64,000 nucleotides of DNA, taken from Syntrophorhabdaceae bacterium (GTDB lineage: Bacteria; Desulfobacterota; Syntrophorhabdia; Syntrophorhabdales; Syntrophorhabdaceae). The stretch spans positions 10,993 through 74,992 of the forward strand of contig JAGOOA010000004.1 in NCBI GenBank assembly GCA_017992765.1, written 5' to 3'. The notes beneath the pieces were generated by a model. It saw nothing but the letters and a program-made list of their open reading frames with translations, was not told the DNA's origin and made no database searches. Shown here one piece after another: positions 1 through 64,000 of the stretch (position 1 is the first letter of the stretch; each line of letters begins with the position of its first letter). A program made the translations under genes and the position numbers.

Positions 1-213
1 CACGTCGCCCCCTCTTCGTGCAAAGCCCGAAGAGACTCCCCCTCTCGCTCATGAATTCGCTATGACATATATATTATACTGGGGCTCACGTCGCCCCCTC
101 TTCGTGCAAAGCCCGAAGAGACTCCCCCTCTCGCTCATGAATTCGCTATGACATATATATTATACTGGGGCTCACGTCGCCCCCTCTTCGTGCAAAGCCC
201 GAAGAGACTCCCC
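1..213. repeat. 86-bp tandem repeat, about 2.5 copies, at window edge
   Basis: The same 86-bp unit starts at 1, 87 and 173; the third copy stops matching after 213. The copies look identical by eye. Each unit contains a perfect 7-bp inverted repeat, CTCTTCG and CGAAGAG, around a 9-nt loop (12-34 in the first copy), and an AT-rich stretch before the next unit. It lies downstream of the minus-strand gene ending at 234. The array may continue left of the window, or it may be an assembly artefact at a contig end. Confidence 0.9.
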
Positions 214-233
214 AAAGGCACGGCGATCTGCAT

Positions 234-1187
234 TCATAGTCCCGGCAGGCCTATTGCGCGGGATTGTATCCGCCCCACCACAGGCATCGCCTTCAAGGGG
301 TCTTTCAATTTCGTAACGCCAAAAAGATACCTGCCCGATCTTCGGACGACCGTGCCTTTGTACAGCGGGTCCTGCGCAACGACGGTCATCCCGTCCTCCT
401 TGCCGGAGCGTTCGGCATGTGCACCTGATTCTCTGAGATACTTCAGGTAGTTCTCAAACGCACGCAAAGATGCTTCCGGGGATTCGCAGAGAATAATGAA
501 TATCTTTGCAGGCTCGTTCTCAACAACCGTCTCGGCAGTCAATCCTCTTTGAAAAAATACATACCCGAGGACGCTCTGGGCAAGATACCTTATCGTATCG
601 GGCGCAACGTCTGGAATATTGAGCATACCGAGCACCTCCGGCAGCGAAGTACCGCCGGGTATCTTGCCAGCAACAGCCTCAGCGCACCTCATCAGCAGTG
701 CGCGTTCATCCGGAACAGTGCCCGAGACCGACAGGCGGACAAAGTAACGATCTTTGAAGAACATCATCTGAGAATCGCTGATAAAACCCTCTGCCCCTAT
801 CTTTACCGCTTCCGCGCCGGCATCACGGTAGTTTGAATATATTCCGAAGGCGTCGATCAGCGACCCCATTCTGAATACATCGGCAACAACACCCGACCTG
901 GCGTCTCCTCTTTCGACGTAGAATGCCGAACCCAGGACCTCAAAGCCATATGGCATATAAAGCTCCGCCTCGCCATTGATGTAGACATAGAGGTCCTCCG
1001 CTGTATACTGTTTTACCTTTCCTTCAAGCGCCCACTCCCTGGAGAAACCAGGGGCCGGCAATAGGTTCGCGATCCCATCGCTCCCGGCCTGTGCCCGGCA
1101 ATCGATCGGGAAAAGCAAAAGCATGGTGGCTATCAATGCAAATGTCAGCAGCATAACATTGTTTTTTATCTTTTCATGGGCGGCCAT
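234..1187 (-). CDS. DUF6599 family exported protein
   Basis: A 317-residue protein with an N-terminal hydrophobic stretch (about residues 11-30) ending at an alanine-rich site, which indicates a signal peptide and a periplasmic or surface location. The rest resembles the DUF6599 family, with the motif YINGEAELYMPYGF near residues 69-82 followed by alternating hydrophobic strands. No catalytic motif is visible and the function is unknown. It starts 10 nt after the stop of the aldo/keto reductase gene, with GAGGA upstream of the ATG, so the two are almost certainly co-transcribed. The family assignment is from memory of the motif; the operon link is read from the spacing. Confidence 0.7.
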   Translation of the reverse strand: MAAHEKIKNNVMLLTFALIATMLLLFPIDCRAQAGSDGIANLLPAPGFSREWALEGKVKQYTAEDLYVYINGEAELYMPYGFEVLGSAFYVERGDARSGVVADVFRMGSLIDAFGIYSNYRDAGAEAVKIGAEGFISDSQMMFFKDRYFVRLSVSGTVPDERALLMRCAEAVAGKIPGGTSLPEVLGMLNIPDVAPDTIRYLAQSVLGYVFFQRGLTAETVVENEPAKIFIILCESPEASLRAFENYLKYLRESGAHAERSGKEDGMTVVAQDPLYKGTVVRRSGRYLFGVTKLKDPLKAMPVVGRIQSRAIGLPGL

Positions 1188-1197
1188 AGAAATGTCC

Positions 1198-2370
1198 TCA
1201 AGAATACATCGTCAGCGCCCTGCGCATCTTGGAAGCGATATCAAGGCCATTTACGCAGCGTGCCACGCATTCATCGCAGCCAAGACAGGCCGACGCCTTC
1301 CCTTTGCCGTCGATCTCGTCATAGGTTGACCTCGCAAGCTCCATGCTTCCGTAAGCCTCGGCATACATCAATGAGCGGTTGATATCGCTGATAGCGACAT
1401 TCTGTGGACAGGTGGCCTCGCATTGGCCGCAAAAATAACAGTAGTAAGGGTCGATGGCCTGACCGTAGCGTTCAAGTATCTTTTCGTCGGTGCGGGTCAG
1501 TTTCATCCCCATAACAGAAAGGTCCTCCTTCAGCATGTTCATGTCTTTCATCCCGGGTATCGCCGCGGTCACGTTAACATCCTGCAGCGCCCATTTCAGG
1601 GCAGCCTGGTGAGGGCTCAGAGGCCCCAACGCATCGGTCTTATATCCACCCGCCTGGGTCTTCATGGCAATGACGCCAATGCCTGCCTTGGCGGCACGGG
1701 CGATCGCTTCCTTTAATTCAGGAGGGCTTTTAAAATTATACGCCACAAGAGCTACGTCGAAAAATTTTTCCGGATCATCGGTGACCGCTCTTAATACCTC
1801 TGCCTGGTTCGTATGCGTCGTAACACCGAAAAAGCGCACCTTGCCCTGTTTGCGGAGCTCGGTGTATGCCTCGCGTACTTCGGGCACAAATGCGCGTTCG
1901 CCGCTGGTGAGATTGTGAAGCTGGATAACATCGATATGATCGGTCTGCAGTCTTGCAAGGCTCGTTTCAACATCCTGAACGATCTCCTTCTTTGTATTCG
2001 AAGATCCGAGCGTCTTCGTCGCAACATAAAGCTTATTACGGATCCCCTTGATCGCCTTCGCCACGATCTCTTCGTTTCGGCCATTCATGTACCGCCTGGC
2101 GGTATCGACATAGTTAACACCGAGATCAAACGCAGCCCGCATTACCTCATGCTCGGGCGTAAGCATGGCGCCGAAGCTGACAACCGTTATCCTTAAGCCT
2201 GTTCTTCCGAGGGTGCGGTACAGGGGGTCCGGAAATAACCCTGCAGCCGATGCTGCGCCCTTCAGCATAGTGCCGATGCCCGTTATGCCTGCTGCTCCGG
2301 AGGCGGTCACCGCGCCAAGTTTGAGAAAATCCCTCCGGTTGATCCGGGCGGCGTATCTTGTCCTGGACAT
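1198..2370 (-). CDS. Tat-exported aldo/keto reductase with C-terminal double [4Fe-4S] domain
   Basis: A 390-residue protein. Residues 11-17 (NRRDFLK) plus a hydrophobic run form a twin-arginine signal, so a folded, cofactor-loaded enzyme is probably exported. The aldo/keto reductase barrel follows, with the usual tetrad at D89, Y94, K119 and H152. The C-terminus carries two CX2CX2CX3C sets (C311-C321 and C362-C372), enough for two [4Fe-4S] clusters. This fusion is known in anaerobes but its substrates are not established. The ATG is preceded by AAAGGAGG. The gene lies 18 nt after the histidine kinase gene and 10 nt before the DUF6599 gene. The combination suggests periplasmic redox chemistry linked to a sensor, which is inference. 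Confidence 0.88.
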   Translation of the reverse strand: MSRTRYAARINRRDFLKLGAVTASGAAGITGIGTMLKGAASAAGLFPDPLYRTLGRTGLRITVVSFGAMLTPEHEVMRAAFDLGVNYVDTARRYMNGRNEEIVAKAIKGIRNKLYVATKTLGSSNTKKEIVQDVETSLARLQTDHIDVIQLHNLTSGERAFVPEVREAYTELRKQGKVRFFGVTTHTNQAEVLRAVTDDPEKFFDVALVAYNFKSPPELKEAIARAAKAGIGVIAMKTQAGGYKTDALGPLSPHQAALKWALQDVNVTAAIPGMKDMNMLKEDLSVMGMKLTRTDEKILERYGQAIDPYYCYFCGQCEATCPQNVAISDINRSLMYAEAYGSMELARSTYDEIDGKGKASACLGCDECVARCVNGLDIASKMRRALTMYS

Positions 2371-2388
2371 AAAACCTCCTTTGCGGCA

Positions 2389-4686
2389 TTACCCCTTCTT
2401 TGACAGGACATCTCTCAGAACCACTCTCAATTCGTCGATGTTATAGGGCTTTGTTATGGCGCCTTTGAATCCGAAAGAAGTATAGTTCGACAGGACGGGG
2501 TCGTCCGTGTATCCGCTGGAAATGATCGCTTTGGCATCGGGGTCGAGAGAGAGGATCCCGCGGAGCACTTCTTTGCCTCCAATCCCGCCTTTCATGGTAA
2601 GGTCGAGTATGACGCAGTCAAAGGGCCTGCCTGAGCGCCGTGCCTGTTTATACAACAAGACCGTTTCATCGCCATCCTGTGCCAGCTTCACATCATATCC
2701 AAGGTGGGCAAGGATCTCATGCCCGATATTCCTGATGAACGCTTCGTCGTCCATGAAGAGGATCCTTTTCTTGTCTCGTGCGCCGCCTTCTCCTTTTTCA
2801 ACAGGAGCTGCCTTCTTTGAATATGCCGGAAGATAGATCTTAAAAGATGTTCCGATGTGAGGCAAGGATTCTACGGCAATGTGCCCGTTATGCCTCCTGA
2901 TAATTGAATATGAGATGGCCAGGCCAAGTCCCATACCCTTTTGTATGCCCATATCCTTTGTTGAAAAATAAGGGTCAAATATCTTCGGGATGTTTTCCTG
3001 CACAATCCCCGTTCCTTTATCTTCTATCGCTATCTGGACATAGTTGCCCGGGGAAAGCGGGAAGGCGTCTCCCTCTTTTATAACGATATTCCCGGCGCGG
3101 ATCGTAATTGTCCCTCCTCCCGGCATTGCCTCCTTTGCATTGAGGACTATATTATGGACCACCTGCCGGAATTGTGATTCATCGACTTCTATTTTGTAAA
3201 GGTCGTCCTGCAAAAAATACTCGCATTTTACGTTGGACCCGGTAAGGGTAAAACGGGAAACATCTTTTAGGACCGATGCTGCTTTGATCGCCCTTTTAAC
3301 CGGCTCGCCTCCTTTGGAGAATGTTATAAGCTGCTGGGTGAGGTCCTTCCCCTGGCCTGCGATCTTCTCTGCTTCTGCAAGAAGCGAACATGCCCTGTTC
3401 TCAGACGGCACCAGCATTTTAGCCAGTTCTATATAACCCGTTACTCCCATTAAGAGGTTATTAAAGTCATGTGCAATACCCCCTGCGAGGGTGCCTATGG
3501 ACTCGATGTTTCTCAGCTTGAAAAGCTCATCTTCCATAAGTTTCCCGCTCGTAAGGTCGACAAGGAAGATAATACTTGCAGGTCCGTCGGGAAATTGAGT
3601 GCGGGAAACGGTAACCTGCATCGGAAATTCAGAACCGTCCTTTCTCAGGCCTGTGGTCTCGTAGTGGCGAACGATGCTTTCTCCTTTCTCATACCGCACT
3701 GCCCTGTCCCATATATCCTCCCTGCAGTAGGGGGCGATCTCGTTGAGCATCGACTTGCCTACCATCTCTGATTCATTCGCATAACCGAACATGTCAAGGG
3801 AGCTGCGGCTCGCATATAATGTTACGCCTCTACGGATAATATTTATTCCGATCGGGGCCCCGTCTACGATTGTCCTAAAACGCTCCTCGCTTTCTTTTAA
3901 TCTCTCTTCATCGCGTTTCCTTTCAGTAATATCCCGCGCAAAGATAGCGATCATGGTGACTTTATTTTTGCTGTTAAGAACAGGATAGACCGAATGTTCG
4001 ATAAAGCGCCCTTCCCTTTCATCTTCAAAGATAGCAGGCTGCTTGCTCTTCACGACCTGCTGGACCCATTTTTTCCTTCTTTCCCCCACATCAGAAGGTA
4101 TGAAGTCGTAGATTGATCTCCCGATAAGCTCATCGAGCGTTTTCTTGATTCTCCGTGCATTCGTTTCATTTGACTTCACAATAGTTCCGTCAACGTTCAT
4201 GAGCAATACGCTTTCTGTTGCAGCATCGATCAGCGCCCTTAACTTCCCTTCGCTTTCCAGCAGGGCTTCCTGGGCCATCTTATGTCTTGTGATGTCGGAG
4301 GCCGTTCCGACCACCAGCACATCGTTGCCCTCTTTCACCACTTCCAGGGACATGAGGCAATTGCGGATCTCCCCGGTTTTTACCCTGACCAGCATTTCCA
4401 TTTCACGGACAAAGCCTTTCTCTGCGATCTCTTCATGAAGCTTTTGATATTGTCCATCATCAGCGAAAATGTTTAGCTCGCGGGCGGTCTTGCCGATAAC
4501 TTCCCGGCTTGAATACCCTGTTCTCGCCTCAAATGCCTTGTTCACGTAAGTATATTTCCCGTTGATATCGGTCAGGACCAAAGAAACGTTTGCCGCGTCG
4601 AGGATCTTCCGCGTTGCGACCTTCAGGTTGTCGGAAACCTTCTCGATCTTGTCGGGCGTTCCTTTGGATGCTTTAATTCTTGCCAT
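2389..4686 (-). CDS. PAS-domain hybrid sensor histidine kinase with C-terminal receiver
   Basis: About 765 residues. Three consecutive PAS domains fill roughly residues 20-385. The HisKA domain has the phospho-acceptor motif LAGGIAHDFNNLL, and the HATPase_c domain has DKGTGI and GMGLGLAISYSII. A receiver domain (about 645-760) has the acidic pair MDDE, the acceptor aspartate in VILDLTMKGG and the lysine of TKPYN. No transmembrane segment is visible, so it is probably cytoplasmic. The ATG at 4686 is chosen because it leaves a normal leader after the promoter at 4739-4767. An in-frame TTG at 4722 would add 12 residues but lies only about 10 nt from the predicted transcript start. It is the first gene of the operon with the reductase and the DUF6599 protein. 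The ligand is unknown. Confidence 0.9.
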   Translation of the reverse strand: MARIKASKGTPDKIEKVSDNLKVATRKILDAANVSLVLTDINGKYTYVNKAFEARTGYSSREVIGKTARELNIFADDGQYQKLHEEIAEKGFVREMEMLVRVKTGEIRNCLMSLEVVKEGNDVLVVGTASDITRHKMAQEALLESEGKLRALIDAATESVLLMNVDGTIVKSNETNARRIKKTLDELIGRSIYDFIPSDVGERRKKWVQQVVKSKQPAIFEDEREGRFIEHSVYPVLNSKNKVTMIAIFARDITERKRDEERLKESEERFRTIVDGAPIGINIIRRGVTLYASRSSLDMFGYANESEMVGKSMLNEIAPYCREDIWDRAVRYEKGESIVRHYETTGLRKDGSEFPMQVTVSRTQFPDGPASIIFLVDLTSGKLMEDELFKLRNIESIGTLAGGIAHDFNNLLMGVTGYIELAKMLVPSENRACSLLAEAEKIAGQGKDLTQQLITFSKGGEPVKRAIKAASVLKDVSRFTLTGSNVKCEYFLQDDLYKIEVDESQFRQVVHNIVLNAKEAMPGGGTITIRAGNIVIKEGDAFPLSPGNYVQIAIEDKGTGIVQENIPKIFDPYFSTKDMGIQKGMGLGLAISYSIIRRHNGHIAVESLPHIGTSFKIYLPAYSKKAAPVEKGEGGARDKKRILFMDDEAFIRNIGHEILAHLGYDVKLAQDGDETVLLYKQARRSGRPFDCVILDLTMKGGIGGKEVLRGILSLDPDAKAIISSGYTDDPVLSNYTSFGFKGAITKPYNIDELRVVLRDVLSKKG

Positions 4687-4738
4687 CAACGATTCCGGTT
4701 GGGATATTACATAGCCTGACAATATCCCGCTACAACTA

Positions 4739-4767
4739 ATTATAAGTGTCTGTAGTTATTTTGTAAA
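4739..4767 (-). promoter_or_regulatory. Sigma-70-type promoter for the histidine kinase operon
   Basis: On the minus strand, TTTACA (4762-4767) and TATAAT (4739-4744) are separated by 17 bp. Transcription would begin near 4732. Confidence 0.65.
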
Positions 4768-4860
4768 TATATAAAATATAGATCATAAAACAAGTTTTAC
4801 ATTGTAGGTTAAAAACCGCGTCTCCATTATACAAAATAACGGCCAGATTTGTGCGGCTGG

Positions 4861-4890
4861 TTGACTTATTTTTATGAAAAAACATATAAT
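4861..4890 (+). promoter_or_regulatory. Sigma-70-type promoter for the CPA2 antiporter gene
   Basis: TTGACT (4861-4866) and TATAAT (4885-4890) are separated by 18 bp. The predicted leader runs from about 4897 to 4967. The 245-bp gap 4723-4967 otherwise holds the divergent promoter of the histidine kinase operon and AT-rich DNA; no convincing gene is seen in it. Confidence 0.6.
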
Positions 4891-4967
4891 TTTATTACCG
4901 GAAAGCAGCACTTCGAATGGCGGTTTTTTTAACTTGATGCTTACGCAGGTAATATGAGAACGAAAAA

Positions 4968-7118
4968 ATGAACGGACATATCTTTTTTGAAATAGCATCA
5001 GTACTGGGGCTTGCCGCGATCTTCGGGGCTGTTGGAATGATGCTGCGCCAGCCTCTCATCGTCGCATTCCTCGCAACGGGCATCATAGCCGGGCCGTCAG
5101 TCATGAATCTCATACAAGGCTACGATCAGATCCAGCTTCTGGCGCACATCGGCATCTCGCTCCTGCTATTCCTTGTAGGCCTCAAGCTTGACCTGCGCCT
5201 TATGCGCTCCACGGGGCCCGTTGCGCTTGCAACCGGTATGGGCCAAGTGGTCTTTACATCCCTCTTCGGATTCCTCATCGTATACGCTATGGGATTTTCT
5301 TTTGTAGGATCGCTTTATATCTCTGTGGCGCTGACCTTTTCAAGCACGATCATTATCGTCAAGTTATTATCTGATAAAAAAGAGATCGATTCCCTCCATG
5401 GGAGGATCGCTGTTGGATTTCTCATCGTGCAGGATATTGTGGCTATTCTCGCGATGATCGTTCTTTTGGCGGTCGGGGCCCAGGGAAGCGAGGGCATATC
5501 CATACCAAAGATCATCCATATCGCCGGTAAAGGCTTCGGGCTCCTTGCCTGCGTCGGGATACTTGCCAGATATGTTCTCCCCGGCCTTACGAGGAAGCTT
5601 GCCTGGAACCAGGAACTGCTTGTTCTTTTTGCAATTGCCTGGGCCGTCATCCTCGCATCGGCAAGTGAATATCTCGGCTTCAGCAAGGAAATAGGAGCAT
5701 TTCTCGGCGGCGTCTCCCTTGCTTCAACCCAATACCGGGAGGCAATAGGCGCCCGCCTTGTGGGATTAAGGGACTTTCTCCTTCTCTTTTTTTTCATCGA
5801 TCTCGGCGCCCGCCTTGACCTCCTTTCGATAGGGCACCAGGTCGTTAATTCGGTCTACCTCTCACTCTTCGTCCTTATCGGCAACCCCCTTATTGTCGTC
5901 GCCATTATGGGGTTCATGGGATACCGTAGGCGTACAGGCTTCATGGCAGGGCTCACCGTCGCGCAGATCAGCGAGTTCTCCCTCATACTCGGAGCCCTCG
6001 GGTTGAGCCTTGGCCATATTGACTCCAGCGCCATGAGCATTATCACCCTCGTGGGCGTCATCACTATCTGCATGTCGACTTATATGATCGTCTATTCCGG
6101 CACCCTTTACCGGTGGCTTTCATCACCATTAAAATTATTCGAGCGCAGACATCCCTATCGGGAAGAAGAAACTACGGGGGCGTGCCTTGTTCCCGAGGTT
6201 GACGTGCTTCTTATCGGGTTGGGCAACTACGGGAGCGGACTTGCACAGCACCTTCTGGAGCGGAAAAAACGCATAGCAGGAGTTGACTTCAACCCCCAGG
6301 CCCTTCAAGCTTGGCGATCCCGTAACATCCCCGTCATTTTTGGCGATGTCGGCGACCCTGAGTTTCTCGATAATCTTCCTCTCGATTGTTCAGCCTGGGT
6401 GGTCAGTACAGTCCGGGAAACAGACCTCAACCTGACCCTGCTCCACCTGCTTAAAGAGCGTCGTTACGAAGGCAAGATCGCCCTCGCAGCCAAGGACGAG
6501 GAGGAAGCGCAGCTTTACGCAGCCCGCGGATCCCACGTTGTGCTGAAGCCCTTTGACGATGCATCAGAAGAAGCTGCCGACTCGCTTACCGGGGCCATGC
6601 ACCTTCTACCCGAAGATATCGACTGGCCGCTCGGCCTTCGCGAGATCCGCATCCGCAAGGGCTCCATTTTTGCCGGGCAGCGTATAGGGGATCTTAATTT
6701 ACGTGCCGAAACGGGAATCTCAATAATGGCGGTAAGCAGGGCCGGACGGGTTTTTCTTGAGCCTGACCCGGATTTCCGTCTTTTTCCAGGAGACCGTATA
6801 GTGGCGATGGGAGAACCGGATGCCCTGAGGCATGCCGAGGACATGCTCCTTCAGGTCGAAGATCGGGAGACGCAAACCGTACCAAAGCGTTTTGCCATGG
6901 CAGAGGTGTTAGTCGGGCCTTCTTCGCCGAACCTTGGAAAGTCTTTCTCTGATATCCAATTCCGGAAAAGATACAGCGCGACTGTGATAGGCATTATCCG
7001 GGCCGACCAGCGGATACCCATGCCTAAGCCTGATGAACGGCTCACATCCGGGGATAAGCTAATCGTTCTGGGGTCGCCGGCTTCCATAGACACAATAAAA
7101 GGAATGTCCCCGCTGTAA
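4968..7118 (+). CDS. CPA2-family monovalent cation:proton antiporter with RCK domains
   Basis: A 716-residue inner-membrane transporter. Residues 1-390 are a series of about 12 hydrophobic segments typical of the Kef/CPA2 fold. A Rossmann-type TrkA-N (RCK) domain follows at about 405-520, with GLGNYGSG as the nucleotide-binding glycine motif. Two TrkA-C-like segments follow (about 545-625 and 640-716). The family exchanges K+ or Na+ for protons and is gated by nucleotides or thiols at the RCK domain. A second TrkA-C domain is more than KefB/KefC carry. The ATG has only a weak ribosome site. The zinc-ribbon gene at 7170 follows 51 nt later and probably shares its transcript. Confidence 0.9.
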   Translation: MNGHIFFEIASVLGLAAIFGAVGMMLRQPLIVAFLATGIIAGPSVMNLIQGYDQIQLLAHIGISLLLFLVGLKLDLRLMRSTGPVALATGMGQVVFTSLFGFLIVYAMGFSFVGSLYISVALTFSSTIIIVKLLSDKKEIDSLHGRIAVGFLIVQDIVAILAMIVLLAVGAQGSEGISIPKIIHIAGKGFGLLACVGILARYVLPGLTRKLAWNQELLVLFAIAWAVILASASEYLGFSKEIGAFLGGVSLASTQYREAIGARLVGLRDFLLLFFFIDLGARLDLLSIGHQVVNSVYLSLFVLIGNPLIVVAIMGFMGYRRRTGFMAGLTVAQISEFSLILGALGLSLGHIDSSAMSIITLVGVITICMSTYMIVYSGTLYRWLSSPLKLFERRHPYREEETTGACLVPEVDVLLIGLGNYGSGLAQHLLERKKRIAGVDFNPQALQAWRSRNIPVIFGDVGDPEFLDNLPLDCSAWVVSTVRETDLNLTLLHLLKERRYEGKIALAAKDEEEAQLYAARGSHVVLKPFDDASEEAADSLTGAMHLLPEDIDWPLGLREIRIRKGSIFAGQRIGDLNLRAETGISIMAVSRAGRVFLEPDPDFRLFPGDRIVAMGEPDALRHAEDMLLQVEDRETQTVPKRFAMAEVLVGPSSPNLGKSFSDIQFRKRYSATVIGIIRADQRIPMPKPDERLTSGDKLIVLGSPASIDTIKGMSPL

Positions 7119-7169
7119 CGAAAGGAAATATACGGCTTAACGGCAAAGAAAGAACAGGAGGAAAATACA

Positions 7170-7322
7170 ATGATCTTTATGCTTGGTTTTGCCGTGGGGC
7201 GGCTGCTCCACTTGAAAAGAACATGCCCAAAATGCAAGAGGCACCAGGTAGTCACCCAGGAAAATAAACATAAGACAGTAAAGTGCAAATACTGCAAAGC
7301 CGACATCCCTCCTAAAAAATAA
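7170..7322 (+). CDS. Small zinc-ribbon protein (50 residues)
   Basis: A short open frame, ATG at 7170 to TAA at 7320-7322, with a strong ribosome site AACAGGAGGA 7 nt upstream. The product has two knuckles, CPKC near residues 19-22 and CKYC near 39-42, spaced as in a treble-clef or zinc-ribbon finger, with a short hydrophobic N-terminus and a lysine-rich tail. The good ribosome site, the ordered cysteine pairs and a terminator-like hairpin at 7350-7373 support a real gene. It probably belongs to the antiporter transcript. Function unknown. Confidence 0.65.
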   Translation: MIFMLGFAVGRLLHLKRTCPKCKRHQVVTQENKHKTVKCKYCKADIPPKK

Positions 7323-7349
7323 GCTGAACCATCATCCATGACAAAAGTG

Positions 7350-7373
7350 GCCCCACCCGAAAACAGGTGGGGC
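7350..7373 (+). terminator. GC-rich hairpin downstream of the antiporter / zinc-ribbon pair
   Basis: A perfect 8-bp stem, GCCCCACC and GGTGGGGC, around the loop CGAAAACA. It is followed by a G-rich rather than T-rich tract, so it may act as a 3' stabilising hairpin rather than a textbook intrinsic terminator. From 7400 to 7556 the DNA is very AT-rich and shows no convincing gene. Confidence 0.5.
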
Positions 7374-7556
7374 TGGGGGTTGTGGGGGGGGGTTGAGGTA
7401 CTACTTTATTTTTGTGACAAATTCTTATATAGTATATCAGGTAATATATCTTATAATAGATTATTATTATATCTTTGTCAAGTAATTATACATATTTATT
7501 TTAAACAGGGACTAATTAAAAATAATTTAGATATAACCTATGATCGGTCTCTCTTT

Positions 7557-8210
7557 TTATAAAAATAGCGCAGCCACCGAATTGTATTTTTCCTGGGTAT
7601 GCCTTAAATGCATCTCGATAGTTTTTTTCAGCCCTTTGGCATCTTTATTTTCTATGGCCTCCACCATCTTCTTATGGTCTGCAAATGCCTCCATCGGCGA
7701 ACCTTTATGCGCCCTTAGCGCTATTGCGCGCAGCCAGTGGAATTTATCGTTCAGGCTGGACATGATGTCAATAAATACTTCGGACTTTGTCGCACCGTAG
7801 ATAATGTTATGAAAATCGGCGTGATAGCTTGTAACATCGTGGAGGTGACCCTGCTCCGAGCATTTCTGGGATTTCTTTATGTTATCCTTCAACTCCTTTA
7901 TAAGGTCGGGTGTTGTGTTTTGAAGTATTAGAGGAATGGCAAATGTCTCCAGGGATGCCCTGATCTCCAAATACTGGTTTACCTCTTTGGAAGTTAACTT
8001 TTTTACAAAATAACCCTGCTTCCCATTGCATTGTACCAGTTTTTCGCGTTCCAGTATCAGCAATGCCTCTCTCACCGGTGTACGCCCCATGCCTAACTCG
8101 GCCGCTATCTGCTTATCGGATAATTTTTCGCCTGGCCTCACTTCGTAAAAGATTATCTTCTTCTTGATCTCTTCATGCGCTTTGTGCCTTTGTAATTTGT
8201 TGTTTCTCAT
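7557..8210 (-). CDS. GntR-family transcriptional regulator with FCD ligand domain
   Basis: A 217-residue protein. The N-terminal winged helix (residues 15-75) has the GntR signature LSDKQIAAELGMGRTPVREAL. The C-terminal 140 residues are helical with spaced histidines (YHADFHN, about residues 129-135, and MHLRHTQ, about 202-208) as in the metal-containing FCD domain of the FadR subfamily. Such proteins repress catabolic genes and are relieved by organic acids. The start at 8210 has TAGGAGCGG upstream. No catabolic gene lies immediately beside it, so its target is unclear, but it has its own promoter with an overlapping palindrome. Confidence 0.88.
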   Translation of the reverse strand: MRNNKLQRHKAHEEIKKKIIFYEVRPGEKLSDKQIAAELGMGRTPVREALLILEREKLVQCNGKQGYFVKKLTSKEVNQYLEIRASLETFAIPLILQNTTPDLIKELKDNIKKSQKCSEQGHLHDVTSYHADFHNIIYGATKSEVFIDIMSSLNDKFHWLRAIALRAHKGSPMEAFADHKKMVEAIENKDAKGLKKTIEMHLRHTQEKYNSVAALFL

Positions 8211-8222
8211 TATTATCCGCTC

Positions 8223-8276
8223 CTAATATATCTATTAGTATATTTTTATGTTATCCTTTATTGATAATTTTGTCAA
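8223..8276 (-). promoter_or_regulatory. Promoter and candidate operator of the GntR regulator
   Basis: On the minus strand, TTGACA (8271-8276) and TAACAT (8248-8253) are separated by 17 bp. Just downstream lies the inverted repeat CTAATA-TATC-TATTAG (8223-8238), placed between the predicted start of transcription and the ribosome site. The position is what one expects for autoregulation by the adjacent GntR protein. Confidence 0.55.
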
Positions 8277-8314
8277 TATTCACTATTTGCTTCATCGATA
8301 TTAAATCTACTTCA

Positions 8315-9199
8315 TTACTTTCGCAAAAATATACTTATGTCCTCGGCAACACCTGATTCCGTTCTTATCAACCGGTCTACCCTCTTCCAATCTACCTTTT
8401 CAGAAAGTCCCTGCTTCTCAATGATGTTGCGCGTGTGCTCCTGAAGAGATACTATCCGCTTGTAGACATCGCTTCGAACCTCCAGATAGATCCTTCCGTC
8501 GGGCACTACTGCCAGCTTCACGGGCTCATAAATGATCTCTCCCTGGGTGTCCACGTCCACCAACCGGTATAATTGCTCCATATGCTCGGGAAGAACCCTT
8601 ATACATCCGTGGCTTCGGTAGCGATAGACGCTCTTTGGCCATATTGTCTCATGAATAAGAATGCCGGGGATGGATGTCACTAATGCAAACCTTCCGAGGG
8701 GATTATCCGGACCGGGAGGTACGATCTCTTCTACGGGTTTCCCCTGAAGTACCGCCTCTGCCTGGATAGATTTTGGCACATACCACGTCGGGTTTGTCCT
8801 TTTTTTGATGATCTTGAACTTCCCCGTGGCCGTCTGCCTGTCTTCCAGACCTTTCCCCACCCCTACGGGAAAGGCCTTAAGGCCCCCGTCTTTAAAAAGG
8901 TAAAGGGTTCTGTCGGGGATGTTGATGACGATCCCGTCCTGCAGGGATTTCGGCACGATCTTGCGCGTGTTCAGCTTCAACGTCGTGCCCTCCTCTGGAT
9001 ATAGGTTCGCGCCAAGGCCATTCCACTTTGGAATATTCTTCCAATGGACGCCGAACTGGGCTCCTATCAGCTCAAAGCTGTCTCCCTTATTTACAACATA
9101 TGTAGTCTCCCCTCCAATGATCGTATGGGTACACAATGCATGGAAGGGAAGTGATACCACGAAAAGGGCAAGGAAAATGAGAGTCTTTTCAATCTTCAT
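8315..9199 (-). CDS. L,D-transpeptidase (YkuD) with LysM domain
   Basis: A 294-residue exported protein. A signal peptide (about 1-23) is followed by a LysM peptidoglycan-binding domain (about 30-75). The catalytic YkuD domain (about 90-225) contains the active-site motif SHGCIRV, with the nucleophilic cysteine and the partner histidine (HETIWPKS) upstream. These enzymes form 3-3 peptidoglycan cross-links or attach lipoproteins in the periplasm. It is divergent from the DUF882 gene at 9350, another predicted peptidoglycan enzyme, across a 150-bp AT-rich spacer. The ribosome site at 9199 is weak. Confidence 0.9.
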   Translation of the reverse strand: MKIEKTLIFLALFVVSLPFHALCTHTIIGGETTYVVNKGDSFELIGAQFGVHWKNIPKWNGLGANLYPEEGTTLKLNTRKIVPKSLQDGIVINIPDRTLYLFKDGGLKAFPVGVGKGLEDRQTATGKFKIIKKRTNPTWYVPKSIQAEAVLQGKPVEEIVPPGPDNPLGRFALVTSIPGILIHETIWPKSVYRYRSHGCIRVLPEHMEQLYRLVDVDTQGEIIYEPVKLAVVPDGRIYLEVRSDVYKRIVSLQEHTRNIIEKQGLSEKVDWKRVDRLIRTESGVAEDISIFLRK

Positions 9200-9349
9200 A
9201 AGCTTTACCGGTATTTTAATAATACACTATATAGACATATAAAATAAACTGAGATTTTCAATTATGGCGTGCACTTGTGCCGGGATATGGATATCCTTCC
9301 GTCGTTTCTTTTGGGTTGCACATCCTTCAACGATTTATTATGATACCTC

Positions 9350-10312
9350 ATGAATACTTTCAGGGCACTGCTTTCGTGCCCCCTTCTTGCGCCCTCCTCC
9401 CTGTTGATAGCTTCTTTGCTGATAATATCCTCCCCTTGCCTGGGAACGCCGCCCCCCGACACTTCCCGCTTTTTTCTATCTGGCGACTGTAAGATAAGCA
9501 TACGGAACGACCATAGCGGACGGGAAGCCGATGTGAACCTCATTGATGCCGATGGGAGGTTGAACAAAAATGCCCTTATTGAGATCGATACGGTGTTCGG
9601 CCTTCCCGCCAGCCGCAAGGGAGAGCATATCTCGCTCAGGCTTCTCTTTTTATTGGACTATTTTTCCGACATGGTCGCCCCTGGCAAAACGATCCATCTT
9701 ATTTCGGGCTACAGGAGCCCTGCTTATAACCAAAAGCTTAAGAATTCCGGCGGCAACGTAGCCAGGACAAGTACCCATATGGACGGAATGGCGATAGATT
9801 TTTATCTGGAAGGAATCGACGGCAAGGCCCTTTGGGAGGCCATTCGCCGGGAGAACTGCTGCGGCGTGGGCCATTATGGAGGCGCAAGCGTCCACCTCGA
9901 CTCCGGAAGGCCCCGCTTTTGGGAGGCGGCAACGTCAAAGGTCGGCACCAGAGAAAGCGAATTCAACCGCAAGCTTTATCTCTCAACTGAATATGATCGC
10001 TACAAACAAGGAGAAAAGATTCGCTTCTTCCTCACATCCTTAAGCGATTTTCCGTTCGGGATCAATAGAAAAGCTACGCTGTTCGATAATATTGAAGGAA
10101 AGGATAATGCGGCGTCCATGATAATTCAAGCCAGGGACGGGGAAGAATGCATTATAGTCAAGGATAGGGATGCGGCGCGGTCGATCTATTCGACGCTGCC
10201 ATCAGGAATAGAACCGGGTCGATACAAGATCCGATTCGATTTTTGCAGAAAGCCCTTTGAACAGATGCCGGCCACGACCTTATCGAACGAGATAGAGATC
10301 GTCAAAGAATAA
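9350..10312 (+). CDS. DUF882 / M15-type peptidoglycan peptidase-like exported protein
   Basis: A 320-residue protein with an N-terminal signal peptide (about 1-32). Residues 95-215 match the DUF882 (YcbK-like, peptidase M15 fold) pattern. They include SGYRSPAYN and the zinc-ligand motifs THMDGMAIDF and VHLDSGRPRFW, so the expected histidine and aspartate ligands are present. The last 100 residues form a separate beta-rich segment of unknown role, longer than the usual single-domain family members. It is probably a D,D- or L,D-carboxypeptidase acting on cell-wall peptides in the periplasm. It lies head-to-head with an L,D-transpeptidase gene, which fits joint cell-wall remodelling. Confidence 0.82.
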   Translation: MNTFRALLSCPLLAPSSLLIASLLIISSPCLGTPPPDTSRFFLSGDCKISIRNDHSGREADVNLIDADGRLNKNALIEIDTVFGLPASRKGEHISLRLLFLLDYFSDMVAPGKTIHLISGYRSPAYNQKLKNSGGNVARTSTHMDGMAIDFYLEGIDGKALWEAIRRENCCGVGHYGGASVHLDSGRPRFWEAATSKVGTRESEFNRKLYLSTEYDRYKQGEKIRFFLTSLSDFPFGINRKATLFDNIEGKDNAASMIIQARDGEECIIVKDRDAARSIYSTLPSGIEPGRYKIRFDFCRKPFEQMPATTLSNEIEIVKE

Positions 10313-10329
10313 AAACCGGAAGCCAGGCA

Positions 10330-10809
10330 TCAGCCGGCGTTCCTGCGCAGTACGATATTGACCCCCTTCCAGGTCGTAAGCACTTCTCCCGCCTGGTTCA
10401 GCACCTCTACCAATCCTTTGACAGCACCTCTATCGGTTTTGGATTTTGAAGGCCTTACCTCCAGTATCGTCAGTCTTACCGATAGCTCATCTCCGGGGCG
10501 TACCGGCTTCAGCCATCGCAGCTCATCTATTCCCGGGGATCCCAGGTTCGCCAGGCGTGAAAAGTAACGGTCGACGAGGAGCCGTGTTGCGAGGACAACC
10601 GGGTGCCACCCGCTCGCAACGAGCCCCCCGAAAGAGCTCTTCGTAGCCGCTACGGGATCGGTGTGGAAGGCCTGCGGATCGTATTGTGAGGCAAAATCGA
10701 TCATCGCCTTCTCATCCATAACGATCGCCCCGAATTCATACACTGAGCCCGGCACGTGGTCTTCAAGATACAGGACTTCCTGGTGTTCTCTTTCTGAAGT
10801 ATTGATCAA
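10330..10809 (-). CDS. MaoC-like (R)-specific hydratase domain protein
   Basis: A hot-dog-fold protein of 159 residues. The motif YDPQAFHTDP holds the Asp/His pair of MaoC-type enoyl-CoA hydratases, followed by the usual glycine-rich FGGLVASG segment. The open frame extends upstream to 10941, but that would overlap the neighbouring cyclic-nucleotide-binding gene by 62 nt. A TTG at 10809 has GAGGAGGA a few bases upstream and gives the normal family length, so I choose it. The likely substrate is a 2-enoyl-CoA or other CoA thioester in the cytoplasm. The physiological partner is not shown by the context. Confidence 0.82.
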   Translation of the reverse strand: MINTSEREHQEVLYLEDHVPGSVYEFGAIVMDEKAMIDFASQYDPQAFHTDPVAATKSSFGGLVASGWHPVVLATRLLVDRYFSRLANLGSPGIDELRWLKPVRPGDELSVRLTILEVRPSKSKTDRGAVKGLVEVLNQAGEVLTTWKGVNIVLRRNAG

Positions 10810-10879
10810 GCTCTCCTCCTCATGGGCAACCAATCCCTGCGTGCATGACGCACAAGGCTGCCCGTCATTCAATCCCCTT

Positions 10880-11383
10880 CTACTTTTTATCTGATATATT
10901 ACCTGAGGGTACCTTTGTTTCGCTGCCTTCCAGGTATGCATTAGCCTTCCTGAGGCGGAGCCATTCGTGTACGTTAAGCTTCTGGAGCCGCGCCACCAAA
11001 ACCAGCAGGATGCGCCGTATCAATTTCAGCTGGAGTTCTATGGGAAGGTCATTCAGCTGATCAGCGCTGAAAGTCAGGATCAGGCACTCTGTTTTGGTTA
11101 CAACGTCTGCCATGCGGGGAGATCCCATTAGGCCGACCTCGCCAAATATATCCCCGGCGCCGAGAACTGCTATGACCTTTTCGTTCAGTACGACTTCCAC
11201 GTGGCCCATTACGAGGATGAACATTCGGAAGTCCGTCTCTCCCTGGGTTACGACACGGCTATCGGGCTTTGCCTTTATCCACGACCCCCCTTCAAGAAGG
11301 GCGCCGATCTCATTAACGGTGAAGCAGTCGAAGAACGGAATATCTTTGATCAGATGTAAGACGACCTCGATGGCTTCTTTCAT
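10880..11383 (-). CDS. Cyclic-nucleotide-binding (CRP-like) single-domain protein
   Basis: A 167-residue protein made of one cyclic-nucleotide-binding beta-barrel (about residues 12-130). It has VVTQGE, LGAGDIFGEVGLMGSPRMADV at the phosphate-binding cassette, and a helical tail. No helix-turn-helix or other output domain follows, so it is a stand-alone sensor or adaptor. The cassette retains the GE pair but has MADV where classic CRP proteins have RSA(T/S); nucleotide binding is therefore uncertain. It has its own promoter (11424-11452) and the MaoC gene follows 70 nt downstream. Confidence 0.82.
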   Translation of the reverse strand: MKEAIEVVLHLIKDIPFFDCFTVNEIGALLEGGSWIKAKPDSRVVTQGETDFRMFILVMGHVEVVLNEKVIAVLGAGDIFGEVGLMGSPRMADVVTKTECLILTFSADQLNDLPIELQLKLIRRILLVLVARLQKLNVHEWLRLRKANAYLEGSETKVPSGNISDKK

Positions 11384-11423
11384 GTTCTTAACGGCCCTTA
11401 TGAGGATATCTTTTTATAGTCAA

Positions 11424-11452
11424 AGTATAGATGCAGATATTCTGTATGTCAA
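11424..11452 (-). promoter_or_regulatory. Promoter for the cyclic-nucleotide-binding gene
   Basis: On the minus strand, TTGACA (11447-11452) and TATACT (11424-11429) are separated by 17 bp. Transcription would start near 11417, about 34 nt before the ATG. Confidence 0.65.
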
Positions 11453-11477
11453 AGAAAATACAACGATGAAATTCAAA

Positions 11478-11551
11478 TGCCCCCGGCATGACTCGAACAT
11501 GCGGCACATGGATTAGGAATCCATTGCTCTATCCACCTGAGCTACGGGGGC
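11478..11551 (-). tRNA. tRNA-Arg (anticodon CCT)
   Basis: On the minus strand a complete cloverleaf can be folded. The acceptor arms are GCCCCCG and CGGGGGC with discriminator A; the D arm is GCTC...GAGC; the anticodon stem ATGGA/TCCAT holds the loop TTCCTAA; the T arm is GCATG-TTCGAGT-CATGC. The anticodon CCT reads AGG (arginine). The length is 74 nt and the CCA end is not encoded. It stands alone rather than in a tRNA cluster, and no integrase or attachment-site duplication was noticed beside it. Confidence 0.95.
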
Positions 11552-11561
11552 AAGGTTTGAG

Positions 11562-11590
11562 ATTATAATAGTTTTTCACTTCTGTTGCAA
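11562..11590 (-). promoter_or_regulatory. Promoter for tRNA-Arg
   Basis: On the minus strand, TTGCAA (11585-11590) and a perfect TATAAT (11562-11567) are separated by 17 bp. The predicted start is only a few bases before the mature tRNA 5' end. Confidence 0.7.
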
Positions 11591-11646
11591 CAGTATATCG
11601 CAACTTTTGCTTTTCTTACCTCCTTATCTTTTTATTTTCTCGGGGT

Positions 11647-12222
11647 TCAGCGCAGCCCGTCTTCCCCTTTTGCCTCTTCCTTCCTCAGTCCCCCTACCCT
11701 CGGGTTCGGCCTTCCGCCGTCGGTCACCGCGACTGCGAGAAGGATCTCATCCGCCTTCGGCGCGTCGCCTACCGATACGGTCATGCCGTCAAAATGAGAG
11801 CGCACAAAGGCTGCGTCCTTGAAATGAAGGGGTATATCGACGGAATCCCCCATCCTGCCAATCTTCTTTACCGACGGGATGATCGCCTTGCCTCCTCCCA
11901 CGGCGCTGCGAAGCGGCGTGCCGAGCTTGGGGTGCAAGAGCGCCGCCGCATGTTCAAGCTCGCCCCGCTCGCCAACGATGGCTGCTTTCCCGTAACTGTC
12001 GACCTTGCTGCCCTTCCCCAAAGCCTCCACCGCGCGCTCGGAGATCACCTTGCCTATCTCTTCGCTGTAATCTATCAGCGGGTTCAGGTCTTCCTGGTAT
12101 GTACCGGCATAAGGATTCTTTATGACAGCGATCGCGGCGACCTTCCTTACGGCCTTAGCGGCCTTTTTTTCTCCCTCTATGAACACATCCTCGATAATCG
12201 TTACGATCTTCCTAACCTCCAT
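11647..12222 (-). CDS. DUF1185 (AA_synth) family protein
   Basis: A 191-residue protein resembling the DUF1185 family, called 'amino acid synthesis' in databases, whose reaction is unknown. Recognisable parts are the N-terminal VRKIVTIIEDVFIEGEK, the glycine-rich VGERGELEHAAALLHPKLG and GGGKAIIPSVKKIG, and a C-terminal DGGRPNPRVGGL. No signal peptide is seen, so it is cytoplasmic. The ATG has TGGAGGTG upstream. It overlaps the UPF0280 stop by 11 nt and is the last gene of the putative nicotinate operon. Its position suggests a role in that pathway, but the sequence does not show which. Confidence 0.8.
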   Translation of the reverse strand: MEVRKIVTIIEDVFIEGEKKAAKAVRKVAAIAVIKNPYAGTYQEDLNPLIDYSEEIGKVISERAVEALGKGSKVDSYGKAAIVGERGELEHAAALLHPKLGTPLRSAVGGGKAIIPSVKKIGRMGDSVDIPLHFKDAAFVRSHFDGMTVSVGDAPKADEILLAVAVTDGGRPNPRVGGLRKEEAKGEDGLR

Positions 12223-13039
12223 TGTGCACCTCCAGCCTTATATATTCATCACCAGCTATCGTGGTGACCATTCTCTCCTTTAATAAGAACACAGCATCGT
12301 ATATGACATGATCTTTCTTTAAACGGTACGCCTCCGTCAATCCTCTGTCGAGCGCCTGTTCTGTCTCTTCATGGCTGAGATCAGCGATGCTGACGGTAAC
12401 AAGCTCGTCGGGGATATCGGTGGACGGATCGACCTCCGATGCCTTTTTTCGCTGAACCCTGTCTGTAACCACATTCGTCCTGTTGCAGAGAAATGTAGCG
12501 GCGGCATCGGCTACCGCACCGCTTTCGGCAACGACGGTAACGATGTCTGCCAGTCCGAGTGTGAGGCTGCGTCCGCCAAAACCGCTTGTTGCGATCCCAA
12601 AATCATCAAGGCCGTTGATCTTTAATACGTACGGCGTCGTTCGGCCCGTTCTTATATCTCCTATGCCGATCGTTATCTCGCGCCCTTTTCTATTGTGGAC
12701 GGCAATATCGCCGCCGTTATTGACGGTAATAAAGTCTGTCTCTTCATCCCTGATAAGATCTCTTACCATCTCCGACACGGTTCCTGCAACTGCGGCCATC
12801 GGGGTTAACGTTTTTTCATCAACCCTTTTCACTGCATTTATCATCTTCACGGCTACTTCCGGCATATGTTCGGCCCTCAGGACCCTCTGTGCCTTTTGCC
12901 GCAATACAGGAAGGCAATCCCGTATGTCCCCCAGTATTGCCGCGAGATAGTCCTCGACCTTTTTCCTGCCGATGTCGTATGCCTTGCCTCCTCTTTCAAC
13001 GGTAATAACAAGGCTTGCAGGGCCAACCTCTATAAACAT
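12212..13039 (-). CDS. UPF0280 family protein (ApbE-like fold)
   Basis: A 275-residue protein of the UPF0280 family, which is structurally related to the ApbE flavin transferases. Characteristic segments are TPMAAVAGTVSEMV (about residues 80-93), VNNGGDIAV and IATSGFGGRSLTLGLADIVTVVAESGAVADAAATFL, split here only for description. The biochemical role is unknown. The start has no clear ribosome site, and short-word repeats occupy the gap upstream. It lies between the 6-hydroxynicotinate reductase-like gene and the DUF1185 gene and overlaps the latter. An assisting role, for example in cofactor handling for the reductase, is inference. Confidence 0.83.
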   Translation of the reverse strand: MFIEVGPASLVITVERGGKAYDIGRKKVEDYLAAILGDIRDCLPVLRQKAQRVLRAEHMPEVAVKMINAVKRVDEKTLTPMAAVAGTVSEMVRDLIRDEETDFITVNNGGDIAVHNRKGREITIGIGDIRTGRTTPYVLKINGLDDFGIATSGFGGRSLTLGLADIVTVVAESGAVADAAATFLCNRTNVVTDRVQRKKASEVDPSTDIPDELVTVSIADLSHEETEQALDRGLTEAYRLKKDHVIYDAVFLLKERMVTTIAGDEYIRLEVHNGG

Positions 13040-13192
13040 AATGGCTCACAACTCATCGTTGACAGCTCATAGTAAAAGAATCAGGTTGAGGCTAAGGTTG
13101 AGGGTAACCAAGGTTTGCTTAGCCTTAACCTTAACCTTAGCCTAAACCTTAGCCTGTTTTTTTTGCTGACGGCTGATCGCTGATCGCTGATT
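13040..13192. repeat. Short-word intergenic repeats with a 17-bp inverted repeat
   Basis: Three kinds of simple word repeat lie together. First, TGACAGCTCATAG-type words occur at 13041-13072. Second, CCTTAACCTTAGCC-type words occur at 13083-13155. Their outer arms, 13083-13099 and 13133-13149, pair with 16 of 17 bases and are followed by eight Ts (13157-13164) on the plus strand. Third, four heptamers of the form GCTGAYS occur at 13165-13192. The third block lies inside the 3' end of the reductase gene and encodes its C-terminal tail. Confidence 0.75.
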
Positions 13193-14690
13193 TCAGCGCT
13201 TCTTCCACAGGCCTTATTGCCTCCATATGTCCCCCTATCCCCTTAAAGGTATCGAGCCTCATCGTGTATTCGACGGGCAGAACGAACGAGGGCGTCGGGG
13301 TAAGATATATGCTCCCGTACTTTATCCTTGCCACATCGACGAGGAAATTGATCCCGCCGCCGGGAAAGATAAAGGGCCTCGCTCCGCCGATGGTGACCAT
13401 CACCTTTTCCTCGTGCACCGCCCTTGTCATTTTGATCGGGTTCTTAGTAACGCCGGCCCGCGCGGATCCTCCCACGCCGGCGGCAAAGATGGCGCTCACC
13501 CGCGACTGCTCGCAGGAATCCCTTAAAACGTCTATGAACTTCACCGCTTCAGGGGTGGGTTTTTCCTTTTTCAATTGACCGTCCCTCATCCTGTAAAAAG
13601 AATATCTTTGTCCCGTCGTCTCAGTGATGAGCAGCGTCATGCCGTCGGGACACCTTTTTGCGTCGATGTCCTGAATGGCATCGAGCGGATCTTCTATCGT
13701 GGTCCCTCCCCACCCTGATCCCTTTTCGAGAAAGTAGCGTCCGTCAGTGCTCTTCTGTCCTTTTATCATGATCCCGGATCTTGCCTTGTTGAGATATCTT
13801 CCTGAGGGGTGCTCGCTGAAAAGGCCGGTAATATGTCCATCAAGGACGACCACCTCGTCTGCGGCATTGAACATGTAGGGTGCGAAAAGGCCCGTTGTGG
13901 CGCTTCCGCAGCCAACCCGCATCCTTTCCACTGAGACGCCGTTCACCTTTGGTGCGTTGCCGAGGGCAAGTTCCACGATGGAGCCATCATCGATCTCGAG
14001 CCGAACCTCTTTTCCCTGGAGAAGGTCAAAGATCGTCCTGGCGGCGAAAAGCCCGTCCTTTGATGTCAGGATGTTCACTCCGCCAAGCGACATGATCTTT
14101 GAGCCGTATTCTTCTGTGCAGAGATGCCCGATATGCCTTTTGCCTTTCCTGCGTACAAATATCTTCCTGCCCTCTTCCCCGAGGTGCATGTCTGTATCAA
14201 CCTTTAATTTTATCCCGCTGTAGCTGAGAGGCGCCTCTGTGACAACGGTTACGATATCCACGCCATCCCTGATGCCGCTCACGATGAACGGGGACGGCCT
14301 GAAGTCGGGATAGGTTGTTCCCGAGCCGATACCGGTCAGCAAAGGCCTTTCGATGAGCGGGTCTTCGCCAGCGCCGATGATGTCAGCGATCTCGTCGTAG
14401 GTGTGCACCCTTCCCTTTCTGAGGATATCGCCTTTTTGATTGTAGTACCGCATGCACGCGCCGTATGAGCCCTCGGGGATCCGGCACATGATGGGGCATG
14501 CCTTGCATACAGGTACGTCGTCTTTCGCCTCGATGCTGAAAACGTCTTTCGGGCATACCTTCATGCATGTCCCGCATTCTACGCAGCCGTCGCCGATCTC
14601 GACCTTTTTCTTTTTAATGGTCGCAACGCCAAGCGGACACACCTCTTCGCAGAGCCCGCACCCTATGCATTTATCAACGTCGACCTTCAT
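13149..14690 (-). CDS. hnr: 6-hydroxynicotinate reductase-like iron-sulfur enzyme
   Basis: A 513-residue protein. The N-terminus is a two-cluster ferredoxin, C8-C18 and C36-C46, each CX2CX2CX3C. A third cysteine set follows at C62, C65, C69 and C79. The remainder is a long unassigned domain with glycine-rich VGCGSATTGLFAPYMFNAADE and FPGGGINFLVDVARIKYG. The arrangement matches the 6-hydroxynicotinate reductase annotated from the Eubacterium barkeri nicotinate pathway, which reduces 6-hydroxynicotinate to 1,4,5,6-tetrahydro-6-oxonicotinate with reduced ferredoxin. The adjacent enamidase, the next enzyme of that pathway, strongly supports this. The last dozen residues (SAISDQPSAKKTG) are encoded by an intergenic word repeat and are probably a late addition. 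Confidence 0.78.
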   Translation of the reverse strand: MKVDVDKCIGCGLCEEVCPLGVATIKKKKVEIGDGCVECGTCMKVCPKDVFSIEAKDDVPVCKACPIMCRIPEGSYGACMRYYNQKGDILRKGRVHTYDEIADIIGAGEDPLIERPLLTGIGSGTTYPDFRPSPFIVSGIRDGVDIVTVVTEAPLSYSGIKLKVDTDMHLGEEGRKIFVRRKGKRHIGHLCTEEYGSKIMSLGGVNILTSKDGLFAARTIFDLLQGKEVRLEIDDGSIVELALGNAPKVNGVSVERMRVGCGSATTGLFAPYMFNAADEVVVLDGHITGLFSEHPSGRYLNKARSGIMIKGQKSTDGRYFLEKGSGWGGTTIEDPLDAIQDIDAKRCPDGMTLLITETTGQRYSFYRMRDGQLKKEKPTPEAVKFIDVLRDSCEQSRVSAIFAAGVGGSARAGVTKNPIKMTRAVHEEKVMVTIGGARPFIFPGGGINFLVDVARIKYGSIYLTPTPSFVLPVEYTMRLDTFKGIGGHMEAIRPVEEALKSAISDQPSAKKTG

Positions 14691-14727
14691 CTTAAACCCC
14701 CTCTTGGCTCATAGTCCATGGCAGAAC

Positions 14728-14767
14728 ATCCGTAAGTCGTGAGTCGTAAGGCGTAAGGGGTTTAAAC
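14728..14767. repeat. 40-bp dispersed word repeat (GTAAGTC type)
   Basis: The reverse complement of 14728-14767 matches 30570-30609 at 36 of 40 positions. Both are built from overlapping GTAAGTC/GTAAGGCG words and sit in gaps between genes. The rest of the gap 14691-14807 carries similar words (TATCAGCTAATAGCTG) and no gene. Confidence 0.75.
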
Positions 14768-14807
14768 GCCCAACAACTAACGCTTTACGTCTTTACGCTG
14801 TCATCTA

Positions 14808-15959
14808 TCAGCTAATAGCTGCTTTACGGTTTGGTGGAGGCGTGTTCCTGCTCACCTGCGCCTTCACGACCCCATCAATGAGGACCATTGCTATCCCCGG
14901 GATGTCCCCGCACTCTATCGCCGCCTTTGCGTCCTGTCCTGCCGATCCCATGGGCGCGTCGATGATCTGCAGGTCCGCATCGTCGTCTGCCTGTATTATC
15001 CCGTGTGAAAGCCCGTAGGTCTTTTTCGTGTTGCCTGTTGCCAGGCAGACCGCAACCTCCGCCGGAACGCCGCAGAGCGCCGATACATAGTTCACCATCC
15101 TCCAGATGCCGAGCGGTATTACCCCCGTTCCGGAAGGCGCATCGTTGCCGATAATAAGCCTCCCAAGGAGATTGTTGTTCTTCATGAACCGTCCGATCTC
15201 AAATGCCGTGAGGGGGTTCCCGCAATGGACGATCTCTATCGTGCATTCGGTCTTCTCGATCACCCTTATCGCCTCTGGGATGGGGATGCTCGTCGGCCCG
15301 CCGTTCAGATGGCAGGCTACCGTCGGCTGCGCTATCATGACGTCATCGCAGGTCACCGTGGAGCTTCCCGGCACCGACGTGCCCCCGACGTGCATAAGGA
15401 CCTTCATACCGTATTTCTTCGCCCATTTCACCATCTCCTTTGCCTCATTGGCGGCCTTGACGCTCCCCAGTCCTATCTCGCCCACCAGCCATACGCCGTC
15501 CTCTGCAAGCTCTTTAAAATCAGCTTCCACAAGCCCTTTCTCGAGGATCAGCGCCCCGCCGTAAACCTTGACCCCTGCCGGCCTCAGCTTCGCGAACGAT
15601 CTCTGCGCAAGCAGCGCGAGGGCCTTCGTGCCTTTCGGGTCCGTGGGCCTGCCCGGCAGATGGACCTCTCCCGCGGATATCATGCTCGTCACCCCGCCAT
15701 GGAGACTGCTGTCGATAAAGTTCAACTGGTTCTGCCTTGGCGTGAAATCGCCGAAGACAGGGTGGGAGTGGGAATCGATGAAACCGGGGCAAACGGTCAT
15801 GCCCTTTGCGTCGATCGACCTTTCTGCATCCAGGCCGTCTTTCCCGATCGCTTTGATCTTCCCGTTCTCGATGAGTATCGAGACCGGGCCGTCGAGCACG
15901 GGATTTTGAATATCGCCCGTCATTACCATCCCTATATTCTTAATCGTTAACGAACCCAT
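14808..15959 (-). CDS. ena: Enamidase (amidohydrolase superfamily), nicotinate-type
   Basis: A 383-residue cytoplasmic amidohydrolase. Metal-ligand motifs are visible in order: HSHP near residues 63-66, an expected bridging glutamate in WLVGEIGLG, LMHVGG, the histidine of ACHLNGG, and the aspartate of IIGNDAPSGTG. Overall it resembles the binuclear enamidase of E. barkeri. That enzyme opens 1,4,5,6-tetrahydro-6-oxonicotinate to 2-formylglutarate with release of ammonium. The ATG is preceded by AAGGAGGCG. It is flanked by the 6-hydroxynicotinate reductase-like gene and the molybdenum hydroxylase, which is the expected pathway company. A different cyclic amide is the main alternative substrate. 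Confidence 0.8.
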   Translation of the reverse strand: MGSLTIKNIGMVMTGDIQNPVLDGPVSILIENGKIKAIGKDGLDAERSIDAKGMTVCPGFIDSHSHPVFGDFTPRQNQLNFIDSSLHGGVTSMISAGEVHLPGRPTDPKGTKALALLAQRSFAKLRPAGVKVYGGALILEKGLVEADFKELAEDGVWLVGEIGLGSVKAANEAKEMVKWAKKYGMKVLMHVGGTSVPGSSTVTCDDVMIAQPTVACHLNGGPTSIPIPEAIRVIEKTECTIEIVHCGNPLTAFEIGRFMKNNNLLGRLIIGNDAPSGTGVIPLGIWRMVNYVSALCGVPAEVAVCLATGNTKKTYGLSHGIIQADDDADLQIIDAPMGSAGQDAKAAIECGDIPGIAMVLIDGVVKAQVSRNTPPPNRKAAIS

Positions 15960-16009
15960 ATGCGCCTCCTTGGTCTTTATCGTTGTTCATCTATGCCCCC
16001 TCTCCCTGA

Positions 16010-16088
16010 CCCTCTCCCGCAAGGGGAGCGGGAATAATGATACTGCTGTGCTGCCTGTGCCCTGGCCCTCTCCCGCAAGGGGAGCGGG
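16010..16088. repeat. Two direct copies of a GC-rich hairpin repeat
   Basis: CCCTCTCCC-GCAAG-GGGAGCGGG occurs at 16010-16032 and again at 16066-16088, 56 bp apart. Each copy folds into a 9-bp stem with one mismatch and a 5-nt loop. They fill most of the 138-bp gap between the enamidase gene and the hydroxylase large subunit. REP-like elements of this wording are common in bacterial intergenic DNA; here they may tune expression within the operon. Confidence 0.85.
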
Positions 16089-16097
16089 GATTCCGAT

Positions 16098-18245
16098 TCA
16101 CCCTTTCGCCTTTTCCAGCAGCATCTTCAGCCTCTCTATATGACAGGGCAGCTCGAACGGCCTTACGCCCGTTGCGTCCTTTATCGCGTTCACAATGCTT
16201 GCCGCCTGAGGGATCAGGGCCGGTTCGCCGACTCCTTTTGCTCCGAAGGGGCCCGTCGGTTCCCGGTCCTCGACGACAAATACCTCCACATCGGGCATAT
16301 CCATCGATGTGGGCATATAGTAGTTGTCGAAGGATCCGCTCTTTCCCGGCACAAATTCTTCCATGAGGGCAAAACCCACGCCCATCGCTATCCCTCCGTA
16401 GATCTGCCCCCTTACGTTCTTGAGATTGATAGCCCTGCCCACATCGTGGGCCGCATAGACCCTTTTAACCGTACAGTACCCTGTCTCCGGTTCCACCTCT
16501 ACTTCCGTCATGTGCGCTGCGAAGGCGTATGTTGCATAGGGTGAGCCTTTCGACGTTTCAGGATCAACGGGCGTCGTCGGCGGGTCAAAAAATCCATTAT
16601 GTTCGAGGAGCTTTTTGTCTGTCTCTGACGCGTAGATCTCCCTGATGGGCCTGCCTTTATAAAATCCTTTTTCATCGAGGTATTGCCTCATCTTCAGCGC
16701 CGCGTCAAACACGGCGCCTCCGGAGATATATGTCTGCCGGCTTGCAGAGGATGACCCCGCGTCCTTCGATGTGTCCGTATCGCCCCTCACCAGGATAATA
16801 TCCTCTATCTCCAAGCCAAGCGCCTCCTGAAGGATCTGGACGAGTGTTGTGTCGGAGCCCTGCCCTATCTCACAGGCGCCCGTGTGGAGCGCGATCTTCC
16901 CGTCCCCGGTAATATTAAGGCACGCGTTGGCGGGATTCGATACGCCGGTGTTGCCGATCCCGTAATACATGCATCCGAGGCCAAAGCCTGTATGGTCGTC
17001 CTTCTTTGTGCGTTTTCTCCAGTACGGCTCAACCTTTTTTAAGGTCTCGATGATCCCCACGCTGTTTTGCAACATCTGCGATGTAGCGGTCAACGATCCC
17101 TTTTTGAGGGCGTTCATCATCCGTATGTCGAAGGGGTCCATTTTGAGCATCGAGGCAACCTCATCCATCTGGGATTCGTGGGCAAAGGCAAGCTGGGGGA
17201 TCCCGAAGCCTCTCATGGCGCCGGAGACAGGGTTGTTCGTGTAGAACATCCTGCTGTCGACGTGAACGTTCGGGATATCGTAAGGTCCTGTTGCATGGAG
17301 GGCGGCTCTCAGGCATACGGTCTCGCCATACGATGCGAACGGCCCCGTGTCGCCGATAATGTTTACCTTTACGGCAGTTATGGCGCCGTCTTTCCTGGCG
17401 CCCGTTTTATATTCAATATAGAGGGGGTGCCTCTTCGTATTTGAAAGAAAGCTTTCTTCCCTCGTATACCTCATAACAACAGGCCGTTTTGTATGGTGTA
17501 CCGACAAGGCGATAAAACCTTCGACGGTAATATCAAGCTTGCCCCCGAACCCGCCGCCCGTTGTCGCCTGGACCACCTTTATCTTCTCTTCCGGTACCGC
17601 AAGCAGCCGGGATATCTCTTTCTGCTTATAATGGATATTCTGTGTTGATGAGATAACAACTATCCTGCCTTTACCGTCAGGATAGCCTACGCCTGACTCC
17701 GTCTCCATGAAGGCGTGGTCGAGCCACGTCGTTGAATAGGTATGTTCTACTATAACGTCAGCCTCTTTAAAACCTCTCTCTATATCGCCTTTTATGACCT
17801 TTCTGCGGCTTAAAAGGTTCCCTTTATCGTGGATGAGAACTCTTGAACTCTCCGGCATAAAAGGTCCTGACACTACTTCAGTATCCTCATATTCGACCTC
17901 GATGAGCTGCAATGCCTTTCTCGCGGCTTCTTCGGTTTCACCGAGGATAATCAGTACCGGTTCCCCGATATACCGCACCCTCTCCTGTGCAAGATACGGC
18001 TGGTCTTTTTTGATGATCCCGAAAAGATTTTCTCCGGGTATATCATGGCAGGAGAGGACCTTGACGATGCCGGGAGACGCCATGGCAGCCCTTGTATCGA
18101 TCCTCCTGATAAACGCATGGGGCCTTGTACTCCTGAAGATACAGCCGAAAAGCGCCCCTTTTGCGCTCAGGTCTTCAGCATAAACAGGCCTGCCCAACAC
18201 TTTATCCAGTGCGTCGATCCTGTTGATCTCATTGCCGATGTACAT
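16098..18245 (-). CDS. Molybdenum hydroxylase large subunit (candidate nicotinate dehydrogenase)
   Basis: A 715-residue xanthine dehydrogenase-family large subunit. The N-terminal a/b-hammerhead (about 15-120) is followed by molybdopterin-binding regions with TTGGGFGGK (about 228-236), AMRGFGIPQ, and the active-site glutamate motif GAKGVGEPALIP (about 670-681). The FAD and 2Fe-2S subunits are encoded just upstream, giving an L-M-S hydroxylase that inserts water-derived oxygen into a heteroaromatic ring. With an enamidase and a 6-hydroxynicotinate reductase next door, the likely reaction is nicotinate to 6-hydroxynicotinate. E. barkeri splits this subunit in two; here it is one chain. Substrate assignment is from context, not from active-site residues. 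Confidence 0.85.
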   Translation of the reverse strand: MYIGNEINRIDALDKVLGRPVYAEDLSAKGALFGCIFRSTRPHAFIRRIDTRAAMASPGIVKVLSCHDIPGENLFGIIKKDQPYLAQERVRYIGEPVLIILGETEEAARKALQLIEVEYEDTEVVSGPFMPESSRVLIHDKGNLLSRRKVIKGDIERGFKEADVIVEHTYSTTWLDHAFMETESGVGYPDGKGRIVVISSTQNIHYKQKEISRLLAVPEEKIKVVQATTGGGFGGKLDITVEGFIALSVHHTKRPVVMRYTREESFLSNTKRHPLYIEYKTGARKDGAITAVKVNIIGDTGPFASYGETVCLRAALHATGPYDIPNVHVDSRMFYTNNPVSGAMRGFGIPQLAFAHESQMDEVASMLKMDPFDIRMMNALKKGSLTATSQMLQNSVGIIETLKKVEPYWRKRTKKDDHTGFGLGCMYYGIGNTGVSNPANACLNITGDGKIALHTGACEIGQGSDTTLVQILQEALGLEIEDIILVRGDTDTSKDAGSSSASRQTYISGGAVFDAALKMRQYLDEKGFYKGRPIREIYASETDKKLLEHNGFFDPPTTPVDPETSKGSPYATYAFAAHMTEVEVEPETGYCTVKRVYAAHDVGRAINLKNVRGQIYGGIAMGVGFALMEEFVPGKSGSFDNYYMPTSMDMPDVEVFVVEDREPTGPFGAKGVGEPALIPQAASIVNAIKDATGVRPFELPCHIERLKMLLEKAKG

Positions 18246-18252
18246 TTTTCAC

Positions 18253-19089
18253 TTAACCCCGCAGCGCTTTTTGAACAAGGCCTTTCACAACGGGCAGCTT
18301 ATATGCAAAAGACGGCCTGTCACCCGTGATCCTTCGTATCTCTTCTACGACAAGTGCAGCCGCCTCGCCTATCGTGTGATCGTCCTTTTTCCTGCCGCTC
18401 AAAAACCCCTCAACGTTCCTTGGTCGAAAAGGCATCGGCGTGCAGGAGCCTATCGCCAGCTTAACGTCAACGAAGCGGTCCCCATCTTCGCGGACCGCCC
18501 ACGCAACCGACAGCCGGGAGATCGCCCAGGCAGCGCGCTTCGCTATCCTCCTGTACCCTTCCCTGTATCCGGGCAGGCCTTTGATGCACACCCGGGTCAG
18601 CAGTTCGTGGTGCTTCAGAGAGGTTTTGTAAGGCGCAACGATAAAATCGTCGAGCCTTTCCTCCCGTTTTCCTTCTTGCGATTCGATCTTAAGCACGGTA
18701 TCGTGGATGAGTAGGGGCGGGATCGAATCAGCGGCAGGAGATGCATTGACAAGGTTGCCGCCAATGGTTCCCATGGTGCGTATCTGTGGCGAACCTATCC
18801 ACCCGCATGCCGCAGAGAGGCTCCTCGCCAGATCGTTGAGCATGGCTGCCGCGCTGATCGCAGAGTGCGTGATCGCCGGGCCGATCGCGATATCCGTGCC
18901 ATCGCCGGACAGGCGCCTGAGCTCTTCAATGTTCATGATATCGACAACGTTGCCGCACAGCTCCCCCCTCTTCATATTCACGAGAAGGTCTGTGCCCCCG
19001 GCGATCACCCGCGCATCATCAAGCAATGCCAGGTAAGCGAGGGCATCCTCTTTCGTCTTAGGGCTTACACTTGCAAAGTCCGGCAGCAT
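18253..19089 (-). CDS. Molybdenum hydroxylase FAD-binding subunit
   Basis: A 278-residue subunit of the CoxM/NdhF type. The FAD pyrophosphate motif is IAGGTDLLVNMK (about residues 34-45), and the second FAD motif is TMGTIGGNLVNASPAADS (about 106-123). A CO dehydrogenase flavoprotein C-terminal domain (about 170-275) closes the chain. It passes electrons from the iron-sulfur subunit to an acceptor such as NAD(P)+. It overlaps the 2Fe-2S gene by 32 nt and is 7 nt before the large-subunit gene, which indicates translational coupling. It lacks the extra loop that binds a [4Fe-4S] cluster in 4-hydroxybenzoyl-CoA reductase, judging from its short length. Confidence 0.88.
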   Translation of the reverse strand: MLPDFASVSPKTKEDALAYLALLDDARVIAGGTDLLVNMKRGELCGNVVDIMNIEELRRLSGDGTDIAIGPAITHSAISAAAMLNDLARSLSAACGWIGSPQIRTMGTIGGNLVNASPAADSIPPLLIHDTVLKIESQEGKREERLDDFIVAPYKTSLKHHELLTRVCIKGLPGYREGYRRIAKRAAWAISRLSVAWAVREDGDRFVDVKLAIGSCTPMPFRPRNVEGFLSGRKKDDHTIGEAAALVVEEIRRITGDRPSFAYKLPVVKGLVQKALRG

Positions 19090-19531
19090 CTCGAATCGCC
19101 TCTACAATCTGGATATAGCCAGTGCACCTGCACAGGTTGCCGCTTATTGCTTCCCTTATCTCACTGTCGCTTGGATCTTCATTCTTTATGAGCAGGCTGT
19201 ATGCAGACAGGAGCATCCCGGGGGTGCAGTAGCCGCATTGTACAGCGCCTGCTTCGATAAAGGCCTTCTGCAGCGGGTGGAGAAGGTCTGCGTCACCAAG
19301 GTATTCAACGGTCTTGACATCGTGCCCGTCCACCTTTGATGCCAGCGTCAGGCAGGAATAATGGGGCTCGTTGTCGATCAGCACCGTGCAGGTCCCGCAT
19401 TCGCCTATGCCGCACCCCTCCTTGACGCTCTTTATCGAGAACCGCTCTCGCAAGGTATGGAGCAAAAGCTCTCTATCCTGTACCTCACAGAAAACTTTCC
19501 TGCCATTCAATACGAAGCTAACGTTCTTCAT
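19058..19531 (-). CDS. Molybdenum hydroxylase 2Fe-2S subunit
   Basis: A 157-residue small subunit with two [2Fe-2S] clusters. The plant-ferredoxin-type cluster uses GCGIGECGTCTV and a later cysteine in SCLTLA. The helical second domain uses QCGYCTPGM and NLCRCTGY. All eight expected cysteines are present. It carries electrons from the molybdenum centre to FAD. It starts 29 nt after the TRAP permease gene ends and overlaps the FAD subunit gene, so transport and hydroxylation are encoded on one transcript. Confidence 0.92.
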   Translation of the reverse strand: MKNVSFVLNGRKVFCEVQDRELLLHTLRERFSIKSVKEGCGIGECGTCTVLIDNEPHYSCLTLASKVDGHDVKTVEYLGDADLLHPLQKAFIEAGAVQCGYCTPGMLLSAYSLLIKNEDPSDSEIREAISGNLCRCTGYIQIVEAIRDAAGLCKCKP

Positions 19532-19560
19532 ATCAATAGTTCTTTAAACACCGTCCAGCC

Positions 19561-20871
19561 CTACCTTCCCATAAGGCCCGGGAGATAAAGCACGATTTGA
19601 GGGAAGATCACGAGGATCACCGCCACAATGATAATTGAGATCAAAAAAGGCATAGCTCCTTTGAAGATATCTGCCATGGGTACGTCCTTCGCTATCCCTG
19701 CAAGGGTGTATACATTAAGGCCTACCGGCGGAGTGATGAGCCCCGCCTCCATCATAAGTACGGCCAAGACTCCAAACCATATGGGATCGAAGTGGAGGGC
19801 CACGATAACGGGAAATATGACGGGCAGCGTAAGCACCATCATCGATACCGCGTCAAGAAAGCATCCGAGCAGAAAATAGATCGCTATAATTATTGCCAGG
19901 ACGACATACCGTGATACTTCAAGGCCGGCAATCCACCCCGATACAACGGCGGGTATCGTTGAGAGGGCGAGGAAGTAGCTGAAAACGGTCGCCCCTGCAA
20001 CAAGAAAAAGCACCATAATAGAGATCCTCGCCATTTCAAGAAGCGAGGCGAAAAGGCCCTGCCAGCTCAGCTTTTTCTTCACGAGAACAATAACAAGGAG
20101 CGCCGTGGCCCCTATGGCCCCTGCCTCCGTAGGATTAATGTATCCAAGGTATATTCCACCCATGACAATAAAAAAGACAAGAAGCGTCTCCCATATTCCC
20201 TTCAGGGCCTTGATCTTTTCCTTCAGAGAGACGTCGCCCTCTGTCGCAGGGGCAAGAGCTGGATTTATCTTTACCTGGCCGACGACAACAACGATGTACG
20301 CAAATGCAAGCAGCAGGCCCGGCATGATACCTGAGATCAGGAGTTTTCCGATGGACTGCTCTGTCAGCATCCCGTACACCACAAAACCAAGGCTTGGCGG
20401 GATAAGAAAGGCGAGCGTCCCCCCCGCTGCCACCACCCCTGTTGCCAGCTTGGGGTGGTAATTAAATCTTTTCATCTCGGGGAGGGCAATATTGCCCATC
20501 GCCGCGGCTCCAGCAACGGAAGAGCCGCTCACCGCGGCAAATCCAGCGCAGGCAGCGATAGTAGCCACCCCCAAGCCCCCGGGGAGCCTCCTGAACCACT
20601 TGTCAAATGTCTCGTAAAGCTCTCTCGTGATGCCTGCGCTGCCGGCAAAGCCGCCCATAAGGATGAAAAGGGGGATGATAGTGTAGGGGTAGTTCGCCGC
20701 AACCTCGTATATCGTCTTCGCAACAACCGGGAGCGCCGCTCCAAGCGAGGTGAGCGTCCATATGCCGATAAAGCCGACAAACATCATGAGAAACGCGATG
20801 GGCATTCCGAGCAAGAGAAGGGCCACTACAAGCGCGCTACCAAGGATTCCCGCTACGATGGGATCTATCAT
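19561..20871 (-). CDS. dctM: TRAP transporter large permease (DctM)
   Basis: A 436-residue, very hydrophobic protein with about 12 membrane segments and family motifs such as GMPIAFLMMFVG, SSVAGAAAMGNIALPEM and the C-terminal LITPPVGLNVYTLAG. DctM forms the sodium-driven transport channel of TRAP systems in the inner membrane. The start codon at 20871 has TAGGAG upstream and lies 4 nt after the DctQ stop. It is encoded in the middle of the putative nicotinate operon, so it is the likely substrate importer. Confidence 0.93.
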   Translation of the reverse strand: MIDPIVAGILGSALVVALLLLGMPIAFLMMFVGFIGIWTLTSLGAALPVVAKTIYEVAANYPYTIIPLFILMGGFAGSAGITRELYETFDKWFRRLPGGLGVATIAACAGFAAVSGSSVAGAAAMGNIALPEMKRFNYHPKLATGVVAAGGTLAFLIPPSLGFVVYGMLTEQSIGKLLISGIMPGLLLAFAYIVVVVGQVKINPALAPATEGDVSLKEKIKALKGIWETLLVFFIVMGGIYLGYINPTEAGAIGATALLVIVLVKKKLSWQGLFASLLEMARISIMVLFLVAGATVFSYFLALSTIPAVVSGWIAGLEVSRYVVLAIIIAIYFLLGCFLDAVSMMVLTLPVIFPVIVALHFDPIWFGVLAVLMMEAGLITPPVGLNVYTLAGIAKDVPMADIFKGAMPFLISIIIVAVILVIFPQIVLYLPGLMGR

Positions 20872-20875
20872 GCTC

Positions 20876-21364
20876 CTATTGTCTCCTCATCCCTGCTATC
20901 GTATTAAATAGATCGACGAGAAATTCCAGCCATAAAAGTAAACCGCCGACTGCCACGAGGAGCCTGAAGGGCCACTGGGGAACTCTCAGCATGTCCGATA
21001 CGGTCTTCTCATGTATCCCCTCTGTAAAACCCTGCCAAACCATGATGCTGATTATTACCATGCACAAAAGGGTCGTTACGATCTCTACGACGCCCCTGGT
21101 CTTTTGAGGGAATTTCCTGGTCAGGAAATCGACGCCCACGTGGCCTTTAACCTGCTGGGTGTATGCAGCGCCGAGCAGAACAATGATGCTTAGCATATAT
21201 TCGGAGAGCTCAAGGGTGCCGGGGATCGGCTTATTGAAGAAGCCCCTGCTGATAACATCGCCCGTCGTGATGAGCATGAGCGGGATAGCAAGGAACATCC
21301 CCACAGCGCAGGTAAAGTAGGTAATGCGCCTGATCACCCTTTGAAAGCCCTCTATTTGCCTCAT
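20876..21364 (-). CDS. dctQ: TRAP transporter small permease (DctQ)
   Basis: A 162-residue membrane protein with four hydrophobic segments and the usual DctQ features. These include the ARG-like DVISRGFFNKPIPGTLELSEY region after the first helix pair and QVKGHVGVDFL in the middle. It pairs with DctM in the inner membrane. It lies 15 nt after the binding-protein gene and 4 nt before dctM. Confidence 0.92.
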   Translation of the reverse strand: MRQIEGFQRVIRRITYFTCAVGMFLAIPLMLITTGDVISRGFFNKPIPGTLELSEYMLSIIVLLGAAYTQQVKGHVGVDFLTRKFPQKTRGVVEIVTTLLCMVIISIMVWQGFTEGIHEKTVSDMLRVPQWPFRLLVAVGGLLLWLEFLVDLFNTIAGMRRQ

Positions 21365-21379
21365 GTTAAGCCCGCAGCC

Positions 21380-22462
21380 TCAGGCCTTCTTAAACTCAGG
21401 CGGACATGCTACCAGTTTAACGTTTCTTTTCTCGCACTCTTCATTCATGATCGCAACGGTTTTCCGTGCAGGAAGCCCCTTTGCTTCAAGATCCTTCACC
21501 CAGGCCCTTGTCACATCCTGGAATTTTGCGTACCACTGTTCTGCTTCTGCCTTGGGAAGGTCAATGAACTTAACGCCTTTGTCGGCGATCTCTTTCATGA
21601 TCACCTTGTAAGCAGCCTGATTGAGGCCGCCCGTTACTTTGAAGGGGTTTGTGCACACCTGATCAACAAGTTTTTTCTGGTCCTGGGGAAGCTTGTTCCA
21701 GGAGTTCATATTCATTATCGTTCCTTCGGATACGCATCCGAAGGTAAGGATCGTAGCATGCTTTGCCACTTCATACAGCTTAAAGCCCTGGATCAGAGGA
21801 GGGCATGTCACGATACCGTCGACAGTGCCTGTTTCCATGGCCATGTACACATCGCCGAGGGGCATAAAGACAGGTTCTGCGCCCAGCGCCTTTATATAGT
21901 TCGTCTGGTGGCCGCCCGGAGATCTTAATTTCATGCCTTTAAGGTCCGCCAGCCTGGAGATGGGCTTTTTCGACCATATGAACGACTGGATGCAGCCATT
22001 GAGCTCGAGGACCTTCACATTCTTAAATTCTTCTTTCAGCGCCCTGCCGTACACCGCATTGCCTATGTCCGCAGCCACATCTTTACCGTCAACCCATACG
22101 GCAAGGGAAAGCACATCGGTCAGCGGGAAACGTCCCGGAGTCCACGTAGCGGTAAAATAGCCCATATCTGACATGCCTTTGGCAACGATGTCAAAATGCT
22201 CCGGGCCTTTTCCGAGGGCAGCCCCGGCGTACATCGTATAGCCCATCTTGCCGGCGCTCCTTTTCTTCAGTTCCTCGAGCATCGGGATCCATACGGTCTT
22301 CACCTCTTTGCCTACAGGCGGGTGCCACGTGCTGAACTTGATATTTGTATTCTGTGCAAGAAGCATATTCGGATCAAACATCCCCATACCCACGGCAGCC
22401 CCACCGATAAGAGCGCCTTTCAAGAAATTCCTCCTGCTTAAATCCTTACATTCCTGACACAT
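21380..22462 (-). CDS. dctP: TRAP transporter solute-binding protein (DctP), Tat-type signal
   Basis: A 360-residue periplasmic binding protein. The N-terminus has a twin-arginine motif SRRNFLKGA (about residues 9-17) followed by a hydrophobic run, so export may use the Tat route. The family core has LKGMKLRSPGG with the carboxylate-binding arginine, and LGDVYMAMETGTVDG. These proteins usually bind organic acid anions, which fits nicotinate or another heterocyclic carboxylate. The ATG follows AAGGAGGAG. A promoter candidate lies at 22498-22526. Confidence 0.92.
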   Translation of the reverse strand: MCQECKDLSRRNFLKGALIGGAAVGMGMFDPNMLLAQNTNIKFSTWHPPVGKEVKTVWIPMLEELKKRSAGKMGYTMYAGAALGKGPEHFDIVAKGMSDMGYFTATWTPGRFPLTDVLSLAVWVDGKDVAADIGNAVYGRALKEEFKNVKVLELNGCIQSFIWSKKPISRLADLKGMKLRSPGGHQTNYIKALGAEPVFMPLGDVYMAMETGTVDGIVTCPPLIQGFKLYEVAKHATILTFGCVSEGTIMNMNSWNKLPQDQKKLVDQVCTNPFKVTGGLNQAAYKVIMKEIADKGVKFIDLPKAEAEQWYAKFQDVTRAWVKDLEAKGLPARKTVAIMNEECEKRNVKLVACPPEFKKA

Positions 22463-22497
22463 AAGCTCCTCCTTGTTTTGATTTGTTGCCCCCGTAT

Positions 22498-22526
22498 ATC
22501 ATAATAACGGCTGTAAAAAAATACAA
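22498..22526 (-). promoter_or_regulatory. Candidate promoter upstream of dctP
   Basis: On the minus strand, TTGTAT (22521-22526) and TATGAT (22498-22503) are separated by 17 bp, about 36 bp before the dctP ATG. It would allow the transporter and downstream catabolic genes to be expressed separately from the regulator and dehydrogenase. Confidence 0.45.
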
Positions 22527-22573
22527 CCCGCTTTTTTTCGTCCACGTTAACAGATTCCTGTGGTCATTTCGGC

Positions 22574-24058
22574 CTATACCCACCTCAGCGTCACCGTCTT
22601 TTGATCTAAAAATAGCCTTACAGAGTCCGCCCTCGATTTTGCTCCCCCAAAAAAAGACCCTTTTTTCGACCCCAATGGGAAGAAGGCATAAGGCTGGGGG
22701 ATCCCGGCGTTCACTCCTATATTGCCTACTTCACATTCCCTTATAAACTTGCGGGCGGTTTTGCCGCTTTCTGTGATTATGCAGGCTGAATGGCCATAAT
22801 CCGATCCATTTATCAACCCTATAACCTCATCAAGGTCTTTCGCCCTTATCAAATTTGCCACAGGTCCAAAAGACTCCTCTTTTGCTATCCCCATGGAATG
22901 TGAAACGTTTTCAAATATCGTCGGGCCGATGAAATACCCCTTTTCGCAACCTTTCACTTTTACGCCTCTCCCATCGAGAGCAAGCCTTGCCTTTTCTTTT
23001 AGGCCCTTCTCGATGAACATCTCGATCCTTTCTTTTCCTTCCACGGTCGTAAGGGGGCCCATCTCCGCCGATTCATCAAGGCCGTAACCAAGCCTCATCC
23101 TTTGTGAGGCATCAATGAATTTTGCCTTTAATTCGTTATATTTGCCCCCTACAACGACGACATTGTCGGAACCAAGGCATCTTTGCCCTGTCATGCCGAA
23201 ACAGCCCCTTAAAAGGTACTGTACGGCATTGTCGATATTCGCATCGGGCATAACAACGATATGGTTCTTCCCGTTGCCGTTGATCGACGATCTTTTGCCT
23301 AAGCTTCCGCATAGTTCAAACAACTGCTTTCCCACCCCGGATGAACCGATAAATCCAACTCCGCTGACCTTGGGGTTGGCGATCATCCTCGTGTTGAGCT
23401 CTACCTTTTTTCCAACGTGAATAAGATTAACAACGCCCGGGGGAAGCCCGGCCTCCGCAGTTACTTTGAAAATAGCGTCAGCAGCCGCCGGACACTGCCA
23501 GCTCGGGCTGACAACGACCGTGCAGCCGCACGCAAGTGCGTATGGCACGAAAGAAGACCATGCGTGCATCGGTATGTTCCCCGGCGTGAGGATAAGAAAT
23601 ACCCCTACCGGCTCCCACAGCATATAACAATCGATGCCCGTTGCAAGCTGCTCGACGTGCTCGCCTTTATATGCGCCGTACATCGAGCTTACGGCCGATT
23701 CAACGTTCTCAATGCACCGCTGTATCGTTCCGTGCGCGTCATCGATCGTCCTTCCGTGGTCCTGGACAAGGACGCGGGAAAGCATCTCGTGGTGTTCCGC
23801 AAACTTCGCCCTTAGCTTTGAGATGTAGTTGGCCCTGTCCCTGAACGGCGTCTCTTTCCATTTTTTGAACGCTTCAAACGCTGCGTCAACCGCATCGTCC
23901 GCTTCCTTCTCGGTTGCCACAGGGACCTTTGCGATCGCCTCGCCTTTCGCAGGGTTGGTATTTTCAAACATTGTCCCTGATTTTGAATCGATCCACTTCC
24001 CGTTGATATAAAATTTTAATTTCCCGTAATGTCTTTTTATCTCCGGTAATAATGCCAT
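22574..24058 (-). CDS. MmsA-like CoA-acylating (semi)aldehyde dehydrogenase
   Basis: A 494-residue aldehyde dehydrogenase. The ATG at 24058 is chosen because AAGGAGG precedes it; the frame stays open to 24196 but would overlap the regulator gene. The Rossmann part has LTPGNIPMHAWSSF and GSSGVGKQLF. The nucleophile lies in MTGQRCLG (about residue 292) and is preceded by arginine, as in methylmalonate-semialdehyde dehydrogenase. The glutamate of hydrolytic aldehyde dehydrogenases (ELGGK) is replaced here by NGNGKNH, which matches the CoA-dependent MmsA group. That group oxidises 2-substituted 3-oxo-acids with CO2 loss. 2-Formylglutarate, the enamidase product, has this structure and would give glutaryl-CoA. 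The substrate is inferred. Confidence 0.85.
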   Translation of the reverse strand: MALLPEIKRHYGKLKFYINGKWIDSKSGTMFENTNPAKGEAIAKVPVATEKEADDAVDAAFEAFKKWKETPFRDRANYISKLRAKFAEHHEMLSRVLVQDHGRTIDDAHGTIQRCIENVESAVSSMYGAYKGEHVEQLATGIDCYMLWEPVGVFLILTPGNIPMHAWSSFVPYALACGCTVVVSPSWQCPAAADAIFKVTAEAGLPPGVVNLIHVGKKVELNTRMIANPKVSGVGFIGSSGVGKQLFELCGSLGKRSSINGNGKNHIVVMPDANIDNAVQYLLRGCFGMTGQRCLGSDNVVVVGGKYNELKAKFIDASQRMRLGYGLDESAEMGPLTTVEGKERIEMFIEKGLKEKARLALDGRGVKVKGCEKGYFIGPTIFENVSHSMGIAKEESFGPVANLIRAKDLDEVIGLINGSDYGHSACIITESGKTARKFIRECEVGNIGVNAGIPQPYAFFPLGSKKGSFFGGAKSRADSVRLFLDQKTVTLRWV

Positions 24059-24132
24059 TCTATCCTCCTTATGCCGGAATACCTCTATTAATTGTCCTGC
24101 TCTGCGCTCTTTATCTTCTTCTCTCAGCTTTC

Positions 24133-24678
24133 TTAGAACGTCGGCGGCGTTATCACCCACAGTATGATCGCGTTCTCTTTCCCTTTGTTCCCCCAATCAT
24201 GCGGCAGCTTCGAAGAGAAATAAAAGCTCTCGTTCTCCCGTACCGTGTAGATCTTGTCGTTCAGCATCAGCTCGAGCTCGCCTTTTATGACAAAGCCGAA
24301 CTCTTCGCCTTCATGGGAATACATGCCATGAGACCCTCCGCCAGGCCTGATGACCGTATAGAAGGGCTGCATCTTTTTGTTCTTCGTTGTCCTGACAAGG
24401 GATTGTATCCTCGCGTCCCACCTCTGGAGCTGTATATCGATCCTTTCTTTTTTTCCCGTGACTATATCCTCATCCTTTACGCTTTCCATGAAAAAATCAA
24501 CAATATTGACATTCAGCGCTTCCGCTATCTTTTTCAACATCGATATAGAAGGGTCCGTCTTGTCCCTTTCAAGTTGGGATATCAATGAAGAAGTGCATTC
24601 GACAAGGCCTGCAAGCTGCTTCAAGGTAAGGCCTTTGCCTTCCCTCAGTTCACGTATTTTTTTTCCTATGTTGACCAT
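24133..24678 (-). CDS. XRE-family regulator with C-terminal cupin domain
   Basis: A 181-residue protein. The helix-turn-helix (residues 5-62) reads IGKKIRELREGKGLTLKQLA and LISQLERDKTDPSISMLKKI. The cupin barrel (about 105-178) has HEGEEFGFVIKGELEL and a closing LPHDWGNKGKEN. Proteins of this class often control catabolic operons and sense a small molecule through the cupin. It is the first gene of the block, 74 nt upstream of the aldehyde dehydrogenase gene. A palindrome touches its start codon, so it is probably autoregulated and controls the operon. Confidence 0.88.
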   Translation of the reverse strand: MVNIGKKIRELREGKGLTLKQLAGLVECTSSLISQLERDKTDPSISMLKKIAEALNVNIVDFFMESVKDEDIVTGKKERIDIQLQRWDARIQSLVRTTKNKKMQPFYTVIRPGGGSHGMYSHEGEEFGFVIKGELELMLNDKIYTVRENESFYFSSKLPHDWGNKGKENAIILWVITPPTF

Positions 24679-24730
24679 AACAAATTTAAATATTTGTTAA
24701 CAATTTAAATTATATTTAACAAAGGGTCAA
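24679..24730 (-). promoter_or_regulatory. Promoter and palindromic operator of the XRE/cupin gene
   Basis: A perfect inverted repeat, AACAAAT-TTAAAT-ATTTGTT, occupies 24679-24698 directly before the start codon. TTGTTAACAA (24694-24703) is a second, overlapping palindrome. On the minus strand TTGACC (24725-24730) and TAAATT (24702-24707) are 17 bp apart, so the palindromes cover the -10 region and the transcript start. Confidence 0.6.
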
Positions 24731-24808
24731 CAAAAAAATACCCTGTCCGTCATTATTGATGCCGCCCTGCGCAATGCGTGTGCACCGCGAAATTATTGAC
24801 CGGATTAT

Positions 24809-24837
24809 TTGACATTAATACCCTATTTTGTTATAAA
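24809..24837 (+). promoter_or_regulatory. Promoter for the GAPDH-like gene
   Basis: A near-consensus pair: TTGACA (24809-24814) and TATAAA (24832-24837) with a 17-bp spacer. The leader to the ATG at 24955 is about 110 nt. No riboswitch-like fold was recognised in it. Confidence 0.7.
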
Positions 24838-24954
24838 TTTTTATAATTTTCCATGGTAATAAAATGCACCTCTTTCAATACAATACTTAATCCACTGCAA
24901 GGATGACAAACAGGTGAATGGTTTAAAATTCATACATCTCATACGGAGGTAGTC

Positions 24955-26232
24955 ATGGGCAGCGTAGATGTCTTAGAAAGCAAGCGGCCTGTTCTCGGCA
25001 TCAACAGTCTTGGCAGGATAGGGAAGCTATCGTTGTGGCATCATGTCGGCAGAAAATACTTTCAGGAAATTATCGTAAATATCGGCAGGGACTCCGGCAC
25101 GGGCTTGAGCTCTATTGCACAGTTCATAGAAAAGGATGTGACCTACGGAACGATCCACAAATTTTTATACGGAATAAAATCCGGTCGCATCATACAGATA
25201 GTCGACGAAAAGAAGGGCAAACTTCTCATAGACGGCATTCCTGTTACGATCTTGCGGGAGGCGAGAAACCCTGTAGATATCGGATGGCGTAATTACGGTG
25301 TTGACCTGGTGGTTGAGTGCACCGGAAAATTCAGAGACCCTACCCTTGCCCCTGAAGACCCGAAGGGTTCCATAAAAGGGCACCTCGCAAGCGGAGCAAA
25401 GGTCGTCATCAACTCTTCCGCTTTCAAGATCAAAAATAAATCGCTATCCTCACCGTCCGATACCGTTACCCTCATCTACGGCATAAACCACACCGCCTTC
25501 AACTACAAGAAGCACCTCATCGTATCTGCTGCGTCCTGCACGACAACGGGCCTCGCCCATATGGTAAAACCGCTTCTCGAAAATGCTGAGACCAGCAAGA
25601 TACTTACCGCCTCCATGTCGACGGTACACGCGGTTACAAACACGCAAAGCGTTCTTGATAATTTGCCCAAGGCAGGAGAAAAGGACCTGCGCAAAAACAG
25701 GAGCATCTTTAATAATATTATCCTGACCTCCACAAATGCTGCGGAGGCGTTGAGCCAGGTTATCCCTGAGGTCAAAAGCATCGGATTTATGGCAGATTCC
25801 ATAAGAATCCCCATCAATACCGAATCGCTCATCGTTCTTAACGTCACCTTCCAGTCGCAGTTTCACGAAGACGGGACAAGAACCTCCGTAACCACAAAGA
25901 CAATGAACGATATCTACAAAAAAGCCTCCGAGAAGGACCTTGAGCACCTTCTCATTTACTCTACCGAACAGAACGTATCGACGGACCTTATCGGCACAAA
26001 CGCCGCGATCGTGATCGAGGGCCAGTTCAACCATACTCGCACGGCCTTTATAGATGTCGACATTTCGCAGATTCCGAATATACCCGCCGGGATAAAAACA
26101 GGCGCTCCCAAAAACATCCTGAGGATACCGGTAGTACACGCAAAGGTCTTCGGATGGTACGATAACGAATACGGCAGCTACACCAACAGGATGGGAGACC
26201 TGACAGTGTATGTGCACAAGTCGCTGCGGTAG
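24955..26232 (+). CDS. Divergent long glyceraldehyde-3-phosphate dehydrogenase-like protein
   Basis: A 425-residue protein, about 90 longer than ordinary GAPDH. The NAD-binding loop is GINSLGRIGK (15-24). The catalytic cysteine is C195 in SAASCTTTGLAHM, where standard enzymes have SCTTN. The partner histidine is H225 in STVHAVTNTQ, and the C-terminal WYDNEYGSYTNRM is close to the canonical WYDNE motif. The catalytic pair is therefore intact, but the cofactor loop and the residues after the cysteine differ. Extra length lies mainly between the Rossmann strands and after residue 280. It could be a glycolytic or gluconeogenic enzyme or act on another phosphorylated or unphosphorylated aldehyde. 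The ATG has CGGAGG upstream. Confidence 0.82.
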   Translation: MGSVDVLESKRPVLGINSLGRIGKLSLWHHVGRKYFQEIIVNIGRDSGTGLSSIAQFIEKDVTYGTIHKFLYGIKSGRIIQIVDEKKGKLLIDGIPVTILREARNPVDIGWRNYGVDLVVECTGKFRDPTLAPEDPKGSIKGHLASGAKVVINSSAFKIKNKSLSSPSDTVTLIYGINHTAFNYKKHLIVSAASCTTTGLAHMVKPLLENAETSKILTASMSTVHAVTNTQSVLDNLPKAGEKDLRKNRSIFNNIILTSTNAAEALSQVIPEVKSIGFMADSIRIPINTESLIVLNVTFQSQFHEDGTRTSVTTKTMNDIYKKASEKDLEHLLIYSTEQNVSTDLIGTNAAIVIEGQFNHTRTAFIDVDISQIPNIPAGIKTGAPKNILRIPVVHAKVFGWYDNEYGSYTNRMGDLTVYVHKSLR

Positions 26233-26249
26233 CCGTATTTTGGTCTGTC

Positions 26250-29200
26250 CTATATTCCTATCTGGTACGATGCTTCAGCATCGCTTTCATGGCGGCCGTA
26301 ATACACGGCGCCGCTCCATCCATCGATGCAAATGAAGTCACCGCCGATTATCTTTTTATTGTACACAGTGCAAAAGCCTTCGGACTCATGAACTTTTAGC
26401 TTTCCGAACCCGACAACGCCGACCTTTCGCAGCTGAGGGATAGTCACCGCTGCGTGGGAGGTCCCTCCCCCTCTTGCGGTGAGAAGTCCTTCTACCTGGA
26501 GAAGGATGCCGACATCATCCGGAACGGTGTCGGGCCTTATCAATATAAGCGGGGTATCTGGTTCCTCTGAGCGAAAACGACGAATTTCATCCTCGGAAAA
26601 TACGGCCCTTCCGCAGAGGGCGCCTCCGCTTACCCCTATCCCTGAGCCGAGAAAAGAGCTGAGAAGCTCTTGGGTCTCTTTAAAAAGCTTTCTTTTTTTT
26701 GTTTCCCTTTGGATCATATCCCGCGTCTGCAGGATATAAAGTCCCTTTTTTGTCGCGTTCTCAAAAGTGAATTCTATCTCCTGGTGGTTGAACCCCTTTT
26801 CGTATATCAGCACCTCAACGAGCCGTATCAGCTCATGGTAAATATCGGGAAAATTTTTCTCCAGCGATACGCTGGAATCGCTTCTCTCCGCCATTCGTTG
26901 TTTTTCTGAGATCGGAAACGTCCCTACGAGCCCCGATACGATATCGTCGCCCTGCACGCCGAAGATAAAATCTCCGTATAGGGCGATATTGGCCGATGAG
27001 CCTTTGGGGTCCCTTGTAAAGATGACCCCTGACCCCGAATTCTCATCGAGATTTCCGAACACCATCGATTGTACTATAACAGCGGTTCCCCACTCATCGG
27101 AAAGGTGCATCTGGTGCCTGTACGTCTTAGCCTGCTCAGAGTACCACGAATCGAACACCTGCAGAATGGCCTCCCGCAGCTGTTCGGCAGGATCATCGGG
27201 GATCTCCACGTTCCGCTGCCTTATCGCCTCTTTATAAGAAAGCGCGAGCCGCTTCATCTGCGCAGAGTTAAAATGTATCTTGCGCGTTACGTTGTACTGC
27301 TGTTTGAATCTATCAATGATCTCATCGAAAACATTTCTTTCCAGACCCTTGAACATCCCCCAGGTCTGCAGAAACCTTCTGTAGGAATCCCAGGCGGCCC
27401 ATCTGTAATGTCTTTTTTTTCCAAGGCCTTCCGCAATCGCTTCATTTATGCCGACGTTGAGAAAAGAGTGCATCATGCCCGGAAGGGAGATCGTGGCTCC
27501 GCTCCTCACGGACAGGAGAAGGGGGTTTTCTGGATCTCCGAATTTCCGCCCGGTCAGCCTCTCCAGTTCGACCACCTCGTCGTAAATCCTCAGGCTCAAA
27601 TCCTTAAAAATATATTTGTACGCAATAACTGCGTCATATCCCCTGAAAACCTCGGTCGTTATTATGAAGCCTGGAGGAACCGGAAAATCGAAAGACACCA
27701 GCTGTTTCAAAAAATATCCCTTGTTGCCGATCAATATCTGGTTATCCATGCTTTTATTTCTCTTGTGGATGGGCGATATTGCCAGTTCCGGTATATATGC
27801 CATGACGAGGTTGAGGATCTGTTTGTTGTCTTTGAACTTTTCAAGTTCAGCGCTTAATGTCTTGATAATGTTATTCACGAAATTATCGAGCACCTGGAGC
27901 CCGAAAGCGGACGATATCATGGAGCGTATAAAATTTTCCGAGCGCTGGTAGGTCTGCTCTTCTTCGTTTGTTATTTCTGAACTGACCGTTGCCCCCTCAC
28001 CCTTCTGAAGTATCTGTTTTATAACTATCGACAGGTTGTTCCTGTGGGCATCAATGTAATAATCGCGGATGATGTCCTGTATGCCTTTCTCAATAAATTG
28101 GAAGATATCGATATACTGATCGATAGAGAATTGCCTCACCTGCAGCGCGCTTGAAATATATTTCATCTTTGAAACGAGACCTTCCGTCGCGATCCCTTCA
28201 AGCTCAAGGGCCTTTACATAGACCCAAAGGTATTCATGGACCCTGGTAAGGGTGCTCTTTGTTATAAACTTTAGGTTCAGCGACTCAAGAAGCTTTTGGA
28301 ACAGAACGCCTGCAAAATTCTCAAGGCGGAAGGCCAGGCCCATCGCTTCGAACTTTTCTTCCCTGTAGGTTCCGTACATCGATGGAATGCCTGCTGCAAT
28401 ATGCCGCTTGTAATAGATATTTTCAAAGGGCGCGATCTCTCCCGGAGTAAGTATCTTTTCCTTCAGGGTTGAGAGCAGCTCCATCATAATAACGAGGGCA
28501 CGGTAGATATTCTTATTCTTCAGGGCATACCGCAACCCCCTGATCTTGGGCAGCTCAAACATGCAGGAAGCTTCCAGGTCCTGCAGAAGGTCAATCGGTT
28601 GATAGTTGTATTTCTTGAACAAAAGCTGGTGGAGCCTTATCATGAGCGCTGCGCGCTCTTTGTCCCTGTCCGATACGCCGCCGATCCGATTAATTTCATC
28701 CCTGATCTTCTGGATATCCCATTCGAGAAGGCCGCAGACATCGCCATTCACTTTTGGAAGAAGCTCAATGAATATCTGATGCATTCCATCGAAGTATTCT
28801 CCGCTGTTATGCACCTCTTGAAAAACTTCTTCAGGCAAATGATTCTTCACATACTCTTTGTCCCCGGAATGCCAGTACCGGAATATATCTTCAACAAAGG
28901 GCACAAGGAGGCTGTTGCTCTCCACATGCGACTGCTTCCTGAGGAAATAGACCAGCTTATCGTTCCTCATTGTAAGCTCATCCACTTTTGTCGATGTGTC
29001 CCTTAATTCTCCTTCTGCGCCGATCTCGGTGAAATAGACGGGAAATATCCTCAGGAGCTGCTTCACGAGATTGTAAGCAGGGGCTATATCTGCATGAAGC
29101 AGAAAGGAAATGTCCCGCTGCAGGAGGTCGGTATCTTTGACAAAAACTCCTTGCAGTTTCAGGTTGATAATAAACGCCGACAGGAGACGTTTTGTCCATC

Positions 29201-30458
29201 TCGGCTTCAACGAAACAATCTCCAGCCATGCCTTTATATTCTTTATATGGGCAGGGTTTGCCTGCACCTGCCATTCAGTGTTCGATCCTTTTACGTCCGG
29301 GGGCTGAAATCCAAATGCTATAAGCTCGTCTATGAAGGTGTCTACGAGCGAGTGGCTGTTCTGCTCAAAAATACCCTTCGCGAATGTCATAATGCAATCA
29401 ATAATGGCAGCCCTATGCTGGTGCGCTGCGACATTCTTTTTCAGCAAAAGGAATACCTTTCTGACAAAGTCGTGAAGGTTGTGGCCGCTTTCCTCCCTGA
29501 AGACCTTTCCAAGGCAACGGTTGATCTCGAGCAAGGTATTGTTGTGTATATCCGAAAGGCCGTTGACGCTCATGACCTTAAAAAGAAAATCAAGCTTGAT
29601 GAGATAGTGCTTCCCGGCAAAGGCTTCCTTTTTTTCAAGCTCATCGGCAAGGGCGGAATAGGCGTTCACTATCTGGAAAAAATCCGGCATAGCGCCGTAG
29701 GCTTTCAATGTATCTTTTTGTCTTTTACCGTGCAGGTTCTCAAGCTTCCCGATCAGCAAAGACATGTTCTCGTGAGCAAGGGGGTTTACAAGCTTCAGGT
29801 ACAGGTCAGCCATCTCGCGGGATGCGCTGTCGCCCGGCAGCCATTGCGCAGGGTCAGGCTGCGTCAGCCAGAATTCGTATGTTCTATGAAAAACCTTGTA
29901 AAGCAACAATTCGAAGGGGGCGGTTTTGAAATAAGCGCCATGCTCTGCGGCAAAAGGCAGGATAGCCTTGAAATAGCTTGAACTTTTTTTTAACAAAAAG
30001 CTGCCGTCTCCTGCAACCTTTAGAAGTGAATCAAAGATGACCGGGAATAATGAAAGGTTCCTTTCCAGGAACTCGTCACTATGCGTAAACATCATGCTCA
30101 TATATTCAAAGAGGTACCGCACTGCGTCATCGCGGACATCTTCAGGCGCTGCCGATGAGATGACGCGGAGATAGATATCGCCAAGCATTTTCAGCGCACC
30201 GAGGCCGTTCTTGTGGCTGTTGAAATCGTAAAAATCTCCGACGGAGAGCGCCTTAAGCTGAGTTAAGACATATTCCCAGTTTACATAGGGGTGGTGGAGC
30301 TCTGTAAGAAGCTCCCTGGTGCGCTTAAGGACCCCGTAATGATCTTTTGCTACGTCGAGAAGGATCTGGTATTCTTCCGGTATCTCAACAACTGCGGCAG
30401 TCCTTTCAAGGTTCACCTGCAGGGCCGTCGACTGCCAGTCTGTCCGCTTTTCTTCCAT
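26250..30458 (-). CDS. Very long PPDK/PEP-synthase-like phosphotransferase with helical N-terminal half
   Basis: A 1402-residue cytoplasmic protein. Residues 1 to about 900 are predicted helical and match nothing I recognise. An ATP-grasp PPDK_N/PEP-synthase domain runs from about 903 (MDNQILIGNKGYFLKQL) to about 1270, with LLSVRSGATISLPGMMHS and EIEFTFEN. A swivelling phosphohistidine domain (about 1310-1390) has GGGTSHAAVT with the active histidine. The C-terminal PEP/pyruvate barrel of true PPDK or PEP synthase is missing. The layout is like rifampin phosphotransferase and glucan/water dikinases, which phosphorylate other acceptors through the same histidine. The acceptor may bind the N-terminal half; this is inference. 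It converges on the GAPDH-like gene with a 17-bp gap. Confidence 0.85.
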   Translation of the reverse strand: MEEKRTDWQSTALQVNLERTAAVVEIPEEYQILLDVAKDHYGVLKRTRELLTELHHPYVNWEYVLTQLKALSVGDFYDFNSHKNGLGALKMLGDIYLRVISSAAPEDVRDDAVRYLFEYMSMMFTHSDEFLERNLSLFPVIFDSLLKVAGDGSFLLKKSSSYFKAILPFAAEHGAYFKTAPFELLLYKVFHRTYEFWLTQPDPAQWLPGDSASREMADLYLKLVNPLAHENMSLLIGKLENLHGKRQKDTLKAYGAMPDFFQIVNAYSALADELEKKEAFAGKHYLIKLDFLFKVMSVNGLSDIHNNTLLEINRCLGKVFREESGHNLHDFVRKVFLLLKKNVAAHQHRAAIIDCIMTFAKGIFEQNSHSLVDTFIDELIAFGFQPPDVKGSNTEWQVQANPAHIKNIKAWLEIVSLKPRWTKRLLSAFIINLKLQGVFVKDTDLLQRDISFLLHADIAPAYNLVKQLLRIFPVYFTEIGAEGELRDTSTKVDELTMRNDKLVYFLRKQSHVESNSLLVPFVEDIFRYWHSGDKEYVKNHLPEEVFQEVHNSGEYFDGMHQIFIELLPKVNGDVCGLLEWDIQKIRDEINRIGGVSDRDKERAALMIRLHQLLFKKYNYQPIDLLQDLEASCMFELPKIRGLRYALKNKNIYRALVIMMELLSTLKEKILTPGEIAPFENIYYKRHIAAGIPSMYGTYREEKFEAMGLAFRLENFAGVLFQKLLESLNLKFITKSTLTRVHEYLWVYVKALELEGIATEGLVSKMKYISSALQVRQFSIDQYIDIFQFIEKGIQDIIRDYYIDAHRNNLSIVIKQILQKGEGATVSSEITNEEEQTYQRSENFIRSMISSAFGLQVLDNFVNNIIKTLSAELEKFKDNKQILNLVMAYIPELAISPIHKRNKSMDNQILIGNKGYFLKQLVSFDFPVPPGFIITTEVFRGYDAVIAYKYIFKDLSLRIYDEVVELERLTGRKFGDPENPLLLSVRSGATISLPGMMHSFLNVGINEAIAEGLGKKRHYRWAAWDSYRRFLQTWGMFKGLERNVFDEIIDRFKQQYNVTRKIHFNSAQMKRLALSYKEAIRQRNVEIPDDPAEQLREAILQVFDSWYSEQAKTYRHQMHLSDEWGTAVIVQSMVFGNLDENSGSGVIFTRDPKGSSANIALYGDFIFGVQGDDIVSGLVGTFPISEKQRMAERSDSSVSLEKNFPDIYHELIRLVEVLIYEKGFNHQEIEFTFENATKKGLYILQTRDMIQRETKKRKLFKETQELLSSFLGSGIGVSGGALCGRAVFSEDEIRRFRSEEPDTPLILIRPDTVPDDVGILLQVEGLLTARGGGTSHAAVTIPQLRKVGVVGFGKLKVHESEGFCTVYNKKIIGGDFICIDGWSGAVYYGRHESDAEASYQIGI

Positions 30459-30569
30459 AACTATAGATCCTCACAACGGTCAAAACCGCCATAATAATAT
30501 ACACATTTGGCGTGGAATAGACAAATATTTGAACTGCTCATGGCTGATAGTGTAAATGCATGATGGGGA

Positions 30570-30609
30570 GATTAAACCCCTTACGCCTCACGCCTGACGA
30601 CTTACGGAT
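30570..30609. repeat. Second copy of the 40-bp word repeat
   Basis: This matches the reverse complement of 14728-14767 at 36 of 40 positions. It abuts the stop codon of the metallophosphoesterase gene. The gap 30459-30609 also holds GCTGATAG words at 30540-30550 and no gene. Confidence 0.75.
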
Positions 30610-31752
30610 TCATTCTTGTCTTCCATGTTGCAGCTCGATGACCGTTACTTCGGGCGGCGCCAGGAAGCGTATCGGCGGCCCCCATGTGCCGGAGCCCCTG
30701 TTGACGTAAAGGCGTGATCCGTTCTGCAGGCTGTGGTATCCCGCGCACAGGGGAAAGAAAAGCCCTGTTATATATCTGAAAGGAAAGATCTGCCCTTTGT
30801 GCGTATGGCCTGAGAGCTGAAGGTCGAAAAGCCCCGTCGCATTTTCGTCAATGACCGGCGCATGCTTCAAGAGGACCGTGAACAGGCCCCGCGGCAGCCT
30901 TGAGAGAAGGAATCTTTCAGGGACCTCGGCGTAGCTGAAAGGCAGCCCGGCCTTATCATCCACACCGGCTATATTGATGACCCCTTCGACGGTCGCCCCT
31001 TCGCCTCGCAATACCCTGAAACCGGCCCTCTGGGTGAAATCGAGCGCTTTTCTTATGCCCGCGTAGAATTCGTGGTTCCCTGTCACCGCGAATTTTCCGT
31101 ATCGCGGACTGATCTCCCGGAGCATCCCCGTAAGCTCGTCAAGGCCGTCGAGCTGCCCGTCCACGAGATCGCCTGTAGAGACGAGCAGATCAGGGTTAAC
31201 GCTCCTGACCGCATCGACGACGGCCCTCAGCCTCTCCTCTCGCACGATAAGGCCCAGGTGCACATCGGAGATCTGGGCGATTGTGATCTTCCCGATAGAA
31301 GAGGGTATCTTCGAAGTCCTTATAGCGATCCTCTCGATGGTGACGCTCTTCGCTTCCCAATAGCCGTAAGCAGTTGCGAGGAGCGCATATATCATGGGAG
31401 CTATGAAGAACAGTTTGTACGCGGCGGCGATATGAGATACGTCTCTTTTTGCTACAAGGCCCGCGATATGGAGAAGCATGCGGATGATGTCTATGCAGAT
31501 CGACAAGGAGAAGAAGAAAAAGAGGAATGCCATCCAGGTATATCCCGCGTAGGCCATGAAGCGGGCAAAATGCTCATGCCCTGCCCTCTCCGCGAGGCGC
31601 ACGGCGAAAGGCGCAAGGGTCGTCACCAGCATAAAGGCGACGATGAACACGTTCGGGACAAGCCTGAGATGAAAAGCTAATTGCAGCTTTACGAACACAT
31701 AGAGGTGAAGGGTACCGTAAAGGAGAACAAAGGTAATTAAAAAAAGGGTCAT
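30610..31752 (-). CDS. Membrane-anchored metallophosphoesterase (YaeI-like)
   Basis: A 380-residue protein. Four hydrophobic segments occupy about residues 1-135. A calcineurin-like phosphoesterase domain follows with all expected metal motifs: QISDVHLG, STGDLVDG, VTGNHEF, LLKHAP and LSGHTHKGQ. These enzymes use two metals to hydrolyse phosphate esters or lipid pyrophosphates at the membrane; the substrate here is unknown. Its ATG overlaps the stop of the RND transporter gene by 4 nt, so it is translated together with an efflux pump. That is an unusual partner. Confidence 0.87.
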   Translation of the reverse strand: MTLFLITFVLLYGTLHLYVFVKLQLAFHLRLVPNVFIVAFMLVTTLAPFAVRLAERAGHEHFARFMAYAGYTWMAFLFFFFSLSICIDIIRMLLHIAGLVAKRDVSHIAAAYKLFFIAPMIYALLATAYGYWEAKSVTIERIAIRTSKIPSSIGKITIAQISDVHLGLIVREERLRAVVDAVRSVNPDLLVSTGDLVDGQLDGLDELTGMLREISPRYGKFAVTGNHEFYAGIRKALDFTQRAGFRVLRGEGATVEGVINIAGVDDKAGLPFSYAEVPERFLLSRLPRGLFTVLLKHAPVIDENATGLFDLQLSGHTHKGQIFPFRYITGLFFPLCAGYHSLQNGSRLYVNRGSGTWGPPIRFLAPPEVTVIELQHGRQE

Positions 31753-34700
31753 CGACTGCCGGCCGCTTTCCCGAAAAGCTTTCCCTGAAGTTCATCAAAA
31801 AGATCGTACGCCACCGGCACGGCAACGAGGGTGAGCAGCAGCGACGTCAAGAGGCCCCCGATCGTTGCAAGCGCCATGGGCGAACGAGTTTCAGCGCCCT
31901 CCCCTATTCCGATAGCTATAGGCAGCATGCCCATTATCATCGCAAAGGTCGTCATAAGTATGGGGCGGAGCCTTACGGGACCTGCCTGAAGGATCGCATC
32001 CCTTCTCGACATGCCCCTCGCTCTCAGCACGTTCGTGTAATCTACGAGGAGTATAGCGTTCTTCTTCACAAGGCCCATCAGGAGAATGAGCCCTATAAAG
32101 CTGAAGATGTTCAATGTCTTGCCGAAGATCAAAAGGGCGCCGAAGGCCCCGATAAAAGAAAATGGCATGGAAAGAAGAACGGTAAAGGGGTGTACAAAGC
32201 TCTCGAACTGGGCGGCGAGGACCATGTACGCCATGATTATGCCGAGCATCATCGCGAACATTAAATAGCCAAAGGACTCTGCCATCACGTCAGCCTGCCC
32301 CTTATAGCGGCCGGAATAGCCCGAAGGAAGAACATTTGCAGATATCCTGTCGAGTTCATCCTTGGCCTTGCCGAGCGGCGTTCCCTCGAGGTTCGCAAAA
32401 ACAGTCACCGCCCTCTGCCTGTCAACCCTGTTGATGATGCTCGATCCACCGCCTTCCTGAAAGGTGGTTATATTTGCAAGCTGCACAAGCCTCCCGTCCT
32501 TTGCCCTTACATATACCTTCCCAATATCATCAGGGCTCATCCTGCCCCCCGGCGTTAACCGCGCCCTCACATCATAGCGCCTCCCCTTCGCCTCATCCTT
32601 GAACTTTGTGACATCAGCCTCGCCCCCTATGAGAAAATTCACCGTTTCGGCAACGGACTTGATATCTACACCGAGGTCAGCGGCCTTATCCCTGTCTATA
32701 AATACCCGCACCTCAGGCTTTCCTGTCTCAAGGGAGGTGTCAAGGTCAACAACGCCCGGCAGCTTCGAAAACTGCTTCACAATATCGCGCGTATATGTTT
32801 CGAGTTCCTGAAGGTCCAGCCCTCTTATGCTGTATTGGATCGCCGTCTGCCTCTGCCCCCCTCCTATCATTGACGCGTTCTCAACGGATGCCCTGAGCCC
32901 AGGTACAGCCCTCAGCGATCTCCTTATCTCTGCCTTGATCTGTTCCTGGTGTTTTTTTCTTTCAGACTTAGGCTTAAGGTTGATCATCATATTTGCCTTG
33001 TTAAGCTCTCTTGTCGCCCCTCCTCCCTGGGAATACAGAACGGTGGTCACTTCAGGGACCTTTCTTAATATCCCCTCCACGCGCCTGCACATGCGGTCTA
33101 CTTCCTCGATCGAATAATCCACGGGGGTTTGCAGCCTGATGATAAACCTGCTCTGATCTTCCGATGGCGTAAATTCTTTGCCTATAAACTTCGTCAGGGA
33201 AAGACTGAGGACAAAGATAATAACGGCAATGGACAGCACCATCTTCCTGTGGTTTAGTGCGAACCCGAGAATGGCCCTGTATTTTCCTTCCAGCCTTTCG
33301 TATCCTCTTTCAAGCATATCGGATGCCCTTTTCAGGTAATGATGCCGGGCCAGCCTTCCATAAAAAGAACTTTGTTTGTTTCCTCCCTCTTCGCTGAACT
33401 TTCCATTACTATGTTTTTTCAGAAATAATGACGACATCATAGGCGTAAGGGTAAAGGAAACAAACCACGAGACCAGCACCGCAAACACGACCGTCATGCC
33501 AAACTGGAAGAAGAACCTCCCTATTATCCCTTTCATGAAAGCGACTGGAATAAATATTACTATTATGGCAAGCGTGGTTGCCGAAACCGCGAGCCCTATC
33601 TCTGACGTGGCGAAGGTCGATGCCTCGCGGGGGCCCATTCCCTCTTCGATGTGGCGGTGGATATTCTCTATAACAATGATCGCGTCGTCGATGAGAATGC
33701 CGATGGAGAGGGAAAGGGCAAGCATGGACATGTTATTGAAGGTAAAGCCAAAGGCGTTCATTATGGCAAAGGTCGAGATGACGGAGGTGGGTATCGCTAA
33801 AGCGCTGATAAGCGTTGTGCGGACGTTCCTTAAAAAGATCAGTACAGCGAAGATCGCGAACAACCCTCCGTAGATAAGGTGGTGCTGGACATCGTTGATT
33901 GACCGCTTGATGAAGTCAGACTGGTCAAAAGCGATGGAAAGGTTCATTCCTGCGGGCAATGTCTTTCTGATCGTCCTTAGCTCTTCTTTGACCCTGTTGA
34001 CAACTTCAACGGTATTCGTGCCCGACTGCTTCTGAATGCCCAGGTTCACGGAGTTCACGCCGTTGAAACGGGCAATCGTACGCTTTTCCTCCATCCCGTC
34101 CTCGGCGCGCCCTACGTCTTTTATTTTTACAGCAACCCCGTCTCTGTAGCCCACTATGAGGTTGTTAAAATCCTGGATGGTTTGAAATTCGCCCTTTACC
34201 TTTACAAGGTACTCTTTTGTATCACCTTCAACCGACCCGCCGGGCAGCTCAACATTGCCTCTCGCGAGCGCGCTGGATACGTCCTGCGCGGTAATCCCGT
34301 GAGACCGCAGCTTGTCGTTGTCCAGCCAGATCCTTGCCTGCCTCAGCCTCGTCCCGTAGAGCCTTAGCGCCCCAACGCCGTTTATCCTCTGAAACTGCTC
34401 CTTCAGGACCTCGTTGGCATATGTGGAGAGGTCTCGCGGCGATTTATCGCCGTGAAGGGCAAACCACAGGACCGGCGTTGCGTCGGGATCCACCTTCTGA
34501 ATGATCGGCTCATCGATATCGGTCGGCAGCTTGGACCTGATGGTTGAGACCTTTTCCCGCACGTCCTGTACCGCGAGATCGATGTCTCTTTCCAGAACAA
34601 ATTCTATGCTTATTACAGATGCGCCTTCTGTGCTGGTCGACGTGATCGTCTTGATCCCGTTTATGGTGTTGACCACCTCTTCGATCTTGTCTGTAACATC

Positions 34701-34883
34701 GATATCCATGATCTCAGAGCTGGCGCCTTCAAGGGTTGTCCTGATATTTACGATCGGCAAGTCAACTTTCGGGAAAAGGTCAACCCCGATATTCGGGTAG
34801 CTTACAACCCCCAGCACAACGAGCACCAGGACCAGCATCGTTGCAAAGACCGGGCGCTTTACAGATGTATCAGAGAGCCACAC
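31749..34883 (-). CDS. RND-family efflux transporter (AcrB/MexB type)
   Basis: A 1044-residue inner-membrane transporter with a GTG start. It has the usual layout of 12 membrane segments and two large periplasmic loops. Family landmarks are RPVFATMLVLVLVVLG at the N-terminus, GILIDDAIIVIENIHRH with the proton-relay aspartates in helix 4, and GLVKKNAILLVDYTN in helix 10. It would expel hydrophobic compounds in exchange for protons, through the adaptor and TolC-like channel encoded upstream. The sequence resembles the multidrug (HAE1) group rather than the metal-exporting group. It ends in a 4-nt overlap with the phosphoesterase gene. Confidence 0.94.
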   Translation of the reverse strand: MWLSDTSVKRPVFATMLVLVLVVLGVVSYPNIGVDLFPKVDLPIVNIRTTLEGASSEIMDIDVTDKIEEVVNTINGIKTITSTSTEGASVISIEFVLERDIDLAVQDVREKVSTIRSKLPTDIDEPIIQKVDPDATPVLWFALHGDKSPRDLSTYANEVLKEQFQRINGVGALRLYGTRLRQARIWLDNDKLRSHGITAQDVSSALARGNVELPGGSVEGDTKEYLVKVKGEFQTIQDFNNLIVGYRDGVAVKIKDVGRAEDGMEEKRTIARFNGVNSVNLGIQKQSGTNTVEVVNRVKEELRTIRKTLPAGMNLSIAFDQSDFIKRSINDVQHHLIYGGLFAIFAVLIFLRNVRTTLISALAIPTSVISTFAIMNAFGFTFNNMSMLALSLSIGILIDDAIIVIENIHRHIEEGMGPREASTFATSEIGLAVSATTLAIIVIFIPVAFMKGIIGRFFFQFGMTVVFAVLVSWFVSFTLTPMMSSLFLKKHSNGKFSEEGGNKQSSFYGRLARHHYLKRASDMLERGYERLEGKYRAILGFALNHRKMVLSIAVIIFVLSLSLTKFIGKEFTPSEDQSRFIIRLQTPVDYSIEEVDRMCRRVEGILRKVPEVTTVLYSQGGGATRELNKANMMINLKPKSERKKHQEQIKAEIRRSLRAVPGLRASVENASMIGGGQRQTAIQYSIRGLDLQELETYTRDIVKQFSKLPGVVDLDTSLETGKPEVRVFIDRDKAADLGVDIKSVAETVNFLIGGEADVTKFKDEAKGRRYDVRARLTPGGRMSPDDIGKVYVRAKDGRLVQLANITTFQEGGGSSIINRVDRQRAVTVFANLEGTPLGKAKDELDRISANVLPSGYSGRYKGQADVMAESFGYLMFAMMLGIIMAYMVLAAQFESFVHPFTVLLSMPFSFIGAFGALLIFGKTLNIFSFIGLILLMGLVKKNAILLVDYTNVLRARGMSRRDAILQAGPVRLRPILMTTFAMIMGMLPIAIGIGEGAETRSPMALATIGGLLTSLLLTLVAVPVAYDLFDELQGKLFGKAAGSR

Positions 34884-34930
34884 AACAGCCTCCGGCTGGC
34901 GATCTCAGTTTTTTTATTCTTTGCTTTTCG

Positions 34931-36037
34931 CTATTCACTTTTCACCTTTGACTGCTGGATATTTACCTTAACCCCCTCTGAAAGGCTCTGCTGGCCGGCG
35001 ACAACGATCTTTTCCCCCTCTTTTATCCCCTCAATGATCTCCATCATCTCGCCGTATTTACTCCCGATCTTCACCTGAACCTCTTTTGCCCTGTCCCCGC
35101 CAACAGTGAATACCTTCACCTTCTCCGCTTCGTACAGGAGCGCTGTTACGGGCACCACCACCGTGTCTTTTGCGGCGCCGGTGTATAATATTACCTTCGA
35201 GAAGAGGCCCGGCTTCAACATGCTCTCGGGATTAGGCACCAGCGCTTCCACTTTCAGCGTTCTCGTCTTTTCATCGAGGCTCGGAAAAACTATACTGACC
35301 TTGCCCTTGAAATCGCTGTCGGGAAAGGCGTCGACCCTCAATATCACATCCTGGCCGACCTTGATCTTCCCGACATCCTTTTCCGTCACGGCAAAGTTGA
35401 CCTTAAGCGGGTTGGTTTGTATAAGTATAAAAAGCGGGGTGCCGACTTTCACGAAGTCTCCCGGCGAAACCTTTTTCTCCTTCACCTTTGATGCTAGAGG
35501 GGCATAGATCTTCGTTTTCGCGAGCTTTTGCTTCGCAATTATCAACGCCGCCTTTGCCCTCTCCACCTCAGACTCCGCGTGGGCCAACCTGGTGGAAACA
35601 TCGTCAAACTGCTGGCTGGTAACGAGCTGTTCTTTGAAAAGCGCCTCTTTTCTTGCAAACTCGGTTTTCGTATTTACAAGCGTGGCTTCGGTTTGCCTGA
35701 GCAATGCCTCTACCCTTATCACCTCGTGAGAATATTCAATATCTTCCATTGACGCAAGGAGCATGCCTTTTGTGACTGCCGTGCCTTCATCGGCCTTCAC
35801 GCTTTTAATAATTCCGTCTATCTCTGCCCCTATATTCACCTCTTCGAATGGATTCAACGTCCCTGTCGCCTCTATGAAAGGGCGCAGCTGCTGTTTTTCC
35901 GACATCTTGACGATTACGTTGTACATTTTCTCTTCGGGCGCTTTGTCATCTTTTTTGCTGCAGCCATCCACAAGGAAAAGGCATGCTGCGGCAAAAAATA
36001 CACATAGCGCCACGCGTGAGAGTCTCTTTTCTTTCAT
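34931..36037 (-). CDS. RND periplasmic adaptor (membrane fusion protein), lipoprotein
   Basis: About 368 residues. The ATG at 36037 follows AAAGGAGCAAAGGG and is preferred over an ATG 18 nt further upstream. The N-terminal hydrophobic run ends in VDGC, a possible lipobox, so the protein is probably anchored to the inner membrane outer face. A lipoyl/biotinyl half-motif, a coiled-coil hairpin (about 95-165) and beta-barrel parts follow, as in AcrA/MexA. It links the RND pump to the outer-membrane channel. The last residues (SKVKSE) fall in a TTCACTTTTCACCTTTGAC-type word repeat at the 3' end of the gene. Confidence 0.9.
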   Translation of the reverse strand: MKEKRLSRVALCVFFAAACLFLVDGCSKKDDKAPEEKMYNVIVKMSEKQQLRPFIEATGTLNPFEEVNIGAEIDGIIKSVKADEGTAVTKGMLLASMEDIEYSHEVIRVEALLRQTEATLVNTKTEFARKEALFKEQLVTSQQFDDVSTRLAHAESEVERAKAALIIAKQKLAKTKIYAPLASKVKEKKVSPGDFVKVGTPLFILIQTNPLKVNFAVTEKDVGKIKVGQDVILRVDAFPDSDFKGKVSIVFPSLDEKTRTLKVEALVPNPESMLKPGLFSKVILYTGAAKDTVVVPVTALLYEAEKVKVFTVGGDRAKEVQVKIGSKYGEMMEIIEGIKEGEKIVVAGQQSLSEGVKVNIQQSKVKSE

Positions 36038-36061
36038 CCCTTTGCTCCTTTGCATCCGGCA

Positions 36062-37414
36062 TCATTGTTTTTGAAGCGCTGTGCTGCCGCCCGTAACAAA
36101 GTGCAGCAACGTGCCCGTTGCCCGTTTTAACCTGGCGATAGACAACTGGTAATTGTATATAACATCGGCCAGTTGCCGCTGGGCGGTAACAAGCAGCGTA
36201 TTGGCATCCATCACATCTATGCTGTGGGCAAGCCCGTATTCGAACTGCCTTGTAACGGCATTGAAATTGTCCTTTGCAAAGAGGAGCTGGTCCTCAAGGG
36301 ACTTCAGGGTGCCTTTTTGTGTAAGAAAATCGAGGTATGCGGTTTCAACCTCAACTGTCACAGATTTTTTGATATCTTGAAATGTATAATCGACCTGTCT
36401 CTTTTTTGCCGCAGCCTCCTGTACCTCCGCGTTTCTCAGCCCCCCCTCGAAAAACGGGAAGACCAGCCTGACGCCGCCATACAGGTTGTCCCTGATGATG
36501 CCCGGCGTTTCAGGACTCTCGACCCTTTTCTGGTATGCTCCTTCAACGGCAACGGTGGGCCAGTAGGAGCCGCGCGCAAATTTGACCGCTGAGTCGGCTA
36601 TGCTCTTCTGCAGGTCAAGCGATTTCAGCTCTGCACGCTCCGCATACGCAGCCTCTTTCAGGCAATCTATCGCCGGCATTGTACATCCCTTTATAACGCT
36701 GTTCAATTCGTCGCCGCGGGAGCCTTCCGGCGCTTGGCCCCGATCATCCTTCACGTCGAAGTCACCCTGAACGCCGACAACCCTTGCGATGAAAGCCTTG
36801 GCCAGCTTCTGGACATTTTCGGCCCTGATCAGGTCGGACCGAGCCCCCGATAGCTCTGCCTCCGCCCTCAGGAGCGTGGTTTTCGTAACCTCACCCACCT
36901 TCAGACGGGCCGAAGCAGCGTCCCGGTACTTTGTCAGCCGCTCCACGTTCTGTTTTGCGATATCAACAACCTTTTTTGCCTTCAGCAGTTCATAGTAGGC
37001 GCTTGTAACGGTAAATATGTAGCCTTCTTTAACGGCGAAAAGATCATGCCTGCTTTTGCCGATGTTGTTCTTGGCCATTCCGTAAGCGATGAACTCTTTC
37101 CCTCCAAGGGAAAATGACTGATCGAGCCTGAAGCCCCAGTTCGCCGTTTCATCGGGCTGCGTCAGGCTGTCGTTGTCGTTTGTCTTGTTGTCCCGGTAGC
37201 TCGTATAACCCCCTACCCCCGAGAGCTTCGGCATCAAAGCCGCTACAGCCTTGTCTTTCCCCTTTTCGGCAATAAACAGGTCCTCTTCGGATATTTTGAT
37301 CTTTTCCGAGCGCTCCAGAGCCATTCTGTAAAAGTCGTCGAGGTCATACTCCAAAGCAAAAGCCCGGGAACATACCACGATGACCGCCAGATATAAAAAA
37401 AAATATCTTTTCAC
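36062..37414 (-). CDS. TolC-family outer-membrane efflux protein
   Basis: A 450-residue exported protein with a GTG start after GGGGGCTGAC. The signal peptide (about 1-20) ends after a FALE segment. Two related halves with long coiled-coil helices make the TolC pattern, including alanine- and leucine-rich heptads around 160-215 and 360-430. It is the first gene of a TolC, adaptor, RND pump and phosphoesterase operon, with gaps of 24 and 47 nt between the first three genes. The expected location is a trimeric outer-membrane channel. Confidence 0.9.
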   Translation of the reverse strand: MKRYFFLYLAVIVVCSRAFALEYDLDDFYRMALERSEKIKISEEDLFIAEKGKDKAVAALMPKLSGVGGYTSYRDNKTNDNDSLTQPDETANWGFRLDQSFSLGGKEFIAYGMAKNNIGKSRHDLFAVKEGYIFTVTSAYYELLKAKKVVDIAKQNVERLTKYRDAASARLKVGEVTKTTLLRAEAELSGARSDLIRAENVQKLAKAFIARVVGVQGDFDVKDDRGQAPEGSRGDELNSVIKGCTMPAIDCLKEAAYAERAELKSLDLQKSIADSAVKFARGSYWPTVAVEGAYQKRVESPETPGIIRDNLYGGVRLVFPFFEGGLRNAEVQEAAAKKRQVDYTFQDIKKSVTVEVETAYLDFLTQKGTLKSLEDQLLFAKDNFNAVTRQFEYGLAHSIDVMDANTLLVTAQRQLADVIYNYQLSIARLKRATGTLLHFVTGGSTALQKQ

Positions 37415-37511
37415 GTCAGCCCCCGTTTTTGATTCTATGGGTTATACAGAACAAATGTCTCACGCTATTGCCGTCTTATGTTTTGATATGATTGCAACTC
37501 TCCTTCCCGCC

Positions 37512-39758
37512 TTACAGCCCTATGCTTTTCACAATCTGGTACATAGCCACACCCCCCGCATAGGAAAGTACGGCCATAAAGATAACGGAAGCAAAGAATA
37601 ATTTCCAGTTTCCCATCTCCTGACGCATGACCGTTATAGTAGGGGCGCACGGGAGAAACACCATCAGAACAAATAGGAAGGCAATGGCGGATGGATGGCT
37701 GACGACTGACGGCAAAACGCTCATCAGGCCCTGTTCCCCCACATTGTAAAGGACGCCGAGGGTTGCGATGGCGTTCTCCTTGGCAACTATAGTTGACAAA
37801 AGCGCAACGAGCATCTTCCAGTCCATGCCGAGCGGGGTCCCTATAGGCTCGAGCAGCTTTCCCACCCAGGCGAGGAGGCTGTTCTCGATCGCTCCGCCGG
37901 GGACATTCGACATGATCCACAACACAACGGAAAATATGAGTATCACGGTGCCCGCCTTCTTTACGAAGGCTATCGTCCTACCCCACACCACTTTGATAAT
38001 GTTCTTGAAATCAGGCTTGTGGTAGAGCGGCAATTCCATAATGAATGGCACCGGTTCATCTTTATAAAAAAACCTGCTGATTATCATGCCTGACAGGCCA
38101 AGCAAAACGATATTTAGTACAACCAAAAACCATGAGACCACGAGCGCATTTCCTGCAAAGATTGCAGCGGTAACAAATGCTAATACCGCCAGCCTTCCGG
38201 TACAAGGTATGAAAGGCGTTAGGAATATTGTAAGCAGCCTTGCCTTTCTCGATTCAACGATGCGTGTGCCCAAGACAGCAGGCACATTGCATCCAAACCC
38301 GAGGCACATGGGCATAAAGCTCTTCCCGTGAAGCCCAATAATATGCATGAATCGGTCCATCACAAAGGCAGCGCGCGCCATATACCCGATATTTTCAAGA
38401 AATGTCATCGAAAAGAAAAAAATAACGAGAATTGGCGTGAACGTCAGCACCGAGCCCGCTCCACCAATAACGCCGTTTACCAATATCCCTCTTACCCACC
38501 ACGGCTCGCTTATCAGGCTGGCATCAATCCACCTGCCAAAAGCGCTCGTGATCGTTTCAAGGAGCTTTTGCAAGGGGAAACCTGCCTTGAACGTCAGCAA
38601 AAAGATAATCGCCAGTATCCCCAGGAGAATCGGGACACCCAAAACGGGTCGGGTGAGGATATGGTCTATCCGGTCTGTTATAAGCACCTGCCCCCGTTTA
38701 AAACGTGAGACGGCAGCCCTTGTTGTCTCCTCGACCCAGTCGTATCTTCCTCCCACAACTGCCCTTAGCGCATCCTCGTGTTTAACGAGAAGCGATTGGA
38801 CTTCATTCCATACATCAGGAGGTATAATGCCTCTCACGGCATCCGATACCTCAGGATCGCCCTCCATAAGTTTAGTAGCGACCCAGATATCATTATAAGG
38901 TATAGGGAGATGTTCTTTGATCATTTCGAGCAGCTTAAAAAAGATCTCCTTGTGATCCGGTGACACCTCCGGCATCCTCGGAACATATTTCAGCTCTCCC
39001 TCTGCAAGCTGAATAATTTTAGTAACGAGTTCTTTGATCCCCTGGTTCTTTACGGCGACCATGGAGACAACCGGTATGTGCATCGATCTTTGAAGGGCAT
39101 TGATGTCGATATATACGCCCTGCCCTTCTGCAACATCAACCATGTTTACCGCAACAATGACAGGTGACCTTAAAAGGAGTATCTCGGTGAGCAGGTAAAG
39201 GCTTCTTTCCAGGGCGGCTGCATTGACAACAAGGACAACAACGTCAGGATGCTCATGAATAATAAAATCTCTCGCAATTCTCTCTTCTTCAGAAAATGCG
39301 CTTAGGCTGTACGTCCCGGGCAGATCGATTATCTTTAGCTCAAAGCCGTCGACGTTGTGAAGCCCTTCTTTCATCTCGACGGTTTTGCCCGGCCAGTTTC
39401 CGACGTGCTGCGATAAACCGGTGAGGATATTAAAAACGGTTGTTTTTCCTACATTAGGCTGTCCGGCCAGGGCCACTAAAAGACTCTTTGTTGATTTTTG
39501 CTCCTTACCTTTCTCCTCTGCAGCCGCTATCTTTTCAACCAGGATCTTATCCGCCTGTCCTTTGCCGAGGGCAACTCTGGTATCGGATGCGAGGACAATG
39601 ATCTGCCTTCCGCTGTTTCTTAAGACCCTGATCTTTATGCCCGGCATTATCCCCATGGCGGCAAGCCTGCTCGTGAGCCCCCTGCCTCCGGACAAAAGAT
39701 GGACTATTCCTTCCTCATTTTCTTCAAGCGACGTAACGGGAAATAACTCGTTGTCCAT
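37512..39758 (-). CDS. feoB: Ferrous iron transporter, FeoA-FeoB fusion
   Basis: A 748-residue fusion. Residues 1-75 are an SH3-like FeoA domain (GRGLTSRLAAMGIMPG). The FeoB G-protein domain starts near residue 98 with GQPNVGKTT (G1) and has DLPGTYSL (G3) and NMVD (G4). The membrane part (about 370-745) has the gate motifs and FGCNVPAVLGTRI. It imports Fe2+ in anaerobic bacteria. FeoA is normally a separate protein; here it is fused at the N-terminus. AAAGG precedes the ATG, and the iron-sulfur flavoprotein gene ends 22 nt upstream, so iron uptake is tied to the redox-defence genes that precede it. Confidence 0.94.
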   Translation of the reverse strand: MDNELFPVTSLEENEEGIVHLLSGGRGLTSRLAAMGIMPGIKIRVLRNSGRQIIVLASDTRVALGKGQADKILVEKIAAAEEKGKEQKSTKSLLVALAGQPNVGKTTVFNILTGLSQHVGNWPGKTVEMKEGLHNVDGFELKIIDLPGTYSLSAFSEEERIARDFIIHEHPDVVVLVVNAAALERSLYLLTEILLLRSPVIVAVNMVDVAEGQGVYIDINALQRSMHIPVVSMVAVKNQGIKELVTKIIQLAEGELKYVPRMPEVSPDHKEIFFKLLEMIKEHLPIPYNDIWVATKLMEGDPEVSDAVRGIIPPDVWNEVQSLLVKHEDALRAVVGGRYDWVEETTRAAVSRFKRGQVLITDRIDHILTRPVLGVPILLGILAIIFLLTFKAGFPLQKLLETITSAFGRWIDASLISEPWWVRGILVNGVIGGAGSVLTFTPILVIFFFSMTFLENIGYMARAAFVMDRFMHIIGLHGKSFMPMCLGFGCNVPAVLGTRIVESRKARLLTIFLTPFIPCTGRLAVLAFVTAAIFAGNALVVSWFLVVLNIVLLGLSGMIISRFFYKDEPVPFIMELPLYHKPDFKNIIKVVWGRTIAFVKKAGTVILIFSVVLWIMSNVPGGAIENSLLAWVGKLLEPIGTPLGMDWKMLVALLSTIVAKENAIATLGVLYNVGEQGLMSVLPSVVSHPSAIAFLFVLMVFLPCAPTITVMRQEMGNWKLFFASVIFMAVLSYAGGVAMYQIVKSIGL

Positions 39759-39780
39759 TCACAATACCTTTTATAGATTT

Positions 39781-40356
39781 TCAAGGAGCTACAAGGCGTT
39801 GTCCTGCGCGATAGACATCAAGAAGCGCTGTCGGGTGGTCAATGACCACGCCTTTCTTGTCAACGCCCAGGAAACCCACTGTTTCATGAACGGGTATGCT
39901 GACAGACCTGAAAAAGGCCTTCGCCGTTGCGTCTCCGCACTGTATCCCGATATCCTTCTTCATCCCGCCCACGATGATTAACAATCCTTTTCGACCATTT
40001 TTGCCCTCCGGTATCGTCTTCTTCAAAAGGTATTTTTCGCACCAAAGGGCCTGGCACCTGTCTATCATGGTCTTTGTCTGAGCAGAAAGGCCGAAGAAAA
40101 ATACCGGGGAGGCCACGATAATCCTTTCTGCTTCCCTGATAGCGGTGTAAATCTTTTTCATGTCGTCCTCTATGACGCACTTGCCGTTTTGTTCGCATGC
40201 CCCGCAGTTCTGGCATGGCTTGAGGTTCATATCGTTCAGCCTGAACAAAACGGTCTTATTCCCTGACTCTTGAATCGCCCCCAGCGCCTCTCCAAGCAGT
40301 ATATCCGTGTTTCCGCCAACCCTCGGGCTTCCGTTAAAGGCAACGACCTTCATCAC
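39781..40356 (-). CDS. Iron-sulfur flavoprotein (flavodoxin-like, NADPH-dependent FMN reductase family)
   Basis: A 191-residue flavodoxin-fold protein. The FMN phosphate loop is FNGSPRVGGNTDIL near the N-terminus. The compact cysteine motif CQNCGACEQNGKC (about residues 48-60) supplies a [4Fe-4S] cluster, as in archaeal and clostridial iron-sulfur flavoproteins. ASPVFFFGLSAQTKTMIDR completes the flavin site. Such proteins pass electrons from ferredoxin to oxygen or peroxide. GGAGGAGTG precedes the ATG. It is placed between rubrerythrin and feoB. Confidence 0.9.
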   Translation of the reverse strand: MMKVVAFNGSPRVGGNTDILLGEALGAIQESGNKTVLFRLNDMNLKPCQNCGACEQNGKCVIEDDMKKIYTAIREAERIIVASPVFFFGLSAQTKTMIDRCQALWCEKYLLKKTIPEGKNGRKGLLIIVGGMKKDIGIQCGDATAKAFFRSVSIPVHETVGFLGVDKKGVVIDHPTALLDVYRAGQRLVAP

Positions 40357-40384
40357 TCCTCCTGGAATCAGCTAAGCATAAAAA

Positions 40385-40421
40385 GCCGGATCCGGCAGGC
40401 ATCGACAGGATTATACTGTCG
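40385..40421 (-). terminator. Two small hairpins between rubrerythrin and the flavoprotein gene
   Basis: GCCGGATCCGGC (40385-40396) is a perfect palindrome followed on the minus strand by five Ts, so it is a weak terminator for rubrerythrin. CGACAG-GATTATA-CTGTCG (40403-40421) is a second 6-bp stem just before it. They may reduce read-through from rubrerythrin into the downstream genes. Confidence 0.4.
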
Positions 40422-40452
40422 GCTGCGAACTGAGAGCTCCTGCGCTTATCTA

Positions 40453-40947
40453 TCAATCTACCCTATAGAAGGCGGCCTTCTTTGCCTTGCAGACAGGGCA
40501 TTCATCGGGCGGCTCGCCTTCCACTGTATTTCCACATACTTTGCAGACATAATAATCAACGGTTTCGTTCTTCCCGAGGTTGTCGAGGGCCTTCTGGTAG
40601 AGCGCCGCATGTAATTTTTCCACTTCGTTCGCGAAATTAAAGCTCCGTAATGCCCCGCTTTGCCCCTCCTGCTTTGCGTCTTCGATCATCTGGGGATACA
40701 TGCTTTTGAACTCGTGGGTCTCTCCGCCGATAGCCTCCTGGAGGTTCTCTTTTGTGCTTCTAACGCCTTTCAGCTCTCTGAGATGGTTATGGGCATGGAC
40801 AGTCTCGGCTTCAGCCGCTGCCCGGAAAAGCTTAGCAGCCTGCCTGAACCCCTCTTCCTCGGCCTTTTTCGCAAATGCCAGATATTTCCTGTTTGCCTGT
40901 GATTCGCCTGCAAATGCCTCCTGAAGGTTTTTTTCCGTCTTTGACAT
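40453..40947 (-). CDS. rbr: Rubrerythrin
   Basis: A 164-residue protein. The ferritin-like diiron domain (about 1-130) has the glutamate-rich LQEAFAGESQANRKY and AEAETVHAHNHLRE. A rubredoxin-like C-terminus has CKVCGN and CPVCKAKK. It reduces hydrogen peroxide to water in the cytoplasm of anaerobes. The ATG at 40947 is the conventional start. A TTG two codons upstream has better spacing from the strong AAGGAGG and may be the real one. The flavodiiron gene ends 39 nt before it. Confidence 0.94.
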   Translation of the reverse strand: MSKTEKNLQEAFAGESQANRKYLAFAKKAEEEGFRQAAKLFRAAAEAETVHAHNHLRELKGVRSTKENLQEAIGGETHEFKSMYPQMIEDAKQEGQSGALRSFNFANEVEKLHAALYQKALDNLGKNETVDYYVCKVCGNTVEGEPPDECPVCKAKKAAFYRVD

Positions 40948-40992
40948 GATCAATATGTCCTCCTTAAAATTTTTCTTTCAGCTATGCTGTTA

Positions 40993-42207
40993 TCAAAATC
41001 TGCCGTGGTACTCTTTTACCTTCTGCGCGAAGGTCCTGCCAAATTCGTAGCACTTGTCTTCGTCCTCCGACGACGGCTTATACAACACCTGTATTCCCGG
41101 CTCTACCATCTCGAGCCCCATGCGCTTTAGCAACTCGTAGACCTCTTTGACGGCGCCGCCTCCCCAGCCGAAGCTCCCGAAGGCCCCGGCAATCCTGTTC
41201 TTTGGCCGAAGCCCCCCGAGGTGATGTAGAAACTCCGCCACCGATGGAAACATAACGTTATTGATCGTGGGCGTTCCTATTAAGCAGCCTCTTGATCTCC
41301 AGAACTCTTTAATTGCCACGCTCATCGGCGTAGCCCGCAGCTTTATGACCTTGCAGTCAACGCCCTCGTCTTTAATCCCTTGCATAACCGGGATCGTCAT
41401 CAGTTCGGTGCTATGCCACATGGTATCGTAAATGATCGCGACCTGCTGGTCGGCCTTGCCTGTTGCCATATCAAGGTACGTCTGTATGATCTTTCCGGGG
41501 TCCTTTCTCCAGATAATTCCGTGGTCAGGGGCGATCATATCGATCTCAATTCCGAGCCTCACGATCTCTTCGATCTTCGATTTGATCAACTGTCCGAAAG
41601 GCATGAGGATGTTCGCATAATAGTCAATCACGGCGTCCCTGAGCTCAAACTCAGAGTGGCACCCGATAAATTCATCGTCAAACCTCGAAGAGGTTGCTAT
41701 GTGCTGTCCAAAGGCATCCTGTGAGATGAGGAGCTTTGCCTCCTTCACGTAGGTTACCATGGAATCGGGCCAGTGGAGCATCGGCGTCTCGAGAAAGACC
41801 AGGGTATATTTGCCTGTGTTCAGCGTATCTCCGTTTTTCACGACCTTCATGGTCCATTTGGACGTATCGCAATGCCTGTCAAGGCCCTTCTTGCCTTTCT
41901 CCGAGATGTAGATCGTGGCGCCAGGCATATGTTCCATAACTGTGGTTATTCCGCTTGCGTGGTCGGGTTCTATGTGATTGATCACAAGGTTCGTTATCTT
42001 TGACGGGTCAACTATCCTCCTGATGTTCTCTATTGTCACCATGCCAAAATCATGCTTCACCGTATCAACGAGAGTTGCCTGGCTGTCGTTGATAAGGTAG
42101 TTGTTGTAAGAGGTGCCGTTTTGCGTAATGTATCCATGAAAATCCCTAACGGCCCAGTCAATTGCGCCTACCCAAAAAATTTCAGGCTTGATCTCTACCG
42201 GTCTCAT
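40993..42207 (-). CDS. fprA: FprA-type flavodiiron protein
   Basis: A 404-residue A-type flavoprotein. The N-terminal metallo-beta-lactamase-like domain carries the diiron motif HIEPDHASG (about 82-90). The C-terminal flavodoxin domain (about 255-400) has IIYDTMWHSTELM for FMN. It reduces oxygen to water, or nitric oxide to nitrous oxide, with electrons from rubredoxin or F420H2-type donors. The frame is open to 42255, but GAGGAGG lies 5 nt before the ATG at 42207, so that start is used. It heads a run with rubrerythrin, the iron-sulfur flavoprotein and feoB. Confidence 0.94.
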   Translation of the reverse strand: MRPVEIKPEIFWVGAIDWAVRDFHGYITQNGTSYNNYLINDSQATLVDTVKHDFGMVTIENIRRIVDPSKITNLVINHIEPDHASGITTVMEHMPGATIYISEKGKKGLDRHCDTSKWTMKVVKNGDTLNTGKYTLVFLETPMLHWPDSMVTYVKEAKLLISQDAFGQHIATSSRFDDEFIGCHSEFELRDAVIDYYANILMPFGQLIKSKIEEIVRLGIEIDMIAPDHGIIWRKDPGKIIQTYLDMATGKADQQVAIIYDTMWHSTELMTIPVMQGIKDEGVDCKVIKLRATPMSVAIKEFWRSRGCLIGTPTINNVMFPSVAEFLHHLGGLRPKNRIAGAFGSFGWGGGAVKEVYELLKRMGLEMVEPGIQVLYKPSSEDEDKCYEFGRTFAQKVKEYHGRF

Positions 42208-42294
42208 TTTTTCCTCCTCTGCTATGATCTTGATTCTCTCAACGTCCTCAAACAATGCCTTAGTGGTAAGTATAATACGTCTCTGTTAACTTTG

Positions 42295-43320
42295 CTATTT
42301 TTGATTTGCCTTTAAATAGTCGAGGCAAAACTTCAGCGCGTCCTCTCCAGGCAAACCTTTCGATCTCATGCTCTTCATATATCTGTCAAGCAGTGGTTTT
42401 ACGCGCTTCGCCCACCTTTCATTTTCTTCGTTCGACAGCTGTATTATTTTATTTCCCCTGCGCAGCGTAAATCCCCTGCCTTCTTTATCAAGCTCATCCC
42501 ACAGCTTCCCTTGCTTCTCGATCCATTCTTCGCTCATTTTATCAATAATATTCTTGAGATCCGGTGAAAGGGCCTCCCATTTTTTCTTGTTCATAACGAC
42601 AAAAAAACCGGTTGTGTATGCAGCGCCGAAATCTTCAATAGAATAATTGATGACCTCCCCCAGCTTAAACTCCATCAAGGACTCCATGGGATTCATTATG
42701 CCCTCTGCAAGGCCGTTGTTGAGAGCATAATAAGCCTCTGTCATGGGCATGCCTACCGGAATTCCACCGAGCGCCGATACTATCTCGGAGCTCAGGCCCG
42801 TGGAGCGTACCGTTCTGCCTTTCAGGTCCTCAAGCTTATCGACGGGTTTCCGCATATGGAGGATCCCGGGGCCATGGGCGTGGAGGTACAGCACCTTTAC
42901 TTCGCCGAGTTCTTTCGGGTTGAACTTTTTGTAATACTCGTTGATCATTTTTGTCGCAACATACCCGCTTTTATACCCGAGAGGCAGGTCGATGACCTCT
43001 GTAAGAGGAAATTTTCCCGGCGTATAGGCAAAACAGCTTAAGCCAATGTCTACGCTCCCTCTCACAACAGCGTTATATGTCGCCTCAGGCGGCACCAGGA
43101 CCGCACCAGGGTAATATTTCATCGCTACCCTTCCATTTGTCCTCTTTTCCAATTCTTTATTCCACTCAACGGCAAGGAGGCTGATCCTGCTTTGTGGAGG
43201 AAAAAAATTAACATAGGTAAGGGTCACAACCTTTTCCGCCCGCGCCGTTGAAAAAGATGTGACGAGTATAAAAATGATCAACGCTAATGAAAAATATCTG
43301 CTTATCCCGGCATCTTTCAT
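42295..43320 (-). CDS. TRAP transporter solute-binding protein (DctP), orphan
   Basis: A 341-residue periplasmic binding protein with a Sec signal peptide (about 1-27). The ATG at 43320 is chosen because AAGGAGATATAT precedes it. The conserved core has LKGRTVRSTGLSSE with the substrate-carboxylate arginine and VGMPMTEAYYALNNGLAEG. No DctQ or DctM gene lies nearby, so it must work with permeases encoded elsewhere, possibly those at 19561-21364, or act only as a sensor. The ligand is unknown. Confidence 0.9.
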   Translation of the reverse strand: MKDAGISRYFSLALIIFILVTSFSTARAEKVVTLTYVNFFPPQSRISLLAVEWNKELEKRTNGRVAMKYYPGAVLVPPEATYNAVVRGSVDIGLSCFAYTPGKFPLTEVIDLPLGYKSGYVATKMINEYYKKFNPKELGEVKVLYLHAHGPGILHMRKPVDKLEDLKGRTVRSTGLSSEIVSALGGIPVGMPMTEAYYALNNGLAEGIMNPMESLMEFKLGEVINYSIEDFGAAYTTGFFVVMNKKKWEALSPDLKNIIDKMSEEWIEKQGKLWDELDKEGRGFTLRRGNKIIQLSNEENERWAKRVKPLLDRYMKSMRSKGLPGEDALKFCLDYLKANQK

Positions 43321-43432
43321 ATATATCTCCTTAATATTATGAAATTTTCTGATAATAAAAACCACATTTATGATGCCAAGTCAACACGCCTTATTCAACA
43401 CATAGGATAAAGACGGCAACCCCTCCATTATG

Positions 43433-43461
43433 TTGACGGCAGCCAAAGGACATGCTATGAA
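43433..43461 (+). promoter_or_regulatory. Promoter candidate for the thioesterase gene (leaderless)
   Basis: TTGACG (43433-43438) and TATGAA (43456-43461) are separated by 17 bp. The expected transcript start falls at about 43468, the first base of the GTG start codon. Confidence 0.5.
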
Positions 43462-43467
43462 AAGGAT

Positions 43468-43857
43468 GTGTACACGACGAGGATATACTATCAGGACACC
43501 GATGCAGGGGGCGTTGTATATTTTGCAAATTACCTCAGATTTTTCGAAAAATCATGGTTCCGGCATCTTCTGTCTATAGGGATATCTATCCCGGATTGGG
43601 AAAGGGATGGTACGTACGTTATCGTTAAGGCGGTTTCTCTCGACATAACAGAGAAATTGTTCTATGGAGACGAGATCGCCGTTGAAACATCCGTGAGTGA
43701 AGTGAAGAACGCCTATTTTGTTCTTGACCACAAGGTTTCAAAAAATAACAAAACCACTGCAAAAGGCCGGACGACAATGGTCTGCATCGATGCAAATGGC
43801 AAGCCGAAAAGGATCCCTGAAGACTTTAAAGCTCGGCTTATGAGCTCTTCCCCCTAA
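43468..43857 (+). CDS. YbgC/FadM-family acyl-CoA thioesterase
   Basis: A 129-residue hot-dog-fold protein. The signature YYQDTDAGGVVYFANYLRFFE contains the catalytic aspartate and matches the 4-hydroxybenzoyl-CoA thioesterase family. It hydrolyses acyl-CoA thioesters in the cytoplasm; chain specificity cannot be told. The only in-frame start is GTG at 43468, without a good ribosome site, and it coincides with the predicted transcription start. The 3' end overlaps the convergent S41 protease gene by 20 nt. Confidence 0.86.
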   Translation: MYTTRIYYQDTDAGGVVYFANYLRFFEKSWFRHLLSIGISIPDWERDGTYVIVKAVSLDITEKLFYGDEIAVETSVSEVKNAYFVLDHKVSKNNKTTAKGRTTMVCIDANGKPKRIPEDFKARLMSSSP

Positions 43858-45139
43858 TGGCCTCCCAGCTTTTTAATATCTGCAGGCCCATATGCAATTG
43901 AAAATCTTCATCTTCAAGGGTCTTGGTATTGAAATCCTCTAATTTCTTGATATTTTTTTCAGTTTCATTCCGCTTTTCCAGGTCCTTCTCTTTTATCGGA
44001 ACGATCTTTTCTTTTGCCTTCACCATATTATTGTCCACCGCAATGTCCGGCGTGATGCCTTCGGCCTGGATCGACCTTCCCTTCGGCGTAAAATATTTTG
44101 CCGTAGTAAGCCTTACCGCAGAGCCGTCGCCAAGCGGAAATATCGTCTGCACAGAGCCTTTTCCAAACGTCTTGGCGCCGACGACTATCGCCCTTTTATA
44201 ATCCTGCAATGCGCCCGCTACGATCTCGGAGGCGCTCGCGCTGCCTTCGTTGACCAGCACTACGAGAGGGCCGAGGTAGTCTCCGTTCTTGCTCTTCGCA
44301 GAGAATTTCATCTTATTTTCTTCTCTCTGCCTTCCCTCTATTGAAACGATTATGTCATCTGAAAGAAATTTGTCGGATACCTCTACGGCCTGTTCGAGGA
44401 GTCCGCCCGGGTCATTTCTTAAATCCAGTATCAACCCCTTCAGCGGCTTTCCCTTGTTGCTTTTTTCAAGTTCTTTGAATGCGTTATCAAGGTCCTTCGC
44501 CGTCCTTTCCTGAAACTGCGCGATCCGTATATACCCGTAGTTATCTTCAAGCATTCTGTATTTAACGCTCTTTACGACGATAACGTCGCGGACAATCGTG
44601 TACTCATTGACGCGCGTTGCGCCTTCTCTGGCGATCGTCAAATTCACCGGCTTCCCTTTTGCTCCACGTATCATCTTCACAACATCCATGAGGCCCATGT
44701 TCTTCGTCGGCTTTCCATCAATTCGTACGATGTGGTCCCCGGATTTTATCCCTGCCTTGTAGGCCGGAGTATCCTCTATCGGAGTTATTACCGTCGGGAA
44801 ACCGTCTTTTATTGTGATCTCTATGCCTATGCCTCCGAATTCCCCCTTTGTCTCAGACTGCATGTCTTTATACATGTCTGGAGGGAGAAAGGAGGAATGA
44901 GGGTCAAGCGATTCAAGGATGCCCTTGATCGCGGAATATATGATATCTTTATCTTTCGTCTCTTCGACGTAATTTTTCTTAACCAGGTCGATGACATCGG
45001 AGAACGTTTTTAAATATTCGTAGATCTCCTTGTCATTTGTTGACGAAACGGTTCGTTTCCCCTGGGCCCCCATATAAAAACCAAGGAGAAAGACCACCAC
45101 TAAAAAAATGCTTAAAGATAGCTTTGTTTTCCGGCCCAT
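43838..45139 (-). CDS. S41 carboxyl-terminal processing protease (CtpA-like)
   Basis: A 433-residue periplasmic protease with an N-terminal membrane anchor (about 7-25). A PDZ domain (about 105-175) has EDTPAYKAGIKSGDHIVRIDG. The catalytic domain has the nucleophile in GSASASEIVAG (near residue 301) and the lysine in TFGKGSVQ (near 326), the Ser-Lys dyad of the family. A charged tail of about 60 residues follows. It trims the C-termini of exported proteins or degrades them. The ATG has AGGAGG upstream and its own promoter at 45159-45187. Confidence 0.92.
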   Translation of the reverse strand: MGRKTKLSLSIFLVVVFLLGFYMGAQGKRTVSSTNDKEIYEYLKTFSDVIDLVKKNYVEETKDKDIIYSAIKGILESLDPHSSFLPPDMYKDMQSETKGEFGGIGIEITIKDGFPTVITPIEDTPAYKAGIKSGDHIVRIDGKPTKNMGLMDVVKMIRGAKGKPVNLTIAREGATRVNEYTIVRDVIVVKSVKYRMLEDNYGYIRIAQFQERTAKDLDNAFKELEKSNKGKPLKGLILDLRNDPGGLLEQAVEVSDKFLSDDIIVSIEGRQREENKMKFSAKSKNGDYLGPLVVLVNEGSASASEIVAGALQDYKRAIVVGAKTFGKGSVQTIFPLGDGSAVRLTTAKYFTPKGRSIQAEGITPDIAVDNNMVKAKEKIVPIKEKDLEKRNETEKNIKKLEDFNTKTLEDEDFQLHMGLQILKSWEAIRGKSS

Positions 45140-45158
45140 TCAAAGTCCTCCTGCACTG

Positions 45159-45187
45159 ATAATACTATAATTTTCATAAACTTTCAA
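45159..45187 (-). promoter_or_regulatory. Promoter for the S41 protease gene
   Basis: On the minus strand, TTGAAA (45182-45187) and TATTAT (45159-45164) are separated by 17 bp. A divergent TTGACT at 45207 with TATTAT at 45232 (19 bp) may serve the GYD gene. Confidence 0.55.
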
Positions 45188-45262
45188 TCGCAATTAAAAG
45201 GAACGATTGACTATTCCTTTAAAAACTGTTGTATTATATCAAATCCTAAAAGGGGGTATACA

Positions 45263-45547
45263 ATGCCTGTATATATCATGCTCAGCACGCTGACAAACGA
45301 GGGAAGGAAGACCATTAAAAATAACCCTGAACGAATTAAGGAAGTTGACAAGGAGATCGAAAAAATGGGGGCAAAGGTCATTGCCCAGTATGCAATCCTC
45401 GGGATGTATGACTTTCTGAGCATTCTTGAGGCGCCGGACAACGATACCATAGCAAAGGTATCGACCGAGCTCGGGTCAAGGGGGACGATTCAGCTAATGA
45501 CGCTCTCCGCAATACCCGTCTACGAATTTGTAGAAAAAATGGGTTGA
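45263..45547 (+). CDS. GYD-domain protein
   Basis: A 94-residue ferredoxin-like alpha-beta protein of the GYD family, with LGMYDFLSILEAPD in the position of the family's G-Y-D signature. The family is widespread and uncharacterised. AAAGGGGG precedes the ATG. It is divergent from the protease gene and ends 5 nt before the convergent pseudouridine synthase gene, so it forms a single-gene unit. Confidence 0.85.
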   Translation: MPVYIMLSTLTNEGRKTIKNNPERIKEVDKEIEKMGAKVIAQYAILGMYDFLSILEAPDNDTIAKVSTELGSRGTIQLMTLSAIPVYEFVEKMG

Positions 45548-45552
45548 TCCAC

Positions 45553-46260
45553 TTACGGGAGCGGGCCCAGCAATTCCTTTTTATTAAATGATCTATATTC
45601 TCCAGGCCTGAGGTCGCCCAGCCTCAGATTGCCCACCCTGACCCTCTTTAGCTTCAGAACCGGGTGGTAAACCGCATTCCCTATCTTGCGTATCATCCTG
45701 TTCTTTCCTTCGTCAACGATCACGCTGTACCAGGTATTTTTTATAGAAGATCCGGCGTATACGATCGATTTTACCTTATACACATCTCCTTCAATGTCTA
45801 TCCCTTTCTGCATGCGCATCATTTCATCCCTGCCAAGTATTCCTTTGAACTTGACGAGATATTCCTTCTCCACGCAGTACCTTGGATGCATTACCCTGTT
45901 CGCGAAATCCCCGTCATTGGTAAAGATCATCAGCCCTTCCGAATTATAATCCAGCCTGCCCACCGGAAAGATCTTTTCATCGAGATCAACAAGTTCGCGC
46001 GCAACCCTCCTCTTTCTGACGTCTATAAGGTCGGAAATGTAGCCGACCGGCTTATAAAGAGCGATGTTGACATGCTTTGTATCTGGACCAAGGGCCAGGC
46101 CGTCGAGGAGAACTATATCCACTCCGGGAATCACTTTATGCTGCGGCTCAAGCACAACAATCCCGTTTACCTTAACCCTTCCTCTGCGTACCAGTTCTTC
46201 TGATTTTCTTCTTGATGCTGCTCCGTTTCTCGCTAAATATTTAGACAAACGCATTGACAT
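45553..46260 (-). CDS. RluB/RsuA-family pseudouridine synthase
   Basis: A 235-residue protein. An S4 RNA-binding domain (about 4-60) is followed by the catalytic domain with the active aspartate in GRLDYNSEGLMIFTNDG (about residue 104). It converts a specific uridine in ribosomal RNA to pseudouridine. RluB (23S) is more likely than RsuA (16S), but sequence alone does not decide. The first codons contain two methionines; no strong ribosome site distinguishes them. Confidence 0.9.
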   Translation of the reverse strand: MSMRLSKYLARNGAASRRKSEELVRRGRVKVNGIVVLEPQHKVIPGVDIVLLDGLALGPDTKHVNIALYKPVGYISDLIDVRKRRVARELVDLDEKIFPVGRLDYNSEGLMIFTNDGDFANRVMHPRYCVEKEYLVKFKGILGRDEMMRMQKGIDIEGDVYKVKSIVYAGSSIKNTWYSVIVDEGKNRMIRKIGNAVYHPVLKLKRVRVGNLRLGDLRPGEYRSFNKKELLGPLP

Positions 46261-46333
46261 ATTGCGCTATAATTGAGGAATATAGAGGATTATTGATCTT
46301 CAGTAATTAAAGATTATCAGTCTTCTTTACCGT

Positions 46334-46762
46334 TTATCTTCTGTAAACGTCAACGCTTGATCTTGATGGCGGCCTCAGCTCGCCTGCCGCCTTGAAGGCC
46401 CTTTTCGATTCCCTGTCTGTTGATGCGGAATAGCCTTTGTCAATATATGACATCCTTTTATCCCAGGCTTCGACCATCCTTCCTTCCCATGCCCTCTTGC
46501 CTGCGAGGTATGCTTCCCTTTGTTCGAAGTCTATGTCTTCTTCTAATTTTCTGTATCTTGTGTCCCTGTCTTCCTTATAGTCTACGAATTCTCTCTTTCT
46601 GTCGGACTTTCTGATATCTTTCAAAAAAGACCTGTACTCGTTGGATTCAACGTCGCTTAAACTTTGGCCAATGTACGTGCCACCGCTTGCTGCGCTGCTT
46701 TGACAAAACCCGCTCAATGGAAATACGAGCACTGCAATAAATAATAAAATGAGATACCTCAT
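46334..46762 (-). CDS. Unknown exported, highly charged protein downstream of pilQ
   Basis: A 142-residue protein that I do not recognise. A signal peptide (about 1-20) is followed by a lysine-, arginine- and glutamate-rich, probably helical region (about 45-115) with repeated DIRKSDRK/YKEDRDTRYRK patterns. It ends in a short arginine-rich tail. The ATG has ACGGAGGTG upstream and lies 13 nt after the 439-residue gene, so it belongs to the end of the pil operon. A periplasmic accessory role in the pilus machine is inferred from location only. Confidence 0.7.
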   Translation of the reverse strand: MRYLILLFIAVLVFPLSGFCQSSAASGGTYIGQSLSDVESNEYRSFLKDIRKSDRKREFVDYKEDRDTRYRKLEEDIDFEQREAYLAGKRAWEGRMVEAWDKRMSYIDKGYSASTDRESKRAFKAAGELRPPSRSSVDVYRR

Positions 46763-46775
46763 TTAAGCACCTCCG

Positions 46776-48095
46776 TTAATCTTTATAAAGCTCAATAGCC
46801 GACCCTTTAACTGTTTCCGATGGGACCGACCTCATCATAATGGGCTCTCTGACTGTTTTTCTAAAAACCTTTATATCAATTTTCTCTTTTCCGTACGTAG
46901 CGTCGAGCACCATATCAATACTTACATTATTTTCATCCTTTAAATCAAGAATAATCTCTTTACTGATCTCCTTCTTTATTTCAAAGACCTCATCTTCATT
47001 TTCGAACACGATAGGCACAAACGAGACCAGCAGCCTTTTTCTTCCCTTCTCAAACTCTTTTTCATATGAGAACCCTTTTTGGATATCTGCTATCTGTTCC
47101 TTGTTCACTTTTACGTTTACAGCGCCCGGGCTGATCCTGTTGAACCTTGATTTATCGTTTTGAAATTTATATTTAAAGTTCAGCTCCTTTTCAGATTCAC
47201 GCCGTATTATTTCCCTCTGCTCTTCTCTGGTGGGAAAATAATCTTTATGGCTTAGCATCATGCTGTACGAAACAAGCTCTTTCTCGTGAAAAGGCTTGTA
47301 TGGCGCGACCATTTCAGCAACAGCGCTTGAATAGTCCTTTGCGCTCATCGTCAAATTCACTATTTTATCGCTCCAGTTCCTGTCTATAATAAAAAGGGCT
47401 ACGTTCAAGGCATTTCCTTTTACTTGATAAACACCTGTAAGGACTACATCGATATTGAATGTCTTCATGCTGTTTTTTAATTTATTGACGTTATCTTCGT
47501 TAAATCTGTTAACGTTCCAATTAAAATAATGGTTTTGATAATTTATGTAGTTTTTGTAGATATTTTTTGTGGCTGTCATCCTGCGTTTTTGTTTAAAAGA
47601 ATTCACGAGCTCTTCTTTTAATCTTTCCGAGAACGCGGTGGTGTTATTGTTCTCATCATATATGTCATGGACGTAAACTTTTATAGTATCATATGGCTTA
47701 TATGGTTCTACAATACTATCCAGCAATCTTACCATGTCGTTGAAGAGCGCTGGATTGGCCAACTGAAGCCTTTCCATATAAACGATATTTTTATTTTCGA
47801 TCTCTTGCTTCATCGCTGTGATTTCGCATATGCTTGTCGATTCATACGTCTTTTGAACTGCACATTTTCCAATAGGGTCGGTTAAAGAAACGTCAGTGGA
47901 TTTTGCGATCCCCATAATATCGCCCTTGATCACGCCATGTATCTTTCCAAGCGAAATTATAGCCTTATCGCCGTACACGATCTTCAGCTTTTTATCAAGG
48001 TTTGTAATGATGTTTCCTTTTATGGGCTCCGCGATGGCGCATTGTATGGATACAAATGCAAATATGATTGCCGTGAATAGTATTATCTTTTTCAT
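46776..48095 (-). CDS. Unknown exported protein, FlgT/CsgG-like, in the pil operon
   Basis: A 439-residue protein with a signal peptide (about 1-22). An N-terminal segment, VYGDKAIISLGKIHGVIKGD, resembles the C-terminal beta-barrel repeat of FlgT-like proteins. The middle (about 140-260) has the alternating pattern of a CsgG/LpoB-like domain, with FNIDVVLTGVYQV. The rest is unassigned. It starts directly at the pilQ stop, after GAAGAGGG, so it is translationally linked to the secretin. It might help place the secretin in the outer membrane. This is inference; the family calls are tentative. Confidence 0.65.
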   Translation of the reverse strand: MKKIILFTAIIFAFVSIQCAIAEPIKGNIITNLDKKLKIVYGDKAIISLGKIHGVIKGDIMGIAKSTDVSLTDPIGKCAVQKTYESTSICEITAMKQEIENKNIVYMERLQLANPALFNDMVRLLDSIVEPYKPYDTIKVYVHDIYDENNNTTAFSERLKEELVNSFKQKRRMTATKNIYKNYINYQNHYFNWNVNRFNEDNVNKLKNSMKTFNIDVVLTGVYQVKGNALNVALFIIDRNWSDKIVNLTMSAKDYSSAVAEMVAPYKPFHEKELVSYSMMLSHKDYFPTREEQREIIRRESEKELNFKYKFQNDKSRFNRISPGAVNVKVNKEQIADIQKGFSYEKEFEKGRKRLLVSFVPIVFENEDEVFEIKKEISKEIILDLKDENNVSIDMVLDATYGKEKIDIKVFRKTVREPIMMRSVPSETVKGSAIELYKD

Positions 48096-49538
48096 TTAAC
48101 CCTCTTCTTTATAAAGATTTCTTATTATCCTCGGGGTAATGAATATAAGCAGCTCCGTCTTCGAATCTTTTTGCGTTGTTTTTTTGAACATCCATCCAAA
48201 TAACGGTATATTTCTTAGCAAAGGAACGCCGGATTCGCCTTCGTTTTCTGTACTCTCATATATTCCGCCGATCACGGCGGTTTCTCCATCTTTTACGTAC
48301 AGCATCGTTTGGGCCTGTTTTTTATCAATTGTTGGGACCCCTGCTGAGGTGTTGATGAAGTCCGCTGAATCCTTCTTTGCAATTACATCCAATTTTATAT
48401 AGCCATCTTTTGTAACTGTCGGCGTTACCTCAAGCCCCAGTGTAGCTTCTGCAAACTGTGTCTGTGTCCCTGATTGCGACACTGTCTGATATGGAATTGA
48501 TTTGCCTTGAGTAATAGTCGCCTTCTTATTGTCAGAAGTTATTACTTTGGGGCTCGACAGTATCTTCCCTTTTCCGTCAGATTCAAGGGCTGAGAGCTGA
48601 ACGTCAAGCATAAAGCTGTCCGTCACGCTCCCGATGAATATGCCGAGGGTTCCGCCGCTTCCCTTGCCGACCGCGGCAGGCAGGTTGACATTGTAAGGGT
48701 ATTGTGCCGTACCCCTAAGCGCCACGAGTCCTGTTGTTGCAGTATACGATGCGGCCGCCGAGGAGGACCCTGCATCTTTCGCTCCCGTGATCTCTACTGC
48801 CTTGCTCCCAAAAATACTGCTCCCTGTGTATCTCTGGCCCCACTGTATGCCAAGCTCCTTTGAAAAATCTGAAGTTGCCTGAACTATCCTGCAATCTATC
48901 TGTATCTGCTCGGGCTTTACGTCATGTTGTTTTATCACCTTTATAATGGTAGCTACATTCTCCTTTGTATCCTTAACGATGAGCGCATTGTTCCATGGCA
49001 CCTGCGTAATGGTTCCGTATTCAGAAAGGAATCCCTTCCTTGCCCCTGCCGCCGCCGCTCCTCCCGTACTGTCTCCCTGCAGCACCTTGACCATGTCTGC
49101 CGGATTCGCATAGCTCAGGTAAACCGTTTCGGTGGACATCTCCTCGCCTTGCTTCAGCTTTTCAAGCCTCGCTCTTTGAGCTGCAGCCTTTTCCTCGCTT
49201 TCCTGCTTCTTTACATCAAGAAATGTCTTGTAGGTAGTTACCCTTATCAGGTTCTCCTCTTCCATTTTTGCAAGCTTGTAATTCTTTATTACTATGTCGA
49301 AGGCATCGTCCCATGGCACATTATCGAGCTTCATGGTCACCTTGATGTCTTTTACATCGTCAGAGATAACGATATTTTTTCCGGATACCTCTGTGAGCGC
49401 ACGCAAAACATTTCTTACGTCAGCGTTAATAAAATCAAATGAAACCCTTGGGGTGGCCTTTTTGGATGCCTGAGCGAAGCATAGCAAGGGTATGATACAA
49501 ACGGTAATAAAAAAAAGTATAATTGCTCTTTTACTCAT
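48096..49538 (-). CDS. pilQ: Type IV pilus secretin PilQ (short form)
   Basis: About 480 residues with a signal peptide. The ATG at 49538 lies 14 nt after pilP and has AAGGGTG upstream; the longer frame to 49646 overlaps pilP. A secretin N0/STN domain (about 28-95, SFDFINADVRNVLRALTEVSG) and an N1 domain lead to the secretin core (about 225-475) with VPLLRNIPLFGWMF. The AMIN domains found at the N-terminus of most PilQ proteins are absent, so anchoring to peptidoglycan may use another protein. It forms the outer-membrane pore of the pilus. Confidence 0.92.
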   Translation of the reverse strand: MSKRAIILFFITVCIIPLLCFAQASKKATPRVSFDFINADVRNVLRALTEVSGKNIVISDDVKDIKVTMKLDNVPWDDAFDIVIKNYKLAKMEEENLIRVTTYKTFLDVKKQESEEKAAAQRARLEKLKQGEEMSTETVYLSYANPADMVKVLQGDSTGGAAAAGARKGFLSEYGTITQVPWNNALIVKDTKENVATIIKVIKQHDVKPEQIQIDCRIVQATSDFSKELGIQWGQRYTGSSIFGSKAVEITGAKDAGSSSAAASYTATTGLVALRGTAQYPYNVNLPAAVGKGSGGTLGIFIGSVTDSFMLDVQLSALESDGKGKILSSPKVITSDNKKATITQGKSIPYQTVSQSGTQTQFAEATLGLEVTPTVTKDGYIKLDVIAKKDSADFINTSAGVPTIDKKQAQTMLYVKDGETAVIGGIYESTENEGESGVPLLRNIPLFGWMFKKTTQKDSKTELLIFITPRIIRNLYKEEG

Positions 49539-49552
49539 AATGTTCACCCTTT

Positions 49553-50038
49553 TCATTTTTTGGGGATATCGACAATTATATTTCTGATATCCCCCTTTAA
49601 TTTGTAGCCAAAAATAACCCTGGCATCCTCCACGTCTACTACCCAAAGGTTCTTGTTCAGATAGTCATATTTTTTAAAGATTATTCCGTGACCCTGCATA
49701 TCCTCCATCATTGCAAGCCTGCTTTTGTCTGTTCTCAGGATCCCGACGAGCCTCAATTCTTCGAGCTCATATCCCGCATCCTGCACAACGCCTTTCTTGT
49801 CCTTGACCAGCTTGCTTTCCCTGCTTCTTTTTGCCTTGATAAGATTAACAGGCTCAAAGGGATCCCTCCTGCTCTCCGCAGAATAGCTGAAATTGTTTAG
49901 TGCGGGAGCGGACTCCGGCGCCGGTTTCTTTTCGGGCGTCTTCTTCGGCTCAGCAGCGCAGATGCCGGCGCATTCCAGCACAAAGACCAGGATAAATGCA
50001 ATGATACTACTTTTTAGCAGGTGGCGCACTTTTGTCAT
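49553..50038 (-). CDS. pilP: Type IV pilus assembly protein PilP
   Basis: A 161-residue protein with an N-terminal hydrophobic segment, a proline- and lysine-rich linker (about 30-50) and a C-terminal beta domain (about 85-160) with YELEELRLVGIL. PilP links the inner-membrane PilN/PilO complex to the PilQ secretin. Its cysteine near position 23 might be lipidated, but the lipobox is not clear. It overlaps the pilO gene by 32 nt. Confidence 0.9.
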   Translation of the reverse strand: MTKVRHLLKSSIIAFILVFVLECAGICAAEPKKTPEKKPAPESAPALNNFSYSAESRRDPFEPVNLIKAKRSRESKLVKDKKGVVQDAGYELEELRLVGILRTDKSRLAMMEDMQGHGIIFKKYDYLNKNLWVVDVEDARVIFGYKLKGDIRNIIVDIPKK

Positions 50039-50654
50039 CCTTTTTTGTCGGAGGAGCGGCCTTCTTAGGCGCCTCCTTTAAATATACATAGGCTCTTGCC
50101 GTACAGACGCCTTCAATGGACGTCTTTGTCATCGGGCCCGTCCCTACAAGGCTGAAGCTCGTGATATTTATGATCCGCTCAAGTTTCCTTATGCCGTCAA
50201 AGAAATAGGCGACGTTATGATAGGGGCCGGAAAATTTGATCTCAAATGGAAGTTCAGCGTAAAAATCCTTATTTTGCAGCTGCTTTGGCTCAAAAAATTT
50301 CAGTTTCAGCCTTGTCTCTTCGCCGACGTTTGTAATATTCCGGAGCAGGTTCGGTATATCTTTTGATTCCGGCAACTGCCTGAGCATGCCCCTGAGCATT
50401 TCCTGGAGCTGCGCATATTCCTTCCTGTATTTGTCCATATTATTTTTGATGTTTACCAGCCGGTCGAGGTCCTTCTTTAAAGTTTGATATTCCGAGATAA
50501 GCTTGTTCTTGGTCTCAAACTGTGGGGTGAGGATAAAATGAAATATCAACCCGAAGATTATGATATTAAGCGCAAGTATGATGATAAGCTTATAGATCTT
50601 GGGGATCTTAATTATCTTTTTACCGACAGCTTTCGGATCGATTCCTATCTTCAT
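50007..50654 (-). CDS. pilO: Type IV pilus assembly protein PilO
   Basis: A 215-residue protein with one membrane segment (about 23-45), a coiled coil (about 50-100) and a ferredoxin-like periplasmic domain (about 105-190). The C-terminus is a lysine- and proline-rich tail (from about residue 193). It pairs with PilN to form the alignment complex. The start overlaps the pilN stop by 4 nt, and the 3' end overlaps pilP by 32 nt. Confidence 0.9.
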   Translation of the reverse strand: MKIGIDPKAVGKKIIKIPKIYKLIIILALNIIIFGLIFHFILTPQFETKNKLISEYQTLKKDLDRLVNIKNNMDKYRKEYAQLQEMLRGMLRQLPESKDIPNLLRNITNVGEETRLKLKFFEPKQLQNKDFYAELPFEIKFSGPYHNVAYFFDGIRKLERIINITSFSLVGTGPMTKTSIEGVCTARAYVYLKEAPKKAAPPTKKDDKSAPPAKK

Positions 50655-51190
50655 AATGAAATATTTCCCAGTATTATAAATTTTTTCAGTATCAGCCCTT
50701 CCTCATTCACGTCCTGCACGTTTTTCAGTTCAACATTTTTGATGTATGGAATTTTTGATATGCTGTCGACAAAATCAGAAACAGATTCGGACCCCAACGA
50801 ACGGCCTTCAAGCTCGAACTTGTTATCGGTTTTTTTAAAGCTTTTCAGCCAGACGCTTTCCTGTATAGAGGATGTAAGGTCGTACAAGGTTCTTGCCGCC
50901 AGCACCCTTCCGTCTTTCACCTTATTGATAGCGGTAATTCTTCTCTGTATCTCCTTCTTTTCTCTTTCCATGGCAAGGTATTCATTATAAATACCCTGCA
51001 AGGCCGCTATGTCTTTCTTTGTCTTTTCAATAAGGTTCTTATAGCGCGCTATGTCCTGGGTATTTTTATAGTAAATACCCCCCGCGATCCCCATGGTAAT
51101 GACAAATACAAAAATCAAAAGATAGATGTCGTACCGTAATGCGCTTGGCTTGATCCTCTTGCTGCTGGGCAATAAATTTATCTTTATCAT
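50651..51190 (-). CDS. pilN: Type IV pilus assembly protein PilN
   Basis: A 179-residue protein with the family's N-terminal INLLPSS motif (residues 4-10), which contacts PilM. One membrane segment (about 24-44), a coiled coil and a small periplasmic domain follow. It overlaps both pilM (4 nt) and pilO (4 nt), so the subunits are made in step. Confidence 0.92.
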   Translation of the reverse strand: MIKINLLPSSKRIKPSALRYDIYLLIFVFVITMGIAGGIYYKNTQDIARYKNLIEKTKKDIAALQGIYNEYLAMEREKKEIQRRITAINKVKDGRVLAARTLYDLTSSIQESVWLKSFKKTDNKFELEGRSLGSESVSDFVDSISKIPYIKNVELKNVQDVNEEGLILKKFIILGNISL

Positions 51191-52407
51191 GTTAAGTCGG
51201 TCACCCTCGTTGATAGGTACAGCGGCACCACCATGAACTCCTTGAATTCGTCATGCATATGGATCTTGCTTTCGTCCTCTTTCAGAATAAGGAATGGATT
51301 AATAACCTCAACGGCTACACCGGTATCGTCCGTTATCTTCTCTTTCAAGCCCTGTACCAGTGAAGAACCTCCCGTCAAATAGACCATTTCGATCGATTCT
51401 TTCGGCTTCGTCGCCAGGTAAAACTTAACTGTCTTACTGATCTCCGATGCTATGTTGAAGATAAAATCTTCAAAGAGATAAAGCACGTCGCTGTCGCCGG
51501 CTATCTTCTTCTCTTCCGCTTCTTTATAGGGCAGCTTTGTAGTTTTTTCTATCTGGCCGGTAAGATATTTGCCGCCCATCAATATTTCTCTGGTGAACTC
51601 TATATTTTCACCCTTCAGTATGGCGATATTGGTCACCGATGCCCCTATATCGACGGCAACGACAGAAAAATCTTTCGGGCTGTATAGCTGTTCTATGAGG
51701 TTCGTAACGGCAAAGATATCTACATCCAGTATCTGCAGATGCAGTCCCGCCATATTAAAGACAGCCATATAGCCGTCTACGATCTCCTTTTTCGCTGCCA
51801 CGATCTGTACGTTCATCATGTTCTCTTTTTCAGGATCGACGCCCATTACGTAATGGCTATAATAGATATCCTTTAACGGAAAGGGTATGACGTTTTCAAC
51901 CTCCGTATCGATCATCTTCTCAAGCGCGCCCTCCTCGAGGAAAGGCGTGGTGATCTTTTTTGTAATGACCGAATAGCTCGACAGGGCGCAGGCGACGTTT
52001 TTGCTTTTTATCTTGTTATCTGAAAATATTTGCTTTAGCTCCTGTGCCACAAAATCGAGATCAACGATATGCCCGTCGATCAGAAGATCCTGCTCATATG
52101 TTTTCTTTATTATGTTCTGCAGGGTCAGCACGTTTTTAATACTTTTTAATGTGCATACCTTTATCGACGTCGTACCGATGTCAACGCCGGCGAGCTCGTC
52201 CAGCTGACTGAAGCTGAAGGCGCTGAAGAATGAGGGCTTTTTGATAAGCGGGGACTTCATTTTTTTAGCCTTGGCCTTTTTCCCTTTGCCGGCAGGCTCT
52301 CCCTCTGCCCGTTCTGCCTGGATTTCCTGTGGCGCAGAAGCTTCGGCTTCTTCGTTCTCTCTGTTTTCTTTTACGATGTCGTTATCAGGCGTCATGAATT
52401 TTCCCAT
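51187..52407 (-). CDS. pilM: Type IV pilus assembly ATPase-like protein PilM
   Basis: A 406-residue actin-like cytoplasmic protein. The first 65 residues are an acidic and lysine-rich extension. The actin-fold core begins with VDIGTTSIKV (about 76-85) and includes the second phosphate site VAVDIGASVTNIAIL and the adenosine motif VYLTGGSSLVQG. PilM binds the PilN N-terminus under the inner membrane. The ATG at 52407 has AAGGA 5 nt upstream and overlaps the GalT-like gene by 16 nt. The N-terminal extension is longer than in typical PilM proteins. Confidence 0.92.
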   Translation of the reverse strand: MGKFMTPDNDIVKENRENEEAEASAPQEIQAERAEGEPAGKGKKAKAKKMKSPLIKKPSFFSAFSFSQLDELAGVDIGTTSIKVCTLKSIKNVLTLQNIIKKTYEQDLLIDGHIVDLDFVAQELKQIFSDNKIKSKNVACALSSYSVITKKITTPFLEEGALEKMIDTEVENVIPFPLKDIYYSHYVMGVDPEKENMMNVQIVAAKKEIVDGYMAVFNMAGLHLQILDVDIFAVTNLIEQLYSPKDFSVVAVDIGASVTNIAILKGENIEFTREILMGGKYLTGQIEKTTKLPYKEAEEKKIAGDSDVLYLFEDFIFNIASEISKTVKFYLATKPKESIEMVYLTGGSSLVQGLKEKITDDTGVAVEVINPFLILKEDESKIHMHDEFKEFMVVPLYLSTRVTDLT

Positions 52408-53471
52408 ACCGTCCTTAGCTTATTTGACACATCTTCCGGCAAGTACAGGCAAGCGCTTTCCATGTGCAGTTTATCAAAATAATTCGAATCTGCGGCATTT
52501 ACCGGCGGCAGGAACCTCCTTGCCACAATCCTTGCGTTGGCCCGGAAATAATCTTCTCCTTCTATGCCGGAGAATACCGAAAGGTTGAATCCCGATACGT
52601 TTTCCTGTTTAAAGTATGTCAACACCTTTGTAAGGCCCGTACAGAAATCTCTTATATCTGCGGCAGTCAGTTCAAAAAATGAGCTCTTTTCAAAAATACA
52701 CCCTATGTCGCCGTTCCCCCTCGGCGCAAAAGGGACATACCAGTGCGCATTGCCCAGTTGTTTTATGAAACGCTCATTCAGGTTCATCTCTTCCCGTATA
52801 AGTTCGTCCCAGTAGATCTTTTTTGTCTCGTTGCGATACCCTTCGCTCTTTTGCACCATCATGCCGTGGTAATTGGTGGGATATTCACCGGCTATCGCCT
52901 GTATATGGGGATGGAGAATACTGCTTCCCGACATGGGCATATAATTACAATTAATAGAAAAATATCTGACTTCCTGATCTCTTTCTCTGATGATCCTCAG
53001 CACATGGAGCAGTGCGCTTAGCCCGTTATAGAAGTAGTCATCTTCTATGAGGCCGTCCACGCTGATGAAATGCTCCTTTGAAATAATGGCAACGAGGCAG
53101 TACTTGTCAAAGGTCAGGACATTGGGAATAACGGTAACATCGCCTGCGGTAAAACGCTCGAAGCCAAAGACATCTTTATCAAATTTTGATGTCATATCGT
53201 TTATATTCTCAGGACAGAAAGGGCATCGAACGTTCAACGAAGTCTTGATCATTTCGTCAAAATTAAATTTTTCGAACTTTCTTGCCGGAAAATGGACGAT
53301 CCGCGATGTAATCTGCGTCAGGGGATCCCACCTGATCTCTACCTTGCCCTCCCTTAATGCAAACTGGTTAAAAGGATTCAAATAAACATTTTTCTGAATT
53401 ATTTTTTTGAACTCTATCACCTTGACATATCTAACAGAAATGTAAATTTTTGTCAACATTTTTTTTTGCAC
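52392..53471 (-). CDS. GalT-like nucleotidyltransferase (HIT superfamily)
   Basis: Up to 359 residues. It has a zinc-type CPFCPEN motif and the active-site motif SSILHPHIQ, matching the HPHxQ triad of galactose-1-phosphate uridylyltransferase and its relatives. The protein is probably a sugar-phosphate nucleotidyltransferase or phosphorylase in the cytoplasm; the sugar is uncertain. The start is doubtful. The frame opens with GTG at 53471, but a good promoter inside it (53428-53456) would place the transcript start at about 53421, next to an in-frame GTG at 53420. It sits between the polysaccharide genes and pilM. Confidence 0.8.
   Translation of the reverse strand: MQKKMLTKIYISVRYVKVIEFKKIIQKNVYLNPFNQFALREGKVEIRWDPLTQITSRIVHFPARKFEKFNFDEMIKTSLNVRCPFCPENINDMTSKFDKDVFGFERFTAGDVTVIPNVLTFDKYCLVAIISKEHFISVDGLIEDDYFYNGLSALLHVLRIIRERDQEVRYFSINCNYMPMSGSSILHPHIQAIAGEYPTNYHGMMVQKSEGYRNETKKIYWDELIREEMNLNERFIKQLGNAHWYVPFAPRGNGDIGCIFEKSSFFELTAADIRDFCTGLTKVLTYFKQENVSGFNLSVFSGIEGEDYFRANARIVARRFLPPVNAADSNYFDKLHMESACLYLPEDVSNKLRTVWENS
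53428..53456 (-). promoter_or_regulatory. Promoter candidate for the GalT-like gene and pil operon
   Basis: On the minus strand, TTGACA (53451-53456) and TAGATA (53428-53433) are separated by 17 bp. It lies inside the longest form of the GalT-like frame and would give a transcript starting within 1-2 nt of the GTG at 53420. Confidence 0.55.
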
Positions 53472-53477
53472 TTAGCA

Positions 53478-54830
53478 TCAATATGCGCCTTTTCCACTTA
53501 AGATTGCTCTAAAAGTACTTAATAATATTACACTATCTAACCACAAAGACCAGTTCAACATATAGAGATAATCCAGTTTGACCCGTCGTTTATAATCGAC
53601 GTCGCTGCGCCCGCTTACCTGCCAGAGGCCGGTAATTCCGGGCCTTATGTTCTCGTAGATCTCTTTGTATTCCTGGTAGAATTTCTCAACCGCCTCACGT
53701 GAATCCGGCCTCGGCCCGACTATCGACATGGTGCCCGCTAAAACGTTTAATAATTGCGGGAGTTCGTCGATCGAGGTTCTTCTTAAGAGCTTTCCTATCC
53801 TTGTTACCCGCGGATCCTCCTCGATCTTGTTTTTCTCTTCCAGATCCCTAAGCGACTCCGGGTTTTTCTCTAAATATCTTTTCAAGGTCTCTTCGCTATT
53901 GATGTGCATCGTCCTGAATTTGATCATTTCAAACTCGGACAGGCCCTTTCCGCATCGTTTATGCCTGAAGAAAACCGGACCGCCTGAATCTATCTTGATC
54001 ATGGCGGCCACGACCGTAAAGATCGGAATACACAGCATCAGGCCTAAGCAGGAAATGGTTATGTCAAAGGCCCTCTTGAGAAAAAGCCTGTTATGCGACA
54101 AAAGGCCGTTCGTGGTGGTGATCAGCGCAAGGCTCTTATTGATGTACGTCTTGATCTCCGTGTTCATGAAGGACATTCCCGTCGCATCAGAGACGATAAT
54201 GAGATCTTTAAAGTTCGGCTTCAATTGCCGTATCGTCTTTTCATCGGCGCTCTCAACGGAAATAAAACAGACGGCCGCACGATCCCCGGCAAGAGAGGTG
54301 CCCTCTCTTCCGGTTATCCTGTATCCCGCATACCATTCGTCGTCGAGAAAGGACCTCAACGCGTTCTCGACTTTCCCGTCTTCGCCGGTATGGATAACCG
54401 CTTCCCTGCGAAAGTCTGCGATCCTGTATAAGAAAAACCTCACCAGCGCCCTTACGGACGTCATGATGAACGCCATATATATGAAGCTCAACGTAACGAC
54501 TATCCTTGAAACCGCCTCGGTCTCCTTCTGCAGCGAAAGGATGACCCAGACGACCAAAAAGGACATAAAGAGGCTCTTCAATATATGGAATGATTCGTCC
54601 CAGTAGGTTATCAGGATGCCATAGCCACGGTGGTAAGTGATCATCACAACAACCGCCAGCGGGATCCACCACCTGGCAAGATATGATCCCATGCCATGGC
54701 TTAGCGGTATCAACTCAACGAAGCCGCCAAGCCAAACCCGCGTATAGAAGGCCAGGGCGATCGACGCGTAGACAGATATGATATCTGACGCTGCGAATAT
54801 TCCTGTATGGGAACGCCTTGTTCCTGTCAT
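53478..54830 (-). CDS. Polyprenyl-phosphate sugar phosphotransferase (WbaP/EPS-initiating type)
   Basis: A 450-residue membrane protein. Four or five hydrophobic segments fill residues 10-130. A soluble, CoA-binding-like region follows. The C-terminal catalytic domain (about 250-445) starts with KRAFDITISCLGLMLCIPIF and has FFRHKRCGKG, FEMIKFRTM, DELPQLLNVL and GITGLWQVSGRSD, the standard motifs. It moves a sugar phosphate from a nucleotide sugar to undecaprenyl phosphate, the first step of repeat-unit synthesis at the inner membrane. It overlaps the upstream glycosyltransferase by 4 nt. Confidence 0.93.
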   Translation of the reverse strand: MTGTRRSHTGIFAASDIISVYASIALAFYTRVWLGGFVELIPLSHGMGSYLARWWIPLAVVVMITYHRGYGILITYWDESFHILKSLFMSFLVVWVILSLQKETEAVSRIVVTLSFIYMAFIMTSVRALVRFFLYRIADFRREAVIHTGEDGKVENALRSFLDDEWYAGYRITGREGTSLAGDRAAVCFISVESADEKTIRQLKPNFKDLIIVSDATGMSFMNTEIKTYINKSLALITTTNGLLSHNRLFLKRAFDITISCLGLMLCIPIFTVVAAMIKIDSGGPVFFRHKRCGKGLSEFEMIKFRTMHINSEETLKRYLEKNPESLRDLEEKNKIEEDPRVTRIGKLLRRTSIDELPQLLNVLAGTMSIVGPRPDSREAVEKFYQEYKEIYENIRPGITGLWQVSGRSDVDYKRRVKLDYLYMLNWSLWLDSVILLSTFRAILSGKGAY

Positions 54831-55708
54831 GTCCTTCCCTGCGGCGGCGGCGCTGCCGATACTGTATCATAATGAAGCCCCAGATGGTACCCGCAATATT
54901 TGCAGACGGCTTCGCACAGGGCGTATGCTATCCAGGGATATTCCTTTGCCTGCATCAGGTATTTTATCTGCCGCCTGAAATAGCTCCTCCCCTCTTTTCC
55001 TGATCGGGCGTATTGCAGGAACCAGGGATGCTTTCTGAAAGAGGCGCCCGCACAACGATACCGTCTGAACTGTTCGGCCAGCGAATAATCGTGGGAATGC
55101 ATCACCTTCGCCTCGGGCACGTAGGCGATCCCGTAGCCGTTGGTCACAAGTTTCGCCGCGTAGATCATGTCCTCGAACATTATGATATTGTCAGGGAACA
55201 TGCCGAGCCTTTCGAATTCGCTCCTCCTGATAGCCGAAAAGACGTTGCTGAAAAAAAAGGTCTTGATGCCCATTCCGGGGACATCTTCAAGCCTTTTGAT
55301 CGTTGGAGTTTCAGGGTAATTAAAAAGCCTCGCGAACCTTTCAGTGGGTTTCGCTCCTGCCCTGGGGATCTGCCTTCCGTACGACGCGGCGATGTCCTCC
55401 CGCCCGAGGGGCTCTATAATCCTCTCGATACAGCGCTCATCGCAGGGCAGTGCATCCTGCGTGAAAAGAACAACCACATCTCCCTGAGAGCGCCTGATCG
55501 CAATATTCCTCGCTCCCCCGTGGTTAAAGGCCCTCTTTTCGATAGATATCACCTTTCCTCCGTAGGACCGGACCACTTCAGGCGTCCCGTCCGTTGAAGA
55601 AGAGTCTATAACCACCAGCTCGCACTTCACTGTCTGATTTTCTATCATTGTAAGAAAACCGTTGATCTCTTCTCCGGCATTGAAGGTGGGAAGTATTACG
55701 CTAACCAT
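54827..55708 (-). CDS. Family 2 glycosyltransferase (rhamnosyltransferase-like)
   Basis: A 293-residue GT-A-fold enzyme. The start VSVILPTFNAGEEI is followed by SSTDGTPEVV, the DXD-like position near FTQDALP, and ENVF-type acceptor motifs (MFEDMIYAAKL). A cytoplasmic-face transferase adding one sugar to the lipid-linked unit is expected. It overlaps both neighbours, by 4 nt (53478-54830 gene) and 8 nt (55701-56696 gene). Confidence 0.9.
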   Translation of the reverse strand: MVSVILPTFNAGEEINGFLTMIENQTVKCELVVIDSSSTDGTPEVVRSYGGKVISIEKRAFNHGGARNIAIRRSQGDVVVLFTQDALPCDERCIERIIEPLGREDIAASYGRQIPRAGAKPTERFARLFNYPETPTIKRLEDVPGMGIKTFFFSNVFSAIRRSEFERLGMFPDNIIMFEDMIYAAKLVTNGYGIAYVPEAKVMHSHDYSLAEQFRRYRCAGASFRKHPWFLQYARSGKEGRSYFRRQIKYLMQAKEYPWIAYALCEAVCKYCGYHLGLHYDTVSAAPPPQGRT

Positions 55709-56696
55709 GGAGCATCTTCTTGAGCTTCGATCGTGCGAATCCGCTTCCCAGAAGCGGGGTCATTGTGCTGAATAAATAACCGTTTGAGACCCTTCGCCGA
55801 TTCATTATGGCAGACCGCCTTCTCATCATCTCCGGCAGCATTGTCAGCGCATCTCTTTTAGCACGTATATACAATTTCAACTTCTTATGTTTTAAAACAA
55901 AGTAGATGAATTCGGCAATGATGCTCATCACAAATTGAGGGAGGCACCTCAGGAAAATTCCGGCCGGGACATCTTTGACCCTCACAATATCCCTGTTCCT
56001 TATCGTATAATATACGGCCATATCGCTCATATTGCCTATCGACGATCTCACTTTATGATATACCACTGCCTCAGGCACATAAAGGACCTTCCACCCTGCA
56101 AGCTGCGCCCTGAAATTGAGGTCTGTATCTTCATGTATGAGAAAAAAATCCTCATCAAAGAAGCCCGTATCTTCGATCATCTTTCTTCTGTACAGCGCCG
56201 CGCATGCGCAGGCCCCGAAGACATACTTCCTTTTGCCGTACATCTCTGGGGGTTCACCCTCTCCCCGCTTAAAACCTTGCAGGGACCTGGAAAATCCATC
56301 GCCAGCGCTGTCTATGGCGGACGATCCGAAGCCGATGATCCTGGATGCGCATATCCCGGTCCCCTCCTGCGAATCCATAGCTTCAACAAGCCTCTGAAGC
56401 CACTGCGGCTCCGCAAAGGCATCGGCATTCAAGAGCGCTACGTATTCGCCTACAGCACATTTCAGGCCTGACGCGTTGCCTCCGGCGAAGCCTGCGTTGA
56501 CCTTGCCGCATACGACCTTGCCGTTCTTTCCGCCCTCAGTGAGCAGCTCCCGTACAATAGACAAAGTATTGTCCCGCGAATCATTGTCAACAACGATGAT
56601 CTCGCAGTCTCTGTACGACTGCTGCTGAAGGCTCAATATCGCTTCACGGATCGTTGCTTCTGCGTTATATGCTACAACGATAATGCTCACCCGCAT
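55701..56696 (-). CDS. Family 2 glycosyltransferase
   Basis: A 331-residue GT-A enzyme. Motifs are VSIIVVAYNAEATI, VDNDSRDNT, LLNADAFAEP as the DXD site, and FFLIHEDTDLNFRA as the acceptor-side ED motif. The C-terminal 70 residues contain hydrophobic and basic stretches that may sit on the membrane. It overlaps the bifunctional glycosyltransferase gene by 10 nt. Confidence 0.9.
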   Translation of the reverse strand: MRVSIIVVAYNAEATIREAILSLQQQSYRDCEIIVVDNDSRDNTLSIVRELLTEGGKNGKVVCGKVNAGFAGGNASGLKCAVGEYVALLNADAFAEPQWLQRLVEAMDSQEGTGICASRIIGFGSSAIDSAGDGFSRSLQGFKRGEGEPPEMYGKRKYVFGACACAALYRRKMIEDTGFFDEDFFLIHEDTDLNFRAQLAGWKVLYVPEAVVYHKVRSSIGNMSDMAVYYTIRNRDIVRVKDVPAGIFLRCLPQFVMSIIAEFIYFVLKHKKLKLYIRAKRDALTMLPEMMRRRSAIMNRRRVSNGYLFSTMTPLLGSGFARSKLKKMLHG

Positions 56697-58828
56697 CGGC
56701 TATTGCACCCTTTTGGATCCTTCAATGCGTATTCGCTCCCTGCCAGCTTATTTTCAATATCCCGGAACATCTTCATGACCTGCTTCTTGAAGACATCGAA
56801 ATTGAAACAATGGCTTCGCTCATATGCCTTTGCGGCAACCTCTCTCCTTTTGCCGGGGTCCAGTACAATCTCCATGGTAAAGGACCGCAGCTCTTCCGAC
56901 GTGCTGAACCTGTAGCCGCTGACTCCGTGCTCGACGATCTCCTTCTGCCCTCCTCCGTCGATCACGATCGGCACGCAGTAGTTCTGCATCGCCTCAACTG
57001 TCGTCATTCCGAAATGCTCAACCAGGTGCGGATCGCTTTCGCCCAGGCCGCATGCGTGCCAGAAGATCGCGGCATCTCCGTACAGCGTCATCAACTCTTC
57101 GTACCCGACATCAGGTCTCAGCTCTATACTATAAGGCTGCGACAGCACAGCCCTCTCTACCTTTTTGAAATAGGGGTTTTCCGGGAAACTCCCGCCTGCA
57201 ACGATGAATTTCCACTCTTTCCTTATATGCTCGTATTCTTCCGCAAGCCGGGTAAATGCCCGGATCATCTCCAGCTGTTTCTTGCTCCCCCCTATCTCAA
57301 ACCGCGCCACCGACAGGATAACGTTCTTTTTCAAGGACGCGCTGCTCATCTTGTTGTACATGTCGACAGGCGGATAAAGGAGATGCGTGGGCTCCAGCCC
57401 CCATCTCTTCTTTATCCATGATGCGGTATATTCTCCGTTGCTTATGAGGTAATCGTACCGGTCGGCATTGAAGAACCTTCCCCGCTTTGTATCGGGGAAA
57501 TGGCATACGAACAGCGACAGCGCCGAGAGGGGCTTCACCTTGCTCAGCATGTTGGCGTTGATAAATACATCATAATTGATGCTCTCTTTGCTGATCACAT
57601 CGAAGGGGTTCTTGTATTCGAACACCGCCATGCTTTCGTTGATAAAATATTCATCGAGCTTCTCATAAAAAGGGATCTTTATGATCTTTAACCTACACTT
57701 CGACAGATCGATATTGAACCACTTTTTATACAGATCTATCCCGAGGTCCTTGTTTGCGATATACGTGACGTCATATTTGTCCTGGAGGGCCTCCGCCATC
57801 TTCGCCACGTACCTCTGTCCTCCGCCGGGAAAATGGAATGCATGATCGTAGATCCCGATGGTCATCTTCCTCAGCCCGAGAAGAAGCTCGGCCTGCGAAA
57901 AAAAATGGTATGCCTTCACGGGGCCAAAGATCGAAAGGACATCCTGCTTTATCGTATTTATAACCTCAGTGGCATTTTCAATCCCATGGCATTCGATCAA
58001 TTTTTTTATTGAACCCAGGAGCGCCTCATAAAGAGGCCGGTGCTCCCCGTTCCTATAAAAATGCGATGTTTTAATGCTCCCGGAAAGACGTTGCGGAAAA
58101 TGCTTTGCAAGGCACAGGAACCTGTTCCTGGTGCAAAGGTAATCACAGAGCTCCGAGGAAGACGATCCGTGGAATTTATGGAGCACAACGCTCAACGGCG
58201 AATAGAGGATCTTCCACCCTTTTGATCTGCAGCGAAGGCTGTAGTCTATATCCTCGAAGAACATTATAAGATCTTCGTCAAAGCCCCCTACCTCCTGCAG
58301 GCAGGCCTTCCTGATCATTGCCGACCCGCCGGTAAAATATTCTATCTCCGCGATCTCTTCGTACTGCCCTTTATCCTTTTCTTCAAAACCCTTATCGCGG
58401 AAATAAAAATCCTCGACCTCTTCGACGCCGACGCTGTTTATCGTCTCCCTGTCAAGAAAAACGATCTTGCTCTGGACGACCCCCGCCCTGTCGTCTTCTT
58501 CCATCGCTTTATAAAGGCCCATGAGCCAGCTCTCTTCTACGATCGTGTCGTTGTTGAGCAGCACGACATAGTCGCCTTTTGAATGTTCTATTCCAAGATT
58601 GACCGCCCTGACATAGCTGTTGACATTATTTCTTAAAACTATAACTTCGGGGAACTGTTCCTGCAAAAGCTCTATTGATCCGTCCTGCGAAAGATTATCG
58701 ACAACGATCACCTCTACCGTGGACCCATGTATGTCCATCTCGCGCAGGGACTGAAGGCAGGGCTTCAGAAATTCCTTGCCGTCACGATTTACGATGATCA
58801 CCGAGAACTGCTGCGTCGTCGGGATCAC
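56687..58828 (-). CDS. Two-domain glycosyltransferase (GT2 plus GT4)
   Basis: A 713-residue fusion. Residues 1 to about 270 are a family 2 domain (FSVIIVNRDGKEFL, VDNLSQDGS, LLNNDTIVEE, FFEDIDYSLR). Residues about 330-700 are a family 1/4 domain with PGGGQRYVAKMAEAL, a nucleotide-sugar region and GMTTVEAMQNYCVPIVIDGGGQKEIV near the end. The two catalytic domains probably add successive sugars. The overlaps with both neighbours show it is part of the same translation-coupled operon. GT2-GT4 fusions occur in other polysaccharide loci. Confidence 0.9.
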   Translation of the reverse strand: MIPTTQQFSVIIVNRDGKEFLKPCLQSLREMDIHGSTVEVIVVDNLSQDGSIELLQEQFPEVIVLRNNVNSYVRAVNLGIEHSKGDYVVLLNNDTIVEESWLMGLYKAMEEDDRAGVVQSKIVFLDRETINSVGVEEVEDFYFRDKGFEEKDKGQYEEIAEIEYFTGGSAMIRKACLQEVGGFDEDLIMFFEDIDYSLRCRSKGWKILYSPLSVVLHKFHGSSSSELCDYLCTRNRFLCLAKHFPQRLSGSIKTSHFYRNGEHRPLYEALLGSIKKLIECHGIENATEVINTIKQDVLSIFGPVKAYHFFSQAELLLGLRKMTIGIYDHAFHFPGGGQRYVAKMAEALQDKYDVTYIANKDLGIDLYKKWFNIDLSKCRLKIIKIPFYEKLDEYFINESMAVFEYKNPFDVISKESINYDVFINANMLSKVKPLSALSLFVCHFPDTKRGRFFNADRYDYLISNGEYTASWIKKRWGLEPTHLLYPPVDMYNKMSSASLKKNVILSVARFEIGGSKKQLEMIRAFTRLAEEYEHIRKEWKFIVAGGSFPENPYFKKVERAVLSQPYSIELRPDVGYEELMTLYGDAAIFWHACGLGESDPHLVEHFGMTTVEAMQNYCVPIVIDGGGQKEIVEHGVSGYRFSTSEELRSFTMEIVLDPGKRREVAAKAYERSHCFNFDVFKKQVMKMFRDIENKLAGSEYALKDPKGCNSRCG

Positions 58829-59127
58829 GGCCTTATTTCCTTCATGATGCCTGCTTTAATTTCCTCAAAAAGCTTCTGCGCCTGTGAGCGCTCAGCCGCC
58901 GTTTCCATGCTGCGAACTACCTTCTTTTCTGTAAATCTGTTCTCCGGTGCAGATCGTGCGAGCCTGCATCCTCTGCCCTTGGAGGACAAAGCCGCGACTG
59001 CGTTGGCCATCCCGTAGACGACCCTTCCCGCCAGCTTCCCCGCGAATGCCGGGAATCCTTCGTTCCTGATGATCTTGGCCGCCTTCTTTATCTTGTTTGT
59101 TATTTTTATAAGGTGTATCTTGCTCAT
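58825..59127 (-). CDS. Unknown 100-residue protein in the glycosyltransferase operon
   Basis: A 100-residue basic protein that I do not recognise. It has a lysine- and isoleucine-rich N-terminus (IHLIKITNKIKKAAKII), a central glycine/alanine segment, and a charged C-terminal helix. It overlaps the genes on both sides by 4 nt (ATGA type), which is strong evidence that it is translated. The N-terminus resembles the first part of some glycosyltransferase-associated proteins, so it might be a small accessory or a remnant; this is a guess. Confidence 0.65.
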   Translation of the reverse strand: MSKIHLIKITNKIKKAAKIIRNEGFPAFAGKLAGRVVYGMANAVAALSSKGRGCRLARSAPENRFTEKKVVRSMETAAERSQAQKLFEEIKAGIMKEIRP

Positions 59128-59951
59128 TTGACTATGGATCTCTTTATCACCCTTAACGGATCCAGCACCAATTTCCCCAGCGCGTAATCTTTTGACCGCC
59201 TGATAGCATCGTAATCCTGCTTCAAACGCTGGTTCTCGCGGTAAAGGCTGACAGGGTCGGGGAATTCCCTGCCGTATAGCTGAAGGTGGTTCAGGTAGAT
59301 CTGCCGGAACAGAAATTGCCTTTCCTCATCCTCCATGTTTTGGATCATGGAACCTTTCCGCACGCGATAGAAAAAATGGATTTCGGGCAGCTTATGCACC
59401 GACCTGCCCATCTCGATCAAAGAAAGCCACAGGTCCCAGTCCTCATAGCCGTAAAGCATATTAGGATTATAGCCGCCGGCGGCTTCCCAATCCTGTTTTC
59501 TGAAAAAGGCGCTGCAGAATATCTGGTTCTCTGCAAGCTCCTGCTGAAGGCTGTATTTGTGCAGATTCCATCGTCCGGTCTTTTCACCGAACATTTCAGC
59601 TTCACAATATACAATGCCGGCAGTTGCATCGCTGTCGAGTATTCTGGCTGCCTCCTCCGCATACCTGCCGCTTATCTTATCGTCGGCATCAAGGGGCAGG
59701 ATATATTCGCCATGGGACACCCTGATGCCGGCATTCCTGGCCGAAGCGAGGCCCTGATGGGGAATTGTAAGAACCGTTGTCTTTTGTTCCGAGAACCCGG
59801 CAAGCAGCCGGTTCGTCGGTTCATCGGTTGAGCCGTCGTTGACGATAATGACCTCGATGTCTTGAAGCGTCTGGCTTAAGGCGCTTTCAACGGCCTCACC
59901 GACATATTCTCCATCGTTATAGCAGGGTATAATAACCGAAATTTTTGCCAT
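59124..59951 (-). CDS. Family 2 glycosyltransferase
   Basis: A 275-residue GT-A enzyme with ISVIIPCYNDGEYV, VNDGSTDEPT, ILPLDADDKIS (DXD) and YGYEDWDLWLSLI. It is the first gene of the leftward glycosyltransferase run. The start has only a weak ribosome site. A divergent gap of 172 bp separates it from the ABC exporter; ACTAT-AGACG-ATAGT (60079-60093) is a small inverted repeat in that gap. Confidence 0.9.
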   Translation of the reverse strand: MAKISVIIPCYNDGEYVGEAVESALSQTLQDIEVIIVNDGSTDEPTNRLLAGFSEQKTTVLTIPHQGLASARNAGIRVSHGEYILPLDADDKISGRYAEEAARILDSDATAGIVYCEAEMFGEKTGRWNLHKYSLQQELAENQIFCSAFFRKQDWEAAGGYNPNMLYGYEDWDLWLSLIEMGRSVHKLPEIHFFYRVRKGSMIQNMEDEERQFLFRQIYLNHLQLYGREFPDPVSLYRENQRLKQDYDAIRRSKDYALGKLVLDPLRVIKRSIVK

Positions 59952-60123
59952 CTGTAGATTTTAACAAAACCGGCCGAAGCATGTAAAGCCACTTTTGTTC
60001 TTCAGAGCAATAAAAAAACCAAATACCGATAGATAGTTACGGTCACTTTCAATATCAATAGGTGCAGGATTCGGGCAACTATAGACGATAGTTAAGGCTT
60101 TATGATAGAATAACCATAATAGC

Positions 60124-60969
60124 ATGCCTGAGATCTTTACAACGTATGAGCCCGATAACTCCTTAAAAAAAGGGTATTCATTGGTCTTTTCTGAAATATA
60201 CAACGATATTAGGAAAAACCGGTGGCTTACGTATCAGCTGTTCAGGCGTGATTTTTTCACCCTTTACAAGCAAACATATATGGGCATAGTATGGACCTTG
60301 ATCATACCCATTGTCAGTATAGTAATTTTCATAATCCTCAATTCATCGGGTGTCTTTTCATCGGGCAATATTACAACGCCCTACCCTGTCTTTGCCGTAA
60401 CGGGCATGATGTTCTGGCAGATATTCTCCGGCGTCCTCATCTCGTCATCGAATTCCCTTGCGAATGCCGGCCCGATGATCGTCAAGATAAACTTTTCAAA
60501 AAAATCCCTGGTTATCGCCTCGCTTGGAAAGGCGCTTCTTTCTTTTGTTATACAGTTCATGCTCCTGGTCGTTCTGTTCTTCATCTATGAGATCCAGCCA
60601 TGCCCGGAGATTGTCCTGATTCCTGTTTTTATTGCCCCCCTTCTTGCCCTTGCGCTTGGCTTAGGGTTTATATTCTCGCTTTTGAACGCGATCGTAAGGG
60701 ATGTTGGCAATATGTTGTCAATCCTCGTTACCTTTTTGATGTTCCTGACGCCCGTTTTCTACGCCAAACCATCTGGGGGCCTGCTTGCCCTTGTCACACA
60801 GTACAACATCCTCTATTATCTGGTTTCCATACCGAGAGAGCTCATCCTGTCCGGAGCAACATCGGAGCTTGGCGGCTTCCTCATATCATCCCTTTCATCG
60901 TTTATTCTCCTTATCGTATGCCTTGTCGTCTTTCATCTCACAGAAACAAGGATTGCCGAAAGGGTCTGA
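60124..60969 (+). CDS. wzm: ABC-2 polysaccharide export permease (Wzm-like)
   Basis: A 281-residue membrane protein with six hydrophobic segments. Before the first lies an amphipathic region with RDFFTLYKQTYMGIVW, the conserved motif of polysaccharide ABC permeases. Near the C-terminus the motif LTPVFYAKPSG matches the family's usual periplasmic turn. Paired with the ATPase at 60971, it exports a lipid-linked polysaccharide across the inner membrane. The ATG has no clear ribosome site. Confidence 0.92.
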   Translation: MPEIFTTYEPDNSLKKGYSLVFSEIYNDIRKNRWLTYQLFRRDFFTLYKQTYMGIVWTLIIPIVSIVIFIILNSSGVFSSGNITTPYPVFAVTGMMFWQIFSGVLISSSNSLANAGPMIVKINFSKKSLVIASLGKALLSFVIQFMLLVVLFFIYEIQPCPEIVLIPVFIAPLLALALGLGFIFSLLNAIVRDVGNMLSILVTFLMFLTPVFYAKPSGGLLALVTQYNILYYLVSIPRELILSGATSELGGFLISSLSSFILLIVCLVVFHLTETRIAERV

Positions 60970-60970
60970 C

Positions 60971-62152
60971 GTGAACAGCGACCTGGCCATACAGACCGAA
61001 GGTGTATCAAAAAAATTCTGCAAATCCTTACGGAGATCCATGGCCTACGGGATGAAAGATATAGGCAGAAATTTAATGGGCCTCAGCTCTCATTCCAATG
61101 TGTTGAGAAATGATGAATTCTGGGCGCTCCATGACATCACTTTTGATGTAAAAAGAGGAGAAACGCTCGGAATCGTTGGCCCCAATGGTTCGGGCAAGAC
61201 CACGCTTTTAAAGCTGCTCAACGGCATCTTCTGGCCTGATAAAGGGAAGCTAAGCCTCAGAGGAAGGGTTGGCTCTCTCATCGAGGTTGGGGCAGGCTTC
61301 CATCCATTGCTGAGCGGCAAAGAGAACATATACGTAAATGCGGCGATACTCGGAATGACCGGAAGCGAGGTAAACGCAAAGATGGATTCGATCGTTGAGT
61401 TTGCCGGCATCGGCGATTTTTTGAACGTTCCGGTAAAATATTATTCAAGCGGCATGTTCGTGAGGCTTGGATTCTCAATAGCTATTCATTGCGAACCCGA
61501 CATACTGCTCATCGACGAGATATTGGCCGTTGGGGACATCGCTTTTCAAAACAAGTGCCTCAACAAGATATCGGGCATCGTCGAAGAAGGCGGCAGGTCA
61601 ATTGTCATCGTGTCTCACGACATGAACGCGATCAGTTTGCTCTGCGATCGCTGCCTGTTGCTGCATAAGGGCGAACTGGTCTTAAACGACAGGCCGGATA
61701 TAGTAACCGAAAAGTTCAGCTCTATCTTTGTTAACGAAAAAGAGACTGCGTTCTCTGATCTGTTAAGGATATCCTTCGTCAATGATAAAGGCGAAAAGGT
61801 CATTGACCTCCACTGCGAATCGACATATGAACTGATCATCGACATGATAGACATAACGATCGAAAAAGGCCTTTTTATCGCCTTTTCCTTTATCAATTAT
61901 GAAAATAAGTTCAGCTACCGCATGCAGACCGACGTCTTTAAAAACATTAAAGGCCATCTCCACGGAAAAAAACTTGTTGTGCACTTTGATAGGTTCGGCA
62001 TTCCAAAAGGCTATTACACGATCAGGCTGGCGATAAGCGACGGCTCCTACATTAACAGGAGATATCATTTTGAAGAGACGATCTATTTTAAAGTAATGGA
62101 CAGCGTCGATTCCCCTAAATTCCTGCAAGCCGAATGGAGCTTGATAGATTGA
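60971..62152 (+). CDS. wzt: ABC polysaccharide exporter ATPase (Wzt-like) with C-terminal domain
   Basis: A 393-residue protein. GTG at 60971, one base after the permease stop, is used as the start. The Walker A is GPNGSGKTT (70-78), the signature motif YSSGMFVRLGF and the Walker B DILLIDEILAVGD, followed by the switch histidine in VSHDMN. A C-terminal beta domain (about 265-390) resembles the Wzt carbohydrate-binding domain, which selects capped O-polysaccharide chains before export. This favours an O-antigen-like polymer completed in the cytoplasm. Confidence 0.93.
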   Translation: MNSDLAIQTEGVSKKFCKSLRRSMAYGMKDIGRNLMGLSSHSNVLRNDEFWALHDITFDVKRGETLGIVGPNGSGKTTLLKLLNGIFWPDKGKLSLRGRVGSLIEVGAGFHPLLSGKENIYVNAAILGMTGSEVNAKMDSIVEFAGIGDFLNVPVKYYSSGMFVRLGFSIAIHCEPDILLIDEILAVGDIAFQNKCLNKISGIVEEGGRSIVIVSHDMNAISLLCDRCLLLHKGELVLNDRPDIVTEKFSSIFVNEKETAFSDLLRISFVNDKGEKVIDLHCESTYELIIDMIDITIEKGLFIAFSFINYENKFSYRMQTDVFKNIKGHLHGKKLVVHFDRFGIPKGYYTIRLAISDGSYINRRYHFEETIYFKVMDSVDSPKFLQAEWSLID

Positions 62153-63123
62153 TATTTTTTAAAAAAAAGAAAAAGATAGGGCTCGCCGGCTGGTGGGGCG
62201 GCAGAAATGAAGGCGACCGGTATATACTGAAAGCCCTGAAAAGATCCTTTGGCGGGGATTTTGATCTCGACGTAATTAACATACCGTTCCGTGGTGATCC
62301 TTCTATGATCGGCTGCCTCAATAAGCTTGATTTTTTAATTATCGGGGGCGGAGGCCTCTTTACGACCAACTTCCCTGAGCCTTTTGACGCTTATGATGAA
62401 TGGGGCGAGTCGCTGAAAACGCCTTTCGGTTTTCTCGGCGTAGGAGTACAGGAGGTTAATGAAAGGTTGTCAGGCACTTTTGCCTCCATCGTTGAAAAAA
62501 GCACTTTTTTTTCCGTGCGCGATACCGGCAGCTATGAAATCTTAAAAAAATATTCAGGTAAGGCCGATAAGATATTCGACCTCACGTTCCTGTCTCCGCG
62601 GAAGATCATAACAAGCGGAAATGACCGCACGATGGGGGTCAACCTGCGGGTGTGGAACTTTGATGATCACCGCACCTACGATAACTCCGCCTGGTGCCAT
62701 GCAATCAATGGCCTGAAACAGTCGAAAATAAAAATACCGCTGTCTTTTCTCCGCGGCATCGACGACAGGAAGGCGATGGAAGGCATTGCCTCCGGCTATT
62801 CCCGGACCTTCAGCATGGGGCTTTATAAAAAGATAGGGCTTATGCTGGGAATGAGGCTGCACAGCCTGATCTTTGCGGTCCAGAACACTATACCTCCCAT
62901 AGGCATATCCTACACGCCGAAGATCCAAAGGTTCTTCGACGACATGGACCTGCGGGAATTCTGCCTGGGCATCAACGATCATCACAGGCTGAGCAGCCTT
63001 GTCGAAAGAGTAAATGATGAGAAAAAAAGGATCGCATCGGTACTTGACGGATATAACGACCACGCAAACAAGGCGGTCGCGAGATATATTGACAACGTTG
63101 TTGAAACAATAAAAAACCTGTAG
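62134..63123 (+). CDS. Polysaccharide pyruvyl transferase family protein
   Basis: A 329-residue protein. GLAGWWGGRNEGDRYIL at the N-terminus and DFLIIGGGGLF match the polysaccharide pyruvyl transferase (CsaB-like) fold. MRLHSLIFAV is the conserved histidine-containing motif near residue 245. It would add a pyruvate ketal or a related group to a sugar of the polymer. The ATG at 62134 overlaps the wzt gene by 19 nt; a TTG at 62149 is an alternative. Confidence 0.87.
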   Translation: MELDRLIFFKKKKKIGLAGWWGGRNEGDRYILKALKRSFGGDFDLDVINIPFRGDPSMIGCLNKLDFLIIGGGGLFTTNFPEPFDAYDEWGESLKTPFGFLGVGVQEVNERLSGTFASIVEKSTFFSVRDTGSYEILKKYSGKADKIFDLTFLSPRKIITSGNDRTMGVNLRVWNFDDHRTYDNSAWCHAINGLKQSKIKIPLSFLRGIDDRKAMEGIASGYSRTFSMGLYKKIGLMLGMRLHSLIFAVQNTIPPIGISYTPKIQRFFDDMDLREFCLGINDHHRLSSLVERVNDEKKRIASVLDGYNDHANKAVARYIDNVVETIKNL

Positions 63124-63134
63124 GCGGGCACAGC

Positions 63135-64000
63135 ATGAAATATTACGAAAGCATACCGGACAATTTTCTGTTAATACGATTCGTGGCAACAAGATATTGT
63201 AATTTCCGGTGCCCCTACTGCTACCTGACCGACGATCAGAGAAATAAGAAAAAGACCGTCTTTTCACATCATTCCCCTGATGAATGGATTGACGCTATCG
63301 ATGTTTTCAAGGACAGGCATCTTGAACTATATTTCACCGGCGGAGAACCCCTCTTGCTTGATGATTTTATATACCTTCTAAAGGCAACGCTCGATAAGGA
63401 ATTCGTTCACTCCGTGAGGATCGATTCCAACCTGTCAAGGCTGGATAAATTTTTAACGAAGATAAACAACCCGAAGGTTAAATTTCTTGCAAGCTTCCAT
63501 CCCACACAGGTCTCCTTCGATAAATTTATCAATAAAATAAAGGAGCTGAAAGAAAAGGATATGCTTGCCCTCGTTAATCTTGTCATTTCAAAGGAGAATA
63601 TGGGGCTGCTCGGCAGGCCCCCGCATGAGCTCGCTGATTTTCTCGCCGATAAAGATATTTTTTTAAATATTGCGAAAGACTTTGAAAGAGGTCTTAAATA
63701 CGGCTACGATGAGAAATATAAAGAATATATCGATAAGCTACAGTACCCGGTCGACAATATCTATATGAATATGCAAAATCTGCACAGGGGGGCATTTTGC
63801 GGCGGGGGCAAACATTATATATCAATAAGCAGGCACGGCAACATCTACTCTTGCGACGGGAAAGAGCACGGCAACATATTCGGCCGTCCAGATCTTCCTG
63901 AAAGCCTTATAACGTGTGATATGACTTATTGCCCCAGCATAGTTTCCTATTCCTTTTCAACATCCAATGACTTTTCCCCCGTCGAACATTTGCATGATTA
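63135..64000 (+). CDS. Radical SAM protein with SPASM-like C-terminal cysteines (partial)
   Basis: The frame begins at the ATG at 63135 and stays open to the window end, 288 complete codons. It has the radical SAM motif CNFRCPYC (about residues 23-30), the SAM-binding YFTGGEPLLLDD and a C-terminal region with FCGGGKHYISISRHGNIYSCDG. That region resembles the start of a SPASM or twitch domain for extra iron-sulfur clusters. It lies 11 nt after the pyruvyl transferase gene. The chemistry is unknown; modification of a sugar or a peptide is possible. The stop is beyond the window. Confidence 0.82.
   Translation, partial: MKYYESIPDNFLLIRFVATRYCNFRCPYCYLTDDQRNKKKTVFSHHSPDEWIDAIDVFKDRHLELYFTGGEPLLLDDFIYLLKATLDKEFVHSVRIDSNLSRLDKFLTKINNPKVKFLASFHPTQVSFDKFINKIKELKEKDMLALVNLVISKENMGLLGRPPHELADFLADKDIFLNIAKDFERGLKYGYDEKYKEYIDKLQYPVDNIYMNMQNLHRGAFCGGGKHYISISRHGNIYSCDGKEHGNIFGRPDLPESLITCDMTYCPSIVSYSFSTSNDFSPVEHLHD

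Follow-up and report, generated by a model that had tools for sequence, protein, structure and literature searches.

The 64,000-nucleotide stretch of Syntrophorhabdaceae DNA analyzed here (the window) encodes an aldehyde dehydrogenase (ALDH) within a nicotinate gene cluster (Table 1), raising the question of which reaction this enzyme carries out after the pyridine ring has been opened. Two routes beyond this point were known before: the long fermentative branch of E. barkeri and a glutarate route without an assigned enzyme in Azorhizobium. Ring opening by enamidase yields (S)-2-formylglutarate in E. barkeri (PMC9304392), and tetrahydro-oxonicotinate is degraded via glutarate in Azorhizobium (PMC3511419). 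A first-pass annotation of the window had proposed that the ALDH, acting like a methylmalonate-semialdehyde dehydrogenase (MMSDH), turns 2-formylglutarate directly into glutaryl-CoA and thereby replaces the B12-dependent branch of E. barkeri.

The premise that the cluster delivers 2-formylglutarate held up. The enamidase matched the E. barkeri enamidase over its full length (phmmer to 2VUN, E = 5.4 × 10−128; next family, 9 × 10−10), and the top PDB match of the molybdopterin subunit was chain A of E. barkeri nicotinate dehydrogenase (3HRD; 9 × 10−119), with chain B matching the C-terminal part. We assigned the 6-hydroxynicotinate reductase (Hnr) on the basis of its ferredoxin domain, its place beside the enamidase gene, and the published Bradyrhizobiaceae cluster, a conserved cluster that was itself found through homology to E. 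barkeri Hnr (PMC3511419); no curated model matched Hnr in the profile search. The closest named Hnr loci belong to an unclassified deltaproteobacterium (94% identity), Syntrophorhabdus sp. PtaB.Bin047 (73%), and Syntrophorhabdaceae SKW35 (70%). Given that the substrate assignments come from homology and that Hnr lacks a curated match, the cluster might instead act on a related pyridine carboxylate, making the aldehyde some other substituted malonate semialdehyde. The full-length enamidase match and the first-ranking match of the molybdenum subunits to nicotinate dehydrogenase make this quite unlikely.

Several neighboring genes recur with the cluster or adjoin it. The UPF0280 gene, whose product gives a weak ApbE-family match, lies beside Hnr in almost all nicotinate clusters of Desulfobacterota, Firmicutes, Proteobacteria, and one archaeon; because ApbE is a flavin transferase, UPF0280 may help to attach or insert Hnr's flavin. 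The PF06684 protein (“amino acid synthesis”; relatives 2QTP and 3BYQ) recurs in the majority of nicotinate clusters across several phyla, and many alpha- and betaproteobacterial clusters contain two diverged copies. Also beside the cluster are genes for a GAPDH-I-like protein (24955 to 26232, plus strand; 425 amino acids; 285 bits against a cut-off of 367) and a 1,402-amino-acid protein that ends in a PPDK/PEP-synthase-type ATP-binding region at its C terminus (26250 to 30458, minus strand), both of which occupy the same place in a related genome (G342).

Table 1. Genes of the nicotinate cluster, with coordinates in the window
Product	Coordinates	Strand	Basis or remarks
PF06684 (AA_synth/DUF1185) protein	11647..12222	-	Conserved in nicotinate clusters
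UPF0280 protein (ApbE-like fold, 2O34 relative)	12212..13039	-	Adjoins Hnr in nearly all clusters
6-Hydroxynicotinate reductase (Hnr), 513 aa, N-terminal 2x[4Fe-4S] ferredoxin domain	13149..14690	-	Synteny and PMC3511419
Enamidase, 1,4,5,6-tetrahydro-6-oxonicotinate to 2-formylglutarate (by homology)	14808..15959	-	phmmer to 2VUN
Nicotinate dehydrogenase molybdopterin subunit, E. barkeri L and M fused in one chain	16098..18245	-	3HRD
Nicotinate dehydrogenase FAD subunit (ndhF-like)	18253..19089	-	Profile matches
Nicotinate dehydrogenase [2Fe-2S] subunit (ndhS-like)	19058..19531	-	Profile matches
TRAP transporter large permease (dctM)	19561..20871	-	TIGR00786 above cut-off
TRAP transporter small permease	20876..21364	-	Position and conservation
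TRAP transporter substrate-binding protein (DctP, TAT signal), presumably nicotinate uptake	21380..22462	-	Conserved in clusters
Aldehyde dehydrogenase, 494 aa, putative CoA-acylating decarboxylating 2-formylglutarate dehydrogenase	22574..24058	-	N260, R114, R293, C294, R476; profile, PDB, Foldseek
PuuR-like HTH + cupin transcriptional regulator, first cluster gene	24133..24678	-	Conserved beside cluster in L041 to L044 and others

The ALDH open reading frame is intact on the minus strand. We preferred the ATG at 24058 over an upstream TTG (540-amino-acid mechanical ORF) because a Shine-Dalgarno-like AAGGAGG lies just 5′ of the ATG. In alignment with E. coli GabD, N260 in the motif SSINGNGKNH (residues 257 to 266) falls at the general-base Glu of ELGG, and R293 in GQRC (residues 291 to 294) falls at the Thr of GQTC; GabD has Y, T, and C at the positions of R114, R293, and C294, respectively. 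Two readings of the first-pass annotation were thus borne out, namely, that ELGGK is replaced by NGNGKNH with loss of the hydrolytic Glu and that an Arg precedes the catalytic Cys. A second MMSDH-typical arginine, R114, which that annotation had not mentioned, is also present.

In a tree with 77 other sequences, the window ALDH fell into a fully supported clade of 41 sequences (100/99), and ordinary MMSDHs of the same phylum fell on other branches. NGNGKN, R114, R293, C294, and N161 were invariant in 41/41 members, so that NGNGKN and the R114, R293, and C294 residues are not chance features of one sequence. The earlier view that both motifs are as in MMSDHs therefore needs dividing: the arginine of GQRC conforms, but ordinary MMSDHs carry Q or L at position 260, and for this reason NGNGKN is the signature of a separate clade and not of MMSDHs as such.

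The best PDB relatives of the window ALDH by both sequence and fold were nevertheless MMSDHs. A Foldseek search with the AlphaFold model ranked 1T90 first, and the first 34 matches were all MMSDHs; the model had a pLDDT of 75 and was weak around Cys294 and at residues 454 to 475. Against the MMSDH model TIGR01722, the window ALDH scored 403.7 bits, below the curated cut-off of 448.5 bits. Clade members scored 356 to 394 bits, two members of a second nicotinate-linked clade (see below) scored 454 and 487 bits, and ordinary relatives scored 505 to 557 bits. In B. subtilis MMSDH, two arginines bind the alpha-carboxylate, the thioacyl enzyme decarboxylates, and CoA accepts the acyl group. The window ALDH shares with MMSDHs (TIGR01722; IolA 1T90, ALDH6A1, DddC) the fold, the NAD site, the catalytic Cys, R114 and R293, and the missing general-base Glu; by expectation only, it would also oxidize, decarboxylate, and transfer the product to CoA. 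Unlike MMSDHs, its clade scores below the cut-off, stands separate, carries NGNGKN, TPGNIPMHAW, an extra R476, and usually Ser at the KPSE lysine, and is nearly always tied to nicotinate genes, and its predicted substrate has a second carboxylate. We therefore describe it as divergent and MMSDH-like, an enzyme associated with nicotinate degradation, and do not name it an MMSDH proper. MMSDH-type chemistry, as first proposed, remains a prediction, one that is well supported by computation (the fold, the pair of arginines, and the missing general-base Glu).

A score under the MMSDH cut-off, together with the fact that the majority of ALDHs are hydrolytic, would also fit a nonacylating dehydrogenase that forms glutarate or 2-carboxyglutarate without CoA. 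We consider such an enzyme very unlikely here, given Asn in place of the general-base Glu in every one of the 41 clade members and CoA-acylating MMSDHs as the nearest structures. The possibility that a different aldehyde dehydrogenase performs the step was rejected, since proA is the sole other ALDH-superfamily gene in the genome.

We then asked how tightly this clade is linked to Hnr among 395 genomes of the phylum (Desulfobacterota). The window clade was present in 37/395 genomes and Hnr in 59/395, with both present in 36 (Fisher P = 3.2 × 10−34, a value that overstates the number of independent events, as the genomes are related by descent). The ALDH and Hnr genes shared a contig in 30 of these 36 genomes, never more than 10.7 kb from each other, and were on separate contigs in the remaining six. 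The single clade genome without Hnr (G200) is 81% complete. A second MMSDH-type clade occupies the same slot in 11 further Hnr genomes. An MMSDH-type ALDH thus lies within or close to the cluster in at least 47 of the phylum's 59 Hnr-bearing genomes. Neither clade was found in about 12 of the 59, which had either short contigs around Hnr or no such ALDH in the DNA near Hnr; in one genome (G241), a 2-hydroxymethylglutarate-dehydrogenase-like gene is found at the Hnr cluster instead of the ALDH. Family resemblance alone would be compatible with an ordinary MMSDH that serves valine, inositol, or beta-alanine catabolism and sits beside the cluster by chance. This reading is extremely improbable and was rejected by the co-occurrence count, as Hnr is present in 36/37 clade genomes, mostly within 11 kb, and ordinary MMSDHs occupy other branches of the tree. 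A dedicated role of the ALDH clade in nicotinate breakdown is well supported by computation. Outside the phylum, a 4.7-kb contig (L082) from a metagenome-assembled genome labeled Candidatus Hecatellales archaeon encodes part of a window-clade ALDH (59%) next to Hnr, which may reflect either horizontal transfer into an archaeon or a misbinned bacterial contig.

The second clade was 38 to 41% identical to the window ALDH where measured. On whether MMSDHs were recruited twice independently, the trees disagreed: with GabD as the outgroup, the second clade joined the ordinary MMSDHs (97/85); in a tree without GabD, the two nicotinate clades grouped together (SH-aLRT, 92). Position 476 is Arg in 41/41 members of the window clade and 10/10 members of the second clade, in K-S-R and R-G-R loops, compared to 0/26 other MMSDH-family sequences. 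Because 2-formylglutarate exceeds methylmalonate semialdehyde by its distal carboxylate, R476 is a natural candidate for binding this extra group. The adjacent loop (residues 454 to 475) has a pLDDT below 50 in the AlphaFold model, too uncertain to place R476 or N260.

The B12-dependent 2-methyleneglutarate mutase (Mgm) of the E. barkeri branch was detected in 0/395 genomes of the phylum at a threshold of 1 × 10−60 and in 4/4 control genomes with Hnr, and the window's own genome gave only B12-binding-domain matches at 27 to 29% and no Mgm. On these grounds we rejected a B12 branch encoded elsewhere in the genome; its replacement by the ALDH, as originally suggested, is well supported by computation. 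The first three steps of the E. barkeri fermentation (Ndh, Hnr, Ena, Hgd, Mgm, Mii, Dmd), down to 2-formylglutarate, are shared with the window. In contrast to E. barkeri, the window's genome has no Mgm, its cluster lacks the Hgd-Mgm-Mii-Dmd set, its Ndh L and M subunits are fused, and an oxidative ALDH step is predicted instead of reduction to 2-hydroxymethylglutarate. Clusters in Firmicutes (e.g., L070, L071, and L081) have Hgd, Mgm, a PrpF-like isomerase, DmdA/B, and a MutL-type reactivase near Hnr and no ALDH. The deltaproteobacterium Smac51 (L085) likewise has these genes near Hnr and no ALDH, with only DmdA of the Dmd pair detected. Across these clusters, Hgd, Mgm, and Mii genes are accompanied in most cases by Dmd. 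We infer a split by lifestyle, with fermenters using the redox-balanced branch and respirers and syntrophs the oxidative one.

The Azorhizobium/Bradyrhizobiaceae route shares Hnr, UPF0280, and PF06684 with the window and likewise takes carbon to the glutarate/glutaryl level. It differs in that no such ALDH was found in the alpha- and betaproteobacterial clusters (L092 to L132) within at most about 10 kb on each side, suggesting that their step to glutarate uses something other than this ALDH type. A locus of the Archaeoglobi archaeon JdFR-42 (L086) has Hnr, UPF0280, and enamidase, with no such ALDH and no Mgm match within 10 kb.

Given the linkage to Hnr, the absence of Mgm, the MMSDH residues and fold, and R476, oxidative decarboxylation to glutaryl-CoA is the best explanation, and the ALDH is probably a dedicated CoA-acylating decarboxylating 2-formylglutarate dehydrogenase. 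Gene content, linkage, residues, family, and the missing B12 branch are observed directly; we infer the substrate, the use of CoA, the decarboxylation, the role of R476, and the later fate of glutaryl-CoA. In the proposed pathway, the TRAP system would import nicotinate, the molybdenum dehydrogenase would hydroxylate it at C6, and Hnr would then reduce the product. Enamidase would open the ring, with loss of NH3, to give (S)-2-formylglutarate, in effect a malonate semialdehyde with a CH2CH2COO− side chain. Cys294 would attack the aldehyde, passing hydride to NAD+, and the thioacyl-enzyme would lose its alpha-carboxylate, bound as in MMSDH by R114 and R293, with R476 (or the K-S-R loop) perhaps holding the distal carboxylate. 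Since N260 replaces the water-activating Glu, CoA rather than water would release the product as glutaryl-CoA.

Beta-formyl acids can decarboxylate spontaneously, and 2-formylglutarate might accordingly lose its carboxylate before the ALDH acts, whether spontaneously or through another enzyme. The ALDH would then oxidize glutarate semialdehyde to glutaryl-CoA or glutarate, a sequence resembling that of Azorhizobium, in which nicotinate carbon passes through glutarate (PMC3511419). We regard this order of events as unlikely: both alpha-carboxylate arginines are invariant in 41/41 clade members and would be needless on a substrate without that carboxylate, and the clusters share no conserved decarboxylase gene.

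Regarding the fate of the predicted glutaryl-CoA, the genome encodes nine acyl-CoA dehydrogenases. The best candidate for a glutaryl-CoA dehydrogenase (contig C48 of the window's genome, G000, positions 6189 to 7340) had the Desulfococcus enzyme as its top match (47% identity) and scored 416 bits against NF045552 (cut-off, 470). It shares with Desulfococcus multivorans GDHDes (3MPI) the catalytic Glu and the Val before this Glu, as in the nondecarboxylating type. It differs in having Gly for Arg87 (SWGLPFN versus SWRLPFN), as do other Syntrophorhabdaceae; we take Arg87 to be the substrate arginine that holds the distal carboxylate. Homologues of the candidate in three genomes (G021, G123, and G244) keep the Arg, and a true GDHDes, at 70% identity, is encoded in three others (G053, G172, and G282). 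A Na+-pump decarboxylase beta subunit and eight enoyl-CoA hydratase-family matches are present; no GcdA-type (glutaconyl-CoA decarboxylase) carboxyltransferase was found when this genome (95% complete, partly masked) was searched one family at a time, only accA/accD-like genes. Glutaconyl-CoA decarboxylase would be required if the dehydrogenase is nondecarboxylating. The suggested onward route from glutaryl-CoA to crotonyl-CoA is the weak point of the proposal and has only partial backing in this genome. The genome search proposed with it, for a glutaryl-CoA dehydrogenase or decarboxylase, recovered a candidate dehydrogenase and a decarboxylase beta subunit but neither the substrate Arg nor a GcdA-type carboxyltransferase. 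Alternatively, glutaryl-CoA could be used for its thioester, leaving as glutarate. The candidate dehydrogenase gene lies in a trio (C48:6189-8378; L248) with genes for a 71-amino-acid biotin carrier and a BcrA/D-type ATPase; the dehydrogenase and ATPase pair is also found in other Syntrophorhabdaceae, and two loci (L262 and L268) have the biotin carrier between the two genes.

In the open-access literature, outside of which most subscription papers lie, we found no published enzyme for conversion of 2-formylglutarate to glutaryl-CoA. A glutarate-level route after this ring opening is already known for Azorhizobium; what is new is an enzyme that would form the thioester in a single step. On balance, we favor the broader view that anaerobic Desulfobacterota usually degrade nicotinate reductively along a third branch, through 2-formylglutarate dehydrogenase. 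This enzyme would exist in two MMSDH-type clades with a deep split between them, each having the extra Arg for the distal carboxylate, and would allow syntrophs and sulfate reducers to oxidize nicotinate via glutaryl-CoA without B12. If so, the MMSDH family, whose current annotations cover only reactions of the valine, inositol, and beta-alanine type, would gain a new substrate. The finding would also fill a gap in anaerobic N-heterocycle breakdown, that of nicotinate past ring opening in syntrophs and sulfate reducers, with a one-enzyme, B12-free, energy-saving route (thioester plus NADH) and a clear gene marker.
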